A stretch of DNA of 55,460 nucleotides from Deltaproteobacteria bacterium (GTDB lineage: Bacteria; Desulfobacterota; Desulfuromonadia; Geobacterales; Pseudopelobacteraceae). The notes below the pieces were generated by a model, which did not search any database, was not told where the DNA came from, and was given only the letters and a program-made list of their open reading frames with translations. The translations under genes and the position numbers were made by a program. The stretch lies in contig JAJYCS010000004.1 of NCBI GenBank assembly GCA_021778115.1, forward strand, positions 1-55,460, written 5' to 3'. Positions 1 to 55,460 of this stretch are shown here, piece after piece. Each line of letters opens with the position of its first letter. Within the stretch, counting starts at the first letter, position 1.

Positions 1-214
1 CCATGCCGTCCCCCGCCGGGGGATGGTGTTCGATACCGATCTGCTGGAGTACCGGCCGGCCGCTGGCATGCTGCAGACCGACCGGCCGGTGACGGTGCAG
101 GATGGCCGTTTGCAACTGCGGGCATTGGGGATGGACGCATCCCTCAAGGATGAACAGGTCCGTTTTCTGCATCGGGTTGAGGCGGTAATTGAGGGGAACC
201 ATGGCAAACCGTAG
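1..214 (+). CDS. lptC: LptC, LPS export protein (C-terminal fragment)
   Basis: The reading frame is open from the window edge to a TAG at 212-214, so the gene starts outside the window. The visible ~70 residues (TDRPVTVQDGRLQL, then a hydrophobic-alternating end) fit the C-terminal beta-jellyroll of LptC, the inner-membrane-anchored periplasmic protein that passes LPS from LptB2FG to LptA. The assignment rests mainly on context: lptA and lptB follow directly, and its stop lies 14 nt inside lptA. The fragment is too short to assess domain integrity. An unrelated protein ahead of lptA is possible but unlikely. Confidence 0.75.
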   Translation, partial: HAVPRRGMVFDTDLLEYRPAAGMLQTDRPVTVQDGRLQLRALGMDASLKDEQVRFLHRVEAVIEGNHGKP

Positions 215-722
215 CTGGATCATCCTGCTGATAACGCTGCTGCTGGCGGCCTCGACTGCCTGGGGGGCGCCTGCGCCGGGGGCCGGGGCGGTCCACAAGG
301 ACCGTTCGTCCCTGCCGATCACCGTCACCGCAGATCAGCTTAAGGCCGACAACAAGGGGAAACAGGCCGTCTTCACCGGACGGGTGGTGGCACGGCAGGA
401 TGACGTCACCATCTACTGCGACCGTTTGGAGGTCTATTACGGTCCCTCCGGCGACCAGGTGGACAAAATCGTCGCCAACGGCACTGTGCGGATCGTGCAG
501 GCCGACCGGATCGGCACCGGTGGCCATGCGGTCTACGAGAGCAAGCCGGGGAGGATTACCCTCACCGGCACCCCCCGGGTGACCCAGGGTGCCGATTCCA
601 TCACCGGGACGGTCATCACCTACTATCTGGATGAGGACCGCAGTGAGGTGCAGGGGGGGGCAAACGCCAGGGTAGAGGCGGTGATCCACCCCAGAGCGGG
701 CAGCATCAAACCGCGAAAATGA
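201..722 (+). CDS. lptA: LptA, periplasmic LPS transport protein
   Basis: 173 residues. A typical signal peptide (hydrophobic run ending AWGAPAPG) occupies about residues 1-26, followed by an OstA/LptA beta-jellyroll with the family pattern ITVTADQLKADNKGKQAVFTGRVVARQDD. LptA forms the periplasmic bridge that carries lipopolysaccharide to LptDE. ATG 201 was chosen because GAGGGG lies just upstream at 191-196 and the signal peptide begins there; an in-frame TTG at 189 is less likely. The gene overlaps lptC by 14 nt and lptB by the four bases ATGA, so the three are translationally coupled. Length is normal for the family. Confidence 0.92.
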   Translation: MANRSWIILLITLLLAASTAWGAPAPGAGAVHKDRSSLPITVTADQLKADNKGKQAVFTGRVVARQDDVTIYCDRLEVYYGPSGDQVDKIVANGTVRIVQADRIGTGGHAVYESKPGRITLTGTPRVTQGADSITGTVITYYLDEDRSEVQGGANARVEAVIHPRAGSIKPRK

Positions 723-1462
723 CAGATCCAGTCGGCGACAACGGTGAACTGAGGGCCGAAGGGCTCTGCAAGAGTTACGGCAAGCGTCAGGTGGTGCAGG
801 GGATCGACCTCTCCCTGCGCGCCGGTCAGGTGATCGGCCTCCTGGGGCCCAACGGCGCCGGCAAGACCACCACCTTTTACATGGTGGTGGGGTTGACCCT
901 GCCCGACAGCGGCCGGGTCTTCATCAACGGGGAGGATATCTCCGGCCTGCCGATGCATCTGCGTGCCCGCCGGGGGATCAGCTATCTCCCCCAGGAGGCC
1001 TCCGTCTTCCGCAAGCTGTCGGTGGCGGACAACCTGATGGCGATTTTGGAGACCGTGGAGACTGACCCGGAGCTGCGCCGGCACCGGCGGGACGAACTTC
1101 TGGAGGAGTTCGGCATCACCCATGTGGCCGCCACCATGGGATACGCCCTCTCCGGTGGTGAACGGCGTCGCGTGGAGATCGCCCGCGCCCTGATCACGAA
1201 CCCTTCCTTCGTCCTGCTGGACGAGCCGTTCGCCGGCATCGACCCGATTGCGGTGGCCGATATCCAGCGGCTGATCGTGGCGCTTAAGGCGCGAACCATC
1301 GGGGTGCTCATCTCCGATCACAACGTACGGGAGACCCTGGGGGTCTGCGATGCCGCCTACATCGTCAGCGAGGGGCGGGTGCTGGAATACGGCGCCCCGG
1401 AACAGATAGCGAACAGTCAGCGGGCCCGGGAGATCTACCTGGGTGAGGGGTTCCGGCTGTAG
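719..1462 (+). CDS. lptB: LptB, LPS export ABC transporter ATPase
   Basis: 247 residues. Walker A GPNGAGKTT lies at residues 43-51, the ABC signature LSGGERRRVEIARAL near 144, and Walker B LLDEPFAGIDP follows, with a switch histidine in ISDHNVRETL. The order and the close match to the short LptB family identify it as the cytoplasmic ATPase that drives extraction of LPS from the inner membrane by LptFG. Its start overlaps the lptA stop (ATGA). rpoN begins 25 nt after its stop, the conserved lptB-rpoN arrangement of many proteobacteria. No lptF or lptG is visible in the window. Confidence 0.95.
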   Translation: MTDPVGDNGELRAEGLCKSYGKRQVVQGIDLSLRAGQVIGLLGPNGAGKTTTFYMVVGLTLPDSGRVFINGEDISGLPMHLRARRGISYLPQEASVFRKLSVADNLMAILETVETDPELRRHRRDELLEEFGITHVAATMGYALSGGERRRVEIARALITNPSFVLLDEPFAGIDPIAVADIQRLIVALKARTIGVLISDHNVRETLGVCDAAYIVSEGRVLEYGAPEQIANSQRAREIYLGEGFRL

Positions 1463-1487
1463 GGGCCGGACAGGGGAGAACCGGATC

Positions 1488-2936
1488 ATGGCGCTGGAGA
1501 TGCGGCAACAGCTGAAGATGACCCAGCAACTGGTGATGACCCCCCAGCTGCAGCAGGCCATCAAACTGTTGCAGCTGACCCGTGTGGAGCTGCAGGATGT
1601 GGTGCGTCAGGAGCTGGAGGAAAATCCCCTCCTGGAAGAGGTGCTGGACCCGGACGAATCACGGGAGGGGGATCGGCAGCTGGAGGCCGATGAGGCCGAA
1701 CCGCAGGAGGGACGGGAGCCGGTGCGGGAGTCCTTCGATGAGGTGGCCGCCGGCGATGAGACCCTCCGTGACTGGGACAGCTATCGGGACGGTTACAATT
1801 ACAGCGTCGGCGAGCAGTATAACGATGATGACGACCGTCCCTCCTTTGAGGCGCTGCTGACCCGCAGGGGGACCCTGGCCGATCACCTGAGCTGGCAGCT
1901 GCAGCTGGGACACTTCAGTGAGGAGGAACGGCGGGTCGGTGAAGAGATCATCGGCAATCTGGATGACGATGGCTATTACCGGGGGCTGCTTCCGGATCTG
2001 GCCGCCGGTTGCGCCGTCCCCCTGGAGCTGGCTGAAGCGGTGCTGGGGCGTATCCAGGAGTTCGATCCCCCCGGTGTGGCCGCCCGCAGTCTGCAGGAGT
2101 GCCTGCTGGTGCAGGCGCGGGCCCTCGGGATGGAGGGGGGCCTGGTGGAGGCGATCCTGCTGCAGCACCTCAAAGAGCTGGAGAGCCGCAACTACCGCCT
2201 GATAGCGAGGGCGCTTCGCTGCGACCTGGATCAGGTGGTGACGGCGGCCCGGCTGATCGGCGGTCTCGACCCCCGTCCCGGTCTCCTCTACAGCAGCGAG
2301 GATACCCACTACATCTCCCCGGACATCTTCGTACACAAGGTGGGGGATGACTACGTGGTGATGCTGAACGACGAAGGACTGCCGAACCTGCGCCTGGCCC
2401 CCCATTACCTCGCAGCACGGGCAGGTGGCGGGCTTGATGCCAGGGCCGACGAGTATGTGGGTGACAAGATGCGATCGGCCCAATGGCTGATCAAGAGCAT
2501 TCAGCAACGACAGCGCACCATCTTCCGGGTGGCCAAGAGTATCGTCAAGTTCCAGCGTGAGTTTCTGGAGCGAGGGGTGGAGGGGCTGCGCCCCCTGGTG
2601 TTGCGGGATGTGGCCGAGGATATCGGGATGCATGAGTCCACCATCAGCCGGGTCACCACCAACAAGTACATGCAGACCCCCCAGGGGCTTTACGAACTCA
2701 AGTATTTCTTCAACAGCAGTCTCTCGACCTCCGATGGCGATGCCGTCTCCTCGGAAAGCGTCAAGAACCGGATCAGGGAGATCATCGACCGGGAGGACAG
2801 CCGCAAGCCCCTTTCGGACAAGGTGATTGCCGAGATGCTCTCGGACGAGACGGTGAACATCGCCCGCCGTACCGTCACCAAGTACCGTGAAATGCTCAAG
2901 ATCGGATCGTCGTCGGAACGCCGGCGTCATTTCTGA
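1488..2936 (+). CDS. rpoN: RNA polymerase sigma-54 factor
   Basis: 482 residues. Region I is the Gln/Leu-rich start (MRQQLKMTQQLVMTPQLQQA), followed by an acidic region II (about 55-120), the core-binding region III, a helix-turn-helix, and the C-terminal RpoN box ARRTVTKYRE that reads the -24 element. Sigma-54 directs transcription that needs ATP-dependent activators; one such activator is encoded at 8369-9739. ATG 1488 has a good site (GGGGAGA, 1473-1479) and begins exactly at the family N-terminus; the in-frame GTG inside lptB is rejected. The neighbourhood (lpt genes before, hpf and PTS genes after) is the classic rpoN cluster. Confidence 0.97.
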   Translation: MALEMRQQLKMTQQLVMTPQLQQAIKLLQLTRVELQDVVRQELEENPLLEEVLDPDESREGDRQLEADEAEPQEGREPVRESFDEVAAGDETLRDWDSYRDGYNYSVGEQYNDDDDRPSFEALLTRRGTLADHLSWQLQLGHFSEEERRVGEEIIGNLDDDGYYRGLLPDLAAGCAVPLELAEAVLGRIQEFDPPGVAARSLQECLLVQARALGMEGGLVEAILLQHLKELESRNYRLIARALRCDLDQVVTAARLIGGLDPRPGLLYSSEDTHYISPDIFVHKVGDDYVVMLNDEGLPNLRLAPHYLAARAGGGLDARADEYVGDKMRSAQWLIKSIQQRQRTIFRVAKSIVKFQREFLERGVEGLRPLVLRDVAEDIGMHESTISRVTTNKYMQTPQGLYELKYFFNSSLSTSDGDAVSSESVKNRIREIIDREDSRKPLSDKVIAEMLSDETVNIARRTVTKYREMLKIGSSSERRRHF

Positions 2937-2942
2937 TATACT
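2934..2942 (+). promoter_or_regulatory. Possible extended -10 promoter for hpf
   Basis: TG-A-TATACT (TG at 2934-2935, hexamer 2937-2942) overlaps the rpoN stop and lies about 40 nt before the hpf start. The hexamer matches the sigma-70 consensus at five of six positions and carries the TG extension; no good -35 is seen. A separate hpf promoter would let ribosome hibernation respond independently of rpoN. This is inference from sequence only. Confidence 0.35.
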
Positions 2943-2983
2943 CTCCCCAGAGCGGGGGAATTACACCTGAGGAGGAAGTTGCC

Positions 2984-3529
2984 ATGAACGTCACCACCAC
3001 CTTTCGGCATATGGAACAGAGCGAGGCGCTGAAGGCCTACGCCGAGGAAAAACTGGAGCGGGTCCAGAAATATATCGACGGCCCGCTCACGGCCCAGGTC
3101 TATTTCACGGTGGAGAAGATCCGTCATATCGTGGAGATCGTCATCTCAGCCCGCGGGGTGAACACCAAGGCGTCCGAGGCCACCAACGACATGTACGCCG
3201 CCGTGGATGCCGTCATCGACAAGATCGAGCGGCAGCTCAAACGGTACAAGGAAAAGCTGAAGGGGCACAAGCCGGGGGCCGAGGAGAACGGCCGCAAGCT
3301 CTCCAAAAAGGTCTTTCAGGCCGCAAGCATCGAGGCCAGTGAGGAGCCGGTGGTGATTACCACCAGGACCGAGACCGCAAAACCGATGTCGGTGGATGAG
3401 GCGGTGATGCAGATGGACCTGCTTCATAAGGATTTTCTGGTCTTCACCGATGCGGTATCCGGTGACTTGAACGTCATCTATCGCCGCAAGGACGGCAACT
3501 TCGGGCTGATCGCCCCGCAACGGGCCTAG
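2984..3529 (+). CDS. hpf: Ribosome hibernation promoting factor, long form
   Basis: 181 residues. The N-terminal ~100 residues form the S30AE/YfiA fold that occupies the mRNA and tRNA channel of idle 30S subunits. A charged linker follows, and the C-terminal ~60 residues (SVDEAVMQMDLLHKDFLVFTD ... VIYRRKDGNFGLI) are the dimerisation tail found only in long Hpf proteins, which pair 70S ribosomes into 100S particles without a separate RMF. The start has a strong site (GAGGAGGAAG). Its place directly after rpoN is conserved. A hairpin follows its stop. Confidence 0.95.
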   Translation: MNVTTTFRHMEQSEALKAYAEEKLERVQKYIDGPLTAQVYFTVEKIRHIVEIVISARGVNTKASEATNDMYAAVDAVIDKIERQLKRYKEKLKGHKPGAEENGRKLSKKVFQAASIEASEEPVVITTRTETAKPMSVDEAVMQMDLLHKDFLVFTDAVSGDLNVIYRRKDGNFGLIAPQRA

Positions 3530-3537
3530 AGGGAGAT

Positions 3538-3567
3538 GGCCGGAGGCGGATCCGTCTCCGGCCGTTT
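3538..3567 (+). terminator. Hairpin after hpf (terminator or attenuator)
   Basis: GGCCGGAGGCGGA (3538-3550) pairs with TCCGTCTCCGGCC (3551-3563) with one G-U pair and then GTTT. The stem is very strong but the T tract is short, so it could be a partial terminator or an mRNA-stabilising hairpin between hpf and hprK. Confidence 0.45.
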
Positions 3568-3578
3568 GACGTCACCCT

Positions 3579-4538
3579 GTGGATAGTATCACCCTCACCA
3601 TCCAGGAACTGCTGGAAGAGACCGAGTACGGCCTCAATCTGCAGCTCCTCGCCGGTGCCGGCGGCCTCGGCCATCGGGTCAGCTCCCCGCGTATCCAGAA
3701 GCCGGGGCTGGCCCTGACCGGTTATACCGAACACCTGCACCCCGACCGGTTACAGGTGCTGGGGAACACGGAGCTATCGTACCTCGCCCAGCTGGAGCCG
3801 TCGTCGGCCATGGACCATGCCCGGGCCTTGTGCGCCTTTCCGATCTCCTGCTTCATCGTGACCAAGGGGTTGACCCCACCCCCCACCTTCCTCGAAACCG
3901 CAGATGCCGCCGCCATCCCGGTCTTGAGCACCCCTCACCAGTCCTCCACCTTCATCTCGCTGATTACCAAGTTCCTGGAGGAGCAACTCCTCCCCACCAC
4001 CCATCTCCATGGGGTGCTGGTGGATGTGCTGGGGGTGGGGGTGCTTCTGACCGGCAAGAGCGGCATCGGCAAGAGCGAGTGCGCCCTCGATCTGGTGATC
4101 CGTGGGCACCGTCTGGTGGCCGACGACATGGTCTTCATCAAGAAGAAGATGCCCGCCGCCCTGGTGGGGCAGTCGGAGCAACAGATCCAGCATCTGATGG
4201 AGATCAGGGGGTTGGGGATCATCAATATCAAGGATCTGTATGGCGTCTCGTCAATCCGTGAAAAGAAGATCATCGATCTGGTGCTGGAGCTTCAGGACTG
4301 GAACCCGGACCAGGAATACGACCGTCTGGGGATCGACGACCGCAGGACCACCATCCTGGGGGTCGAGCTGCCCCACCTGCTTATCCCGGTGCGCCCGGGG
4401 CGGAACCTGGGGGCGATCATCGAGGTGGCGGCCCGTAACTTCCTGCTGAAGGGGATGGGGTACCACTCGGCGCGGGATTTCCAGGAGCGCCTCCTCTCCC
4501 GGATGGAGGTGCGGCAGCTGGGAGATGAGGTGGAGTAG
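3579..4538 (+). CDS. hprK: HPr kinase/phosphorylase
   Basis: 319 residues, GTG start. The N-terminal HprK domain spans about residues 1-130; the catalytic domain carries Walker A GKSGIGKSE near 158-166, the following VADDMVFI segment, and the family signature IRGLGIINIKDLYG. HprK phosphorylates HPr on Ser46 with ATP or pyrophosphate and reverses it. Its target HPr is encoded 1.3 kb downstream and has the serine. No strong ribosome site precedes the GTG, and the hpf hairpin ends only about 15 nt before it, so its translation may be weak or coupled. Length is typical (about 310-330). Confidence 0.95.
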   Translation: MDSITLTIQELLEETEYGLNLQLLAGAGGLGHRVSSPRIQKPGLALTGYTEHLHPDRLQVLGNTELSYLAQLEPSSAMDHARALCAFPISCFIVTKGLTPPPTFLETADAAAIPVLSTPHQSSTFISLITKFLEEQLLPTTHLHGVLVDVLGVGVLLTGKSGIGKSECALDLVIRGHRLVADDMVFIKKKMPAALVGQSEQQIQHLMEIRGLGIINIKDLYGVSSIREKKIIDLVLELQDWNPDQEYDRLGIDDRRTTILGVELPHLLIPVRPGRNLGAIIEVAARNFLLKGMGYHSARDFQERLLSRMEVRQLGDEVE

Positions 4539-4541
4539 GCG

Positions 4542-5399
4542 ATGCGGATCGTGGTGATCACCGGTATGTCCGGTTCGGGCAAGTCGACGGCGGTCAAGGC
4601 GCTGGAGGATGAGGGGTTCTACTGCATCGACAACCTGCCGGTCCGCCTGTTCCGTCAGTTTATCGAGCTGACCGAACGGTCGGGAGAGACCTTTCCCGGA
4701 GTGGCGCTGGTCACTGATATCCGGGGGCGGGAACCTGCCGGCGGTATTGAGGCCGCCTTACAGGAACTGCGCCAGGCGGGGCATCAGCTGGATCTCGTGT
4801 TCTTTGACGCCACCGACGAGGTGCTGATCCGACGTTTCTCCGAGACCCGGCGCCGGCATCCGGCCGATGAACGGTGCACCGTGCCGGAGGGGATCCGGAT
4901 CGAGCGGGAGCGGTTGGTCTGGCTGCGGCAGCACGCCACCCGTCTGATCGACACCTCGGAATCGACGGTGCACCAGCTGCGGGATCAGGTGATCCGCCTG
5001 GTCAGGGGTGAGGAGGGGAGCGGCCATTTTGTCGTAGAGCTGCTCTCATTCGGCTTTCGCTACGGGGTGCCGCTGGATGCGAACCTGGTGATGGATGTCC
5101 GGTTTCTCCCCAACCCCCATTTCGTGCCGGAGTTACGCCCCCTGACCGGGCTGGATGCGGCGGTGCGGGGATTCGTGCTTGAAAAAGAGGACACCATCGA
5201 ATTTATGCGGCTTTTTGAGGCACTGCTGGCCTTCCTGATCCCGGCCTACCGGCGGGAGGGGAAGAGCTATCTGACCATCGCCATCGGCTGCACCGGCGGC
5301 CGTCACCGTTCCGTGGCGTTGGTGGAGCGATTGGCGCAGAATCTGCAAAACACCGGACTGGCCGTGCGGTCCAGTCACCGTGATAGTGAGAAGGGGTAG
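4542..5399 (+). CDS. rapZ: RapZ / YvcJ-family nucleotide-binding protein
   Basis: 285 residues. A P-loop GMSGSGKST at residues 8-16 is followed by the family sequence ALEDEGFYCIDNLP and, near the C-terminus, IAIGCTGGRHRSVALVE. In E. coli RapZ guides RNase E to the sRNA GlmZ and controls glucosamine-6-phosphate synthesis; in most other bacteria the role is less defined and it binds GTP/ATP. The start follows the hprK stop by three bases. The hprK-rapZ-IIA-HPr order is conserved in rpoN clusters. The GlmZ link should not be assumed here. Confidence 0.93.
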   Translation: MRIVVITGMSGSGKSTAVKALEDEGFYCIDNLPVRLFRQFIELTERSGETFPGVALVTDIRGREPAGGIEAALQELRQAGHQLDLVFFDATDEVLIRRFSETRRRHPADERCTVPEGIRIERERLVWLRQHATRLIDTSESTVHQLRDQVIRLVRGEEGSGHFVVELLSFGFRYGVPLDANLVMDVRFLPNPHFVPELRPLTGLDAAVRGFVLEKEDTIEFMRLFEALLAFLIPAYRREGKSYLTIAIGCTGGRHRSVALVERLAQNLQNTGLAVRSSHRDSEKG

Positions 5400-5405
5400 G
5401 GGACG

Positions 5406-5801
5406 ATGATTGGACTTGTGTTGGTGACCCATGCCGGTCTGGCCGGTGAGCTGCTGAAGGCGGCATCCATGATTACCGGCCAGCTTGACCGGTGCGAGGC
5501 GGTGGCGTTGCACCCGGATGACCCCCCCGACCAGCTGATGGGCCGAATCTCCGGGGCATTGGAGCGGGTCGGCGCGGACGGTGCCCTCATCATGACCGAT
5601 ATGTTCGGCGGCACCCCCTCCAACACCGGCATCTCCTTTCTGAAGGAGGGACAGGTGGAGGTGGTGACCGGCGTCAATCTGCCGCTGGTGATAGAGTTTC
5701 TCTCCCGACGGGGGCGTCTCCCCCTGGATGAACTGGCTGCAACCCTGCAGCGCTGCGGCCGCGAGAGCATCATCGTGGCCGGTGAATTCTTGAAGAAATA
5801 G
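5406..5801 (+). CDS. PTS mannose-type IIA domain protein
   Basis: 131 residues. A single ManX/AgaF-type IIA domain: GLVLVTHAGLAGELL places the phospho-accepting histidine at residue 9, and MTDMFGGTPSN is the second family motif. Normally it takes phosphate from HPr-His15 and passes it to a IIB subunit. No IIB, IIC or IID gene is present, so a regulatory role is more likely than sugar uptake. The ribosome site AGGGGAC is well placed. HPr follows after 10 nt. Confidence 0.9.
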   Translation: MIGLVLVTHAGLAGELLKAASMITGQLDRCEAVALHPDDPPDQLMGRISGALERVGADGALIMTDMFGGTPSNTGISFLKEGQVEVVTGVNLPLVIEFLSRRGRLPLDELAATLQRCGRESIIVAGEFLKK

Positions 5802-5811
5802 ACGAGGGACC

Positions 5812-6078
5812 ATGCTGCAACAGGAATGCGGGATCGTCAACAAACTGGGGCTCCACGCCCGGGCCTCGGCCCTGTTCGTCAAGACCGCCAGCCGGTTCCA
5901 ATCGGAGGTCAGGCTGGCCCGTGAGGGTGTGGAGGTGAACGGCAAGAGCATCATGGGTATCATGATGCTGGCCGCCGCCAAGGGGACCGTCGTCAGGCTG
6001 ACCGTGGAAGGGGTCGATGAGGCCGAGGCGTTTCAGGCGATCGTCGAGCTGATACGGGACGGATTCGGCGAGGAATGA
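5812..6078 (+). CDS. ptsH: Phosphocarrier protein HPr
   Basis: 88 residues. KLGLHARAS puts the active-site histidine at residue 15, and GKSIMGIMML puts the HprK-target serine at residue 46, both at the textbook positions. HPr relays phosphate from enzyme I to IIA proteins and is regulated by Ser46 phosphorylation. The expected next gene, ptsI/ptsP for enzyme I, is absent: prepilin peptidase starts right at the HPr stop. Enzyme I must be encoded elsewhere if the relay works. Confidence 0.94.
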   Translation: MLQQECGIVNKLGLHARASALFVKTASRFQSEVRLAREGVEVNGKSIMGIMMLAAAKGTVVRLTVEGVDEAEAFQAIVELIRDGFGEE

Positions 6079-6080
6079 CC

Positions 6081-6857
6081 ATGCCTGCGGCCCTGTTCAT
6101 GCCCCTTGCAAGCTTCCTGTTGGGGGCGGTGGTGGGATCCTTTCTCAATGTCTGCATCTACCGGCTCCCCCTGGAACAGTCGGTGGTTGCGCCCGGTTCA
6201 CGCTGCATGCGGTGCGGCACGGCGATACGCTGGTACGACAACATCCCGCTGTTCAGCTGGCTGCTGCTGCGGGGGCGCTGCCGCAGCTGCGGGGCGTCGT
6301 TCTCCATCCGCTACCCCGTGGTGGAGCTGATAACGGCTCTCCTTTCGCTGCTGCTGTTCCGCACCTTCGGCCTGTCACTCACCTTCGCCGTCATGTTCCT
6401 CTTCTGCGCCGCCCTGGTGGTGATCACCTTCATCGACTTCGACCACCAGATCATCCCCGATGAGATCTCCCTGCCGGGGATCATCGTCGGCTTCCTCAGC
6501 TCCTTCTTTCTGCCGGGGCCCGGCTGGATCTCCTCCCTCCTGGGGATTGTGGCCGGCTGGGGGAGCCTTGCCCTGGTCTTCTACGGCTATCTCTGGCTCA
6601 CCGGCCGTGAGGGGATGGGGGGCGGGGATGCCAAGCTGCTGGCCATGATGGGCGCCTTCCTGGGCTGGCCGGCGGTGCCGTTTATCATCTTCACCTCCTC
6701 CCTGGCGGGTACCGTTGCCGGACTCTCCATCATGGCCCTGCAGCGCAAGGATCGGCACCTGGCCATCCCGTTCGGCCCCTATCTGGCCTTCGGCGCGATC
6801 CTCTACATCGTTGCCGGTCCCCAGCTGATCCGGTGGTACCTCCAGATCGGACACTGA
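6081..6857 (+). CDS. pilD: Prepilin peptidase / N-methyltransferase PilD
   Basis: 258 residues, polytopic membrane protein. The N-terminal methylase part has two Cys pairs (CMRCG and CRSCG) that bind zinc; the A24 protease aspartates are in FIDFDHQIIPDE and GMGGGDAKLL. It cleaves after the leader glycine and N-methylates prepilins, here fimU, pilV, pilW and pilX among others. ATG 6081 is preferred over ATG 6075 because GAGGA ends directly before 6075 but sits about seven bases before 6081. It follows HPr with almost no gap. Confidence 0.94.
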   Translation: MPAALFMPLASFLLGAVVGSFLNVCIYRLPLEQSVVAPGSRCMRCGTAIRWYDNIPLFSWLLLRGRCRSCGASFSIRYPVVELITALLSLLLFRTFGLSLTFAVMFLFCAALVVITFIDFDHQIIPDEISLPGIIVGFLSSFFLPGPGWISSLLGIVAGWGSLALVFYGYLWLTGREGMGGGDAKLLAMMGAFLGWPAVPFIIFTSSLAGTVAGLSIMALQRKDRHLAIPFGPYLAFGAILYIVAGPQLIRWYLQIGH

Positions 6858-6860
6858 CCG

Positions 6861-8368
<1,508 letters not shown>

Positions 8369-8372
<4 letters not shown>

Positions 8373-9739
8373 GTACCCGGCCCCATATCCTGATCATCGA
8401 TGACGAAGAGAGCATGCGCCAGATGCTCTCGGTCATGCTCCGCAGGCAGGGGTATCAGCCCGACAGCGCCGCAGGCGGCCGTGAAGCGCTGCAGCGGCTG
8501 GCCACAACCGCCTACGACTTCATCCTGTGCGACCTCAGGATGCCGGAGATGGCGGGGCGTGACTTTCTGCGCCAGGCCCTGGAACGGGGCGTGCAGGCCC
8601 CGATCATCATGATGACCGCCTACGGCAGTGTGGATACCGCCGTGGCCTGCATGCAGGAAGGGGCCTACGACTTCATCTCCAAGCCGTTCAAGCAGGATGA
8701 GATCATTATTGTGCTGAAAAAGGCCGAGGAACGGGAACGGCTCAAGGAAGAGAACCGTCAGCTGCGGCTTCAGACCCTTGCCGGCGCCTCATTCCATGGC
8801 CTGACTGGCCGTAATTCGGCCATGCTCGCCCTCTACGACCAGATCAGCCGAGTGACGGATCTCAAGACTACGGTGCTGATCCTGGGGGAGTCGGGCACCG
8901 GCAAGGAGTTGGTGGCCCGGGCGGTCCATGCCGGCGGCGTCCGGGAGGGTAAACCGTTTGTGGCGGTCAACTGTGGCGCCATTCCGGAACCGCTCCTGGA
9001 GAGCGAGCTGTTCGGCCATCTCAAAGGGTCGTTCACCGGCGCCCTGGTTGACCGGGCCGGGCTGTTCGAGCAGGCCGACGGCGGGACCCTCTTCCTGGAT
9101 GAGGTGGGGGAGATGCCCCCCTCGTTGCAGGTGAAGCTGCTTCGGGTGCTGCAGGAGGGGGAGATCCGCCGGGTGGGGGCCAATACGTCGCGGCGGGTTG
9201 ATGTGCGGGTGCTTTCAGCAACGGCCCGGGACCTGCAGGCCGAGGTGGCGGCCGGCCGGTTCCGTGAAGATCTCTACTTCCGTCTGAACGTCTTCACCCT
9301 GCAGCTGCCGCCGTTGCGGGAGCGTCTTGACGATCTGCCGCTCCTGGCGGAACAGTTCGTCCGAGACTGCAGTCGTCGCATCGGTCGTCATCCGGCGCCG
9401 CGTCTTACCGCCGGGGCACTGCGCCGGCTCTTGGGGTACGACTGGCCCGGCAATGTGCGGGAACTGGAAAACCGCCTTGAACGGGCCCTGGTGCTGTGCG
9501 ACGGGCCACAGCTGTCGGAGCGCTGTCTGGACCTCCCGGATGCCGGCGGGGGGGCGGTTGCCACCACGGCGGGGGAGGGGACTAACCTCTCCATCAAACA
9601 GGCTGAACGGCTCCTGGAGCGGGAGCTGATCAGAAGGGCCCTGGAACGGACGGGTGGCAACCGGACTCATGCGGCCAAGCTCCTGGAGATCAGTCACCGC
9701 GCCCTCCTGTACAAGCTGAAGGAGTACGGCCTGGAATAG
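8369..9739 (+). CDS. Sigma-54-dependent response regulator (NtrC family)
   Basis: 456 residues. Receiver domain 1-120 with phospho-acceptor Asp55 (CDLRMPEM); AAA+ domain with Walker A GESGTGKE, Walker B LFLDEVGEM and an R-finger region; Fis-type helix-turn-helix at the C-terminus (GNRTHAAKLLEISHRALLYKL). The sigma-54 contact loop reads GSFTGA at 220-225 instead of the usual GAFTGA, a tolerated but less common form. It likely activates sigma-54 promoters on a signal from the upstream kinase. No clear GG-N10-GC promoter was found next to the pilus genes, so its targets are unknown. Confidence 0.92.
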
Positions 9740-9785
9740 CCGACTATTCAGTGCATACCGCTCCCCTGTTTCTCGCGGGACAACT

Positions 9786-9874
9786 AGGTAAAATTTGCGT
9801 ACCTGTGGGGTGAGGTGACGTAACAGCCTAATACGGCATGTTAATTTTATGTCCGCGGAGGCGGTATTTTTTTT
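9786..9874 (+). promoter_or_regulatory. Structured leader before the DsbC-like gene
   Basis: This lies in the 178-nt gap 9740-9917. AGGTA (9786-9790) can pair with TACCT (9800-9804). TAACAGCC (9821-9828) pairs with GGC-a-TGTTA (9835-9843), followed by ATTTTAT. CCGC-GGAG-GCGG (9853-9864) is followed by TA and eight T. The last two could be tandem terminators of the regulator gene or the switching part of an RNA leader. It does not match the GEMM-I c-di-GMP/cGAMP riboswitch pattern as far as can be judged by eye. Confidence 0.4.
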
Positions 9875-9917
9875 GCATAGGCGTTGGCCTAGTTATTTTA
9901 GAAAGGAGTAGTTCGCT

Positions 9918-10709
9918 ATGCGTACGATGTTGTTTGCAGGTTTTATGTTGCTGTTGTCCTCCGGTATCGGCTATGCCATGCCCAGCGTCCAGGGGTGCGG
10001 CAGCCAGGAGTGCGCCAAATGCCACTCCCTTTCCGTCAAGGAGGCGGGGGAACTCCTCGGTTTTGCCGGGGTGACGGTGAAATCGGTGAAGCCGGCGCCG
10101 GCCCGGGGGCTGTTCGAGGTGCTGGTTGAGAAGGGGAATCAGCTGGGGCTGCTCTTTATCGACTACGCCAAAAAACATGTCATCCAGGGGATGATCATCG
10201 ACCTGAAGACCCGGCAACCGGTGTCGGCCCATGCCAACGATCTGCCGAAACCGAAGCCGTTTGCCGGGGTCGCCCCCCAACTGATCCCGACCCGCTACGC
10301 CCTGACCATGGGGAACCCCAAGGGGAGCAAGCGGCTCTACGTCTTCACCGACCCCGATTGCCCCTTCTGCCGGCAGCTGCACCCGGTCCTGCTGCAGCTG
10401 GTGAAAGAGATGCCCGACCTGACCATCGAGTTCATGCTCTATCCCCTGCGGCAGCTGCACCCCCAGTCCTACGACAAGGCCCGCGTCATCTATACCGCCC
10501 ACAGTCTGGAACTGCTCAACAAGGCCTTTGCCGGCCAGCCCCTTCCCGCCCCCAAAGGGGATGAAGGGGAGGCGGCAATCAACGCCATCATCGCCTTTGC
10601 CCAGAAGGAGGGGATCAACGGCACCCCCACCATCCTCCTGGCAAACGGCAAGCCCTACCTGGGACCGCGGGATCCGGAGAGCATCAAGAAGGCGGTTGAG
10701 GGGAACTGA
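9918..10709 (+). CDS. DsbC-like thiol isomerase with N-terminal CxxCH motif (copy 1)
   Basis: 263 residues. Signal peptide about 1-20 (cleavage near GYA). The mature N-terminus has C27 and then CAKCH at residues 32-36, a canonical c-type heme attachment motif. A DsbC-like N-terminal region follows (SVKPAPARGLFEVLVEKG), then a thioredoxin fold with CPFC at 148-151 and a cis-proline loop NGTPTI. DsbC proteins shuffle disulfides in the periplasm. The heme motif is not part of E. coli DsbC. Ribosome site AAAGGAG is strong. A paralogue follows after 50 nt, then PilY1; PilY1 is Cys-rich, so a client relation is inferred. The CxxCH could instead be a second redox or metal site. Confidence 0.85.
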   Translation: MRTMLFAGFMLLLSSGIGYAMPSVQGCGSQECAKCHSLSVKEAGELLGFAGVTVKSVKPAPARGLFEVLVEKGNQLGLLFIDYAKKHVIQGMIIDLKTRQPVSAHANDLPKPKPFAGVAPQLIPTRYALTMGNPKGSKRLYVFTDPDCPFCRQLHPVLLQLVKEMPDLTIEFMLYPLRQLHPQSYDKARVIYTAHSLELLNKAFAGQPLPAPKGDEGEAAINAIIAFAQKEGINGTPTILLANGKPYLGPRDPESIKKAVEGN

Positions 10710-10759
10710 TCGCCTGTGCCGAGTCGCAATCCTGTACAGCGGGAAGGAGCGTTTTCACC

Positions 10760-11551
10760 ATGGTAAGGATGTTGTTGGCACTATCTCTTGTCGTGCTATT
10801 TGCCACCGCCGGGTATGGGGTGCCGGCCTTGCCGGGATGCGGCGGTGGGCAGCCGTGTGCCGCCTGCCACACCATGACCCCCCAGGAAGCGACCCGTTTG
10901 CTAAAAAAATCCGGGGGGACCGTGCTGTCAGTGAAACAGGCACCGGCCCCCGGTCTCTTTGAGTTATTGGTTGAAAAGGGGGGAGAGCGTGGTCTTATCT
11001 ATATGGACTATGGTAAGAAATACCTGTTCCAGGGGGTTATCCTCAGCATGTCTGACTGGAAACCGGTTGCCGCCCATGGATCGGAGGCGGTGCAGCCCCA
11101 TGCGGTGACCCATATCGATCCGGCAGCCATACCGATAAAGAACGCCCTGGTGTTGGGCAATCCGATGGCAAAAAAACGGCTCTACGTCTTTACCGACCCG
11201 GAATGTCCCTATTGCCGGAGATTCCACCGTGAGTTGCAAAAGCTGGAAAAGAGTGAACCGGACCTGGCGGTGATCATCCTGATGTTTCCGCTGCCGATCC
11301 ATCCCCATGCCTACGACAAGGCGCGGATGATTATCGCGAACCACAGTCTGGCCCTGCTGGATACCGCCTTTGCCGGCAGAGATATTCCGTTACCCAAAGG
11401 GGACGAAGGACGTCAGGCGGTGGACGAGATGATCGCCTTTGCCCAGCATCACGGGATTACCGGTACCCCGACGGTGGTGCTGCCGGATGGCACCGTTATG
11501 GTGGGGGGGCGCGATGCCGCCTCGATGCAGCAGATACTGTCGCGCTTTTAG
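10760..11551 (+). CDS. DsbC-like thiol isomerase with N-terminal CxxCH motif (copy 2)
   Basis: 263 residues, same layout as the preceding gene: signal peptide 1-20, C27, CAACH at 33-37, DsbC-like segment (SVKQAPAPGLFELLVEKG), thioredoxin active site CPYC at 149-152, and TGTPTV near the C-terminus. It is clearly a tandem paralogue but has diverged throughout, so the duplication is not recent, and codon choice is more relaxed here than in copy 1. Retention of both the heme motif and the CxxC in both copies suggests both matter. Ribosome site AAGGAG lies about 12 nt before ATG. pilY1 begins 45 nt downstream. Confidence 0.85.
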   Translation: MVRMLLALSLVVLFATAGYGVPALPGCGGGQPCAACHTMTPQEATRLLKKSGGTVLSVKQAPAPGLFELLVEKGGERGLIYMDYGKKYLFQGVILSMSDWKPVAAHGSEAVQPHAVTHIDPAAIPIKNALVLGNPMAKKRLYVFTDPECPYCRRFHRELQKLEKSEPDLAVIILMFPLPIHPHAYDKARMIIANHSLALLDTAFAGRDIPLPKGDEGRQAVDEMIAFAQHHGITGTPTVVLPDGTVMVGGRDAASMQQILSRF

Positions 11552-11596
11552 CCGGATTACGGAACCTTCACGCACACGTTGTGACGAGGTAGTGCC

Positions 11597-14500
11597 ATGA
11601 GCTACATGAAAAAATTGACCATCCGTCTCGTCGGGGCATCGCTTGCGGTTTGCCTCCTGCTGCTCGGGTCGCAAGCCTGGGCGACGGCAACGCAGAGCAC
11701 CTATACCCCCACCATGAGCGATTACTGCGTGCAGCCGCCGTTCCTCACCGGGTATATACCGCCTCAGGTGCTGTTTGTGATGGGCAAGGACCACAAGTTC
11801 TACTATCCGGCCTATAACGACGCCTCAGATATTGACAACGATGGCCAGTTGGAGACCGGCTACAAGCACTCCTTCGATTACTACGGCTATTTCGATTCCT
11901 ACAAATGCTATAATTATAACAGTAATTCCGGCTGGTTTGAGCCCTACGGCGACACCACCGATAAGTACTGCACCGGCAGCAACGCCGGGATGTGGAGCGG
12001 CAACTTCCTCAACTGGGTGGCCATGTCCCGGGCCGATGTGATTAAGCTGGTGATCTACGGCGGGTACCGTACCTCGGATAACCAGGGGAACGCCTACGAC
12101 GTAATCAGCGGTGAGTATATCCCGCAGGACGGCCATATCTGGGGCAAGGAGTATCTGGGCAGCGATGCCTACAAGCTGTTTCCCCAGGGTGGTACAAACC
12201 GGGCACTCTTCTGCGTTGACGGTGTCTCGGCCAACGGTAACCAGATATCCCAGCTCAAGGTGATCCCCGATGTCACCGATATCTCGGGGGTGACGGTCAG
12301 TGGCGGCTTACGGGCCTGGAACTGGGTCAATGTGGACGGCAACACCAATATCTGCGCAGACAACAAGATGGATCTGAACGGCGACGGCGCGGCCGAGTCC
12401 GCAACCCTCACCGGTCTGGCCAAGTACAATGTCTCGGTCAAGGTCTGCGATCCCTCCTCGGGCTTTATCACCGACGCCACCTGGGAGGCCAAACACTGCA
12501 AACAGTACGGCAGCAACTACCGTTCGGTAGGTCTGATGCAGCTCTATGGCGAGACCGGGCAGAGTAATCTGGTCTGTAGCCGCGATATGGCGACGCCGTG
12601 CAGCAGCTATAGCGATCCCACCTGTCCCAATAACGGCAAAGGCGAGTGTGTGGACGCCTCAGGTATGTACTTCGGCCTTATCGCCGGTTCCTACACAAAT
12701 CCGAAGGCCGGCGGGTTTGTCCGGAAGGACCTCTACGGCCTGAATAGCGAGACCAACCAGCAAAACGGGCAGTTCCAGACCTCCGCCACCGGCGGCAAGG
12801 GGCTTTTGATCAAGTCCATCGAGGGGTTCAAGGCTCAGGCGGTCTATCCGTTGAGTTCCCAGTGGGGTAATCCGATTGCCGAGATCATGTTTGAAGGGCT
12901 GCGTTACTGGGGGGGGAAAGGAACCCCCACCTCTGCCTTTGTGAGCAGTATCTCCAGCGGTAATAACGGCGATAACGGCAACTACTCCTCCATGCCCAGC
13001 TGGGATACGCCGGCCACCCTCTTCCCCCCCTGTTCGCTCCGGTTCAACCTGGTTTTCTCCGATGTCTACAACAGCTTCGACGACGACCAGCTGCCCGGCT
13101 CCGCCTTCAGCAGTTTCAGCAGTGACATGAGCAACATGAACGTGCAGACCCTGGCCAACCAGATCTCCGCCAACGAATCCCTGGCGAACAAGAGTCTGGT
13201 GGTGGGGGAATACGGTACCACATCCGGGCCCAATACCGATGGCCGCTGCGATGCCAAGGCCCTTTCCGGCTCCGACGGCCTGGGTAATGTGCGAGGATTG
13301 TGTCCGGCGGAGGGGGACCTGAAGGGGAGCTACTACCCGGCAGCGGTGGCCCTCTATGGCCATAACTCCATGGTGGCCAACACCGGCACCTCCAATGTGT
13401 TGACCTATGTGGTGGCCTTCACCTCCAACGTGCCGGAGATGCGGGTGACCACCAGCAGCGGCAAGCAGGCCCTGATCATGCCCTACGGCAAGTCGGTCTC
13501 CGGCAGCTACGGCTGGAACTGCAGCACCTCCAACACCAGCTTCACGGTGGCAAACGTGACCACCGCCGCCGGTTCCACCGTCCCCAGCCTGACCGTGAGC
13601 CCTCTGAGCTCGACCTCTAGTTGCCCCACCATGGCCACGGTGGGGTACTACGTGACCGACACCGAGTACGACAGCGCCAACAATCTGAAGTACGTGAAGT
13701 TCAACACCTCCTATGACGACCTGGGGGGGGGGGATTACGACCTGGATGTGTTGGCCGAGTATACGGTCTGCGCCGCAGGCTCCTCACACTGCCCGAGTCT
13801 TACCGGTGATCAGGTCTCGGTGACGGTCAGGAGGATCTACTCGGCAGCCGGCAATCCCGATGCCTTCGGCTTTACCGCGGTCGGCGTGGGGAGCGATTCC
13901 GGCACCTACCTGCTCGTCCAGCATACCGCAACGCCGCCCTCAGGTTCTTCCTGGGCGGCCAATCCGTTGACCACCAACAGCCAGACCATCATCTTCAACG
14001 CCGCCTCCAGCACGGCGGTGCTGCCCAAACCGCCGCTCTGGTACGCAGCCAAATACGGCGGTTTTAACGATATGGATGGTAACGGCCTGCCGTACACCGA
14101 TTACACCTGCGATCCGGCCACCAGGGGCAGTGCGGTCCGCAACCCTAAGTGCGACGAGTGGAACAAGAAGGGTGACGGCAACCCCGATACCTACTTCCTG
14201 GTCTCCAACCCGAGCCAGATGGAGCAGCGGTTGCGTGATGCCTTGGATGCCATCCTGGCCAGGGTCTCGTCCGGCACAGCCGCCTCGATCCTGAACAACA
14301 GCGAGGGGAGCGGCGCCAGCCTGCTGCAGGCGGTCTTCTACCCCAAAAAGGATTTCGACAACAACACCCAGGCCTACTGGATCGGCGAGATCCACAACAT
14401 GTGGTACTACCTGGATCCGTTCCTGCAGAATACCTCCATCCGTGAGGACACGGTGCAGGACAACAAGCTGAACCTCAAGCAGGACCGGATCGCCCAGTTC

Positions 14501-16864
14501 TATTTCGATACCGGTCTGAACAAGACCCAGGTGCGGCTCTTTACCGATGCCAACGGCGATGGCATACCTGATTCTGCGACCCCGGACCAGACCGTCGACC
14601 CGGATAACGTTCGTTCCCTCTGGAAGGCGGGCCGCAAGCTGTGGGCCCGGACCCTTGCCACTGATCCGCGCACCATCTATACCCATACCGATATAACCAG
14701 CACCGGTTTTGACGACCCCACCACCAAACTGACCACCTTCGGCACGTCCAATATCTCCACCCTGACCGCTAACGGCAATTTCCTCTCGCTGTTGACCCCC
14801 CAGGGGGTAACGGCGGATGCAACCAAGGCAGGCAAGCTGATAAACTATATCCAGGGTACGGATCAGCCGCCAGACAGTGACGGCACCACGTACCGTCCCC
14901 GCAAGGTGGAGATCGATGCCTGCAATCCCTCCAGCACCAACTATGTGGCCGGTTCGAACTGCGTGACCAGCGACAGTAACTATTACCGTGAATGGAAGCT
15001 GGGGGATATTGTCTCCTCCACCCCCAAGCTGGTGGCCAGTGTGCCGTTGAACAGCTATCAGAAACCGGCTCCCAACGGGTATGGCGATACCAGCTACCAG
15101 GCGTTCATCTCGACCCCGGCCTATACCTCCCGCGGCATGGTCTTTGTCGGAGGCAATGACGGCATGCTGCACGCCTTCAAGCTGGGAGTTCTGAAAGAGT
15201 TGAGCGGCGCCTACGACAAGGCGGAGTTTGACAACGCCTCCGGTACGCTGGCCACCTCCGCTGACGATCTGGGGCGGGAGATGTGGAGTTTTATCCCGAA
15301 ACAGGCGCTCCCCTATCTCGACTATCTCTCAAACCCCAACTACTGCCACCTGTATTACGTCGACAAAACCTCGATGATCGTTGACGCCAGTGTGGGCAAG
15401 CCGAGCAACTGCGACGCGAGCGCCAACTACTGGGATTGCGCCAAGGATACCAGTAACGGTACCAACTGGCGTACTGTCCTCGTGGGGGGGATGGGGTACG
15501 GCGGCGCGGCCAAATGGAACGGCGACACCACGGAAACCGCACCGAGCGGCAGCGTCAAGACCGCGGTCAAGGGGACCAGCGCCACCTCTGCGGTGGGGTA
15601 TTCCTCCTACTTCGCATTGGATGTCACCGATCCGAACAATCCGAAATACCTGTGGGAGTTCCCCGGGACCACCTCGGCAGCCGGGAATTTGGGCTTTACC
15701 ACGCCTGGCCCTGCCATTGTCCGGATAGCCGCCACGACGAACGGGGCGCCGGATAACAGCAAGAACGGCCGCTGGTTCGCCGTGTTCGCCTCGGGTCCCA
15801 CCGGGCCGATCAATACCGTGACGCGCCAGTTTCAGGGCCAATCCGACCAGCAGCTCCATATCTATGTGGTCGATCTGGCGGACGGTACCCTGGTACGGAC
15901 CATCGACACCTTCTACGACGGCACCAGCCTGCCATCCCAAGCCTTTGCCGGTTCCCTCAGCACCAGCTGGATCGATACCGATCGCGGTAATCAGAGCGCT
16001 CCCGGCTGGTACAGCGACGATGCCGTCTACATCGGCTATACCCAATACGATAGCGTCTCCAATACCTGGTCGAAGGGCGGGGTGATACGTCTGATCACCA
16101 ACGAGAGTACCGATCCCAGCACCTGGAAGGCCTCTTCATTGATCAGCGGCATCGGGCCGGTGACCACCTCGGTGACCAAGCTGCAGGATCGCAAGAATTA
16201 TAACCTCTGGATCTACTTCGGCACCGGCAGGTTCTTCTACAAAGGGGACAACCCCAATCAGCAACAGGCGTTGTACGGGGTAAAGGAACCCTGTTACTCA
16301 ACCTTCAACCGTGGCAGTCGGTTCAGCACCCTCCTCAACGTGGCGGGCGGCACCAATAACGCCCTGGATAAGAATTGCACCGACCCGGTGCCCAGTGCCC
16401 TTGTGGACCAAACCGGATCTGCCACGCTGGCGCCGGCAAGCACGCTGCAAGCGACTGATCCCGGCTGGTTCATCAATCTCGCGGCCAGTGATTCGAACTC
16501 ATCGGCAGAGCGTGATATTACCGACCCCCTCGCGTCGCCGTCCGGGGCGGTCTTCTTTACCACCTTCAAGCCGAGTAGCGATATCTGCAAGTTTGGTGGC
16601 GATTCGTTGATCTGGGCGGTGCGGTATGATACCGGAGGCCTGCCGCCGGCCCGCTCCATGCAGGGGAAGGCCTTGATGCAGGTCTCGACCGGCGCCTTTG
16701 CCGAGGTCAGCCTCTCTTCTGCCTTCAGTAACCCCACCAACAAGGGGTATGACGGGCGTCGGCTCAGTTCCCCCATCTCCGGGGTCCCCCCCACGGCCCA
16801 GGGGCTGTCGCTCATCACTAATCCACCGCCGGTGAAGAAGTTTTTGCAGATACGGGAACTGTAG
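11597..16864 (+). CDS. pilY1: PilY1, pilus tip-associated adhesin / assembly protein
   Basis: 1755 residues, larger than Pseudomonas PilY1 (about 1160). Signal peptide about 1-30 (SQAWATA). The N-terminal half would hold the von Willebrand A region, but the strand that normally ends in a DxSxS metal site reads VLFVMGKDHKFYY from residue 58, so a standard MIDAS is absent. Several Asp-rich calcium-type loops are seen (DIDNDGQLE, DLNGDG, DMDGNG, DANGDGIPD). The C-terminal ~700 residues are the PilY1 beta-propeller (GDIVSSTPKLV, FVGGNDGMLHAF, VLVGGMGYGG, YFGTGRFF). About 28 cysteines are in the mature protein. PilY1 works with minor pilins at the pilus tip; fimU, pilV, pilW and pilX follow. A second start ATG lies at 11606. 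Confidence 0.93.
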   Translation: MSYMKKLTIRLVGASLAVCLLLLGSQAWATATQSTYTPTMSDYCVQPPFLTGYIPPQVLFVMGKDHKFYYPAYNDASDIDNDGQLETGYKHSFDYYGYFDSYKCYNYNSNSGWFEPYGDTTDKYCTGSNAGMWSGNFLNWVAMSRADVIKLVIYGGYRTSDNQGNAYDVISGEYIPQDGHIWGKEYLGSDAYKLFPQGGTNRALFCVDGVSANGNQISQLKVIPDVTDISGVTVSGGLRAWNWVNVDGNTNICADNKMDLNGDGAAESATLTGLAKYNVSVKVCDPSSGFITDATWEAKHCKQYGSNYRSVGLMQLYGETGQSNLVCSRDMATPCSSYSDPTCPNNGKGECVDASGMYFGLIAGSYTNPKAGGFVRKDLYGLNSETNQQNGQFQTSATGGKGLLIKSIEGFKAQAVYPLSSQWGNPIAEIMFEGLRYWGGKGTPTSAFVSSISSGNNGDNGNYSSMPSWDTPATLFPPCSLRFNLVFSDVYNSFDDDQLPGSAFSSFSSDMSNMNVQTLANQISANESLANKSLVVGEYGTTSGPNTDGRCDAKALSGSDGLGNVRGLCPAEGDLKGSYYPAAVALYGHNSMVANTGTSNVLTYVVAFTSNVPEMRVTTSSGKQALIMPYGKSVSGSYGWNCSTSNTSFTVANVTTAAGSTVPSLTVSPLSSTSSCPTMATVGYYVTDTEYDSANNLKYVKFNTSYDDLGGGDYDLDVLAEYTVCAAGSSHCPSLTGDQVSVTVRRIYSAAGNPDAFGFTAVGVGSDSGTYLLVQHTATPPSGSSWAANPLTTNSQTIIFNAASSTAVLPKPPLWYAAKYGGFNDMDGNGLPYTDYTCDPATRGSAVRNPKCDEWNKKGDGNPDTYFLVSNPSQMEQRLRDALDAILARVSSGTAASILNNSEGSGASLLQAVFYPKKDFDNNTQAYWIGEIHNMWYYLDPFLQNTSIREDTVQDNKLNLKQDRIAQFYFDTGLNKTQVRLFTDANGDGIPDSATPDQTVDPDNVRSLWKAGRKLWARTLATDPRTIYTHTDITSTGFDDPTTKLTTFGTSNISTLTANGNFLSLLTPQGVTADATKAGKLINYIQGTDQPPDSDGTTYRPRKVEIDACNPSSTNYVAGSNCVTSDSNYYREWKLGDIVSSTPKLVASVPLNSYQKPAPNGYGDTSYQAFISTPAYTSRGMVFVGGNDGMLHAFKLGVLKELSGAYDKAEFDNASGTLATSADDLGREMWSFIPKQALPYLDYLSNPNYCHLYYVDKTSMIVDASVGKPSNCDASANYWDCAKDTSNGTNWRTVLVGGMGYGGAAKWNGDTTETAPSGSVKTAVKGTSATSAVGYSSYFALDVTDPNNPKYLWEFPGTTSAAGNLGFTTPGPAIVRIAATTNGAPDNSKNGRWFAVFASGPTGPINTVTRQFQGQSDQQLHIYVVDLADGTLVRTIDTFYDGTSLPSQAFAGSLSTSWIDTDRGNQSAPGWYSDDAVYIGYTQYDSVSNTWSKGGVIRLITNESTDPSTWKASSLISGIGPVTTSVTKLQDRKNYNLWIYFGTGRFFYKGDNPNQQQALYGVKEPCYSTFNRGSRFSTLLNVAGGTNNALDKNCTDPVPSALVDQTGSATLAPASTLQATDPGWFINLAASDSNSSAERDITDPLASPSGAVFFTTFKPSSDICKFGGDSLIWAVRYDTGGLPPARSMQGKALMQVSTGAFAEVSLSSAFSNPTNKGYDGRRLSSPISGVPPTAQGLSLITNPPPVKKFLQIREL

Positions 16865-16898
16865 GCTACCGTTCGAGGGGAAAGGAGGGGAGGCACTC

Positions 16899-17411
16899 AT
16901 GAGGCAACGACGGAGCAGCACGGGGTTCTCGCTGATTGAGCTCATGGTGGTGATCGCCATTATCGCCATCCTCCTTTCCCTTGCCACCCTCAACTTCAAC
17001 CAGTGGCAGCGTAAATCGCAGATTGAACGCCAGACGCGGGAGCTTATGGCAGATCTGAATACCGCCCGGACGGAATCGATCTACCGGAAGCAGAGTCACG
17101 CCCTGATCATGAACACCGATGGGCTGGGGTATATCCTCCGCCGGTACAGCTCCCCGGACGAGAAGAGGACCTCAACGGTGCAACCCGCTGAGATCATCCT
17201 CAACAAGGGGGTGCATTACCAGTTCACCAAGGGGAGCGGCTCCTCCATCGGTGACCGGATCTTCCAGTTCGATATCACCGGGTTTACCAACGACTGGGAT
17301 ACGATCAGGGTTAATCCGGTCGGGAGCGGCGCTGCCTTTGACTGTGTCGTGGTCTCTGCATCGCGGATCAATATCGGACAGATGTCGGGAGGGACCTGTG
17401 TTCAAAACTAG
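16899..17411 (+). CDS. Minor pilin, FimU/FimT (GspH) family
   Basis: 170 residues. Prepilin leader ends at G9 and is followed by FSLIELMVVIAIIAILLSLA, the class III signal with Glu at +5. The GspH-type region follows (RELMADLNTARTESIYRKQSHALIM). PilD should cut after G9. Such minor pilins prime pilus assembly and support PilY1 at the tip. Strong ribosome site AAAGGAGGGGAGG. Two C-terminal cysteines (FDCVVV and GGTCVQN) could form a disulfide. The stop overlaps the start of pilV by 14 nt. Confidence 0.9.
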   Translation: MRQRRSSTGFSLIELMVVIAIIAILLSLATLNFNQWQRKSQIERQTRELMADLNTARTESIYRKQSHALIMNTDGLGYILRRYSSPDEKRTSTVQPAEIILNKGVHYQFTKGSGSSIGDRIFQFDITGFTNDWDTIRVNPVGSGAAFDCVVVSASRINIGQMSGGTCVQN

Positions 17412-17784
17412 CCGTGGTTTCACGCTGATAGAGTTTATGGTGGCGGTGGTCATCATGATGGTCGGCCTGCTGGGACTGCTGCAGGCGGTGAACGTGGCAT
17501 TAAACCACAATATGAATAATCAGATCAGGAATGAGGCGGTGAGTGTGGCTGACCAGTACATGAGCACCGAACTGGCCAAGGGGTTTGACCTGGTTTCCAC
17601 AACGACCCGTCTCTATCCCCCGGTGCCGCGACAGATTATGGGGGGATTCAAGAACTATTCGGTGGTCCGGAGCGGCACCGCACTTGCCAACTCCAAACAG
17701 GTCAATATCGTTGTCAGTTGGTGGATTAAGGGGGTTCGCTACGAGCACAGTACGATTTCGGTCATTTCAAAGACGAACCAGTAG
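17398..17784 (+). CDS. pilV: Minor pilin PilV
   Basis: 128 residues from a GTG start at 17398. A longer open frame extends upstream through fimU but is a shadow; the pilin leader (FKTSRG, then FTLIEFMVAVVIMMVGLLGL with Glu+5) and a ribosome site GGGAGGGA a few bases before the GTG fix this start. The segment LLQAVNVALNHNMNNQIRNEAVSVADQYM matches PilV proteins. Translation is likely coupled to fimU because the genes overlap by 14 nt. Confidence 0.88.
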   Translation: MFKTSRGFTLIEFMVAVVIMMVGLLGLLQAVNVALNHNMNNQIRNEAVSVADQYMSTELAKGFDLVSTTTRLYPPVPRQIMGGFKNYSVVRSGTALANSKQVNIVVSWWIKGVRYEHSTISVISKTNQ

Positions 17785-17808
17785 GTCACGAGGGCACAGG
17801 TAGGTATC

Positions 17809-19053
17809 ATGAAAAACAACCAGCGGGGCTTCACCCTCATCGAACTAGTCATTGTGATGGCCATCTTTATCGTGGTGATCATCATCACCGCAGATGCCTT
17901 CAAGGTGGTGTTATCGCAATCGGCAAAGATCTTCAGGAGTGAAGAGAGCAATACGGAGGGGATTGTGGGGCTTGAGATGATGCGCCACGACCTGCAGCAG
18001 GCCGGCTATGGTCTGTACACCGAACCCCTGAACAGCGGGTACGTCGGTGAGGCATCCGTATCGCCGGCCAGCAGTTTCAACGAACCGTCACTCACCGTCC
18101 CCCCCCGCGCCATTGTCACCGGGAATAATATACCGGTGGGTACCCAGGATACGGGCAGTGAATCGGGTAATAGCTATACCATTGCCATGAACTCCGATTA
18201 TCTGGCTATCAAGGCCACCAGCGCCAGCCGCGATGGCGTGGCCCAGAAATGGACCTATCTCACCTATCTTCCTGGCTCCGTGACACCCCATGTCTGGCCC
18301 TCGGCCAGCGAAAACCTCTCCACCAACGATGCGGTGGTGCTGCTGACGCGCAAGCTCACCACCTCCTCCAACACCTTGACCTTGGTCCCTGATCCGGCGG
18401 GAAGCGGCTCCAGCAGTTTCTATTTTGCCTACAGCAACAGCGCCTTTGCGAATTATTCAACGAACAGCAGTAATTATGTGGTGTACGGTCTGGATGGTGG
18501 CGCAACGATCAGGATGCCCTTTAACCGTACCGACTATTTCGTGGCCCGCCCATCAGCCGCAGGCAAGATGCCGACGGTCTGCGCACCCAATACGGGGGAA
18601 TTGTACAAGGCGGTGGTCAATCAGGATGACGGCAGGCTGACCTACTATCCGGTGCTTGACTGTGTGGCCGATATGCAGGTGGTGCTTGGCTGGGATCTGC
18701 GTAACGGCAGCTCACCTGGCACCGATGGGCTCATCGATACCTGGTCGAACGCCGATGGCACGGTGGTTACCCAGAACAACGTCGCCGGCTTTGCCTCCAC
18801 GGCAGAGGTGCAGGCGGCCCTGGCCAGTCCTTCCCTGATCAGAGACAGCCTGAAGATGGTCAAGGTGTATGTGTTGGCGCAGAACGGGCGTAAGGATACC
18901 GGCTATACCAGCCCTTCACCGATCGTCGTGGGTGATCCCGGCGAGGCGAGTCTCACCAGAAGCTACGATATCACCGCAGCGGGCTGGAGCAATTACCGTT
19001 GGAAGCTGTACCGGTTGGTGGTGAGTCCGAAGAACCTGCAGGCTAATCAGTGA
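17809..19053 (+). CDS. pilW: Minor pilin PilW
   Basis: 414 residues. Leader MKNNQRG is followed by FTLIELVIVMAIFIVVIIITA with Glu+5, then the PilW pattern EEGNTEGIVGLEMMRHDLQQAGYGL (here with ESNTEG). The long C-terminal domain (to about 400) is Ser/Thr/Asn-rich, as usual for tip minor pilins, with a conserved end RSYDITAAGWSNYRWKLYRL. PilW joins PilX and PilV in the complex that primes pili and displays PilY1. It follows pilV by 24 nt, and its stop overlaps the region of the pilX start. Confidence 0.9.
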   Translation: MKNNQRGFTLIELVIVMAIFIVVIIITADAFKVVLSQSAKIFRSEESNTEGIVGLEMMRHDLQQAGYGLYTEPLNSGYVGEASVSPASSFNEPSLTVPPRAIVTGNNIPVGTQDTGSESGNSYTIAMNSDYLAIKATSASRDGVAQKWTYLTYLPGSVTPHVWPSASENLSTNDAVVLLTRKLTTSSNTLTLVPDPAGSGSSSFYFAYSNSAFANYSTNSSNYVVYGLDGGATIRMPFNRTDYFVARPSAAGKMPTVCAPNTGELYKAVVNQDDGRLTYYPVLDCVADMQVVLGWDLRNGSSPGTDGLIDTWSNADGTVVTQNNVAGFASTAEVQAALASPSLIRDSLKMVKVYVLAQNGRKDTGYTSPSPIVVGDPGEASLTRSYDITAAGWSNYRWKLYRLVVSPKNLQANQ

Positions 19054-19064
19054 GGAACGCTTCC

Positions 19065-19682
19065 ATGACCTTTATACGTGAAAAAGAGGGGATCGCGCTG
19101 GTCACGGCACTCATGCTGACCCTTATCTCACTCACCATCATCATGGCGCTCCTGTATATGGTAACGCAGGGGATTACCCAGTCATCGCAGTACAAAAAAT
19201 ACCATACCGCCCTTGACGCCTCATACGGCGGCTCAGAGGTGGTGCTGAAAGACATCTTGCCCACGGTGCTGCAGAATTACTCCAGCGCAAGCCTGATCAA
19301 CACGGTTCAGACCAGCTTCAGTAATATCAACCTGACGGTTCTCACCAACCAGACCTGTCTGCAGAGCAAGTTGCTGAAGGCCACCTCAAACTGGCCCAGC
19401 GGTTGCAGCAGCGTTTCTGACCCTACAAAGTCGCCCGACATGAGTTTCAATCTTCAGGCAGCCAACGGAGCTAACCCGTTCATCGTCTATTCGAAGATTA
19501 TCGATACCGTACCGGGTAATTCCGACACCAGCGGCCTGCAGCTGGAAGGGTCGGGGGTGGCTGAATCCTCATCGCTTCTAACCCCGCAGCAGGTCCCGTA
19601 TATCTATCGCATGGAGGTGCAGGGAGAACGGAAAGACAATCCCACTGCCCATGCTACACTTGATGTCCTGTACGCCTATTAG
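19065..19682 (+). CDS. pilX: Minor pilin PilX
   Basis: 205 residues. The leader MTFIREKEG is followed by IALVTALMLTLISLTIIMALLYMV: no Glu at +5, which is usual for PilX/GspK-like initiators. The early GSEVVLKDI and a Cys pair (QTCLQSK, SGCSSV) fit the family. ATG 19065 is preferred to GTG 19050 because GAGG at 19052-19055 serves as its ribosome site. Last gene before the strong terminator at 19705, so the DsbC-like genes through pilX probably form one transcript. Confidence 0.85.
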   Translation: MTFIREKEGIALVTALMLTLISLTIIMALLYMVTQGITQSSQYKKYHTALDASYGGSEVVLKDILPTVLQNYSSASLINTVQTSFSNINLTVLTNQTCLQSKLLKATSNWPSGCSSVSDPTKSPDMSFNLQAANGANPFIVYSKIIDTVPGNSDTSGLQLEGSGVAESSSLLTPQQVPYIYRMEVQGERKDNPTAHATLDVLYAY

Positions 19683-19704
19683 TCTATTCGAGTCGCGCGC
19701 ACCG

Positions 19705-19733
19705 GGCCGGGGTCTCTCCCCCGGCCTTTTTAT
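19705..19733 (+). terminator. Intrinsic terminator after pilX
   Basis: GGCCGGGG (19705-19712) pairs perfectly with CCCCGGCC (19719-19726), loop TCTCTC, followed directly by TTTTTATTT. A textbook terminator that separates the minor pilin/PilY1 unit from the pilM unit. Confidence 0.92.
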
Positions 19734-19768
19734 TTGTGCATCAATTACCTATAATTTTATAAAATTTC

Positions 19769-19796
19769 TTGACAATACATTTAATTGCGGTACATA
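19769..19796 (+). promoter_or_regulatory. Probable sigma-70 promoter of the HTH-pilMNOPQ unit
   Basis: TTGACA (19769-19774), perfect -35, with a 16-nt spacer to TACATA (19791-19796), a weak -10. It lies in an AT-rich stretch between the pilX terminator and the regulator gene start at 19836. The -35 is convincing; the -10 less so. Confidence 0.5.
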
Positions 19797-19835
19797 GAGC
19801 CACAGTCGTCACTATATGCCGGAAAGCACAGGGAT

Positions 19836-20036
19836 ATGCAAAACAACGTCAAGGTGCTACGCGAAAAAAAGTTGATGAGCAAGTCCGAGCTTGCCCGTAA
19901 GGCAGGGGTGTCGGTCGTTACCATCGACCGGGTCGAGCGGGGTGAGGCCTGTCGCCTCGAGACCATGCGGAAGATCATCCTGGCGCTCGGCTATACGCTG
20001 GAAGACCGTGACAAGGTCTTTCAAGACCAGGGGTGA
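19836..20036 (+). CDS. Small Cro/C1-type DNA-binding protein
   Basis: 66 residues, essentially one XRE helix-turn-helix: VLREKKLMSKSELARKAG, VSVVTIDRVERG, then MRKIILALGYTLEDRDKVF. ATG 19836 gives the minimal domain; an in-frame TTG at 19785 would run through the promoter -10 and is rejected. It is the first gene of the pilM operon and ends 12 nt before pilM. A role in controlling this operon, possibly by autoregulation at the AT-rich promoter, is inference. The codon choice resembles the neighbours, so it appears native to the locus. Confidence 0.85.
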   Translation: MQNNVKVLREKKLMSKSELARKAGVSVVTIDRVERGEACRLETMRKIILALGYTLEDRDKVFQDQG

Positions 20037-20048
20037 CAGGTAGGCGCC

Positions 20049-21110
20049 ATGTTCGGATTGTTCGGGAAGAAAAAAGATCTGGTCGGCATCGACATCGGTT
20101 CAAGCTCGGTCAAGTTGGTGCAGCTCGCCCGCATCAAGGACGGCTACCAGCTGCAGAACATAGGTATCGTGCCCCTGCCGCCCGAGGCCATTGTGGACAA
20201 CAGCCTGATGGATAGCGGCTCGGTGGTGGATGCGATTAAAAATCTCATCGCCAGTCTGGGGATCAAGGCCAAGGAGGTCGCCTGCTCCATCTCGGGCAAC
20301 GCGGTCATTATCCGCAAGATCAGCCTGTCAGCCATGACCAGCGAAGAGCTTGAGGACCAGATCGGCTGGGAGGCTGAACAGTATATCCCGTTCGACATCA
20401 AGGATGTGCATCTCGATTTTCAGATCCTGGGGGCCGATCCGGTTGACCCAGCCAGGATGCAGGTGCTTCTGGTGGCCAGCAAGAAGGATATCATCAACGA
20501 TTATGTCGCCATGTTTGCCGATGCCGGTCTTACCCTCTCCGTCATGGATGTGGACGGCTTCGCCCTCCAGAACGCCTGGGAGCTGGGCGCCGCGGTCTCC
20601 GGTGAGGATGTGCTGGCCTTGGTCAACATCGGCGCCAGCATCATGAACATGAACGTGGTGCGGGGTGAGACCTCCCTCTTTACCCGTGACGTGCAGATGG
20701 GGGGGAACCTCTACACCGAGGAGATCCAGAAGCAGCTGGGTGTGGGGAGCCAGGAGGCCGAATCCCTGAAGATGCTGGCCCATGAGGTGGCAACGCAGCC
20801 CCTGCATGAGGTGATCGGCCGGGTCAACGACACCATCTCCCAGGAGATCCGCCGTTCCATTGATTTCTATAACTCGACGGCCGCTAATGAGGACCGGATC
20901 GGGGCCATCTGTCTGAGCGGCGGCGGCTCCAAGGTGCAGGGTCTGCGCGAGGCGTTGCAGGAGCGGTTGGGGATGGAGGTGCGGTTCCTCAATCCCTTTG
21001 CCGCCATCACGTACAACGAGAAGGATTTCGATCCTGAGTATCTGCAGGAGATCGCCCCCTTGATGGCGGTTGGGGTGGGGCTGGCCATACGGAGGGTCGG
21101 GGATAAATGA
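20049..21110 (+). CDS. pilM: PilM, actin-like pilus assembly ATPase
   Basis: 353 residues. FtsA/actin-like fold: phosphate-1 motif GIDIGSSSVKLVQL near residues 13-26, the conserved EELEDQIGWEAEQYIPFDI segment, and adenosine motif ICLSGGGSKVQGL near 285. PilM is cytoplasmic and binds the N-terminal INLLP peptide of PilN, linking the motor to the envelope complex. Start has AGGTAGG upstream. The stop overlaps pilN by ATGA. Confidence 0.96.
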   Translation: MFGLFGKKKDLVGIDIGSSSVKLVQLARIKDGYQLQNIGIVPLPPEAIVDNSLMDSGSVVDAIKNLIASLGIKAKEVACSISGNAVIIRKISLSAMTSEELEDQIGWEAEQYIPFDIKDVHLDFQILGADPVDPARMQVLLVASKKDIINDYVAMFADAGLTLSVMDVDGFALQNAWELGAAVSGEDVLALVNIGASIMNMNVVRGETSLFTRDVQMGGNLYTEEIQKQLGVGSQEAESLKMLAHEVATQPLHEVIGRVNDTISQEIRRSIDFYNSTAANEDRIGAICLSGGGSKVQGLREALQERLGMEVRFLNPFAAITYNEKDFDPEYLQEIAPLMAVGVGLAIRRVGDK

Positions 21111-21682
21111 TCAGAATAAATCTGCTCCCGGTTCGCGCCGCTAAGAAGAAGGAGTCTGCCCTCCAGCAGTTGGCCATCGCCGGCATCAGCGCCGGCGCGG
21201 TGCTTGCGATCATCCTCATCCTCTTCTTCATCAGGGTGGCGCAGATATCCAGCACCAAGAACGATATCGCGGCGGCCAACGCCAAGATCAGCGAACTCAA
21301 GACCAGGATCGGCAAGCTGGATGCCATCAAGAAGTTGAAAGACGAGGTCAAGAAGAAACTCGACGTCCTGGCCACGCTGCGGAAGAACAAATCGGGCCCG
21401 GCCGAACGGCTTGCCACCTTGAGTAACGTGACCCCCGATCAGCTCTGGCTCCTCTCCTACAAGGAAAATGGAGATGATGTCAGGATCACCGGTCTCTCCA
21501 TGAATGAGGAGCTGATCGCCCAGTTCATCCGGGCCCTGGAGGCATCCGCCGACTATGAACGGGTTGAGCTGGTGGTCTCCGAGCAGCAGGATGTCTCCGG
21601 ACTCAAGCTGAAGCGGTTTGACCTGTCGCTCCGGCTGGAACATCCCAAACCGCCGGAACAGCCGGGCGCGCCGAAGAAGTAA
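21107..21682 (+). CDS. pilN: PilN, inner-membrane alignment protein
   Basis: 191 residues. The N-terminal peptide MIRINLLPVR is the PilM-binding motif, followed by one TM helix (about 22-44), a coiled coil (KISELKTRIGKLDAIKKLKDEVKKKL) and a small ferredoxin-like domain (DQLWLLSYKENGDDVRITGLS). It pairs with PilO to form the periplasmic frame that connects PilM to PilP and PilQ. The C-terminus is Pro/Lys-rich (HPKPPEQPGAPKK). Confidence 0.94.
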   Translation: MIRINLLPVRAAKKKESALQQLAIAGISAGAVLAIILILFFIRVAQISSTKNDIAAANAKISELKTRIGKLDAIKKLKDEVKKKLDVLATLRKNKSGPAERLATLSNVTPDQLWLLSYKENGDDVRITGLSMNEELIAQFIRALEASADYERVELVVSEQQDVSGLKLKRFDLSLRLEHPKPPEQPGAPKK

Positions 21683-21713
21683 CGTAGCTCTATTCACCGA
21701 AAAGGGTTCTCCT

Positions 21714-22319
21714 ATGGATCCACGACTGGAACAACTGCTCAAACGTCCCACCAAGCAGAAGCTCGGCATCCTGGCACTGGTCCTGGTGGTTGAGGCTGCG
21801 CTCCTCGTCTGGTTTCTCTACCTGCCGCGTCAGCAGGAGTTAACCACGCTCCGTGACAACCTCTCCCGTTTGCAGGATGAGGTGACTGACAAGACCAGGA
21901 TCGCCAATAACCTCCCCAAGCTCAAAAAAGAGTACGACGACCTGAACCGGGAGCTGACCCAGGCCCTGACCGAGCTGCCCGATTCCAAAGAGATCCCGTC
22001 GCTTTTGACCAGTATCACCACCCTGGGGCAGAACGCAGGCCTGGATTTTCTGATCTTCAAACCACGGCCTGAGGTTCCCAAGGACTTTTACGCCGAGGTG
22101 CCGGTGGATATCACGGTCTCCGGGTCATACTACAGTGTGGCCAACTTCTTCGCCGCCGTTGCAACCCTCCCACGGATCGTGAACATCTCAAACGTCGATT
22201 TTGCCGAGGTGAAGAATGTGAACAACCGGATGATGACCAAGGTGAACTGTCTGGCCACCACCTTCCGGTTCCTCAGCGAGAAAGAGATCCAAAATGCCAA
22301 GTCCAAGCCGAAGAAATAG
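21714..22319 (+). CDS. pilO: PilO, inner-membrane alignment protein
   Basis: 201 residues from ATG 21714. The open frame extends upstream into pilN, but this ATG starts the family sequence (MDPRLEQLLKRPTKQK) and follows AAAAGGG. One TM helix at about 19-40, a coiled coil to about 95, then the PilO ferredoxin-like domain with VPVDITVSGSYYSVANFFAAVA. Forms heterodimers with PilN. It overlaps pilP by 26 nt. Confidence 0.93.
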   Translation: MDPRLEQLLKRPTKQKLGILALVLVVEAALLVWFLYLPRQQELTTLRDNLSRLQDEVTDKTRIANNLPKLKKEYDDLNRELTQALTELPDSKEIPSLLTSITTLGQNAGLDFLIFKPRPEVPKDFYAEVPVDITVSGSYYSVANFFAAVATLPRIVNISNVDFAEVKNVNNRMMTKVNCLATTFRFLSEKEIQNAKSKPKK

Positions 22320-22851
22320 CGCCTGCCGTCTGCTGCTCGTGCTGCTCGGCCTCCTGGTGATGGCCCTGGCAGGCTGCAAGAAGGGGTCGCCACCCCCCCC
22401 GGCGTCGGCGGGCCCCCAGGCGTCCAAGCCCCTGTCCCCTGCCGGCAAGGCGGTGCAGAAGCCGGTCAGCTCGGCTGTTGTCTCCCCCACGGCGGTGAAT
22501 CAGTTCGATTTCAGCACCAAGAAAGACCCGTTCAAGCCGTTTGTGGCGGTGAAGGTCGCCACGCCGGCCGATGCGAAACAGCTCCGCCGTGATGCGCTGC
22601 CGATCCTCAGCTACGATGTCTCGCAGTTCCGTCTGATCGGCATCGTGGCCGACCCTCGGGGTAACAAGGCCCTGGTGGTGGACCCCGGCGGCAAGGCCTA
22701 CGTCATCAGGCCCGGTATGACCATCGGTAAGAACGACGGCAAGGTCGCCGCCATCACCCTCACCGGGGTTGAGGTGGTGGAGCAGTTCCGCGATGACAGC
22801 GGCAAGATCCGCAGAGAAACGATACGCATCCCCTTGCTGAGGAAACCGTAA
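22294..22851 (+). CDS. pilP: PilP, pilus assembly lipoprotein
   Basis: 185 residues. Lipoprotein signal with lipobox LAGC (Cys28). A flexible Pro/Ala linker follows and then the beta domain (LRLIGIVADPRGNKALVVDPGGKAYVIRPGMTIG type, here QFRLIGIVADP). PilP bridges the PilN/PilO complex and the periplasmic domains of the PilQ secretin. Sits in the invariant PilMNOPQ order. The start lies inside pilO with GAGAAAGAGA upstream. Confidence 0.93.
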   Translation: MPSPSRRNSACRLLLVLLGLLVMALAGCKKGSPPPPASAGPQASKPLSPAGKAVQKPVSSAVVSPTAVNQFDFSTKKDPFKPFVAVKVATPADAKQLRRDALPILSYDVSQFRLIGIVADPRGNKALVVDPGGKAYVIRPGMTIGKNDGKVAAITLTGVEVVEQFRDDSGKIRRETIRIPLLRKP

Positions 22852-22863
22852 GGAGTGTCCCCG

Positions 22864-25542
22864 ATGAAATGGCATCTGAAGCAACTCACCCTTGGCCTGG
22901 CCGCGCTCTGCGCCGTTGCAACGGTCTCAGCAGGCACTGCGGCTGCAGCGGCGCCATCGGCGCCAACGTCGGGCAAGGCGCACAACGCCACTATCCGATC
23001 GATTGCGGTGGAGGGCGAAGGGGAGCACACGGCGCTGCTGATCACCCTGTCGGCTCCGGTCACCTATACCAGCTACAAGACCACCGGGCCTGCGCGGTTG
23101 GTGCTCGATCTCGCCCAGGCCCAGCCTGCGGAGGGGATGGCGGCCACAGTGGCGGGGAGAGGACCCTTCACACGGGTCACCATCAAGCGTTACGACACCG
23201 ATGCCGGCACCCTTACCAGGATGGAGATCGAGCTGGCCCAGGACCTCGACCCCGTGATCAGCCCGCTGCCGGACAAGGAAGGGGTGCTGAAGGTCACCTT
23301 TCCCGGTTACCAGCCGCCGCCGGTGACGCCCCCTGCCGCCGCAGCAACTCCGGCGGTAGCCGCTGCATCGGCCCCTGCGGCCGCGCCTGCAGCCACCGCC
23401 TCAAGTCAGCCGGTCATCACCGGCGTTGTCCCGCGGGGAGGGGGGATCGCCATCCAGATGACCGGCGGTACCCCGGCCTTCAGGCAGTTCAGGCTCAACA
23501 AGCCGGACCGCCTGGTGATCGATATCCCCGCTGCCATGGCGGCGCCTGACCTGAAGATCGTCAGCCTCAACACCGCCGGTGTCGCCACGGCCCGCATCGG
23601 CACCTCCTTCGGCAAGGTGCGGGTGGTGCTCGATCTCCTCACCGACAACCTGAACGACGCCGTGGTGGAGCCCACCGCCGATGGTCTGCTGGTCCGTTTC
23701 CCCGCCACCCTGGCCATTCCCGGCCGGAAACAGCCGCAGCCTGCCGCCGCCGCTGCAGCGGCCAAGGCGGCCCCGGCGGCCGTTGTCCAAACGCAACCGG
23801 TGGCCTCTCCTCCGCCGGTAAAACTTACCCCCGTTGTGCCCGCTGAACCGGTTGCAAAGGTTATGCATCACAGCGCCCCGCCCCAGGTGAAGGCCATTGA
23901 TTTTCAGGTCCTCGATGGCCTGACCCGTATCACCATAACGGCCAGCGGATCGCCGGTGGTGGATGAACCGGTCAAGTCCGCCGGCTTTGTCTCCCTGCGG
24001 ATCAAAAACGCCCTGCTGCCCAACGCCCTGCGCCGCTCCTTTGAGACCCGCAACTTCAACACCCCGGTGCTCCGCATCACCCCGATCCAGGTCCATACCC
24101 GGAAGGAGACGGATACCATCATAAGGGTGGCCATGCGTGCCGATGCGCCGTTCCAGCTTCGGCGCGAGGCGGATGTCATCTATCTGGAGTTCAGACATCC
24201 GGCCAGACCGGCCTCTTTTGTCCACCCGGCGGCCCATCAGGAAGCACCTGCTGCTGCGGCCTCTCCGGCGTCGTCTGCGATGGAAAAACAGCTCACCGAC
24301 GAGCCCACCGTGGCCGGCAAGCGGATCTACACCGGCCGCAAGGTCACCCTTGAGTTCGCCGACGCCGATGTGCGCAAGATATTCCAGCTCCTCTCCGAGG
24401 TCAGCAACAAGAACTTCGTCCTGGGTGATGAGGTGGGGGGCACCATCAGCCTGAAGCTGGTCAACGTGCCGTGGGATCAGGCGTTGGACATCATCCTGGA
24501 CACCAAGAATCTGGACAAGCGCGAGGAGGGGAACATCATCCTCATCCGGGGCAAGGGTAAGTTCAAATCCCTGCTGGATGAGGAGGTCGACATGCGCAAG
24601 GCAGCCCTCAAGAGCGAACCGCTCGAGACCGCCATGTTCGACGTGAACTACGCTGATCTGAACACCATCGTGGATCAGTTCAAGGCCCTAAAGACCGACC
24701 GTGGCACCATCACCGCCGATGCCCGCACCAACAAGGTGATCGTCAAGGATGTCAAAGACGCCGTGAACGACATGCGCACCCTCCTGAAAAGCCTGGATGT
24801 CCCGGAACGTCAGGTGATGATCGAGGCCCGCATCGTCGAGGCCACCAGCACCTTCACCCGCTCCCTGGGGGTCAACTGGGGCATTCACTACCGTGACGGC
24901 TCCGCCTCCATCGCCGGTATCAACTCCATGGACACCAGCTTCGGCGGTCTCACCTCCACCGTCCCCCCAAGCACCGGCGTCAGCGGTCAGCCGGGCGCCT
25001 CGGCCGGTATCTCCTTCGGCACCCTGGCCAGCAACATCAAGCTGGACATGCGCCTGAACGCCGCCGTCAGCGCCGGTCTGGTCCGTATCGTCTCCACGCC
25101 GCGGGTGGCCACCCTGAACCACAAGGCCGCCAAGATCACCCAGGGGCAGCAGATACCCTACACCTCATCCACCTCCGACAAGGTGCAGACCCAGTTCGTC
25201 GAGGCGGCCCTCTCCCTTGAGGTGACCCCCAACATCAACCCCAACGGCACCATCGTGATGAAGATCGATGCCAAAAACGACGCCCCCGGATCCAGCGTGG
25301 CCGGCGGCACCATACCGGCCATCAACAAGAAAGAGGCCACCACCGAGATGATGCTGCGGGACGGCGAGACCACCGTCATCGGCGGGATCTACGTGGAGCG
25401 GGACACCAACAGCGACGACGGCGTGCCGTTTCTGCAGGATATTCCGTTTCTGGGTGGCCTCTTCAAGTCCAACTCGGTGGAAAAGACCCGCACCGAGCTG
25501 CTGATCTTTATCACGCCGAGGATACTGAACAACAACGTTTAA
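22864..25542 (+). CDS. pilQ: PilQ, type IV pilus secretin
   Basis: 892 residues. Signal peptide about 1-28 (TAAAA). Three AMIN-like peptidoglycan-binding modules are visible at roughly 38-135, 180-285 and 335-450, joined by Ala/Pro linkers. The secretin N0/N1 region starts near 490 (VTLEFADADVRKIFQLLSEV), and the channel-forming secretin domain ends with the signature (VPFLQDIPFLGGLFKS, TELLIFITPRIL). It forms the outer-membrane pore for the pilus. ATG 22864 follows AAGGAG by eight bases; GTG 22855 is too close to it. Two AMIN domains are usual; three is long. Confidence 0.96.
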   Translation: MKWHLKQLTLGLAALCAVATVSAGTAAAAAPSAPTSGKAHNATIRSIAVEGEGEHTALLITLSAPVTYTSYKTTGPARLVLDLAQAQPAEGMAATVAGRGPFTRVTIKRYDTDAGTLTRMEIELAQDLDPVISPLPDKEGVLKVTFPGYQPPPVTPPAAAATPAVAAASAPAAAPAATASSQPVITGVVPRGGGIAIQMTGGTPAFRQFRLNKPDRLVIDIPAAMAAPDLKIVSLNTAGVATARIGTSFGKVRVVLDLLTDNLNDAVVEPTADGLLVRFPATLAIPGRKQPQPAAAAAAAKAAPAAVVQTQPVASPPPVKLTPVVPAEPVAKVMHHSAPPQVKAIDFQVLDGLTRITITASGSPVVDEPVKSAGFVSLRIKNALLPNALRRSFETRNFNTPVLRITPIQVHTRKETDTIIRVAMRADAPFQLRREADVIYLEFRHPARPASFVHPAAHQEAPAAAASPASSAMEKQLTDEPTVAGKRIYTGRKVTLEFADADVRKIFQLLSEVSNKNFVLGDEVGGTISLKLVNVPWDQALDIILDTKNLDKREEGNIILIRGKGKFKSLLDEEVDMRKAALKSEPLETAMFDVNYADLNTIVDQFKALKTDRGTITADARTNKVIVKDVKDAVNDMRTLLKSLDVPERQVMIEARIVEATSTFTRSLGVNWGIHYRDGSASIAGINSMDTSFGGLTSTVPPSTGVSGQPGASAGISFGTLASNIKLDMRLNAAVSAGLVRIVSTPRVATLNHKAAKITQGQQIPYTSSTSDKVQTQFVEAALSLEVTPNINPNGTIVMKIDAKNDAPGSSVAGGTIPAINKKEATTEMMLRDGETTVIGGIYVERDTNSDDGVPFLQDIPFLGGLFKSNSVEKTRTELLIFITPRILNNNV

Positions 25543-25578
25543 GCCCTTTTCATATTACACGTACAACGGGAGGCAGGC

Positions 25579-26232
25579 ATGTTGAAACGATTTATCTTCA
25601 TGGTTTTTGGGCTGGCGCTGCTGGCCGGATGCGGAAGTGGCAGCGGGGCCACCAACGGTACGCTGACAGTAAACCCCATAACCGCTACCGATCTGACCGG
25701 CGGGGCCTATAGTGTCATGACCACCGCGGTCTATACACCGGCAAGCGGGGCCACCGTTCTGCCCAATACCGAAATCAGCTACACGGCGACCTTTGTCTCC
25801 AACAACACGGTCATTGACTCCCGTTCCGCCAAACTCTCCAGTGATGCAACCGGCACCGTCACCATAGGCCCCTGGAAGGTGACCCAACTGGCCTACCCGG
25901 TGGATATCACGATCACCGCCACAACCGGCGGCCTCTCCTCCACCCAGATCGCCCGCATCCCCGCCGTATCCCCCATGACCGTCACCCCGCAGGCCGTTTC
26001 CTTTGTCAGCACCAGCACGGCCGGTGCTGCGCTAACGGTCGCCGTGTCCGGCGGCATTAGTCCCTATGCGGTCTCTTCGGCAACCCCCGCCGACATCAGC
26101 GCCACCATCTCGGGGACAACGGTGACCTTGACCAAGCTGACCGCCTCAGGCGTCACCCAAACCACCACTACGGTCACGGTGACCGATGCCAACGGCAATC
26201 AGCAGACCGTGAATGTCGGCTACTACAAATAA
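25579..26232 (+). CDS. Lipoprotein with Ig-like region, function unknown
   Basis: 217 residues. Lipobox LLAGC with Cys18, then a Ser/Gly linker. The rest is Thr/Ser/Val-rich beta structure: one segment at about 30-130 (EISYTATFVSNNTVIDSRS) and a second at about 135-217 that ends VTVTDANGNQQTVNVGYYK, both like bacterial Ig folds. No catalytic motif. It starts 36 nt after pilQ with GGGAGG upstream, so it may be the tail of the pil operon. A surface or secretin-associated role is only a contextual guess. Confidence 0.75.
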   Translation: MLKRFIFMVFGLALLAGCGSGSGATNGTLTVNPITATDLTGGAYSVMTTAVYTPASGATVLPNTEISYTATFVSNNTVIDSRSAKLSSDATGTVTIGPWKVTQLAYPVDITITATTGGLSSTQIARIPAVSPMTVTPQAVSFVSTSTAGAALTVAVSGGISPYAVSSATPADISATISGTTVTLTKLTASGVTQTTTTVTVTDANGNQQTVNVGYYK

Positions 26233-26244
26233 GGGAGATCGGAT

Positions 26245-28218
26245 ATGGCCTTATTCCGTATGATACGATGGTGTGTCCTGCCTGCGGTCCTGATGATGCT
26301 GCTCGTCGGCTGCGGCGGCAGCGGCGGGTCGTCGCAGAACCTGACACCTATCAGCAACCCGGGCGGTACGACGGGGACAAACACCGTCACCGTTGCCAAG
26401 ACCGCCCTGGCGCAGAGTGAAAATACCACGATCACCGCCACCTTTACCAAGGCAGACGGAACTGCCGCAAGTGGGGTAACGGTGAACTTTACCACCACCC
26501 TGGGGACCTTGAGCGCAGCCACCGCAACAACGGACGTACAGGGCAAGGCTTCGGTTACCCTCATGGCCGGCACCACGGCGGGCCAGGGGCAGGTGACCGC
26601 CAGCGCCACCTATAACGGCACCACCTATGTCAAGACCGGAAATTTCCAGGTAAATCTGCCGCCGTTACACCTCTCTGCCGTTACGCTGGGGGCTGCCACC
26701 CTCTCCTATGGCGGCACCACCAGCGTCTCGGTCTCGGTGCTTGATGCCAATAACAACGTCTACACCGGGCAAGAGGTTGATGTCTACTTCACCAGCGTGG
26801 CGGCAGCAGCGGGTACCGCCACCATCAGCTCGCCGGTTCGCACGGTAAACGGCGTCGCCACCACCACCTTCAAGGCCCTCACCCTGACCGGCGCCGATAC
26901 CATTACCGCCACCATCAACAACTCCAGCGCCACGGCAGCCGTCAGCGTCACGCCGCTCAGCGCCGGTTCAATCACCTATCTGAGCGCTACCCCCACCAAC
27001 CTAGCCCTGAAAGGGACCGGCGGCATCGGCAAGTCCGAGGTCTCCACGGTGGTATTCAAGGTTCTCGATTCAAGCGGGGCGCCGCGGCCCAACACCACGG
27101 TAGATTTTGCCCTCAATACCGCCGTCGGTGGCCTCTCCCTCTCTAATCCGGCATCAGGAAGTACCGGTTCAGATGGTACGGTTTCGGTGCAGGTTTACTC
27201 GGGAACTATTGCTACGCCGGTACGTGTAACAGCAACCGTGCGAGGTACCAATATCACGACCCAATCCGAACAGCTGGTGGTATCCACCGGGCTCCCGTCC
27301 CAGGACGGTTTTTCCATTTCCATTGCCAATTTGAGTCCAGAATCTTGGAATATGGACGGAATTACAACGACAGTAACCGCACGGCTCTCGGACCACTTCC
27401 ATAACCCGGTGCCAGATGGTACGGCAGTCTACTTTACCACCAGCGGTGGCAGTATCCAGCCTTCCTGCACCACCTCGGGGGGCAGTTGCTCGGTCACCTG
27501 GACCAGTCAGAATCCTCGCCCCGTGGCTCCACAAGCCTCCCAAAATGGCCGTGCGGTTATTTTGGCCTATGCCATAGGCGAAGAGGGATTTTTGGATGTA
27601 AATGGCAATGGGCTTGCTGACGGTTCCTGTACGCCGGTTCCCAACGGCACCGGCCTTGCAACTAGCCGTAGTTGCGGTGAATTCACTGATGACTCGGAAG
27701 CATTCCGCGATGATAACGAGAACGGTATCCGTGACGCCAATGAAACCTTTATTGATTTCAATGGGGATGGTGTTTTCAATGGACCGGATGGATTCTACAA
27801 CGGCGTGCTTCAAGGCGTTGCTAGCATTGGGGCGCCTAAAACAAAAGATGTCTTCAGCAACTCAGTATTAGTGATGGCAACTTCAGCTGCAAGCATAACT
27901 AACAGTTGCGGCTCTGCCATACCGGTCAGTATGGGGGGCTCGACGTCATGCAGTATCGGTGTGTCCGATAGAAACGGCAACACTATGCCTTCCGGTACTA
28001 CCGTTTCATTTGCGTATACTAGTGTATCTCAGGGTATTACGCTTGTTTCCACAAATTATACTTTCCCGAACTCTGCAGCAAAGTCAGGAGTAACCCTTGG
28101 TGTCGTCCTTAGTGATGGCAATGTTGCCCCTGCCACTTCAGCAGGTCGAGGAATTTTTACGGTAACGGTCACGAGCCCCGGTAAGGTTGTAACAACTCAA
28201 AATTATAACGTGAATTAA
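26245..28218 (+). CDS. Lipoprotein with repeated Ig-like (Big_1) domains
   Basis: 657 residues. Lipobox LLVGC with Cys23. From about residue 48 there are Big_1/invasin-type Ig repeats: ITATFTKADGTAASGVTVNFTT, SVSVLDANNNVYTGQEVDVYFTS, VVFKVLDSSGAPRPNTTVDFAL and ARLSDHFHNPVPDGTAVYFTT. Near 440-520 is a Cys pair and an Asp-rich segment (DVNGNGLADG, DDNENGIRDANE, DFNGDGVFNGPDG) like calcium loops. Probably an outer-surface structural or adhesion protein. Starts 13 nt after the preceding lipoprotein, with GGGAGAT. Base use shifts to more A/T from about 27150 onward, so the C-terminal third may have been exchanged. Confidence 0.8.
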   Translation: MALFRMIRWCVLPAVLMMLLVGCGGSGGSSQNLTPISNPGGTTGTNTVTVAKTALAQSENTTITATFTKADGTAASGVTVNFTTTLGTLSAATATTDVQGKASVTLMAGTTAGQGQVTASATYNGTTYVKTGNFQVNLPPLHLSAVTLGAATLSYGGTTSVSVSVLDANNNVYTGQEVDVYFTSVAAAAGTATISSPVRTVNGVATTTFKALTLTGADTITATINNSSATAAVSVTPLSAGSITYLSATPTNLALKGTGGIGKSEVSTVVFKVLDSSGAPRPNTTVDFALNTAVGGLSLSNPASGSTGSDGTVSVQVYSGTIATPVRVTATVRGTNITTQSEQLVVSTGLPSQDGFSISIANLSPESWNMDGITTTVTARLSDHFHNPVPDGTAVYFTTSGGSIQPSCTTSGGSCSVTWTSQNPRPVAPQASQNGRAVILAYAIGEEGFLDVNGNGLADGSCTPVPNGTGLATSRSCGEFTDDSEAFRDDNENGIRDANETFIDFNGDGVFNGPDGFYNGVLQGVASIGAPKTKDVFSNSVLVMATSAASITNSCGSAIPVSMGGSTSCSIGVSDRNGNTMPSGTTVSFAYTSVSQGITLVSTNYTFPNSAAKSGVTLGVVLSDGNVAPATSAGRGIFTVTVTSPGKVVTTQNYNVN

Positions 28219-28246
28219 AAGTTGCATATGCAGTAGAATCTAACAT

Positions 28247-28264
28247 GGGGCGCTCCGGCGCCCC
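28247..28264 (+). terminator. GC hairpin after the Ig-like gene
   Basis: GGGGCGC (28247-28253) pairs perfectly with GCGCCCC (28258-28264), four-base loop TCCG. No T tract follows, so termination may be weak. A perfect 10-bp palindrome TGCATATGCA lies just upstream at 28223-28232. Confidence 0.45.
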
Positions 28265-28288
28265 TGCTCATATCGGCGGGGTATTCCC

Positions 28289-28489
28289 ATGGGAAAGGTG
28301 TTGTGCATCCTTGTTTGCTGCTGCGGCCTGTTGCAGGTGGTCCCAGCCCATGGCGACTTTTACCGATACCGTGACGCCGGCGGCGCGGTGACGGTGACGG
28401 TGACCAACGATAGATCCAGCAGGTATTCCGGTGATATGCTACGTAACGCAAGGCGTCTCAGGTCGCCGCCCGTTTCTATGCCGCCTTAA
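28289..28489 (+). CDS. Small secreted DUF4124-like protein or remnant
   Basis: 66 residues. Signal peptide about 1-21 (LCILVCCCGLLQVVPAHG), then FYRYRDAGGAVTVTVTNDRSS, which resembles the start of DUF4124, a domain often found at the N-terminus of lytic transglycosylases and other envelope proteins. The usual domain continues further; here the frame ends after about 25 unmatched residues and runs 14 nt into the 3' end of higA on the other strand. It may be a gene cut by arrival of the toxin-antitoxin pair. No strong ribosome site. Function unknown. Confidence 0.45.
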   Translation: MGKVLCILVCCCGLLQVVPAHGDFYRYRDAGGAVTVTVTNDRSSRYSGDMLRNARRLRSPPVSMPP

Positions 28490-28790
28490 GCAGCACCACC
28501 GCTTCCAACTCCCGTTGATACTTCCGTTCCGCATGCCAGAGATCATAGGCGTTTTGCGCATTCAACCAAAAAAGGGATGCATTGCCGAACAGGTGCGACA
28601 GGCGCAGCGCCATCACCGGTGTAATTGCCCGGCGGCATTGCACCAGCTCGTTGGCGGTCTGGCGTGACACACCCAGCGAGGTGGCCAGGGCGGAGACATT
28701 CAGGCCGAAATCGGGCATAAAGTCCTCCCGCAGCATTTCACCGGGATGGGTAGGAGCGATCATCCGTTTTTTGGTGTTGGCTATGCTCAT
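28476..28790 (-). CDS. higA: HigA-family antitoxin
   Basis: 104 residues. The N-terminal motif PTHPGEMLREDFMPDFGLNVS and helix-turn-helix ALATSLGVSRQTANELVQCRRAITPVMALRLSHLFG are characteristic of HigA/VapI antitoxins, which neutralise HigB and repress their own promoter. The toxin gene precedes it by 12 nt, the inverted gene order typical of higBA. A ribosome site (GAGGACCA on the minus strand) lies before the ATG. Convergent with the small ORF at 28289. Confidence 0.92.
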   Translation of the reverse strand: MSIANTKKRMIAPTHPGEMLREDFMPDFGLNVSALATSLGVSRQTANELVQCRRAITPVMALRLSHLFGNASLFWLNAQNAYDLWHAERKYQRELEAVVLLKAA

Positions 28791-28802
28791 GGTTGGTCCT
28801 CG

Positions 28803-29084
28803 TTAATGGTAATCGGTTATCTCGACATCGTACGCATCGCCATCAATAAATCTGAAGCATATCCGCCACTGATCGTTTATTGAGATGGCATGCTGGCCTG
28901 CGCGGTCATCCTTCAAGGCGTGCAGCCGGTTGCTGGGGGGTACCTTCAGATCGTCGAGCGTTGTTGCCAGATCGATGTATTCCAGACGTCGCACAGCCCG
29001 TTTTACTACATCAGGCGGCAATCGTTTTGATTTGCCTTCAGTGTAGAGTTGGGCAGTCTGCTTGTCGGCAAAGCTCTTGATCAT
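28803..29084 (-). CDS. higB: HigB-family toxin (RelE superfamily mRNA interferase)
   Basis: 93 residues from ATG 29084. The start MIKSFADKQTAQLY is the family N-terminus; later HALKDDRAGQHAISINDQWRICFRF is the RelE/HigB core with the catalytic region. HigB cuts mRNA on the ribosome. A further in-frame ATG at 29114 would add ten residues, but the predicted promoter -10 (29091-29096) lies inside that extension, so 29084 is preferred. The transcript would then begin almost exactly at the ATG, meaning a leaderless or nearly leaderless mRNA. Confidence 0.9.
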   Translation of the reverse strand: MIKSFADKQTAQLYTEGKSKRLPPDVVKRAVRRLEYIDLATTLDDLKVPPSNRLHALKDDRAGQHAISINDQWRICFRFIDGDAYDVEITDYH

Positions 29085-29090
29085 GTCATG

Positions 29091-29119
29091 ACTGTAATCT
29101 GTAACGTGACGCATGTCAA
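29091..29119 (-). promoter_or_regulatory. higBA promoter
   Basis: On the minus strand TTGACA (29119-29114) is a perfect -35, a 17-nt spacer follows, and TACAGT (29096-29091) is the -10 (four of six). The expected start point falls at about 29084-29085, at the higB ATG. Confidence 0.7.
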
Positions 29120-29126
29120 ATGTTAC
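29101..29126. promoter_or_regulatory. Candidate HigA operator
   Basis: Nested inverted repeats: outer arms GTAAC (29101-29105) and GTTAC (29122-29126), inner arms TGAC (29107-29110) and GTCA (29115-29118) around GCAT. It covers the -35 and part of the spacer of the higBA promoter, where HigA autorepression would act. Binding is inferred. Confidence 0.5.
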
Positions 29127-29160
29127 GTGGTTTTACATGAAGTCGCTTGCAACTGCCTAG

Positions 29161-29189
29161 TTAGCAATGCTATGAAGTCTGCTTATACG
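29161..29189 (+). promoter_or_regulatory. Possible pyrF promoter
   Basis: TTAGCA (29161-29166), 17-nt spacer, TATACG (29184-29189), each four of six to consensus, about 25 nt before the pyrF start. It is divergent from the higBA promoter and lies in the AT-rich intergenic stretch. Confidence 0.35.
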
Positions 29190-29213
29190 AAAAAAATTGA
29201 ATGATGAGGCTAG

Positions 29214-29945
29214 ATGCAGATGACCCGCGATGAAGCGAAAAACAAGATCATCTTCGCCCTGGATCTGGATAAACTGGGTGAGATCGACCGTTGGGCGGAG
29301 TTGCTGGCCGGCAAGGTAGGGATGTTCAAGGTGGGCAAGGAGCTGTTCACCACCGCCGGACCGGCTGCCGTAGAAGCGGTCCGGCGCCACGGCGGTGCGG
29401 TGTTCCTCGACCTGAAATACCACGACATCCCCAACACCGTGGCCCAGGCCATGCTGGCCGCCGGCCGGCTGGGGGTCAGACTGGCCAACCTGCACGCCCT
29501 GGGCGGGCCGGAGATGATGGAGAAGGCCGCCAGCGCGGTGCGTAAACAGTTTACTGATGCAGAGCGCCCCCGGCTGCTGGCGGTTACCATTCTGACCTCC
29601 TCGACCCAAGAGACCTTGCGGGCGGTCGGCATCGAACAGCCGGTGGAGCAGATGGTGGTGCGGCTGGCCAGGCTGGCCAAAGAGAGCGGCATGGACGGGG
29701 TGGTGGCTTCGCCCCTGGAGATTCGGGCCATCCGCGCGGCCTGCGGCCCTGATTTTCTGATCGTGACCCCCGGTGTGCGGCCGGCCATTGCCGCGGTGGA
29801 CGACCAGAAACGGATCATGACCCCGGCCGAGGCGGTCGGGGCCGGGGCCGATTATCTGGTGATCGGCCGGCCGATTGCCAAGGCTGCCGATCCGGTGCAG
29901 GCCGCCGATCTGATCGTAGACGAGATCGTGAAGGGGACGCCATGA
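29214..29945 (+). CDS. pyrF: Orotidine 5'-phosphate decarboxylase
   Basis: 243 residues. Class I OMP decarboxylase (TIM barrel): IIFALDLDK at the start, the catalytic charge network FLDLKYHDIPNTVAQA, the phosphate-binding ILTSS region, and the C-terminal TPGVRPA ... DYLVIGRPI. It makes UMP from OMP, the last step of pyrimidine synthesis. GATGAGG lies before ATG 29214; a second ATG two codons later is possible. First gene of a coupled pyrF-rlmB-rlmD series (ATGA overlaps). Confidence 0.96.
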   Translation: MQMTRDEAKNKIIFALDLDKLGEIDRWAELLAGKVGMFKVGKELFTTAGPAAVEAVRRHGGAVFLDLKYHDIPNTVAQAMLAAGRLGVRLANLHALGGPEMMEKAASAVRKQFTDAERPRLLAVTILTSSTQETLRAVGIEQPVEQMVVRLARLAKESGMDGVVASPLEIRAIRAACGPDFLIVTPGVRPAIAAVDDQKRIMTPAEAVGAGADYLVIGRPIAKAADPVQAADLIVDEIVKGTP

Positions 29946-30682
29946 GCGACGACATCCTGTACGGTGTCAACCCGGTCCGTGAGGCCCTGCGTGGAAATCG
30001 CAGGGCCTTTGAGCTTTTTGTGCAGCAAAGCGGCAGCGATCAGCGGATCGCCAAGCTGGCGGCCCTGGCCGAGGAACGAGGGGTGCCGGTGCGGCGGCGT
30101 GAGCGGGCCGATCTGGAGCGTCTGGCCGGCAATCCCCACCACCAGGGGGTGGTGCTGCGGGTGGCGCCGTTTGCCTATGCCGATCTGCATGACTTTCTGG
30201 CCGGACGGGCAGGGGATGCGCCTCCGCTCTTTCTGCTGATGCTGGACGCCATCCAGGACCCGCACAACCTGGGGGCCCTGATCCGCTCAGCGGCCTGCGC
30301 CGGGGCCCAGGCGGTGATCATCCCCAAGGATCGGGCCTGTGGCATCACGCCGGTGGTGGAAAAGGCCGCAGCCGGCGCCGTTGAGACGGTTACGGTCATC
30401 CAGGTCACCAATCTGGCGCAGGCCCTGGAACAGCTGAAGAAAGCCGGCTGCTGGGTCTACGGCCTGGCCGGCGAGGCAGAAAAAGATATCTATCAAACCG
30501 ACCTGCGCGGCAACCTGGTGCTGGTGATCGGCAGTGAAGGGGAGGGGTTGCGGCCGTTGGTGCGCAAGCAGTGCGACGGTCTGGTGGCGATCCCGCAGTA
30601 CGGTGGCGTCTCATCCTTGAACGCCTCGGTGGCCGGTGGCATCGTGCTGTTTGAGGCGGCCCGCCAACGGAGCATGCCATGA
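29942..30682 (+). CDS. rlmB: 23S rRNA 2'-O-methyltransferase, RlmB/TrmH family
   Basis: 246 residues. An N-terminal L30e-like substrate-binding domain (LYGVNPVREALRGNRRAFELFV) and a C-terminal SPOUT domain with the three TrmH motifs: MLDAIQDPHNLGALIRSA, VLVIGSEGEGLRPLV and IPQYGGVSSLNASVAGGIVLFE. RlmB methylates the ribose of a guanosine (2251 in E. coli) in the peptidyl-transferase loop. It overlaps pyrF and rlmD by four bases each. The exact target nucleotide is inferred from the family. Confidence 0.92.
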   Translation: MSDDILYGVNPVREALRGNRRAFELFVQQSGSDQRIAKLAALAEERGVPVRRRERADLERLAGNPHHQGVVLRVAPFAYADLHDFLAGRAGDAPPLFLLMLDAIQDPHNLGALIRSAACAGAQAVIIPKDRACGITPVVEKAAAGAVETVTVIQVTNLAQALEQLKKAGCWVYGLAGEAEKDIYQTDLRGNLVLVIGSEGEGLRPLVRKQCDGLVAIPQYGGVSSLNASVAGGIVLFEAARQRSMP

Positions 30683-32121
30683 AGCAGCAACGCAAAAAAA
30701 CCCGAGGAACTGAAGCAAAACCGGCCGTGCAGGAACGGACAGCTGCCGGGCCCAAGCGGGGCACCACGCTGGAGTTGCTGATCGAGCGGCTCGACCCTGA
30801 CGGTCTCGGGGTGGCCCATTACGAAGGTAAGACGATTCTGGTGGCCGGGGCGCTGCCCCAGGACCGTTGCCTGGCGCGGATCAGCCATCTGGGCAAAACG
30901 GCCGTCTATGCCGATCTGATTAAGCTGACTCAGCCGTCGGCACTGCGCACCAAACAGCCGATCTGTGGCGATGCCGGCGACTGTCTGGGCTGTCCGCTGA
31001 TCGGAATGCGCTATGCCGAGCAGATCAAATGGAAGCATGGCCAGGTGCAATCGGAGCTGAACGCCTATCCTTCACTGAAAAAGGTCAAGGTGCTGGAACC
31101 GCTCAGCCCCAACCAGCGGATGCATTACCGCACCACTGCCAAGCTGGCGGTGGCCGGCTCCCATGCCGATCCGTACATCGGTATCTACCGTCGCGCCAGT
31201 CACGATGTGGTGGATCTGGAGGAGTGCCCCCTGCATCACCCCCTGGTAAACCGGGTGATCACGGCCGCCCGCGAAGGTATTACCAAGCTCAAGGTGCCGA
31301 TCTGGCAGGAGAAGAACAAGAGCGGCATCCTGCGCTATCTGGTGGTGCGGGTTTCGGTGAGCACGGGCGAGGCGATGGTGACCTTTGTCACCTACCGCCG
31401 GGCCTTCAACGAGATCCATCACCTGGCCCGTTTCATCCAGGAGCGGGTGCCGCAGGTGGTGGTGGTCTGCCAGAACGTGAACAGCAGTGAAGGCAACGTG
31501 ATCTTCGGCCCCCACGATCACTTCATCACCAAACAGCAGGCCGTTCAGGACCGGATCGGGCAGGTGGAGGTGCTGATCTCGCCCCGCTCGTTCCTGCAGG
31601 TCCATAACGAGGCCGCCGCCCTGCTCTACAACGCGGTGCTGGAACAAGCCGGTCTGGATGGAAGCCAGACCGTGCTGGACCTGTACTGCGGCATCGGTGG
31701 CATCGCCCTGACCCTGGCCCCCCAGGCCAAGCGGGTGCTGGGGATCGAGATGAACCCCGAGGCGGTGGCCGACGCCCGGCGTAACGCCAAGCTGAACCAG
31801 CGGCGTAACTGCCGCTTCGAGGCCGGTGATGTGCGGGAGCTCTTGGCCGAATTGCTGGAGGATGAGGAGCGGGTGGATCTGGCGGTGCTGAACCCGCCCC
31901 GCAAGGGGTGTGAGCGGGAGGTGTTGCAGCAGGTGGCCGGGCTTGCGCCGCAGCGGATTGTCTATGTCTCCTGTTCGCCCCAGACCCTGGCCCGCGACCT
32001 AGATATCCTGGACGGACTGGGGTACGTCTGCCGTGAACTGCAGCCGGTGGATATGTTTCCCCAGACGCCCCACGTGGAGAATGTGGCGCTGTTGGTGCAA
32101 AAGGCGGCAAAAACAGCTTGA
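30679..32121 (+). CDS. rlmD: 23S rRNA uracil-C5-methyltransferase (RlmD-like)
   Basis: 480 residues. A charged N-terminus, then a TRAM RNA-binding domain at about 28-90, an iron-sulfur cysteine set C-x5-C-x2-C (CGDAGDCLGC) with a later CPLHHP cysteine, and a Rossmann methyltransferase: LDLYCGIGGIALTLA, NPPRKGCE, and the catalytic YVSCSPQTLARDL. The family makes m5U in 23S rRNA (1939 by RlmD in E. coli); some bacteria use one enzyme for two sites, so the target is not certain. Its stop TGA lies inside the -35 of the tRNA-Val promoter. Confidence 0.9.
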   Translation: MKQQRKKTRGTEAKPAVQERTAAGPKRGTTLELLIERLDPDGLGVAHYEGKTILVAGALPQDRCLARISHLGKTAVYADLIKLTQPSALRTKQPICGDAGDCLGCPLIGMRYAEQIKWKHGQVQSELNAYPSLKKVKVLEPLSPNQRMHYRTTAKLAVAGSHADPYIGIYRRASHDVVDLEECPLHHPLVNRVITAAREGITKLKVPIWQEKNKSGILRYLVVRVSVSTGEAMVTFVTYRRAFNEIHHLARFIQERVPQVVVVCQNVNSSEGNVIFGPHDHFITKQQAVQDRIGQVEVLISPRSFLQVHNEAAALLYNAVLEQAGLDGSQTVLDLYCGIGGIALTLAPQAKRVLGIEMNPEAVADARRNAKLNQRRNCRFEAGDVRELLAELLEDEERVDLAVLNPPRKGCEREVLQQVAGLAPQRIVYVSCSPQTLARDLDILDGLGYVCRELQPVDMFPQTPHVENVALLVQKAAKTA

Positions 32122-32147
32122 CAGCTAATTGCGATACCTGCTATTTA
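32118..32147 (+). promoter_or_regulatory. tRNA-Val promoter
   Basis: TTGACA (32118-32123), 18-nt spacer, TATTTA (32142-32147), with the tRNA beginning 16 nt later. The -35 contains the rlmD stop codon TGA (32119-32121), so the promoter overlaps the end of the gene. Confidence 0.7.
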
Positions 32148-32163
32148 GACAATTCCTTGCTGG

Positions 32164-32238
32164 AGGCGCGTAGCTCAGGGGGAGAGCGCTACCTTGACAC
32201 GGTAGAGGTCGGCGGTTCGAGACCGCCCGCGCCTACCA
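32164..32238 (+). tRNA. tRNA-Val (anticodon GAC)
   Basis: 75 nt with encoded CCA. Acceptor AGGCGCG pairs with CGCGCCT; D arm GCTC/GAGC; anticodon stem CTACC/GGTAG with loop TTGACAC, anticodon GAC; T arm GGCGG/CCGCC with loop TTCGAGA. All stems are fully paired. It reads valine codons GUC and GUU. It lies just ahead of thrS. Confidence 0.97.
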
Positions 32239-32296
32239 TTGAACTCACGAGCGGCATCGGCACTTCCCGATGCCTTTTCTGTTTGGAGAACGGACC

Positions 32297-34207
<1,911 letters not shown>

Positions 34208-34226
34208 ATCCATGCTGTCATCCTGT

Positions 34227-34243
34227 GAGGAGGTGTCGCCATA
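34227..34243 (+). promoter_or_regulatory. infC ribosome site and AUA start codon
   Basis: GAGGAGGT (34227-34234) is a near-perfect Shine-Dalgarno, followed after six bases by ATA at 34241-34243, in frame with IF3 and at the position of the family N-terminus. No ATG, GTG or TTG stands at this place. IF3 rejects non-standard start codons, so such a start permits autoregulation. Confidence 0.85.
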
Positions 34244-34768
34244 GCCGCCCCGAAAACCGCAACGATCAACATCAATCATGCTATCCGTGCCCATGAGGTA
34301 CGGGTGGTTGCCGACGATGGCGAACAGCTGGGTATCCTGACCCTGCGTGAGGCCCTGGAGGCCGCAGAGGCACGGCACCTTGACCTGGTGGAGGTTTCGC
34401 CGACCGCCACCCCGCCGGTCTGCCGCATCATGGACTACGGCAAGTTCAAGTATCAGCAGAGTAAAAAACAGCAGGAAGCCAAGAAGAAACAGGTGCAGGT
34501 GCAGGTCAAGGAGGTCAAGATTCGCCCCAAGACCGACGACCATGACCTTGATTTCAAGGTCAAGCATGTGCGCCGCTTCCTGGAGGAAGGCAACAAGGCC
34601 AAGGTCACCCTGGTCTACCGTGGCCGTGAGATCACCCACCAGGATATCGGCCGTGCCGTGATCGACAAATTTGCGGCTGAACTTGCCGATGTCGGAGTAG
34701 TTGAGGTGGCGCCCCGGGTGGATGGTCGGCAATTGTTCATGATTATAGCGCCTAAGGCGAAAAAATAA
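34241..34768 (+). CDS. infC: Translation initiation factor IF-3 (AUA start)
   Basis: 175 residues if translation starts at ATA 34241. That start gives a normal N-terminus, with INHAIRA-type sequence INHAIRAHEVRVVADDGEQLG (here NINHAIRAHEVRVV), followed by RIMDYGKFKYQQ, a lysine-rich linker and the C-terminal domain (KVTLVYRGREITHQDIG). The first in-frame standard codon (GTG 34304) would delete the first 21 residues, including conserved positions. IF3 binds 30S and checks start codons, and rare start codons in infC are a known autoregulatory device (AUU in E. coli). rpmI and rplT follow in the classic operon. Confidence 0.93.
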   Translation: MAAPKTATININHAIRAHEVRVVADDGEQLGILTLREALEAAEARHLDLVEVSPTATPPVCRIMDYGKFKYQQSKKQQEAKKKQVQVQVKEVKIRPKTDDHDLDFKVKHVRRFLEEGNKAKVTLVYRGREITHQDIGRAVIDKFAAELADVGVVEVAPRVDGRQLFMIIAPKAKK

Positions 34769-34800
34769 CCCTGTAGTCGAGAGACCAAAAGGAGTCTGCA

Positions 34801-34998
34801 ATGCCCAAGATCAAGACCAATCGCGCCGCTGCCAAGCGCTTCAAGAAGACCGGCACCGGTAAGATCAAACGCGCCCATGCCTTCACCAGCCATATCCTGA
34901 CCCCCAAGACCACCAAGCGGAAGCGTAACCTGCGTCAGAGCAACACGGTGGCGGCGGTGGATCAGAAGAATATCGCCGCCCTGATTCCGTACCTGTAG
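34801..34998 (+). CDS. rpmI: Ribosomal protein bL35
   Basis: 65 residues, highly basic: [21 protein letters not shown] and the family middle [16 protein letters not shown]. Component of the 50S subunit. Strong ribosome site AAAAGGAG. Between infC and rplT; in E. coli L20 represses this part of the operon by binding its mRNA. Whether the same control applies here is not visible by eye. Confidence 0.97.
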
Positions 34999-35094
34999 CA
35001 GGGGCGGCAGCCAGGCGCGCCAACGGCGTGCCGACCCAGAACCGTGAGGAACGGCCCCTTGCGGATCGGGCAATTCATCTAAAGGAGTACTAAG

Positions 35095-35448
35095 ATGCCG
35101 AGAGCAAAAGGTGGTTTCAAGACACGCCAGCGGCGCAACAAGGTGCTGAAGCTGGCCAAAGGGTATCGTGGCGCACGGAGCAAGCTGTTTCGCAGTGCCA
35201 CCGAGGCGGTGGATCGGGCGTTGAATTACGCCTTCCGTGACCGCCGCGTGAAAAAGCGGGACTTCCGTTCCCTCTGGATCATGCGGATCAACGCCGCTTC
35301 CCGGCTGAACGGGCTGTCCTACAGCAAGTTCATCTTCGGACTCAAGAAGGCCGATGTCCAGATCGACCGCAAGGTGCTGGCCGATATCGCCATCACCGAT
35401 CCGAAGGGCTTCGCCGAGATCTCGGCACTGGCCAAGGCCAAGCTGTAA
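35095..35448 (+). CDS. rplT: Ribosomal protein bL20
   Basis: 117 residues: [35 protein letters not shown] is the extended basic N-terminal helix, and [21 protein letters not shown] the globular core. Binds 23S rRNA early in 50S assembly and regulates its own operon in several bacteria. AAAGGAG precedes the ATG. A 96-nt gap separates it from rpmI, and a terminator-like hairpin follows. Confidence 0.97.
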
Positions 35449-36552
<1,104 letters not shown>

Positions 36553-36564
36553 TCCGGTGAGACC

Positions 36565-38970
36565 ATGAAAGTTACCTATAACTGGCTGAAGGAGTTTGTT
36601 GATTTTGATCTGGCGCCTGCTGCGCTGGGCGATCTACTGACCATGCTGGGCCTTGAGGTGGAGGGGGTCGAGCAGGTCGGCGGCGGTCTGGACGAGGTGG
36701 TGGTGGCACGGGTGGTGGCAAAGGCCCAGCACCCCAATGCCGACAAGCTGTCGCTCTGTAAAGTGGATACCGGCAGCCAGATTCTGGATATCGTCTGCGG
36801 CGCCCAGAACTTTAAACAGGGCGATACCGTCGCCCTGGCCCAGATCGGCGCCGTGCTGCCGGGTGACTTCAAGATCAAGCGTTCCAAGATCCGGGGCGAG
36901 GAGTCCTGCGGGATGCTCTGCTCCGAAAAGGAGCTGGCCCTGGCCGACGAGAGCGCCGGTATCATGGTGCTTCCGCCGGAACTCAAGCTGGGTACGCCGC
37001 TTTTTGACGCCCTGGGGCTGAAAGATACCATCTTCGAGATCGGCCTGACCCCCAACCGCGCCGACTGTCTGAGCGTGATCGGTATCGCCCGCGAGATCGC
37101 CGCCAAGTTGGGCACCCCCTTGAAAATGCCAGCAGTTGCCGTACCGCAAGGTATGGAGCCGGCCAGCAAGCATGTCGGTGTGACCGTCCATGACCCGGCC
37201 GGCTGCCCGCGCTACGCCGCCCGTTATATCAGCGGCTGCAGCATCGCGCCGTCGCCGGCCTGGCTGGTCAACCGGCTGCAGGCGGTGGGGGTGCGGTCCA
37301 TCAATAACGTGGTGGATATCACCAACCTGGTGATGATGGAGCTGGGACATCCGCTGCACGCCTTTGACTACCGTCAAGTGGCAGGCGGCCAGATCGTGGT
37401 GCGCAAGGCCGCTGAAGGGGAGCGTTTTACCACCCTGGACGGCCAGGAACGGGTGCTCACGGCCGATGACGTGGTGATCTGCGATACGGAACGGGCCGTG
37501 GCCCTGGCCGGCATCATGGGGGGCCTGAATTCTGAAATCAAGGACGACACCTGCACCATCCTGCTGGAGAGCGCCTTCTTCGATCCCCCCACCATCCGTC
37601 GCACCAGCAAGCGGCTGGGGCTGCATACCGAATCGTCACACCGCTTCGAGCGCGGGGCCGACATCGGCATGGTGCCGCTGGCCCTTGATCGGGCAGCGAG
37701 CCTGATGGCCGAGCTGGCCGGCGGCACGGTTGCAGCAGGCTGGGTGGACGCCTACCCGGCGCCCAGGCAGCCGGTCAGTATCCGCTTCAGGCCACAGCGC
37801 TGCAACGAGATGATCGGCATCGAACTGTCCGCCGAGCGGATGGCCGAACTGTTCCGTAACCTGGCCTTTATGGTGGCCACCAACGCCGACGGCAGCCTGC
37901 AGGTGGAGATCCCCACCTGGCGGGTGGATATCGAGCGGGAGATCGACCTGATTGAGGAGATCTGCCGACTGAACGGCTTTGACCAGGTGCCGGCCACCAT
38001 GCCGCTGGCAGCGGTGATCTCCGATCGTCCCAGCCGTCACCAGCAGTTGCAGCGTCTGGTGCGGGATCACTTCGTCGCCGAGGGGATGAACGAGATCGTC
38101 ACCTTCAGTTTCATCGGGCCGGATGGTGTCGATAAGCTGGGGCTTGCCGGGGATGATCCCCGCAGGGGCGGAATACGGCTTTGCAATCCGCTGGCTGAGG
38201 AGCAGTCGGTGATGCGCACCACCCTGCTACCGGGCCTTTTTGAGACCGCTGCGCGCAATATGAGTTTCCGGACCCTTGACCTGCGCCTCTTTGAGATGCG
38301 CCGGATTTACGTACCGCAGGCTGCGGCGTCGATGCCCGCTGAACCGATCTGGGCAGCCGGTCTGATCAGCGGTCCCCGTTTTTCAGAGGCGTGGTGTCAG
38401 CAACCGGCTGTGGTTGACTTTTTCGATGCCAAGGCAATCTTGGAGAATCTGTTTGAAAAACTGTGCCTGGACGATATCAGATGGTCGGACGAACAGCCGG
38501 AACTCTACTATCATCCGGGCAAGGCCTGCCGTATCCTGTGCGGAGACAGGCTGCTCGGTACCCTTGGTGAATTGCATCCCGCGGTGCAGGCGCGATTTAA
38601 TCTGGAACGCCCCGCCTATTGCTTTGAGCTTGATTTCGAGGCCCTGGTCGCCCTCTCGGGCAGCCGGCGCACCATGGTCCCCCCCTCCCGCTATCCCGAC
38701 AGCGTGCGGGACATGGCTGTACTGGTCCCGCTGGAGCTGCCTGCCGAGCGTCTCTGCAGTTGTATTCGGGAGCTTCGTTTGAAGGAACTCGAACATCTCT
38801 CCATCTTCGATCTCTATCAGGGGGATACGATCCCGACGGGGTACAAGAGCGTTGCCCTGCGGCTTCGCTACCGTTCGATTGAGCGCACGTTGACCGATGA
38901 TGAAGTCTCGGTACTGCATCAGAAGGTGTTGAATACCATGGTGAAAAAATTGGGTGTAGCGCTGCGATAA
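36565..38970 (+). CDS. pheT: Phenylalanyl-tRNA synthetase beta subunit
   Basis: 801 residues. Start MKVTYNWLKEFVDF; a tRNA-binding EMAP-like domain (about 40-150), the B3/B4 editing domain with NNVVDITNLVMMELGHPLHAFD, B5, the catalytic-like domain and a C-terminal anticodon-binding fold (PSRYPDSVRDMAVLV). It edits misacylated Tyr-tRNA-Phe. Lies 12 nt after pheS and is certainly cotranscribed. Full length. Confidence 0.97.
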   Translation: MKVTYNWLKEFVDFDLAPAALGDLLTMLGLEVEGVEQVGGGLDEVVVARVVAKAQHPNADKLSLCKVDTGSQILDIVCGAQNFKQGDTVALAQIGAVLPGDFKIKRSKIRGEESCGMLCSEKELALADESAGIMVLPPELKLGTPLFDALGLKDTIFEIGLTPNRADCLSVIGIAREIAAKLGTPLKMPAVAVPQGMEPASKHVGVTVHDPAGCPRYAARYISGCSIAPSPAWLVNRLQAVGVRSINNVVDITNLVMMELGHPLHAFDYRQVAGGQIVVRKAAEGERFTTLDGQERVLTADDVVICDTERAVALAGIMGGLNSEIKDDTCTILLESAFFDPPTIRRTSKRLGLHTESSHRFERGADIGMVPLALDRAASLMAELAGGTVAAGWVDAYPAPRQPVSIRFRPQRCNEMIGIELSAERMAELFRNLAFMVATNADGSLQVEIPTWRVDIEREIDLIEEICRLNGFDQVPATMPLAAVISDRPSRHQQLQRLVRDHFVAEGMNEIVTFSFIGPDGVDKLGLAGDDPRRGGIRLCNPLAEEQSVMRTTLLPGLFETAARNMSFRTLDLRLFEMRRIYVPQAAASMPAEPIWAAGLISGPRFSEAWCQQPAVVDFFDAKAILENLFEKLCLDDIRWSDEQPELYYHPGKACRILCGDRLLGTLGELHPAVQARFNLERPAYCFELDFEALVALSGSRRTMVPPSRYPDSVRDMAVLVPLELPAERLCSCIRELRLKELEHLSIFDLYQGDTIPTGYKSVALRLRYRSIERTLTDDEVSVLHQKVLNTMVKKLGVALR

Positions 38971-38974
38971 ACAG

Positions 38975-39003
38975 TTGCGGATGTAAAACCCCTGTGCTAT
39001 AAA
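38975..39003 (+). promoter_or_regulatory. Probable ihfA promoter
   Basis: TTGCGG (38975-38980), 17-nt spacer, TATAAA (38998-39003), five of six at the -10. It lies directly after the pheT stop, leaving a leader of about 60 nt before ihfA. Internal promoters for ihfA are common in this gene order. Confidence 0.55.
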
Positions 39004-39072
39004 GCGTTTCTCTTTGCAGGGTAGTTGTGGTTTGTTGGTATATCATGCGTGCTATGCTAGGTGGGGTTAGTT

Positions 39073-39354
39073 ATGACAAAAGCGGATATTGTCGAACGGA
39101 TTCATCAGAAGATCGGTCTCTCCAAGAAAGAGTCTGCCGAGATGGTGGAGATGGTCTTCGGTATCATGAAAACCACCCTTGAGGTTGGTGACAAGATCAA
39201 GATCGCCGGATTCGGCAACTTTGTCGTGAAGCAGAAGTCAGACCGTCGTGGCCGTAATCCCCAGACCGGTGAGGCTATCACCATCAGCGCCCGTCGCATC
39301 CTGACCTTCAAGCCCAGTCAGGTTCTCAAAAGCGCCATCAATAACGAGGAATAA
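39073..39354 (+). CDS. ihfA: Integration host factor alpha subunit
   Basis: 93 residues. HU/IHF fold: MTKADIVERIHQKIGLSKKES, the DNA-intercalating arm with GRNPQTGE and the C-terminal FKPSQVLKSAIN. Bends DNA with IhfB and commonly assists sigma-54 promoters, which is relevant to the NtrC-type activator in this window. ATG 39073 is chosen as the family start; GTG 39061 is upstream in frame. The pheT-ihfA-merR order is conserved. Confidence 0.94.
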   Translation: MTKADIVERIHQKIGLSKKESAEMVEMVFGIMKTTLEVGDKIKIAGFGNFVVKQKSDRRGRNPQTGEAITISARRILTFKPSQVLKSAINNEE

Positions 39355-39360
39355 GCACGG

Positions 39361-39729
39361 ATGGGGCTGGGGGTGGGTATGCGACCCTCTCTTCCGGATA
39401 AGACCTATTACAAGATCGGTGAGGTGGCCAGCCTGACCGCCTTAAAAAGTTCGGTGCTTCGGTTTTGGGAGACCGAATTCCCTTTTCTCTCCCCAGAGAA
39501 GAGTGCCAGCGGTCAACGGTTGTACACCAAACAGGATATTGCCCTGATTCAGCAGATCAAGCGGCTGTTATATCAGGAAAAATATACGATTGAAGGGGTC
39601 CGCAAACAGCTTTCTCCCCGGCGGACCCGCTGCCCGGAACCCCAGACTGCCGGGCATGTTCAGCACGAACTGCACACCATCCTGCTGCAGGTCAGGCAGG
39701 AGTTGCAGGCCCTTCGATCGTCATTGTAG
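39361..39729 (+). CDS. MerR-family transcriptional regulator
   Basis: 122 residues from ATG 39361, or 116 from ATG 39379 (MRPSLPDK), which is close to the start of related proteins; the sequence does not decide. The N-terminal winged helix reads [25 protein letters not shown], followed by [31 protein letters not shown], and a short C-terminal helix. There are no metal-binding cysteines as in MerR itself. Such genes always follow ihfA in this group, but the target is not known. It ends three bases before tRNA-Pro. Confidence 0.88.
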
Positions 39730-39732
39730 TTC

Positions 39733-39809
<77 letters not shown>

Positions 39810-39837
39810 AACAGTGCCCGGCCTCTCCGGGCAGCCG

Positions 39838-39866
39838 AAAGGCCCCGGTTCTTCCGGGGCCTTTTC
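39838..39866 (+). terminator. Terminator after tRNA-Pro
   Basis: AAAGGCCCCGG (39838-39848) pairs with CCGGGGCCTTT (39854-39864), loop TTCTT, then T. A smaller hairpin GCCCGG/CCGGGC lies just upstream near 39816-39832. Strong and probably bidirectional. Confidence 0.9.
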
Positions 39867-39935
39867 GTTAGGCGTTTTCTGCTTGCCGGCATCGGGACTG
39901 CCGTGGATGCATGCCATTGGTTGCTGTAATGTCCC

Positions 39936-39963
39936 TTGACAAACCGGACAGTTTCACTATATT
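39936..39963 (+). promoter_or_regulatory. Promoter of the yceD-rpmF-fab operon
   Basis: TTGACA (39936-39941) perfect -35, 16-nt spacer, TATATT (39958-39963), five of six. It lies 36 nt before the yceD start and just after the tRNA-Pro terminator. One of the best sigma-70 promoters in the window. Confidence 0.85.
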
Positions 39964-39999
39964 ACATCGTTTCTTGACCCCTTGAGGTTCGGGTCCCTT

Positions 40000-40539
40000 A
40001 TGAAGATAGCTATTGATCAGATCCGTGACGTCAGCCGTGAGTTCCACTTTCTTCAAGCAGCCGATCTCTTTCCGGTCTTGGCTGATATGGCGGCGGCCGG
40101 TGAATGTCGTTTTCTCGGTCCGGTTGAGGTGCATCTGACCGCTGCCCGGGAGATGGAGCACTACCGGGTGGAGGGGACGGTGACAGTACCGGTGCAGATG
40201 GCCTGCTCTCGCTGTCTGGCCTCCTTCGAACGGACGTTGTCTTCCCGTTTTACCATCTTCTTCCGGCAAGGATCATCCGTTGTGGCGGATGAGGATGAGG
40301 TAGAGCTGGAGGAGCGGGACCTGATCTCTGTACCGTTCAGCGGTGATGAGCTTGATCTGTCGCCGGAGATCGGCGAACAGGTCGCCTTGGCAGTGCCGTT
40401 CAAGCCCCTCTGTTCGGACGACTGCAAGGGGTTATGTCCACACTGCGGCACTGATCTGAACGTGTCGTACTGCGACTGTGGCCACGAGCTGGTCAATCTG
40501 AAATTTGCTGCATTAAAGGACTTCAAGATCCACCGTTAA
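40000..40539 (+). CDS. yceD: YceD/DUF177 protein
   Basis: 179 residues. MKIAIDQIRDVSREFHF start, then the DUF177 pattern VEVHLTAAREMEHYRVEGTVTVPVQMACSRCLASFERTL, and a Cys-rich end CSDDCKGLCPHCGTDLNVSYCDC that likely binds zinc. The family lies before rpmF in most bacteria and has been linked to 23S rRNA accumulation and ribosome assembly. ATG 40000 is used; TTG 39982 is upstream in frame and less likely. rpmF follows after 33 nt. Confidence 0.92.
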   Translation: MKIAIDQIRDVSREFHFLQAADLFPVLADMAAAGECRFLGPVEVHLTAAREMEHYRVEGTVTVPVQMACSRCLASFERTLSSRFTIFFRQGSSVVADEDEVELEERDLISVPFSGDELDLSPEIGEQVALAVPFKPLCSDDCKGLCPHCGTDLNVSYCDCGHELVNLKFAALKDFKIHR

Positions 40540-40572
40540 ACCTGGCCGTAGGGCCATAAAGGAGAATCAGCC

Positions 40573-40758
40573 ATGGCAGTACCCAAGAAAAAGACCTCTA
40601 AATCACGCAAGAATATGCGGCGTGCCCATGATTTTTTGACCGCCCCCTCGCTCTCAGTCTGTCCCCAGTGCAAGTCCGCCAAGATGCCGCATCGCGCCTG
40701 TCCTTCCTGTGGCACCTATAAAGGGAAGGAAGTCACCGGCGCTGCCCCCAAGGCGTAA
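40573..40758 (+). CDS. rpmF: Ribosomal protein bL32
   Basis: 61 residues. [20 protein letters not shown] and a four-cysteine zinc ribbon (CPQCKSA ... CPSCGTY). A zinc-containing (C+) paralogue, so sensitive to zinc supply in organisms that have a C- copy. AAAGGAG precedes it. Conserved between yceD and plsX. Confidence 0.97.
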
Positions 40759-40779
40759 CCTCCCGCATTGTCTGAACAG

Positions 40780-41805
40780 ATGAGAGTTGCTGTCGATGCC
40801 ATGGGAGGCGATAACGCCCCGGCAGTGGAGGTCGCTGGCGCCGTTGCTGCCGCCCGTGAACTTGGCACTGCCGTTACCCTGGTGGGTGATGAGACCAGGC
40901 TCCGTCAGGAGTTGGACCGTCATGCCGTTTCCGGCCTGGATATTGCTATCCACCACGCCAGTGAGGTGGTGGGGATGCATGACTCAGCCTCCGATGCGGT
41001 CCGCAAGAAGCGGGATTCGTCGGTGCGGGTTGCCTTCGAGTTGGTGAAGGAGGGCAAGGCGTGTGCCGCAGTGAGCGCCGGCAATTCGGGCGCCACCATG
41101 GCGGCCGGGATGTTTGTCCTGAAGCGGATTGCCGGCATAGAACGGCCTGCCATTGCCCAGATCTTTCCCACCCTGAACGGTCAGACCCTCGTGTTGGATG
41201 TGGGGGGGAATGTCGACTGCAAACCGATCCATCTGGTGCAGTTTGCCATCATGGGACATGTGTATGCCACCCATGCCATGGGGCTTGCCAATCCACGCGT
41301 CGGTCTGTTGTCAAATGGTGAGGAAGACTCCAAAGGGAACGAACTGACCCGTGAGACCAACGCCATCCTCCGCCAAACCTCACTGAACTATCACGGCTAT
41401 GTGGAAGGTCGGGATATCTTCAGGGGAACGGTGGAGGTGGTGGTCTGCGACGGGTTTGTCGGCAATGTGGTTTTGAAGCTCTCGGAGGGGCTGGCCGAGG
41501 CGGCAGGCTCCATGCTGCGCCGGGAGATCTCCAACGATTTTGTCGCCAAGCTGGGGTACCTGTTTGTCCGCGGGGCCTTCAGCCGCTTCAAGAAGACCGT
41601 TGATTATGCCGAATACGGCGGCGCCCCCTTGATAGGCATTAACGGAGTCGGCATGATCTGCCACGGCGGTTCCAACGCCAAGGCGATCAAGAACGCCATC
41701 CGTTTTGCCAGCGACTACGCCAGACATGGTGTGACGCAGCGGATCGCCGAAAAGCTGTCGGAGAACTACGCTGCCCTGTTTCCCCGCAACGGCAGTACGC
41801 TGTAA
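40780..41805 (+). CDS. plsX: Phosphate acyltransferase PlsX
   Basis: 341 residues from ATG 40780 ([14 protein letters not shown], the family start); a TTG at 40768 would add four residues. Neither has a clear ribosome site, so translation may be coupled to rpmF. Family motifs [36 protein letters not shown] and [15 protein letters not shown] are present. PlsX converts acyl-ACP to acyl-phosphate for phospholipid synthesis by PlsY. Confidence 0.94.
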
Positions 41806-41862
41806 CGGTTCATGGTGTTGCATGACGGAGGCGGCAGGATCGTTTCCGGGAAGGAAGGCCAT

Positions 41863-42846
41863 ATGCTGCGTGCCCGCATGACCGGGACCGGTTCTGCGGT
41901 TCCCGACAGGATCCTCACCAACCACGATCTGGAGAAACTGGTAGATACCACCGACGAGTGGATCACCACCCGTACCGGCATCAGGGAACGCCGTATCGCC
42001 GCCGCCGGCGAATATACCTCTACCTTCGCCACCCTCGCTGCCCGCCGCGCCCTTGCCATGGCCGGCATCACCCCCGAAGACCTGGACCTGATCATCCTCG
42101 GCACCGTCACGCCGGATTTTCCCTTTCCCGCCACCGCCTGTATCGTCCAGCACGAGCTGGGCGCCCACCATGCCGCCGCCTTCGATCTCTCCGCTGCCTG
42201 TTCAGGGTTTATCTATGGCCTGCATATGGCCGAGGCCCAGATCCGAAGCGGCATGGCCAAGAAGGTGCTGGTGCTGGGGGCAGAGGTGTTGAGCCGCGTG
42301 GTGGACTTCAGCGATCGCAACACCTGCATCCTGTTCGGCGACGGGTCCGGTGCGGTGGTGCTGGAGGCTGACAGCGGCGATCAGGGGATTCTCTCAACGC
42401 ATATCTTCACCAACGGCAGCCACTGGGGGCTGCTCCATCAGCCGGGGCCCGGCTCCCGCAACCCTGCCAGCGTTGCCGCGACCATTGACGACAAGCTGTA
42501 CTATCTGCGGATGGAAGGTAATGAGGTGTTCAAGCATGCGGTGCGGGCCATGGGGGATGCCGCTGTTGCCGCCTTGGAGGCCAACCAGATACACCCAGAC
42601 CAGTTAGCCCTGCTGATACCGCACCAGGCCAATCGCCGCATCATCGAGGCTACTGCCAAGCGGATCGGCCTGCCGGAGGAAAAGGTCTTCGTCAACCTGC
42701 ATAAATACGGCAATACCTCGTCGGCCTCAATACCGATCGCCTTGGATGAGGCCAACCGTGAAGGACGGCTTAAGTCGGCCGATCTGGTGCTGCTGGACGC
42801 CTTTGGCGGCGGTTTTACCTACGGTTCGGCCCTCATCAGGTGGTAG
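41863..42846 (+). CDS. fabH: 3-oxoacyl-ACP synthase III (FabH)
   Basis: 327 residues from ATG 41863, which follows GGAAGGA and begins MLRARMTGTGSAVPDRILTN. The upstream in-frame ATG at 41812 is rejected. Catalytic triad: Cys in DLSAACSGF, His in IPHQANRR, Asn in KYGNTSSAS. Condenses acetyl-CoA with malonyl-ACP to start fatty-acid chains. Conserved place after plsX. Confidence 0.95.
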   Translation: MLRARMTGTGSAVPDRILTNHDLEKLVDTTDEWITTRTGIRERRIAAAGEYTSTFATLAARRALAMAGITPEDLDLIILGTVTPDFPFPATACIVQHELGAHHAAAFDLSAACSGFIYGLHMAEAQIRSGMAKKVLVLGAEVLSRVVDFSDRNTCILFGDGSGAVVLEADSGDQGILSTHIFTNGSHWGLLHQPGPGSRNPASVAATIDDKLYYLRMEGNEVFKHAVRAMGDAAVAALEANQIHPDQLALLIPHQANRRIIEATAKRIGLPEEKVFVNLHKYGNTSSASIPIALDEANREGRLKSADLVLLDAFGGGFTYGSALIRW

Positions 42847-42876
42847 TTTACATCGTACGAACAAGGACACGTGATT

Positions 42877-43800
42877 ATGAGCAAAACCGCTTTTCTGTTC
42901 CCTGGCCAGGGATCCCAGTATGCCGGCATGGGCAAGGAGCTGGCGGAAAATTTTCCGATAGCCCGTCAGATCTTCGAAGAGGCCGATGAGGCCTTGGGCC
43001 TCAAGCTGTCTGCACTCTGCTTCAACGGGCCGGATGATGACCTGAAATTAACCTTCAATACCCAGCCGGCCATCCTGACCACCAGTATCGCCGCGCTCCG
43101 GGTGGTGCAGCAGGAAACCGGCCTGCAGGCCGATTTTCTGGCCGGGCACTCGCTGGGTGAATACTCGGCCCTGGTCTGCGGTGGCGCCCTGTCGCTGGCT
43201 GATGCCGTCCGTACGGTCCGTAGCCGTGGCGCCTTCATGCAGGAGGCGGTGCCGGTGGGGGTAGGGGCCATGGCGGCCATGCTGTCCATCGATGCCGACG
43301 AACTGGCGGCTATCTGTGCCGAGGCGGCCCAGGGCGAGGTGGTGGCACCGGCCAACTTCAACTCACCGGGGCAGATCGTGATCGCCGGTCACGCCACGGC
43401 GGTAAACCGCACCATTGAGATCGCCAAGGGAAAAGGTTTCCGCAAGGCGATGCTGCTGCCGGTCAGTGCACCGTTCCATTGTGCCCTGATGCAGCCGGCC
43501 GCCGATCGTCTGAAAGCCGTGCTGGATGCGGTACCGATGCATGCCCTGGCGCTGCCGGTGGTGACCAACGTGGAGGCTACCCCCAACCAGGACAGCGCCC
43601 GGGTGCGCGAGCTGCTGGTGCACCAGGTCTGTGCGCCGGTTCTGTGGGAACAGTCGGTGCAAGCCATGATTGCCCAGGGGGTTGCCCGTTTTGTGGAGAT
43701 CGGCCCCGGCAAGGTGCTGACCGGGCTGGTCAAGCGGATCAACAAGGAGATGACGTTGGTCAACATTGAGGATGCCGCAGGGGTCAAGGCCGCGGCCTAA
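42877..43800 (+). CDS. fabD: Malonyl-CoA-ACP transacylase
   Basis: 307 residues. FLFPGQGSQYAGMG start, catalytic Ser in AGHSLGEYSAL, and the His region VSAPFHCALM. Loads malonyl groups onto ACP. ATG 42877 has AAGGA nine bases before it; an in-frame GTG at 42871 is too close to that site. Ends 21 nt before fabZ. Confidence 0.96.
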   Translation: MSKTAFLFPGQGSQYAGMGKELAENFPIARQIFEEADEALGLKLSALCFNGPDDDLKLTFNTQPAILTTSIAALRVVQQETGLQADFLAGHSLGEYSALVCGGALSLADAVRTVRSRGAFMQEAVPVGVGAMAAMLSIDADELAAICAEAAQGEVVAPANFNSPGQIVIAGHATAVNRTIEIAKGKGFRKAMLLPVSAPFHCALMQPAADRLKAVLDAVPMHALALPVVTNVEATPNQDSARVRELLVHQVCAPVLWEQSVQAMIAQGVARFVEIGPGKVLTGLVKRINKEMTLVNIEDAAGVKAAA

Positions 43801-43821
43801 GCCGAACAAAGGAGTACGCGC

Positions 43822-44259
43822 ATGCTTGACATCAACCAGATTATGAAAATCCTGCCCCATCGCCACCCGTTTCTGCTGGTGGACCGGGTGCTGGAGCTGG
43901 AACTGAACAAACGGATCGTGGCGATCAAAAACGTCACCATCAACGAACCGTTCTTTCCCGGGCATTTTCCGGGCCATCCGGTCATGCCGGGGGTATTGAT
44001 AATCGAGGCCATGGCGCAGACCGCCGGTATCCTTGCCTATCAGTCCGATGAGGGCGTACGTGACAAGGTAACCTATTTTGTCGGCATTGATAACGCCAGG
44101 TTCCGCCGTCCGGTTATGCCGGGCGACCAGTTGGTGCTAGAGATTGAGGCCACCGGCTGCAAACGGGGTATCTGGGTCTTTAACGCCAGGGCCACGGTTG
44201 ACGGCAAACTGGTAACCGAGGCCGAGTTGAAGGCTACCTTTGCAGATAAACAGGCGTAG
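43822..44259 (+). CDS. fabZ: 3-hydroxyacyl-ACP dehydratase FabZ
   Basis: 145 residues. Hot-dog fold with [14 protein letters not shown], the catalytic His in [15 protein letters not shown] and Glu in [11 protein letters not shown]. Dehydrates 3-hydroxyacyl-ACP in chain elongation. In many relatives fabZ is found in the lpxD-fabZ-lpxA cluster; here it sits between fabD and fabG, with its own ribosome site AAAGGAG. Could be the only copy, moved, or an extra one. Confidence 0.95.
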
Positions 44260-44284
44260 GCCGTCATAGGGAAAGGAGTAGGAG

Positions 44285-45022
44285 ATGCCGAAAGAGAAAG
44301 TGGCTGTTATCACTGGCGCATCGCGGGGGATCGGCAAGAGTATCGCCTTGGCGCTGGCGGCGCAAGGGGCCACGATTGTGGCTATGGATATGGATCAGGC
44401 CGCAACCGATGCGGTTGTCGCAGAGCTTCAGGCTGCCGGCACCACGGCCCTGGCCGTGGTGGGCAACGTTACCGTGACCGCCGACGTGGAGCGGATGATT
44501 GAGGCAGCCGTGGCGGCCTTCGGTCGGGTGGATATCCTGGTCAACAACGCCGGTATTACCCGGGATGGCCTCATCATGCGGATGAAGGACGAGGACTGGG
44601 ACGCCGTGTTGAGCGTCAACCTGAAAGGGGCGTTTCTCTGCAGCCGGGCAGCCTTCAAGGTGATGAGCAAGCAGCGTTACGGCCGGATCATCAATATCGC
44701 CTCGGTGGTGGGGCAGATGGGCAATGCCGGTCAGGCCAACTACTGCGCCAGCAAGGCCGGTCTGATGGGGCTTACCAAGTCTAATGCCCGCGAGATGGCC
44801 AAGCGGAACGTGACCGTCAATGCGGTGGCCCCCGGTTTTATCGCCACCGCCATGACCGACGCCCTGCCGGAGAAGGTGCGCGAGGAGCTGGCGGCCCAGA
44901 TACCGCTTGAGCGGTTGGGATCGGCAGAGGATATCGCCAATGCCGTGACCTTTCTGGCATCTGAGGCATCGGCCTATATCACCGGTCATGTCCTGTCGGT
45001 GAACGGTGGCATGTATATGTAG
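44285..45022 (+). CDS. fabG: 3-oxoacyl-ACP reductase FabG
   Basis: 245 residues, short-chain dehydrogenase. NADPH motif TGASRGIGKSIA, NNAGITRD, catalytic Ser in INIASVVGQMGN and Tyr/Lys in QANYCASKAG. Reduces 3-oxoacyl-ACP. GGAAAGGAG precedes the ATG. In the fab operon before acpP, separated by a 153-nt gap with its own signals. Confidence 0.96.
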   Translation: MPKEKVAVITGASRGIGKSIALALAAQGATIVAMDMDQAATDAVVAELQAAGTTALAVVGNVTVTADVERMIEAAVAAFGRVDILVNNAGITRDGLIMRMKDEDWDAVLSVNLKGAFLCSRAAFKVMSKQRYGRIINIASVVGQMGNAGQANYCASKAGLMGLTKSNAREMAKRNVTVNAVAPGFIATAMTDALPEKVREELAAQIPLERLGSAEDIANAVTFLASEASAYITGHVLSVNGGMYM

Positions 45023-45038
45023 CGGGAACCTATGGGAT

Positions 45039-45065
45039 GCCGGGAAAACCTCCCTACATCCCGGC
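45039..45065 (+). terminator. Hairpin after fabG
   Basis: GCCGGGA (45039-45045) pairs with TCCCGGC (45059-45065) across a 13-nt loop. No direct T tract, so at best partial termination. Confidence 0.35.
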
Positions 45066-45088
45066 GCCACTGGCGGTTAAATTTTGCT

Positions 45089-45117
45089 TTGACTTTTGCA
45101 GTGCCGGTTGCTAAGAA
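45089..45117 (+). promoter_or_regulatory. Possible acpP promoter
   Basis: TTGACT (45089-45094), 17-nt spacer, TAAGAA (45112-45117): a good -35 and a weak -10. ACP is needed in large amounts and often has its own promoter, which fits, but the -10 is poor. Confidence 0.35.
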
Positions 45118-45138
45118 GCAGGTGCGTTTTACGATGAC

Positions 45139-45158
45139 AAAACCTTGAACGGTTTTTA
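45139..45158 (+). promoter_or_regulatory. Small hairpin in the acpP leader
   Basis: AAAACC (45139-45144) pairs with GGTTTT (45151-45156), loop TTGAAC, then TA. It ends about 10 nt before the acpP ribosome site CGGAGGTGAG. Too weak for a strong terminator; a role in attenuation or mRNA stability is possible. Confidence 0.35.
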
Positions 45159-45175
45159 TCACACGGAGGTGAGAG

Positions 45176-45409
45176 ATGTCTGACGTCGCAAAAAGGGTAA
45201 AAGAGATTATTGCCGAACAGCTGGGTGTGGATGAGGCCCAGGTGGTTTCCGAGGCATCCTTTATGGATGACCTGGGTGCCGATTCCCTGGACACCGTCGA
45301 GCTGGTCATGGCTCTGGAAGAGGAGTTCGATATCGAGATTCCTGATGAAGATGCCGAGAAGATCCAGAGTGTTCAGGATGCCGTCGATTACATCACCGAG
45401 CATACCTAA
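45176..45409 (+). CDS. acpP: Acyl carrier protein
   Basis: 77 residues, acidic. The phosphopantetheine site is Ser37 in [14 protein letters not shown]; the C-terminal half has [19 protein letters not shown]. Carries growing acyl chains. Strong ribosome site GGAGGTGAG. Hairpins lie on both sides, which may tune its level relative to fabG and fabF. Confidence 0.98.
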
Positions 45410-45433
45410 CAGCCGGTGATGCATAGTTTGCCA

Positions 45434-45460
45434 GAAAGGGGGGAACTGTTCCCCTCTTTC
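45434..45460 (+). terminator. Hairpin between acpP and fabF
   Basis: GAAAGGGGGGAA (45434-45445) pairs with TTCCCCTCTTTC (45449-45460) with one G-U and a three-base loop. No T tract, so it may stabilise the 3' end of acpP mRNA or stop part of the transcripts. Confidence 0.5.
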
Positions 45461-45494
45461 ACGTTGGTGCAACCATCAGGTTCAGGAGCAAGTC

Positions 45495-46730
45495 ATGAGA
45501 AGAGTCGTTATCACCGGGGTAGGCACGGTCTCGCCGCTGGGCACCGGTAACCGGAAAAATTGGGACGCCCTGGTTAACGGACGGTCCGGCATCGGCCCCA
45601 TTACCCGTTTTGATGCCAGTGCCTTTCCGGTTAAGGTGGCCGGAGAGGTCAAGGATTTCGACCCGGAGCAGTTTATTGAAAAAAAAGAGATCAAGAAGAT
45701 GGATCTCTTCATCCAGTATGCCATGGCAGCGGCCCAATTTGCCATGGAGGATTCGGGCCTTCGGATAACCGATGAAAACGCCGAGCGGGTCGGGGTGCTG
45801 GTGGGTGCCGGTCTGGGCGGTCTGCCCACCATCGAGAAGTACCACACGGCGCTCCTGGAGGGTGGATACAAGAAGATCACCCCGTTCTTTATCCCGATGC
45901 TGATTATCAATCTGGCCCCAGGGCATATCTCTATCAAGTACGGCGCCAAGGGTCCCAACGTCTCGTCGGTTTCGGCCTGTGCCACCGGTACCCACTCCAT
46001 CGGCGACGCCTATCACATCATCAAGCGTGGCGATGCCGACGCCATGATCGCCGGCGGCACCGAATCCACGGTGACCCCCCTGGGGATCGGCGGCTTTTCG
46101 GTCATGAAGGCCTTGACCGACAGCCGCAATGATTGCCCGGTACGTGCATCACGCCCTTTTGACAGGAGTCGTGACGGTTTTGTCCTGGCTGAAGGGGCCG
46201 GTATTGTGGTTATGGAGGAGTATGAGACAGCCAGGAAACGTGGTGCCAAGATCTACGCCGAAGTGGTCGGTTACGGCCTGACCGGTGACGCCTACCATAT
46301 GACCGCCCCGTCAGAAGGCGGCGAGGGGGCTGCCCGCTGCATGAAGATGGCCCTTAAAAATGCCGGGGTCAATCCTGAGCAGGTGGGCTATATCAATGCC
46401 CACGGCACCTCGACCCCCTTCAACGATCTGAACGAATCGCTGGCTATCAAGTCGGTTTTTGGGGAGCATGCCTACAAACTGATGGTTTCCTCCACCAAGT
46501 CGATGACCGGTCATCTCCTGGGTGCCGCCGGGGGACTGGAAGCGGTTATTTGCAGCATGGTGCTGGATACGGGCGTTGTGCCACCCACCATCAACTATGA
46601 AGAGCCGGACCCCGCCTGCGACTTGGACTATGTGCCTAACACGGCCCGGGAGGCCAAGGTGGAATACGTCATGAGCAACTCGCTGGGTTTTGGCGGCACC
46701 AATGCCACCCTGCTGTTCAAGAAGGCTTAG
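45495..46730 (+). CDS. fabF: 3-oxoacyl-ACP synthase II (FabF)
   Basis: 411 residues. Thiolase fold with Cys in [10 protein letters not shown], His in [12 protein letters not shown] and His in [15 protein letters not shown]: the Cys-His-His triad of elongating condensing enzymes. Extends acyl-ACP with malonyl-ACP. CAGGAG lies before the ATG. Followed after two bases by rpiB. Confidence 0.97.
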
Positions 46731-46732
46731 GG

Positions 46733-47182
46733 ATGAAGATCGCCATCGGTGCCGATCACGGCGGTTTTGAACTCAAGCAGGCCTTGATCCCCTTCCTGCA
46801 GGGGCGGGATATCGAGGTGTCTGATGCCGGTACGTATTCTGTTGAATCGGTGGATTATCCCACCTTTGGTGAATCGGTGGCCCTGCTGGTAGCACACGGT
46901 GAGGCGGATGCCGGGATTGTTATCTGCGGAACCGGTATCGGGATCTCGATTGCCGCCAACAAGTTGCCGGGAATTCGGGCGGCCTTGGTGACCAGCCCTG
47001 AGATGGCAACACTGGCCAAGCAGCACAATAACGCCAATGTGCTGGCCTTGGGTGGGCGTATCCTTTCAGTTGAGATAGCCGAAGCCTGTGTGGCAGCCTG
47101 GCTGGACGCCTCCTACGAGGGAGGCCGACATCAACGGCGTCTCGATAAGATTACCGAGATCGAAACAAAGAGCTGCCAGTAG
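46733..47182 (+). CDS. rpiB: Ribose-5-phosphate isomerase B
   Basis: 149 residues. MKIAIGADHGGFELKQALIPFL start with the conserved DHGG, catalytic Cys in GIVICGTGIGISIAANK, and the NNANVLALGGR motif. Interconverts ribose 5-phosphate and ribulose 5-phosphate. The fabF-rpiB-glyA order is found in related genomes. An Rpi relative (allose/galactose isomerase) is a less likely alternative. Confidence 0.94.
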   Translation: MKIAIGADHGGFELKQALIPFLQGRDIEVSDAGTYSVESVDYPTFGESVALLVAHGEADAGIVICGTGIGISIAANKLPGIRAALVTSPEMATLAKQHNNANVLALGGRILSVEIAEACVAAWLDASYEGGRHQRRLDKITEIETKSCQ

Positions 47183-47207
47183 CGCGAGTTGGTTACGGAG
47201 TTGGGAG

Positions 47208-47232
47208 CGGGGCTTGTAAAAGTCCCGTTTCG
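47208..47232 (+). terminator. Terminator-like hairpin between rpiB and glyA
   Basis: CGGGGCTT (47208-47215) pairs with AAGTCCCG (47220-47227), one G-U, four-base loop, then TTTCGTGTTT. Probable attenuator or terminator; glyA begins 55 nt further on. Confidence 0.6.
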
Positions 47233-47284
47233 TGTTTCCGGTTACTGTATACGAGTAGACCCCAGAAGATAAAGGAGCATGAGT

Positions 47285-48532
47285 ATGTCAATCCTTGAAC
47301 AGTTTGACCCCGCAGTCGCTGAAGCGATTCGTCACGAGACCGAGCGCCAGGAATATAACCTGGAACTGATCGCCTCCGAGAACTTTGTGTCCGAGGCGGT
47401 GCTGGAGGCCCAGGGTAGTGTGCTTACCAACAAGTACGCCGAAGGGTACCCGGGCAAGCGGTACTACGGCGGCTGCCACCAGGTTGACGTGGTGGAGCAG
47501 CTGGCCATCGACCGCGCCAAACAGCTGTTTGGCGCCGAGCACGCAAACGTGCAACCCCATGCCGGTTCTCAGGCCAACATGGCGGTCTACAACGCGGTCT
47601 GCCAGCCGGGGGACACCATTCTGGGGATGAACCTTGCCCACGGTGGGCACCTCACCCATGGCAGTCCGGTCAACTTCTCGGGCCGTTTTTACAAGGTAGT
47701 CCCCTACGGCGTTTCGCAAGGGACCGAAACCATCGATTACCACGAGGTGGAGCGGCTGGCGGTCGAGCACAAGCCCAAGATGATCGTGGTGGGCGCCAGC
47801 GCCTACCCCCGTATCATTGATTTTCCGGCCTTCCGTGCCATTGCCGATAAGGTCGGCGCGGTGGTGATGGTGGATATGGCCCACATCGCCGGTTTGGTCG
47901 CAGCCGGTCTGCACCCCAGCCCGGTGCCGTATGCCGAGTTTGTCACCACCACCACCCACAAGACCCTGCGTGGCCCCCGGGGCGGCATGATCCTCTGCCG
48001 TGAGCAGTTTGCCAAGACCCTTAACTCGCAGATTTTCCCCGGTATTCAGGGCGGACCGCTGATGCATGTGATCGCTGCCAAGGCGGTGGCCTTCAAGGAG
48101 GCACTGCAGCCGGAATTCAAGGTCTATCAGCAACAGATCGTCAAGAATGCCAAGGCGTTGTCCGAGGCGCTACTGGGGAAAGGCTTCAAGCTGACGTCGG
48201 GCGGTACCGATAACCACCTGATGCTGGTGAACTTTACTGGCACCGAGATTACCGGCAAGGCCGCCGAGGAGGCCCTGGACAAAGCCGGCATCACGGTCAA
48301 CAAGAACACCGTGCCGTTTGAGACCCGTTCTCCCTTTGTCACCTCCGGTATCCGGATCGGTACGCCGGCATGTACTTCCCATGGCCTGAAAGAGCCTGAA
48401 ATGGAGCTCGTGGCCGGTTTCATCGCCGATGCCATTGCCAATATCGGCAATGATGCCGCCTTGTCCGGCATCCAAAAGCAGGTGAACGGCCTGATGCGAC
48501 GGTTTCCGCTTTACGCCCACCGCCTCAAATAG
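47285..48532 (+). CDS. glyA: Serine hydroxymethyltransferase
   Basis: 415 residues. Fold type I PLP enzyme: [34 protein letters not shown] and the PLP lysine in [15 protein letters not shown]. Converts serine and tetrahydrofolate to glycine and methylene-THF. ATG 47285 is preferred because AAAGGAG is about eight bases upstream; ATG 47279 is too close to it. Last gene of the run, followed by a strong terminator. Confidence 0.97.
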
Positions 48533-48537
48533 TCATC

Positions 48538-48589
48538 GCCGCCAAAAGAGAGCCTGCCGGTCGTACTGGCGGGCTCTCTTTTGGCGGAA
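48538..48589 (+). terminator. Long terminator hairpin after glyA
   Basis: GCCGCCAAAAGAGAGCC (48538-48554) pairs with GGCTCTCTTTTGGCGG (48572-48587), and the inside (TGCCGGT/ACTGGCG) also pairs through wobbles, giving a nearly continuous stem of over 20 bp. A/T tracts on both sides of the stem. Closes the fab-glyA unit. Confidence 0.85.
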
Positions 48590-48606
48590 ATAAGATGCGA
48601 AAGGTC

Positions 48607-48620
48607 TTATACCGGTATAA
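48607..48620. promoter_or_regulatory. Perfect 14-bp palindrome upstream of the c-di-GMP gene
   Basis: TTATACCGGTATAA is exactly self-complementary and lies 106 nt before the GGDEF/EAL start in a 193-nt gap. It contains TATAAC, usable as a -10. A dimeric repressor or activator site is plausible; the protein is unknown. Confidence 0.5.
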
Positions 48621-48725
48621 CAGCGTTGTTAATAGTTGCCGCTGTCGGGTGAGTATGTTACAACCCCACCGATCTGCAATGCACCCTGTCTGTCTTATCG
48701 AGTGATATCTGGAAGGGCTTCCGGT

Positions 48726-51299
48726 ATGTTTTATTTTGATAAAACAGGGACACTGGTATCACGTCGCCCTTTCTCCTCAGTCAGCCTCCGTTCCTTTGTG
48801 GCGCTTGCCAGTATGCTGGTGGCGGTGATCAGCTTTATCGTGGTGGCGCTGATCTGCTCCTACATCTATCTCAACATCCTTGAACACCATGAAAACGGCC
48901 GACTGGACGCCCTGTCGCACCAGCTGTACAACGCCTCACTGCAGCTCATGCTGAAGGGGGCCACCCGCGAAGACTTGAACCGTCTGGTGGATACCTATGG
49001 CGATGCCTATCCCCAGTCCCTTCAGATCGAACTGATCCGCAATACGGTGAAGGGGGCCACCAGGCCCACCAGACAGGCTGCAGATTCCGGCCGTTACCTG
49101 GTGCGGGACCTTGAGCTTATCGCCGAACCCCGGTGTCTGGCCTGCCACCGGGGGGCCCATGAAGGTGATCTGCTGGGGATGATCTCGGTTACCCAGGATA
49201 TGCGCCCCTTCAAGCGTGCGACCTATCTCAAGCTGCTGATGGCGTTCGTCATCCTGTCACCGGTACCGCTTCTGATGTCCTTTTTGATCTCACGGCTGGT
49301 GGGGCGCAGGGTGAGTGATTCCATCGCCTTCCTGACCAAACAGGTGGATGAGATCAACCAGTATTCCGATCTGAGCACCCTGCGGCTTGCAGAAGGGCAC
49401 TCCGGGTTTATGGAGATAGACCTGCTCCTGACCGGTTTTGACGATTTCGTCAGCAGGATACGTACCGTTTCGGTGGGTAAGGAGATGCTGGAGATGGAGA
49501 TCCAGATCCTGGAACGGTTCATCATCACCTCCGATGCCATCCGCGACTGGAAGGAGCGGGTCAATTTTCTGCTGATGGAAGTCAACAAGGTGATGGACGC
49601 CTATACCATCTTTTGCATCTTCCAGATCGATGAGGAACTGTATGACATCGAGATATTTTGGAAATCAGAACCTGACGCAGAGACCCGCCAGGATATGGAG
49701 GATCTGGTCCGGCAACGCCTCGCCAGAGAGACGATCCTGCGGCATTCGTCAGCGGCCCTGAAGATCGTCCACAACGTGGCAGACAGCACCGTGACGGAGC
49801 CGTTACGCCTGCGCAGGGACCAGATCGAGCTGCAGACCAAGAGCCTGATCCTGAACGCCCCGCAGATCGGCGGGGTGGTGGGGATCGGGGTGCAGTCATG
49901 GGTGGTGGCTGATGATATCCGCTCCCTGATGATCGACAGTATCCTGACCACCCTGCTGAACGTCGTCGGCTCCATCAAGGCGATCTACAAGTATACCCGT
50001 GATCTGGAGTACTACGCCACCCGCGATCCCCTGACCTCGCTCTACAACCAACGGCTCTTCTGGGAGTTGATACGCTATGAGGTGGTGCGGGCGGAGCGCC
50101 ATAACTATGAGTTCGGTCTTCTGGTGATCGATCTTGACCACTTCAAACATATCAATGACACCTTCGGTCATGTCTTTGGCGACAAGTTCCTCGCCAAGAC
50201 CGCCGACGCCATCCATAACGCCCTGCGGAAGGGGGATATCCTCGCCCGCTACGGTGGCGACGAGTTTACCATTGTCCTCCCCGAGACCGCTGCCGATCAG
50301 GTCTATCTGGTGGCAAACCGGGTGCTTGCAAGTATCGACGCCATGGTGCTGCACACCGTCGATGGCACGCCGGTGCGGGGAACCGCCTCCATCGGCGCGG
50401 GGGTGTTTCCCTTCCACGCCACCAACGAAAAAGACCTGTTTCTGTTTGCCGACACCATGACGTACAAGGCCAAGGCAGCCGGTCGGAACCAGGTGATCAT
50501 GCCCACCGAGGAAGATGTGGTGGAGGTCTTCAAGAAGAGCGGTGAACTGGCGCAGATACTGATCCGGGCCGTTGAGGAACAGAAAATTATCCCCTATTTC
50601 CAGCCGATTGTCAGCTTGGCCGATGGCTCGGTGACCTGTCATGAGGTGCTCTGCCGGATCGAGATCAACAACGAGATCGTGTCGGCAAGCGACTTTATTG
50701 AGACCGCTGAACGGATCGGCGTGGTCAGCAGGATGGATCTGCTGCTGATGGAACAGGTATTCGCCAAGATTCAGTCTGAACGGTATGAAGGGCTGATTTT
50801 TATCAATCTTTCCCCCAAATCGCTCATTCTTCAAGAGTTCATCCCCCGTATCATCAAGATGGCCCATGCCTACGGCATCGACCACGGCTCGGTGGTGTTT
50901 GAGCTTACCGAACGTGACACGGTCAAGAACCTCTCTCTGCTGGAGAAGTTTGTGCAGGTGCTCAAGGCGGAAGGGTTCAAGTTTGCTGTGGACGACTTCG
51001 GCGCCGGCTTTTCATCATTTCAGTACATACGGCGTTTTCCGATCGATTTTGTCAAGTTGGAGGGCTGTTTTGTCCGCAACATGCTGCGGGACGAGAAGGA
51101 TATGGCCTTTGTCAAGACATTGGCGGTGCTGGCCAGGGAGTTCGGCATCAGCACCATTGCCGAGTATGTTGAGACAGAAGCGGTGATGGAGGCCATACGG
51201 GGGCTGGGTATCACCTATGGTCAGGGGTACTACCTGGCAACTCCTTCGACCGTCCTCCATAGCTGTGGCAGCAGGCTGCCATGGGGCCACTCCCGCTAA
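48726..51299 (+). CDS. Membrane GGDEF-EAL protein with periplasmic CxxCH sensor
   Basis: 857 residues from ATG 48726. TM1 at about 20-46; periplasmic region 50-160 with CLACH at 137-141, a c-type heme motif like that of Tll0287/DUF3365-type sensors; TM2 at about 165-187; HAMP-like segment; a GAF-like region (about 255-425); GGDEF domain with intact RYGGDEF at residues 508-514 and an RxxD inhibitory site (RKGD) five residues before it; EAL domain with EVLCR (640), NLSPKSL, FELTE, DDFGAGFSS and QGYY. Both catalytic sets look intact, so it could make or break c-di-GMP. Probably a redox- or gas-sensing switch. The long in-frame extension upstream (48636) is rejected. Confidence 0.88.
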   Translation: MFYFDKTGTLVSRRPFSSVSLRSFVALASMLVAVISFIVVALICSYIYLNILEHHENGRLDALSHQLYNASLQLMLKGATREDLNRLVDTYGDAYPQSLQIELIRNTVKGATRPTRQAADSGRYLVRDLELIAEPRCLACHRGAHEGDLLGMISVTQDMRPFKRATYLKLLMAFVILSPVPLLMSFLISRLVGRRVSDSIAFLTKQVDEINQYSDLSTLRLAEGHSGFMEIDLLLTGFDDFVSRIRTVSVGKEMLEMEIQILERFIITSDAIRDWKERVNFLLMEVNKVMDAYTIFCIFQIDEELYDIEIFWKSEPDAETRQDMEDLVRQRLARETILRHSSAALKIVHNVADSTVTEPLRLRRDQIELQTKSLILNAPQIGGVVGIGVQSWVVADDIRSLMIDSILTTLLNVVGSIKAIYKYTRDLEYYATRDPLTSLYNQRLFWELIRYEVVRAERHNYEFGLLVIDLDHFKHINDTFGHVFGDKFLAKTADAIHNALRKGDILARYGGDEFTIVLPETAADQVYLVANRVLASIDAMVLHTVDGTPVRGTASIGAGVFPFHATNEKDLFLFADTMTYKAKAAGRNQVIMPTEEDVVEVFKKSGELAQILIRAVEEQKIIPYFQPIVSLADGSVTCHEVLCRIEINNEIVSASDFIETAERIGVVSRMDLLLMEQVFAKIQSERYEGLIFINLSPKSLILQEFIPRIIKMAHAYGIDHGSVVFELTERDTVKNLSLLEKFVQVLKAEGFKFAVDDFGAGFSSFQYIRRFPIDFVKLEGCFVRNMLRDEKDMAFVKTLAVLAREFGISTIAEYVETEAVMEAIRGLGITYGQGYYLATPSTVLHSCGSRLPWGHSR

Positions 51300-51323
51300 T
51301 CCCGTACCTGGTGCCAGGGTAGT

Positions 51324-54300
51324 ATGCGCTATATCGCCGACCTCCATATCCATTCCCCCTTTTCCCGCGCCACCAGTCCCGATTGCAGCCCGGCCGGGCT
51401 GGCGGCCTGGGCCCGTGTCAAGGGGATTCAGATCGTCGGCACCGGCGACCTGACGCATCCCGGTTGGCTGAGCCGTCTGCAACAGGAGCTGGAACCGGCC
51501 GAGCCGGGACTCTTCCGTCTGAAGGACGAGGGGTCCGTTCCGGCGGTGCTGCCCGGTCTGCCAACTGCAGACCGCCCGGTCCGTTTCCTGCTTTCAGCAG
51601 AGATAAGCTCGATCTACAAACGGCACGGCGCCACCCGGAAGGTGCACAACCTGCTCTATCTGCCGGATTTCTCCGCTGCACAGCGCTTAAACGCCAAACT
51701 GGCCGGAATCGGCAACATTGAATCCGACGGTCGGCCGATCCTGGGGCTTGACAGCCGCGACCTCCTGGAGATCATGCTGGAGGCCTCAGATGACGCCTTC
51801 ATGGTGCCTGCCCATATCTGGACCCCCTGGTTTTCCCTATTCGGCTCTCAGTCGGGCTTCGATGCCATTGAGGAGTGCTTCGGCGACCTGACCCCCCATA
51901 TCTTTGCCCTGGAGACCGGCCTCTCCTCGGACCCGGACATGAATCGGCTCATCTCTTCCCTTGACCGGTACGCCCTGATCTCCAACTCCGACTGTCACTC
52001 CCCTTCAAAGCTGGGACGGGAGGCCAATCTCTTCAACACCGGCTTCGACTTCTTATCCCTGCGCGACGCGCTGAAGGCCAATCGTCGAGAGGCTTTTCAC
52101 GGTACGATCGAATTTTTCCCGGAAGAGGGGAAGTATCACTTTGACGGCCATCGGGACTGCAGGGTCTGTCTGGACCCGCACGAAACCAGGAGACTGGGCA
52201 ATCGCTGTCCGGTCTGCGGCAAGCCGCTCACCATCGGCGTACAGCACCGGGTGCTGGAACTGGCGGACCGTGCGACTCCGACCTATCAGGACGACGCTCC
52301 CGGTTTTTACTCGTTGATCCCCCTCCCGGAACTCTTGGGTGAATTGCTGCAGGTAGGGCCGGCATCCCGCCGGGTGACCGAACAGTACGCCAGGGCAATC
52401 GCCCGGTTTGGCGATGAGTTTTCCGTGCTGTTGCATGCCCCCCTGGAACAGGTGCGGGACTATGAGCCGCTTCTGGCCGAGGCGGTGGGGCGGATGCGCG
52501 CGGGGCGCGTGATACGCCAACCGGGATATGATGGTGCGTTCGGGGTGATCCGGGTCTTCGAGGAAGGGGAGCTGGAGCGCCTGGCCGGTCAGGGGAGTCT
52601 CTTTGGTGAGACGGGCATCAAACAGGGGCGGAGAAAGACTGCAAGCCGCTCCCTGCCGCCGCTTCTTCCCCGTGAAGAACCGGTCCACCCCGCAGCATCC
52701 CCCCCCAGGGCCCCCAATCCGCAACAGCAGGCGGCCATTCAGGCGGCCGGTCGGCGTATCCTGGTGGCGGCCGGACCGGGTACCGGCAAGACTTTTACCC
52801 TCATTGCCCGTCTGGCGCGCTTGATTGAACAGGGTGCAGACCCTGGAGGTATCGTGGCGATTACCTTTACCAACCGGGCCGCCGACGAGCTGCGTGAACG
52901 GTTGCAGAAACGTTGCGGCGCTCTGGCGGAACAGGTTTTTGTCGGTACCTTCCACCGTTTCTGTCTGGACCGGCTGCAGGAGGAAAATCCCGGTCTCGCC
53001 GTCCTGGGGCCTTTTGCACGAGAGCGGTTGTTGCGGCGCCTCTTCCCCGAACTGGGAAAAAGTGAGCGTAGCCGGTTAAGCGCCGAACTCGCAAACCAGT
53101 TCATGCAGGGGTGGAGCGGTGCTGCAACCTCTCCGCAGGGCCAGCGGTATACCGATGAACTGCTGCGTCTCAACGCCATTGACCTTGATGGCGTGATACC
53201 GGTGTTCGTGCAGCTGCTGCTCGCTGATCCGCAGTTGTGCAGCCAGCTGCAGGCCAGGGTCGAGACCCTCTTTGTCGATGAGTTTCAGGATCTCAACAGG
53301 CCGCAGTACGATCTGGTGCAGCTGCTTGCAGCCCATGCGGCGGTGTTTGCCATAGGCGATCCCGATCAGGCCATCTACGGCTTCCGGGGGAGTGATCTCC
53401 GTTTTTTCTTCCGCTTCGCCGAGACACCGGAGACCCTTCTCCTCTCCCTCTCCACCAACTACCGTGCAGCCCCTGTCCTGGTGCAGGGCGCCACCGCGCT
53501 CATCAGCCGCAATCTGATCCGCAGTGGTCTGCCGTTGGTGGCCAACGCCCCTGATCAATCACGGGGAGCGATCGAGCTGCACCGTGTCCCCTCTGCGGCT
53601 GCCGAGGCGGAGCTGATCGTGCGCCGGATTGAGGAGTTGACCGGCGGGATCGAAAGTTTCTCACTGGTTACCGGCAGGGGAGGGGAACGGCAGGGCGAAC
53701 GGGGGTTGTGCCTTGGCGATTTTGCCATCCTGTTCCGTCTTGGGCGGCAGGCCGAGGAGTTGATGGTGGCCTTACATCGGCGGGGCATACCGTTTCAACT
53801 GGTTGGGGGCACCCCCTATTACCTGTCTCCAGGTTTGAAGGCCGCCTATTTTGCCCTTCAGGCGGCAGCAGGGGGAACCAGCATGGCCGATTGGATCGAG
53901 CTGCTGGGGTGCCTCAAGGGGATAGGCAACAGTACCCTGCAGCGTCTGGATGCCGCATTACCCCTCCAGGGGGAGTTCTTTCGCGAAGCGGCGAGGCTGG
54001 ATCTGCCCAACACGGTGAAGAAGATCCTTAACGAGCTCTCCGACAGCCTGGAACAGCTCCGCCGACGTGCAGGACAAGAGGGGCTTGCCCATGCCTTGGG
54101 CTTCTTGTTGCCCTATCTGGGGGTAGATGCCGCCACTGAGGAGGCAGGACGGCTCGTGACCCTTGCCGCCGGTTTTGGCAACGACCTTGACGCCTTCAGC
54201 CGTCACCTGCGCCAATATGCCGCTGCCACGGTCTATGATCCCAGGGCTGAGGCGGTTGCGCTCATGACCTGCCACAGCGCCAAGGGATTGGAGTTCCCGG

Positions 54301-54584
54301 TGGTATTCATGGCCGGACTTGAGGAGGGGATTTTCCCCTGTACCCTGATGGGCAGGCCCGACATGGAAGAGGAACGGCGTCTGTTCTACGTCGGGCTTAC
54401 CCGGGCAGCGGAACGGGCGATTCTCATCTCGGCAGATCGACGCAGCTGGGTTGGCCGAGGGGAACGGCAGACCCGTTCCCGTTTTCTTGACGAACTGCCT
54501 GGTGACCTGCTCACGCTGGCGGAGGCGACCCGGCCAGGCCGTACGCGGAAGCTGGAGATGGACGCGCAGTTGACGCTGTTCTGA
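51324..54584 (+). CDS. PHP-domain / UvrD-type helicase fusion
   Basis: 1086 residues. Residues 1-270 are a PHP phosphoesterase-like domain (DLHIHSPFS, GTGDLTHPGW, ISNSDCHSPSKLG), with metal-binding His and Asp present. A Cys4 zinc ribbon follows at about 279-300 (CRVC ... CPVCG). From about 480 it is an SF1 helicase: Walker A AAGPGTGKTFTL, ITFTNRAADELRERL, FVDEFQDLNRPQYDLVQLL, IGDPDQAIYGFRG, LSTNYR, TCHSAKGLEFPVVF and FYVGLTRAAERAIL. So a 3'-5' DNA helicase with an added phosphoesterase module, probably for DNA repair. The two parts are also known as separate proteins. ATG 51324 follows a GTAGT rather than a strong site. Confidence 0.9.
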   Translation: MRYIADLHIHSPFSRATSPDCSPAGLAAWARVKGIQIVGTGDLTHPGWLSRLQQELEPAEPGLFRLKDEGSVPAVLPGLPTADRPVRFLLSAEISSIYKRHGATRKVHNLLYLPDFSAAQRLNAKLAGIGNIESDGRPILGLDSRDLLEIMLEASDDAFMVPAHIWTPWFSLFGSQSGFDAIEECFGDLTPHIFALETGLSSDPDMNRLISSLDRYALISNSDCHSPSKLGREANLFNTGFDFLSLRDALKANRREAFHGTIEFFPEEGKYHFDGHRDCRVCLDPHETRRLGNRCPVCGKPLTIGVQHRVLELADRATPTYQDDAPGFYSLIPLPELLGELLQVGPASRRVTEQYARAIARFGDEFSVLLHAPLEQVRDYEPLLAEAVGRMRAGRVIRQPGYDGAFGVIRVFEEGELERLAGQGSLFGETGIKQGRRKTASRSLPPLLPREEPVHPAASPPRAPNPQQQAAIQAAGRRILVAAGPGTGKTFTLIARLARLIEQGADPGGIVAITFTNRAADELRERLQKRCGALAEQVFVGTFHRFCLDRLQEENPGLAVLGPFARERLLRRLFPELGKSERSRLSAELANQFMQGWSGAATSPQGQRYTDELLRLNAIDLDGVIPVFVQLLLADPQLCSQLQARVETLFVDEFQDLNRPQYDLVQLLAAHAAVFAIGDPDQAIYGFRGSDLRFFFRFAETPETLLLSLSTNYRAAPVLVQGATALISRNLIRSGLPLVANAPDQSRGAIELHRVPSAAAEAELIVRRIEELTGGIESFSLVTGRGGERQGERGLCLGDFAILFRLGRQAEELMVALHRRGIPFQLVGGTPYYLSPGLKAAYFALQAAAGGTSMADWIELLGCLKGIGNSTLQRLDAALPLQGEFFREAARLDLPNTVKKILNELSDSLEQLRRRAGQEGLAHALGFLLPYLGVDAATEEAGRLVTLAAGFGNDLDAFSRHLRQYAAATVYDPRAEAVALMTCHSAKGLEFPVVFMAGLEEGIFPCTLMGRPDMEEERRLFYVGLTRAAERAILISADRRSWVGRGERQTRSRFLDELPGDLLTLAEATRPGRTRKLEMDAQLTLF

Positions 54585-54616
54585 CCCAGTCTGCGCGGCA
54601 GTGCAGGCGGATAAGC

Positions 54617-54652
54617 GAAAGGCCCTGGTTCCCACGCCAGGGCCTTTCCGTT
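54617..54652. terminator. Bidirectional terminator between convergent genes
   Basis: GAAAGGCCCTGG (54617-54628) pairs perfectly with CCAGGGCCTTTC (54637-54648), then CGTTTTT. It serves the helicase gene on the plus strand and probably the minus-strand gene as well. Confidence 0.9.
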
Positions 54653-54679
54653 TTTCATGGCGGATGAAAAACGTTTTCG

Positions 54680-55460
54680 TCAGATCTTTTCCGGTAGGGC
54701 TGTCTTTACCGGGCCGTTGCGCCGAATGGCGGCCGAAAATTCCATCCAGAAGACGAGGTAGATGGAGATCATGAGTGAAAGGCCGATGTTCTGATTATCC
54801 GGCCCCAGGGCCTTGGCCAGGATTGGCGAGGCAAAGCCGGCGCCCAGGGTTCCGGTTACCCGTTCCAGGAGGTAGAAGATCGGCAGGGTCAGCAGGGTGC
54901 CGATCAGCATGATGGCGATGCCGGGGAGACGTTTCATCCAGTATTTGGGGGAGAAACCGTACATCCGCATGAAGATCACCACCCAGATGATCCAGACCGA
55001 GTAATCGACCGCAGCGTCCGGCAGGGCAAGTTTATTCTTGACCAGCAGGACCTCCAGTACCGTAACGGCCCCTAGAAGGGTGAACATCCAGTTGAACTTC
55101 TCGGACGCCTGGGTCTGCCAGTTGCGGCTGTCCGGGGCGGGCGCCTCACTGTAGGAGTGGTTGTGGGTGCCCAGGGCGGAGAACAGGATGGCAAACCAGA
55201 TGCCGGCGTTATGGAACAGCAGCGAGGCGTGGTTGCCGGCCACGTTGGCGATCCGTGACATTGGATCACGGGTAAAATCTGCGGCAATCCGCATCAGGAA
55301 GAGATTGACCACGACGGAACAGGCGATGATGACGGCAAGGGTGAATATTCGTCGTGGTAACAGATAGGGATCTATCCGGTCGGGGAAGCCGAGGATGAAG
55401 GCGAACCAGATCAGGAACATGATCAGCGGGATGCCGAAGGTGATACCGTAGACCGCATTA
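54680..55460 (-). CDS. Membrane protein of unknown function (5' end outside window)
   Basis: The frame is open from the window edge (55460) to TAA/TGA near 54680, so at least 260 residues and the N-terminus is missing; the ATG at 55420 is inside a hydrophobic run and probably not the start. About six TM helices can be seen (FGIPLIMFLIWFAFILGF; IFTLAVIIACSVVVNLFLM; a segment after NHASLLFHNAGIWFAILFSAL; WMFTLLGAVTVLEVLL; YSVWIIWVVIFM; GIAIMLIGTLLTLPIFYLL), with a His-rich loop (GTHNHSYSE) between them. No family was recognised. Confidence 0.75.
   Translation of the reverse strand, partial: NAVYGITFGIPLIMFLIWFAFILGFPDRIDPYLLPRRIFTLAVIIACSVVVNLFLMRIAADFTRDPMSRIANVAGNHASLLFHNAGIWFAILFSALGTHNHSYSEAPAPDSRNWQTQASEKFNWMFTLLGAVTVLEVLLVKNKLALPDAAVDYSVWIIWVVIFMRMYGFSPKYWMKRLPGIAIMLIGTLLTLPIFYLLERVTGTLGAGFASPILAKALGPDNQNIGLSLMISIYLVFWMEFSAAIRRNGPVKTALPEKI

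Follow-up and report, generated by a model that had tools for sequence, protein, structure and literature searches.

In Myxococcus xanthus, the stability of PilY1.1 requires TfcP, a CxxCH cytochrome c (PMC8833165) whose gene directly precedes pilY1.1 (PMC13190605). TfcP stabilizes PilY1.1 at low calcium, is thought not to carry electrons, and has been proposed as a periplasmic maturation factor for PilY1, with homologues reported only in Myxococcales (PMC8833165). The locus described here, from a member of the Geobacterales, recalls this arrangement: in the stretch of 55,460 nucleotides that was analyzed (the window), exported proteins with a single CxxCH are encoded directly 5' of pilY1 within a cluster of minor pilin genes, the second DsbC-type gene ending at position 11551 and the PilY1 gene starting at 11597. 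However, the predicted fold of TfcP is cytochrome c-like, and a cysteine about 60 residues after its CxxCH serves as ligand, whereas the window proteins have a DsbC_N domain and no cysteine at that place. Since the distal cysteine is absent, our claim is that these proteins may work like TfcP, not that they are TfcP; the suggested parallel is functional, and no homology is claimed. In architecture they are closest to E. coli DsbC, which is likewise exported, joins an N-terminal dimerization domain to a thioredoxin domain with CxxC, and is their best match in both sequence and fold. In contrast to E. coli DsbC, they add a CxxCH extension before DsbC residue 1 and have no further cysteine pair in the thioredoxin domain.

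The preliminary description of this DNA, made from its letters, had reported two exported DsbC-like proteins in tandem, diverged paralogues that both keep each motif, and this is borne out by the open reading frames and motifs (Table 1). Sec-type signal peptides, read by eye, begin both proteins (MRTMLFAGFMLLLSSGIGYA- and MVRMLLALSLVVLFATAGYG-), Pfam places PF10411 (DsbC_N) and PF13098 (Thioredoxin_2) above cut-off in each, and the two copies are 48% identical over 259 amino acids. The only cysteines of copy A are residues 27, 32, 35, 148, and 151, and neither copy has a cysteine between 35/36 and 148/149. In the family alignment, the TP cis-proline loop (T236-P237) is kept in 128 to 129 of 130 members. 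Against the NCBIfam DsbC equivalog NF008129 the copies score 56.7 and 53.9 bits, well below its cut-off of 215, so they belong to the DsbC superfamily without being the E. coli DsbC equivalog. By sequence, both genes are predicted to encode exported, presumably dimeric disulfide isomerases of the DsbC family.

Table 1. Coordinates of the DsbC-type genes, their motifs, and the pilus-related genes of the window
Feature	Position	Strand	Basis or remark
rpoN	1443-2936		
Prepilin peptidase (PilD-like)	6075..6857	+	by eye; recurrent neighbor cluster, 33 loci
Sensor kinase	6861-8372	+	by eye; recurrent neighbor cluster
NtrC-type sigma-54 response regulator	8369-9739	+	by eye; recurrent neighbor cluster
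CxxCH-DsbC copy A (P0001, 263 aa)	9918..10709	+	ORF; signal peptide, CAKCH, DsbC_N, thioredoxin CPFC
CAKCH, copy A residues 32-36, probable c-heme attachment site	10011..10025	+	N-terminal extension
DsbC_N domain, copy A residues 49-102	10062..10223	+	Pfam PF10411, E 2.2e-10
CPFC thioredoxin active site, copy A residues 148-151	10359..10370	+	motif search
CxxCH-DsbC copy B (P0002, 263 aa)	10760..11551	+	ORF, Pfam, tree
CAACH, copy B residues 33-37	10856..10870	+	motif search
CPYC thioredoxin active site, copy B residues 149-152	11204..11215	+	motif search
PilY1-like pilus tip adhesin, 1755 aa, 29 Cys	11597..16864	+	PF05567 on C-terminal part
EF-hand-like Ca motif DANGDGIPD, PilY1 residues 984-992	14546..14572	+	regex
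Minor pilin, N-methylation motif, GspH/FimU-like	16899..17411	+	PF07963 E 1.7e-8; PF12019 below cut-off
Minor pilin, PilW-like	17809..19053	+	PF07963 E 1.7e-8; PF16074 E 2e-4, below cut-off
PilM	20049-21110		
Secretin (PilQ)	22855-25542		

The model of the mature copy A obtained with AlphaFold2 from an alignment of 70 rows (pLDDT 94.3) led to the same fold family. Its best PDB match by E-value was E. coli DsbC (1eej, E 1e-12), which is also the best solved relative by sequence (E 4.6e-12), and its closest full-length folds were DsbC chains. CxxCH occupies model residues 12 to 16 and the alignment with 1eej begins at residue 17, one residue past the motif, which places CxxCH in an N-terminal extension that the modeled protein has and E. 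coli DsbC does not. The domain that follows matches DsbC_N in Pfam; a cytochrome c fold was not among the fold matches, where its absence is no proof.

The large gene downstream was recognized as pilY1 from its C-terminal part alone, which matches the PilY1 beta-propeller PF05567 with 38.2 bits (E 1e-9, cut-off 28.1); a Pfam scan of the full-length product gave no match. Its 29 cysteines, one of them in the signal peptide, agree with the roughly 28 counted in the preliminary description, and its calcium motif has the form Dx[DN]xDGxxD described for PilY1 (PMC8833165). The sensor kinase and NtrC regulator directly upstream of the DsbC gene form neighbor clusters at 42 and 48 loci, and a consensus scan of positions 9740 to 9918 for a sigma-54 promoter ahead of copy A gave no site. 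Just 3' of the secretin PilQ gene, at 26245-28218, lies a gene for a 657-aa protein with invasin D3/bacterial Ig-like repeats.

To judge the constraint on CxxCH, we collected homologues from related genomes, GTDB contigs, and 297 genomes of the phylum, which gave 135 unique members, 134 of them with an N terminus usable for scoring the motif. Poor conservation among orthologues had been named at the outset as an observation that would speak against the motif; instead, CxxCH is kept in 130 of the 134, spanning Desulfobacterota and Nitrospirota. Given this conservation, and since the patterns of the GTDB contig scan did not contain CxxCH, the motif is not a matter of chance. The residues flanking the motif vary among members, but the histidine after the second cysteine is present in 130 of 130, and CxxC without the histidine does not occur among the 134. 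In a tree from which the columns of the motif had been excluded, CxxCH was lost only as a whole and in two events, one in genus g11 (three genomes: G037, G040, and G047) and the other in L115. The motif is therefore under strong constraint, as judged from these alignments. Of the 135 members, 134 have a thioredoxin active site of the form C/U-x-x-C, 125 with Cys-Cys and 9 with selenocysteine-Cys; the remaining one has Cys-Ser. No relatives were found in viral contigs. CxxCH-DsbC is a real and well-conserved form of which the literature searched contains no description.

An all-or-nothing C-x-x-C-H set between variable residues is as expected for c-heme attachment and agrees with it more closely than with an additional redox CxxC. 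From the conservation of the motif we infer, rather than prove, that the segment carries heme, most likely one covalent c-type heme in the dimerization half. As exported proteins with CxxCH, copies A and B share one attribute of c-type cytochromes. Heme c assembly genes are at hand: PF01578 occurs twice in the window's own genome (best E 1.5e-54). Such genes are found in 291 of the 297 genomes of the phylum, so that genome-wide heme machinery cannot discriminate heme binding. Beyond CxxCH, the alignment of 130 members contains no invariant His, Met, or Cys in the N-domain that could serve as second axial ligand, and a classical six-coordinate electron-transfer heme is therefore not indicated. 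A putative heme might be five-coordinate, use the variable Cys or His at position 27, or take a ligand from the other subunit.

We next consider how consistently the gene accompanies pilY1. A same-strand PilY1 lies at most 6 kb downstream of the DsbC gene in 36 of the 41 Geobacterales loci with enough sequence, and within 1.3 kb in 32; five have no downstream PilY1. The linkage spans several families of the order, with the recurring gene order prepilin peptidase, sensor kinase, NtrC, DsbC, PilY1, and minor pilins. The pilY1 linkage suspected from the window alone thus extends through the Geobacterales. As a general rule, dedication to PilY1 is not supported, since none of the 18 loci from other phyla has PilY1 downstream of CxxCH-DsbC. 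As CxxCH is common to phyla without this link, the simplest view is that the motif predates it, and the ancestral role of the protein is something else; no recurrent neighbor family outside Geobacterales was frequent enough to name it. The argument that PilY1 is a dedicated client because it is rich in cysteines was also dropped: PilY1 proteins adjoining the gene (n = 47) have a median of 33 cysteines (range, 8 to 85) and those away from it (n = 10) a median of 34 (P = 0.87), and clade medians of 17 to 41 are normal for myxobacterial PilY1 (PMC13190605). In nine Geobacterales loci (e.g., L050:3493-4017 and L214:11953-12489), a protein of 175 to 180 aa is encoded between DsbC and PilY1; it lacks a signal peptide, and its zinc-ribbon-like CxxCH motifs probably serve zinc rather than heme binding.

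Neither is the pair the rule. Most Geobacterales loci hold a single copy, and tandem copies occur in a minority of other genomes (e.g., L051, L063, L064, L065, and L081). In the tree, copy A clusters with Trichlorobacter thiogenes-type copies (distance, 0.64), and the nearest neighbor of copy B is the single DsbC of genome G011, directly upstream of PilY1 (L015; distance, 0.40). Because the two copies group with different relatives, the pair is not a recent duplication; on the tree, it represents two diverged gene lineages side by side and not a special two-enzyme relay.

Natural variants separate the two modules of the protein. In two species of the window's own genus (G002 and G013), the gene about 300 bp upstream of PilY1 encodes only a signal peptide, CxxCH, and DsbC_N, with 123 and 140 aa, respectively, and these thioredoxin-less forms are the closest match to the TfcP layout. 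The 300 bp after the short gene hold no remnant of a thioredoxin domain but another small ORF. The two short forms share 54 of 83 mature residues, with a dN of 0.24 and saturated dS, which indicates that they are under selection. With no domain remnant and such strong constraint, we rejected their reading as pseudogenes. When 141 genomes of the order were searched with this short form, the remaining short frames proved to be fragments at contig ends or matches that were weak and partial. A further variant is the second tandem copy of L064, in which CPYS replaces CPYC and CxxCH is kept. Conversely, the three g11 genomes have a CPFC DsbC beside PilY1 without CxxCH, and the motif is therefore dispensable there. 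With the CxxCH half alone in G002 and G013 and the isomerase alone in g11, the two activities are separable, and the retention of the CxxCH domain by itself at pilY1 suggests that it has its own job in pilus tip maturation. These natural dissections make the question directly testable in Trichlorobacter and Geobacter species. Between the thioredoxin-less gene and PilY1, L197 and L198 encode a small exported protein (about 100 aa), and a related protein occurs in four of the contig loci (e.g., L053:1169-1492).

Building on the observed motif conservation, fold family, synteny, and one-activity natural forms, we infer a physical action on PilY1 and a chaperone role. The reading we favor, to which we give about an even chance, is that a probable c-heme DsbC was recruited in Geobacterales into the pilY1/minor pilin cluster as a PilY1 maturation factor with separable modules. 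The thioredoxin CPFC/CPYC site would reshuffle or proofread disulfides, and the CxxCH-DsbC_N half would be a separate, probably heme-stabilized client-binding or folding module that may act on PilY1 before its entry into the pilus priming complex, as proposed for TfcP. A bolder reading, which we consider less likely than not, is that CxxCH-DsbC_N is a heme c folding module that matures PilY1 and can be separated from the thioredoxin domain, and that Geobacterales and Myxococcales independently placed a monoheme c-type protein directly upstream of pilY1. Should this be so, c-heme chaperones would be a recurrent part of pilus-tip assembly. If heme is bound, a protein-folding enzyme would have a c-type heme built into its dimerization half, which, together with TfcP, would suggest that heme proteins help to fold or stabilize pilus tips in two distinct lineages of bacteria.

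This reading has to be weighed against others. CxxCH might bind no heme and instead be a second redox dithiol passing electrons between CcdA/DsbD and CPYC, or, jointly with the cysteine upstream of it, a cysteine site with a metal-binding or structural role. This is an unlikely alternative that nevertheless keeps an appreciable chance: 99 of the 130 CxxCH members have a cysteine five residues before the motif (position 27), giving C-x4-C-x2-C-H, a conserved distal heme ligand is missing, and CcdA/DsbD_TM is present in all 18 genomes tested. Yet a redox CxxC needs no histidine, and here the histidine is invariant and never lost alone. Position 27 is a histidine in 11 members and is Cys or His in only 110 of 130, so that the upstream cysteine is missing or replaced by histidine in about a quarter of members, and CxxCH persists where the thioredoxin domain is gone. 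The protein could also be a general periplasmic isomerase with many clients, such as apocytochromes, that sits in the pilus cluster for the timing of its expression and has no special action on PilY1. The absence of PilY1 and of recurrent neighbors outside Geobacterales, the PilY1 cysteine content that does not track with the gene, and the five Geobacterales loci without downstream PilY1 would all fit. We nonetheless consider it improbable, as the same-strand synteny with PilY1 is tight over several families of Geobacterales, and the thioredoxin-less forms, under selection beside PilY1, cannot have a general isomerase role.

The preliminary description had gone further and considered the pair as possibly tied to periplasmic electron flow. 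In such a scheme, a periplasmic carrier would reduce CPYC through the bound heme and so link tip folding to respiration. Both motifs do lie in one polypeptide and are almost always kept together, but each activity occurs beside PilY1 without the other, and the lack of an invariant second axial ligand argues against such a route. Moreover, single electrons from a heme would need extra chemistry to be passed onto a two-electron dithiol. A missing CcdA/DsbD, considered as a reason for heme-driven reduction, was rejected: the window's own genome encodes a CcdA-type DsbD_TM protein, through which electrons can arrive the ordinary way. We therefore regard heme-driven isomerization as very improbable.

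That the thioredoxin site of the family is catalytic is marked by selenocysteine. In nine CxxCH-DsbC members (L089:10373, L090:10373, L092:3118, L095:6625, L097:10376, L107:10352, L127, L135, and L141), an in-frame TGA stands precisely where the first cysteine of the active site would be encoded (UPYC). All nine have a hairpin of the type CUUCAUC-AGGA-GAUGAAG that starts 18 nt from the TGA, its two sides carrying matching base changes in L135, and selB scored above cut-off in their genomes. These nine members are selenoprotein forms. UxxC in PF13098 is of a known kind, that of Sec-containing thiol:disulfide interchange proteins, as far as the excerpts of these reports go (PMC13188914, PMC1794560). 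These proteins share the UxxC active site with the nine members, whereas copies A and B of the window have Cys, and the same excerpts contain no mention of CxxCH. The tree requires at least five changes between Sec and Cys. L137, the Cys-containing sister of the Sec-bearing L135, still has a 7-bp SECIS-like hairpin (CUCCAUU-GGGA-GAUGGAG), likely a relic of a recent change from Sec to Cys.
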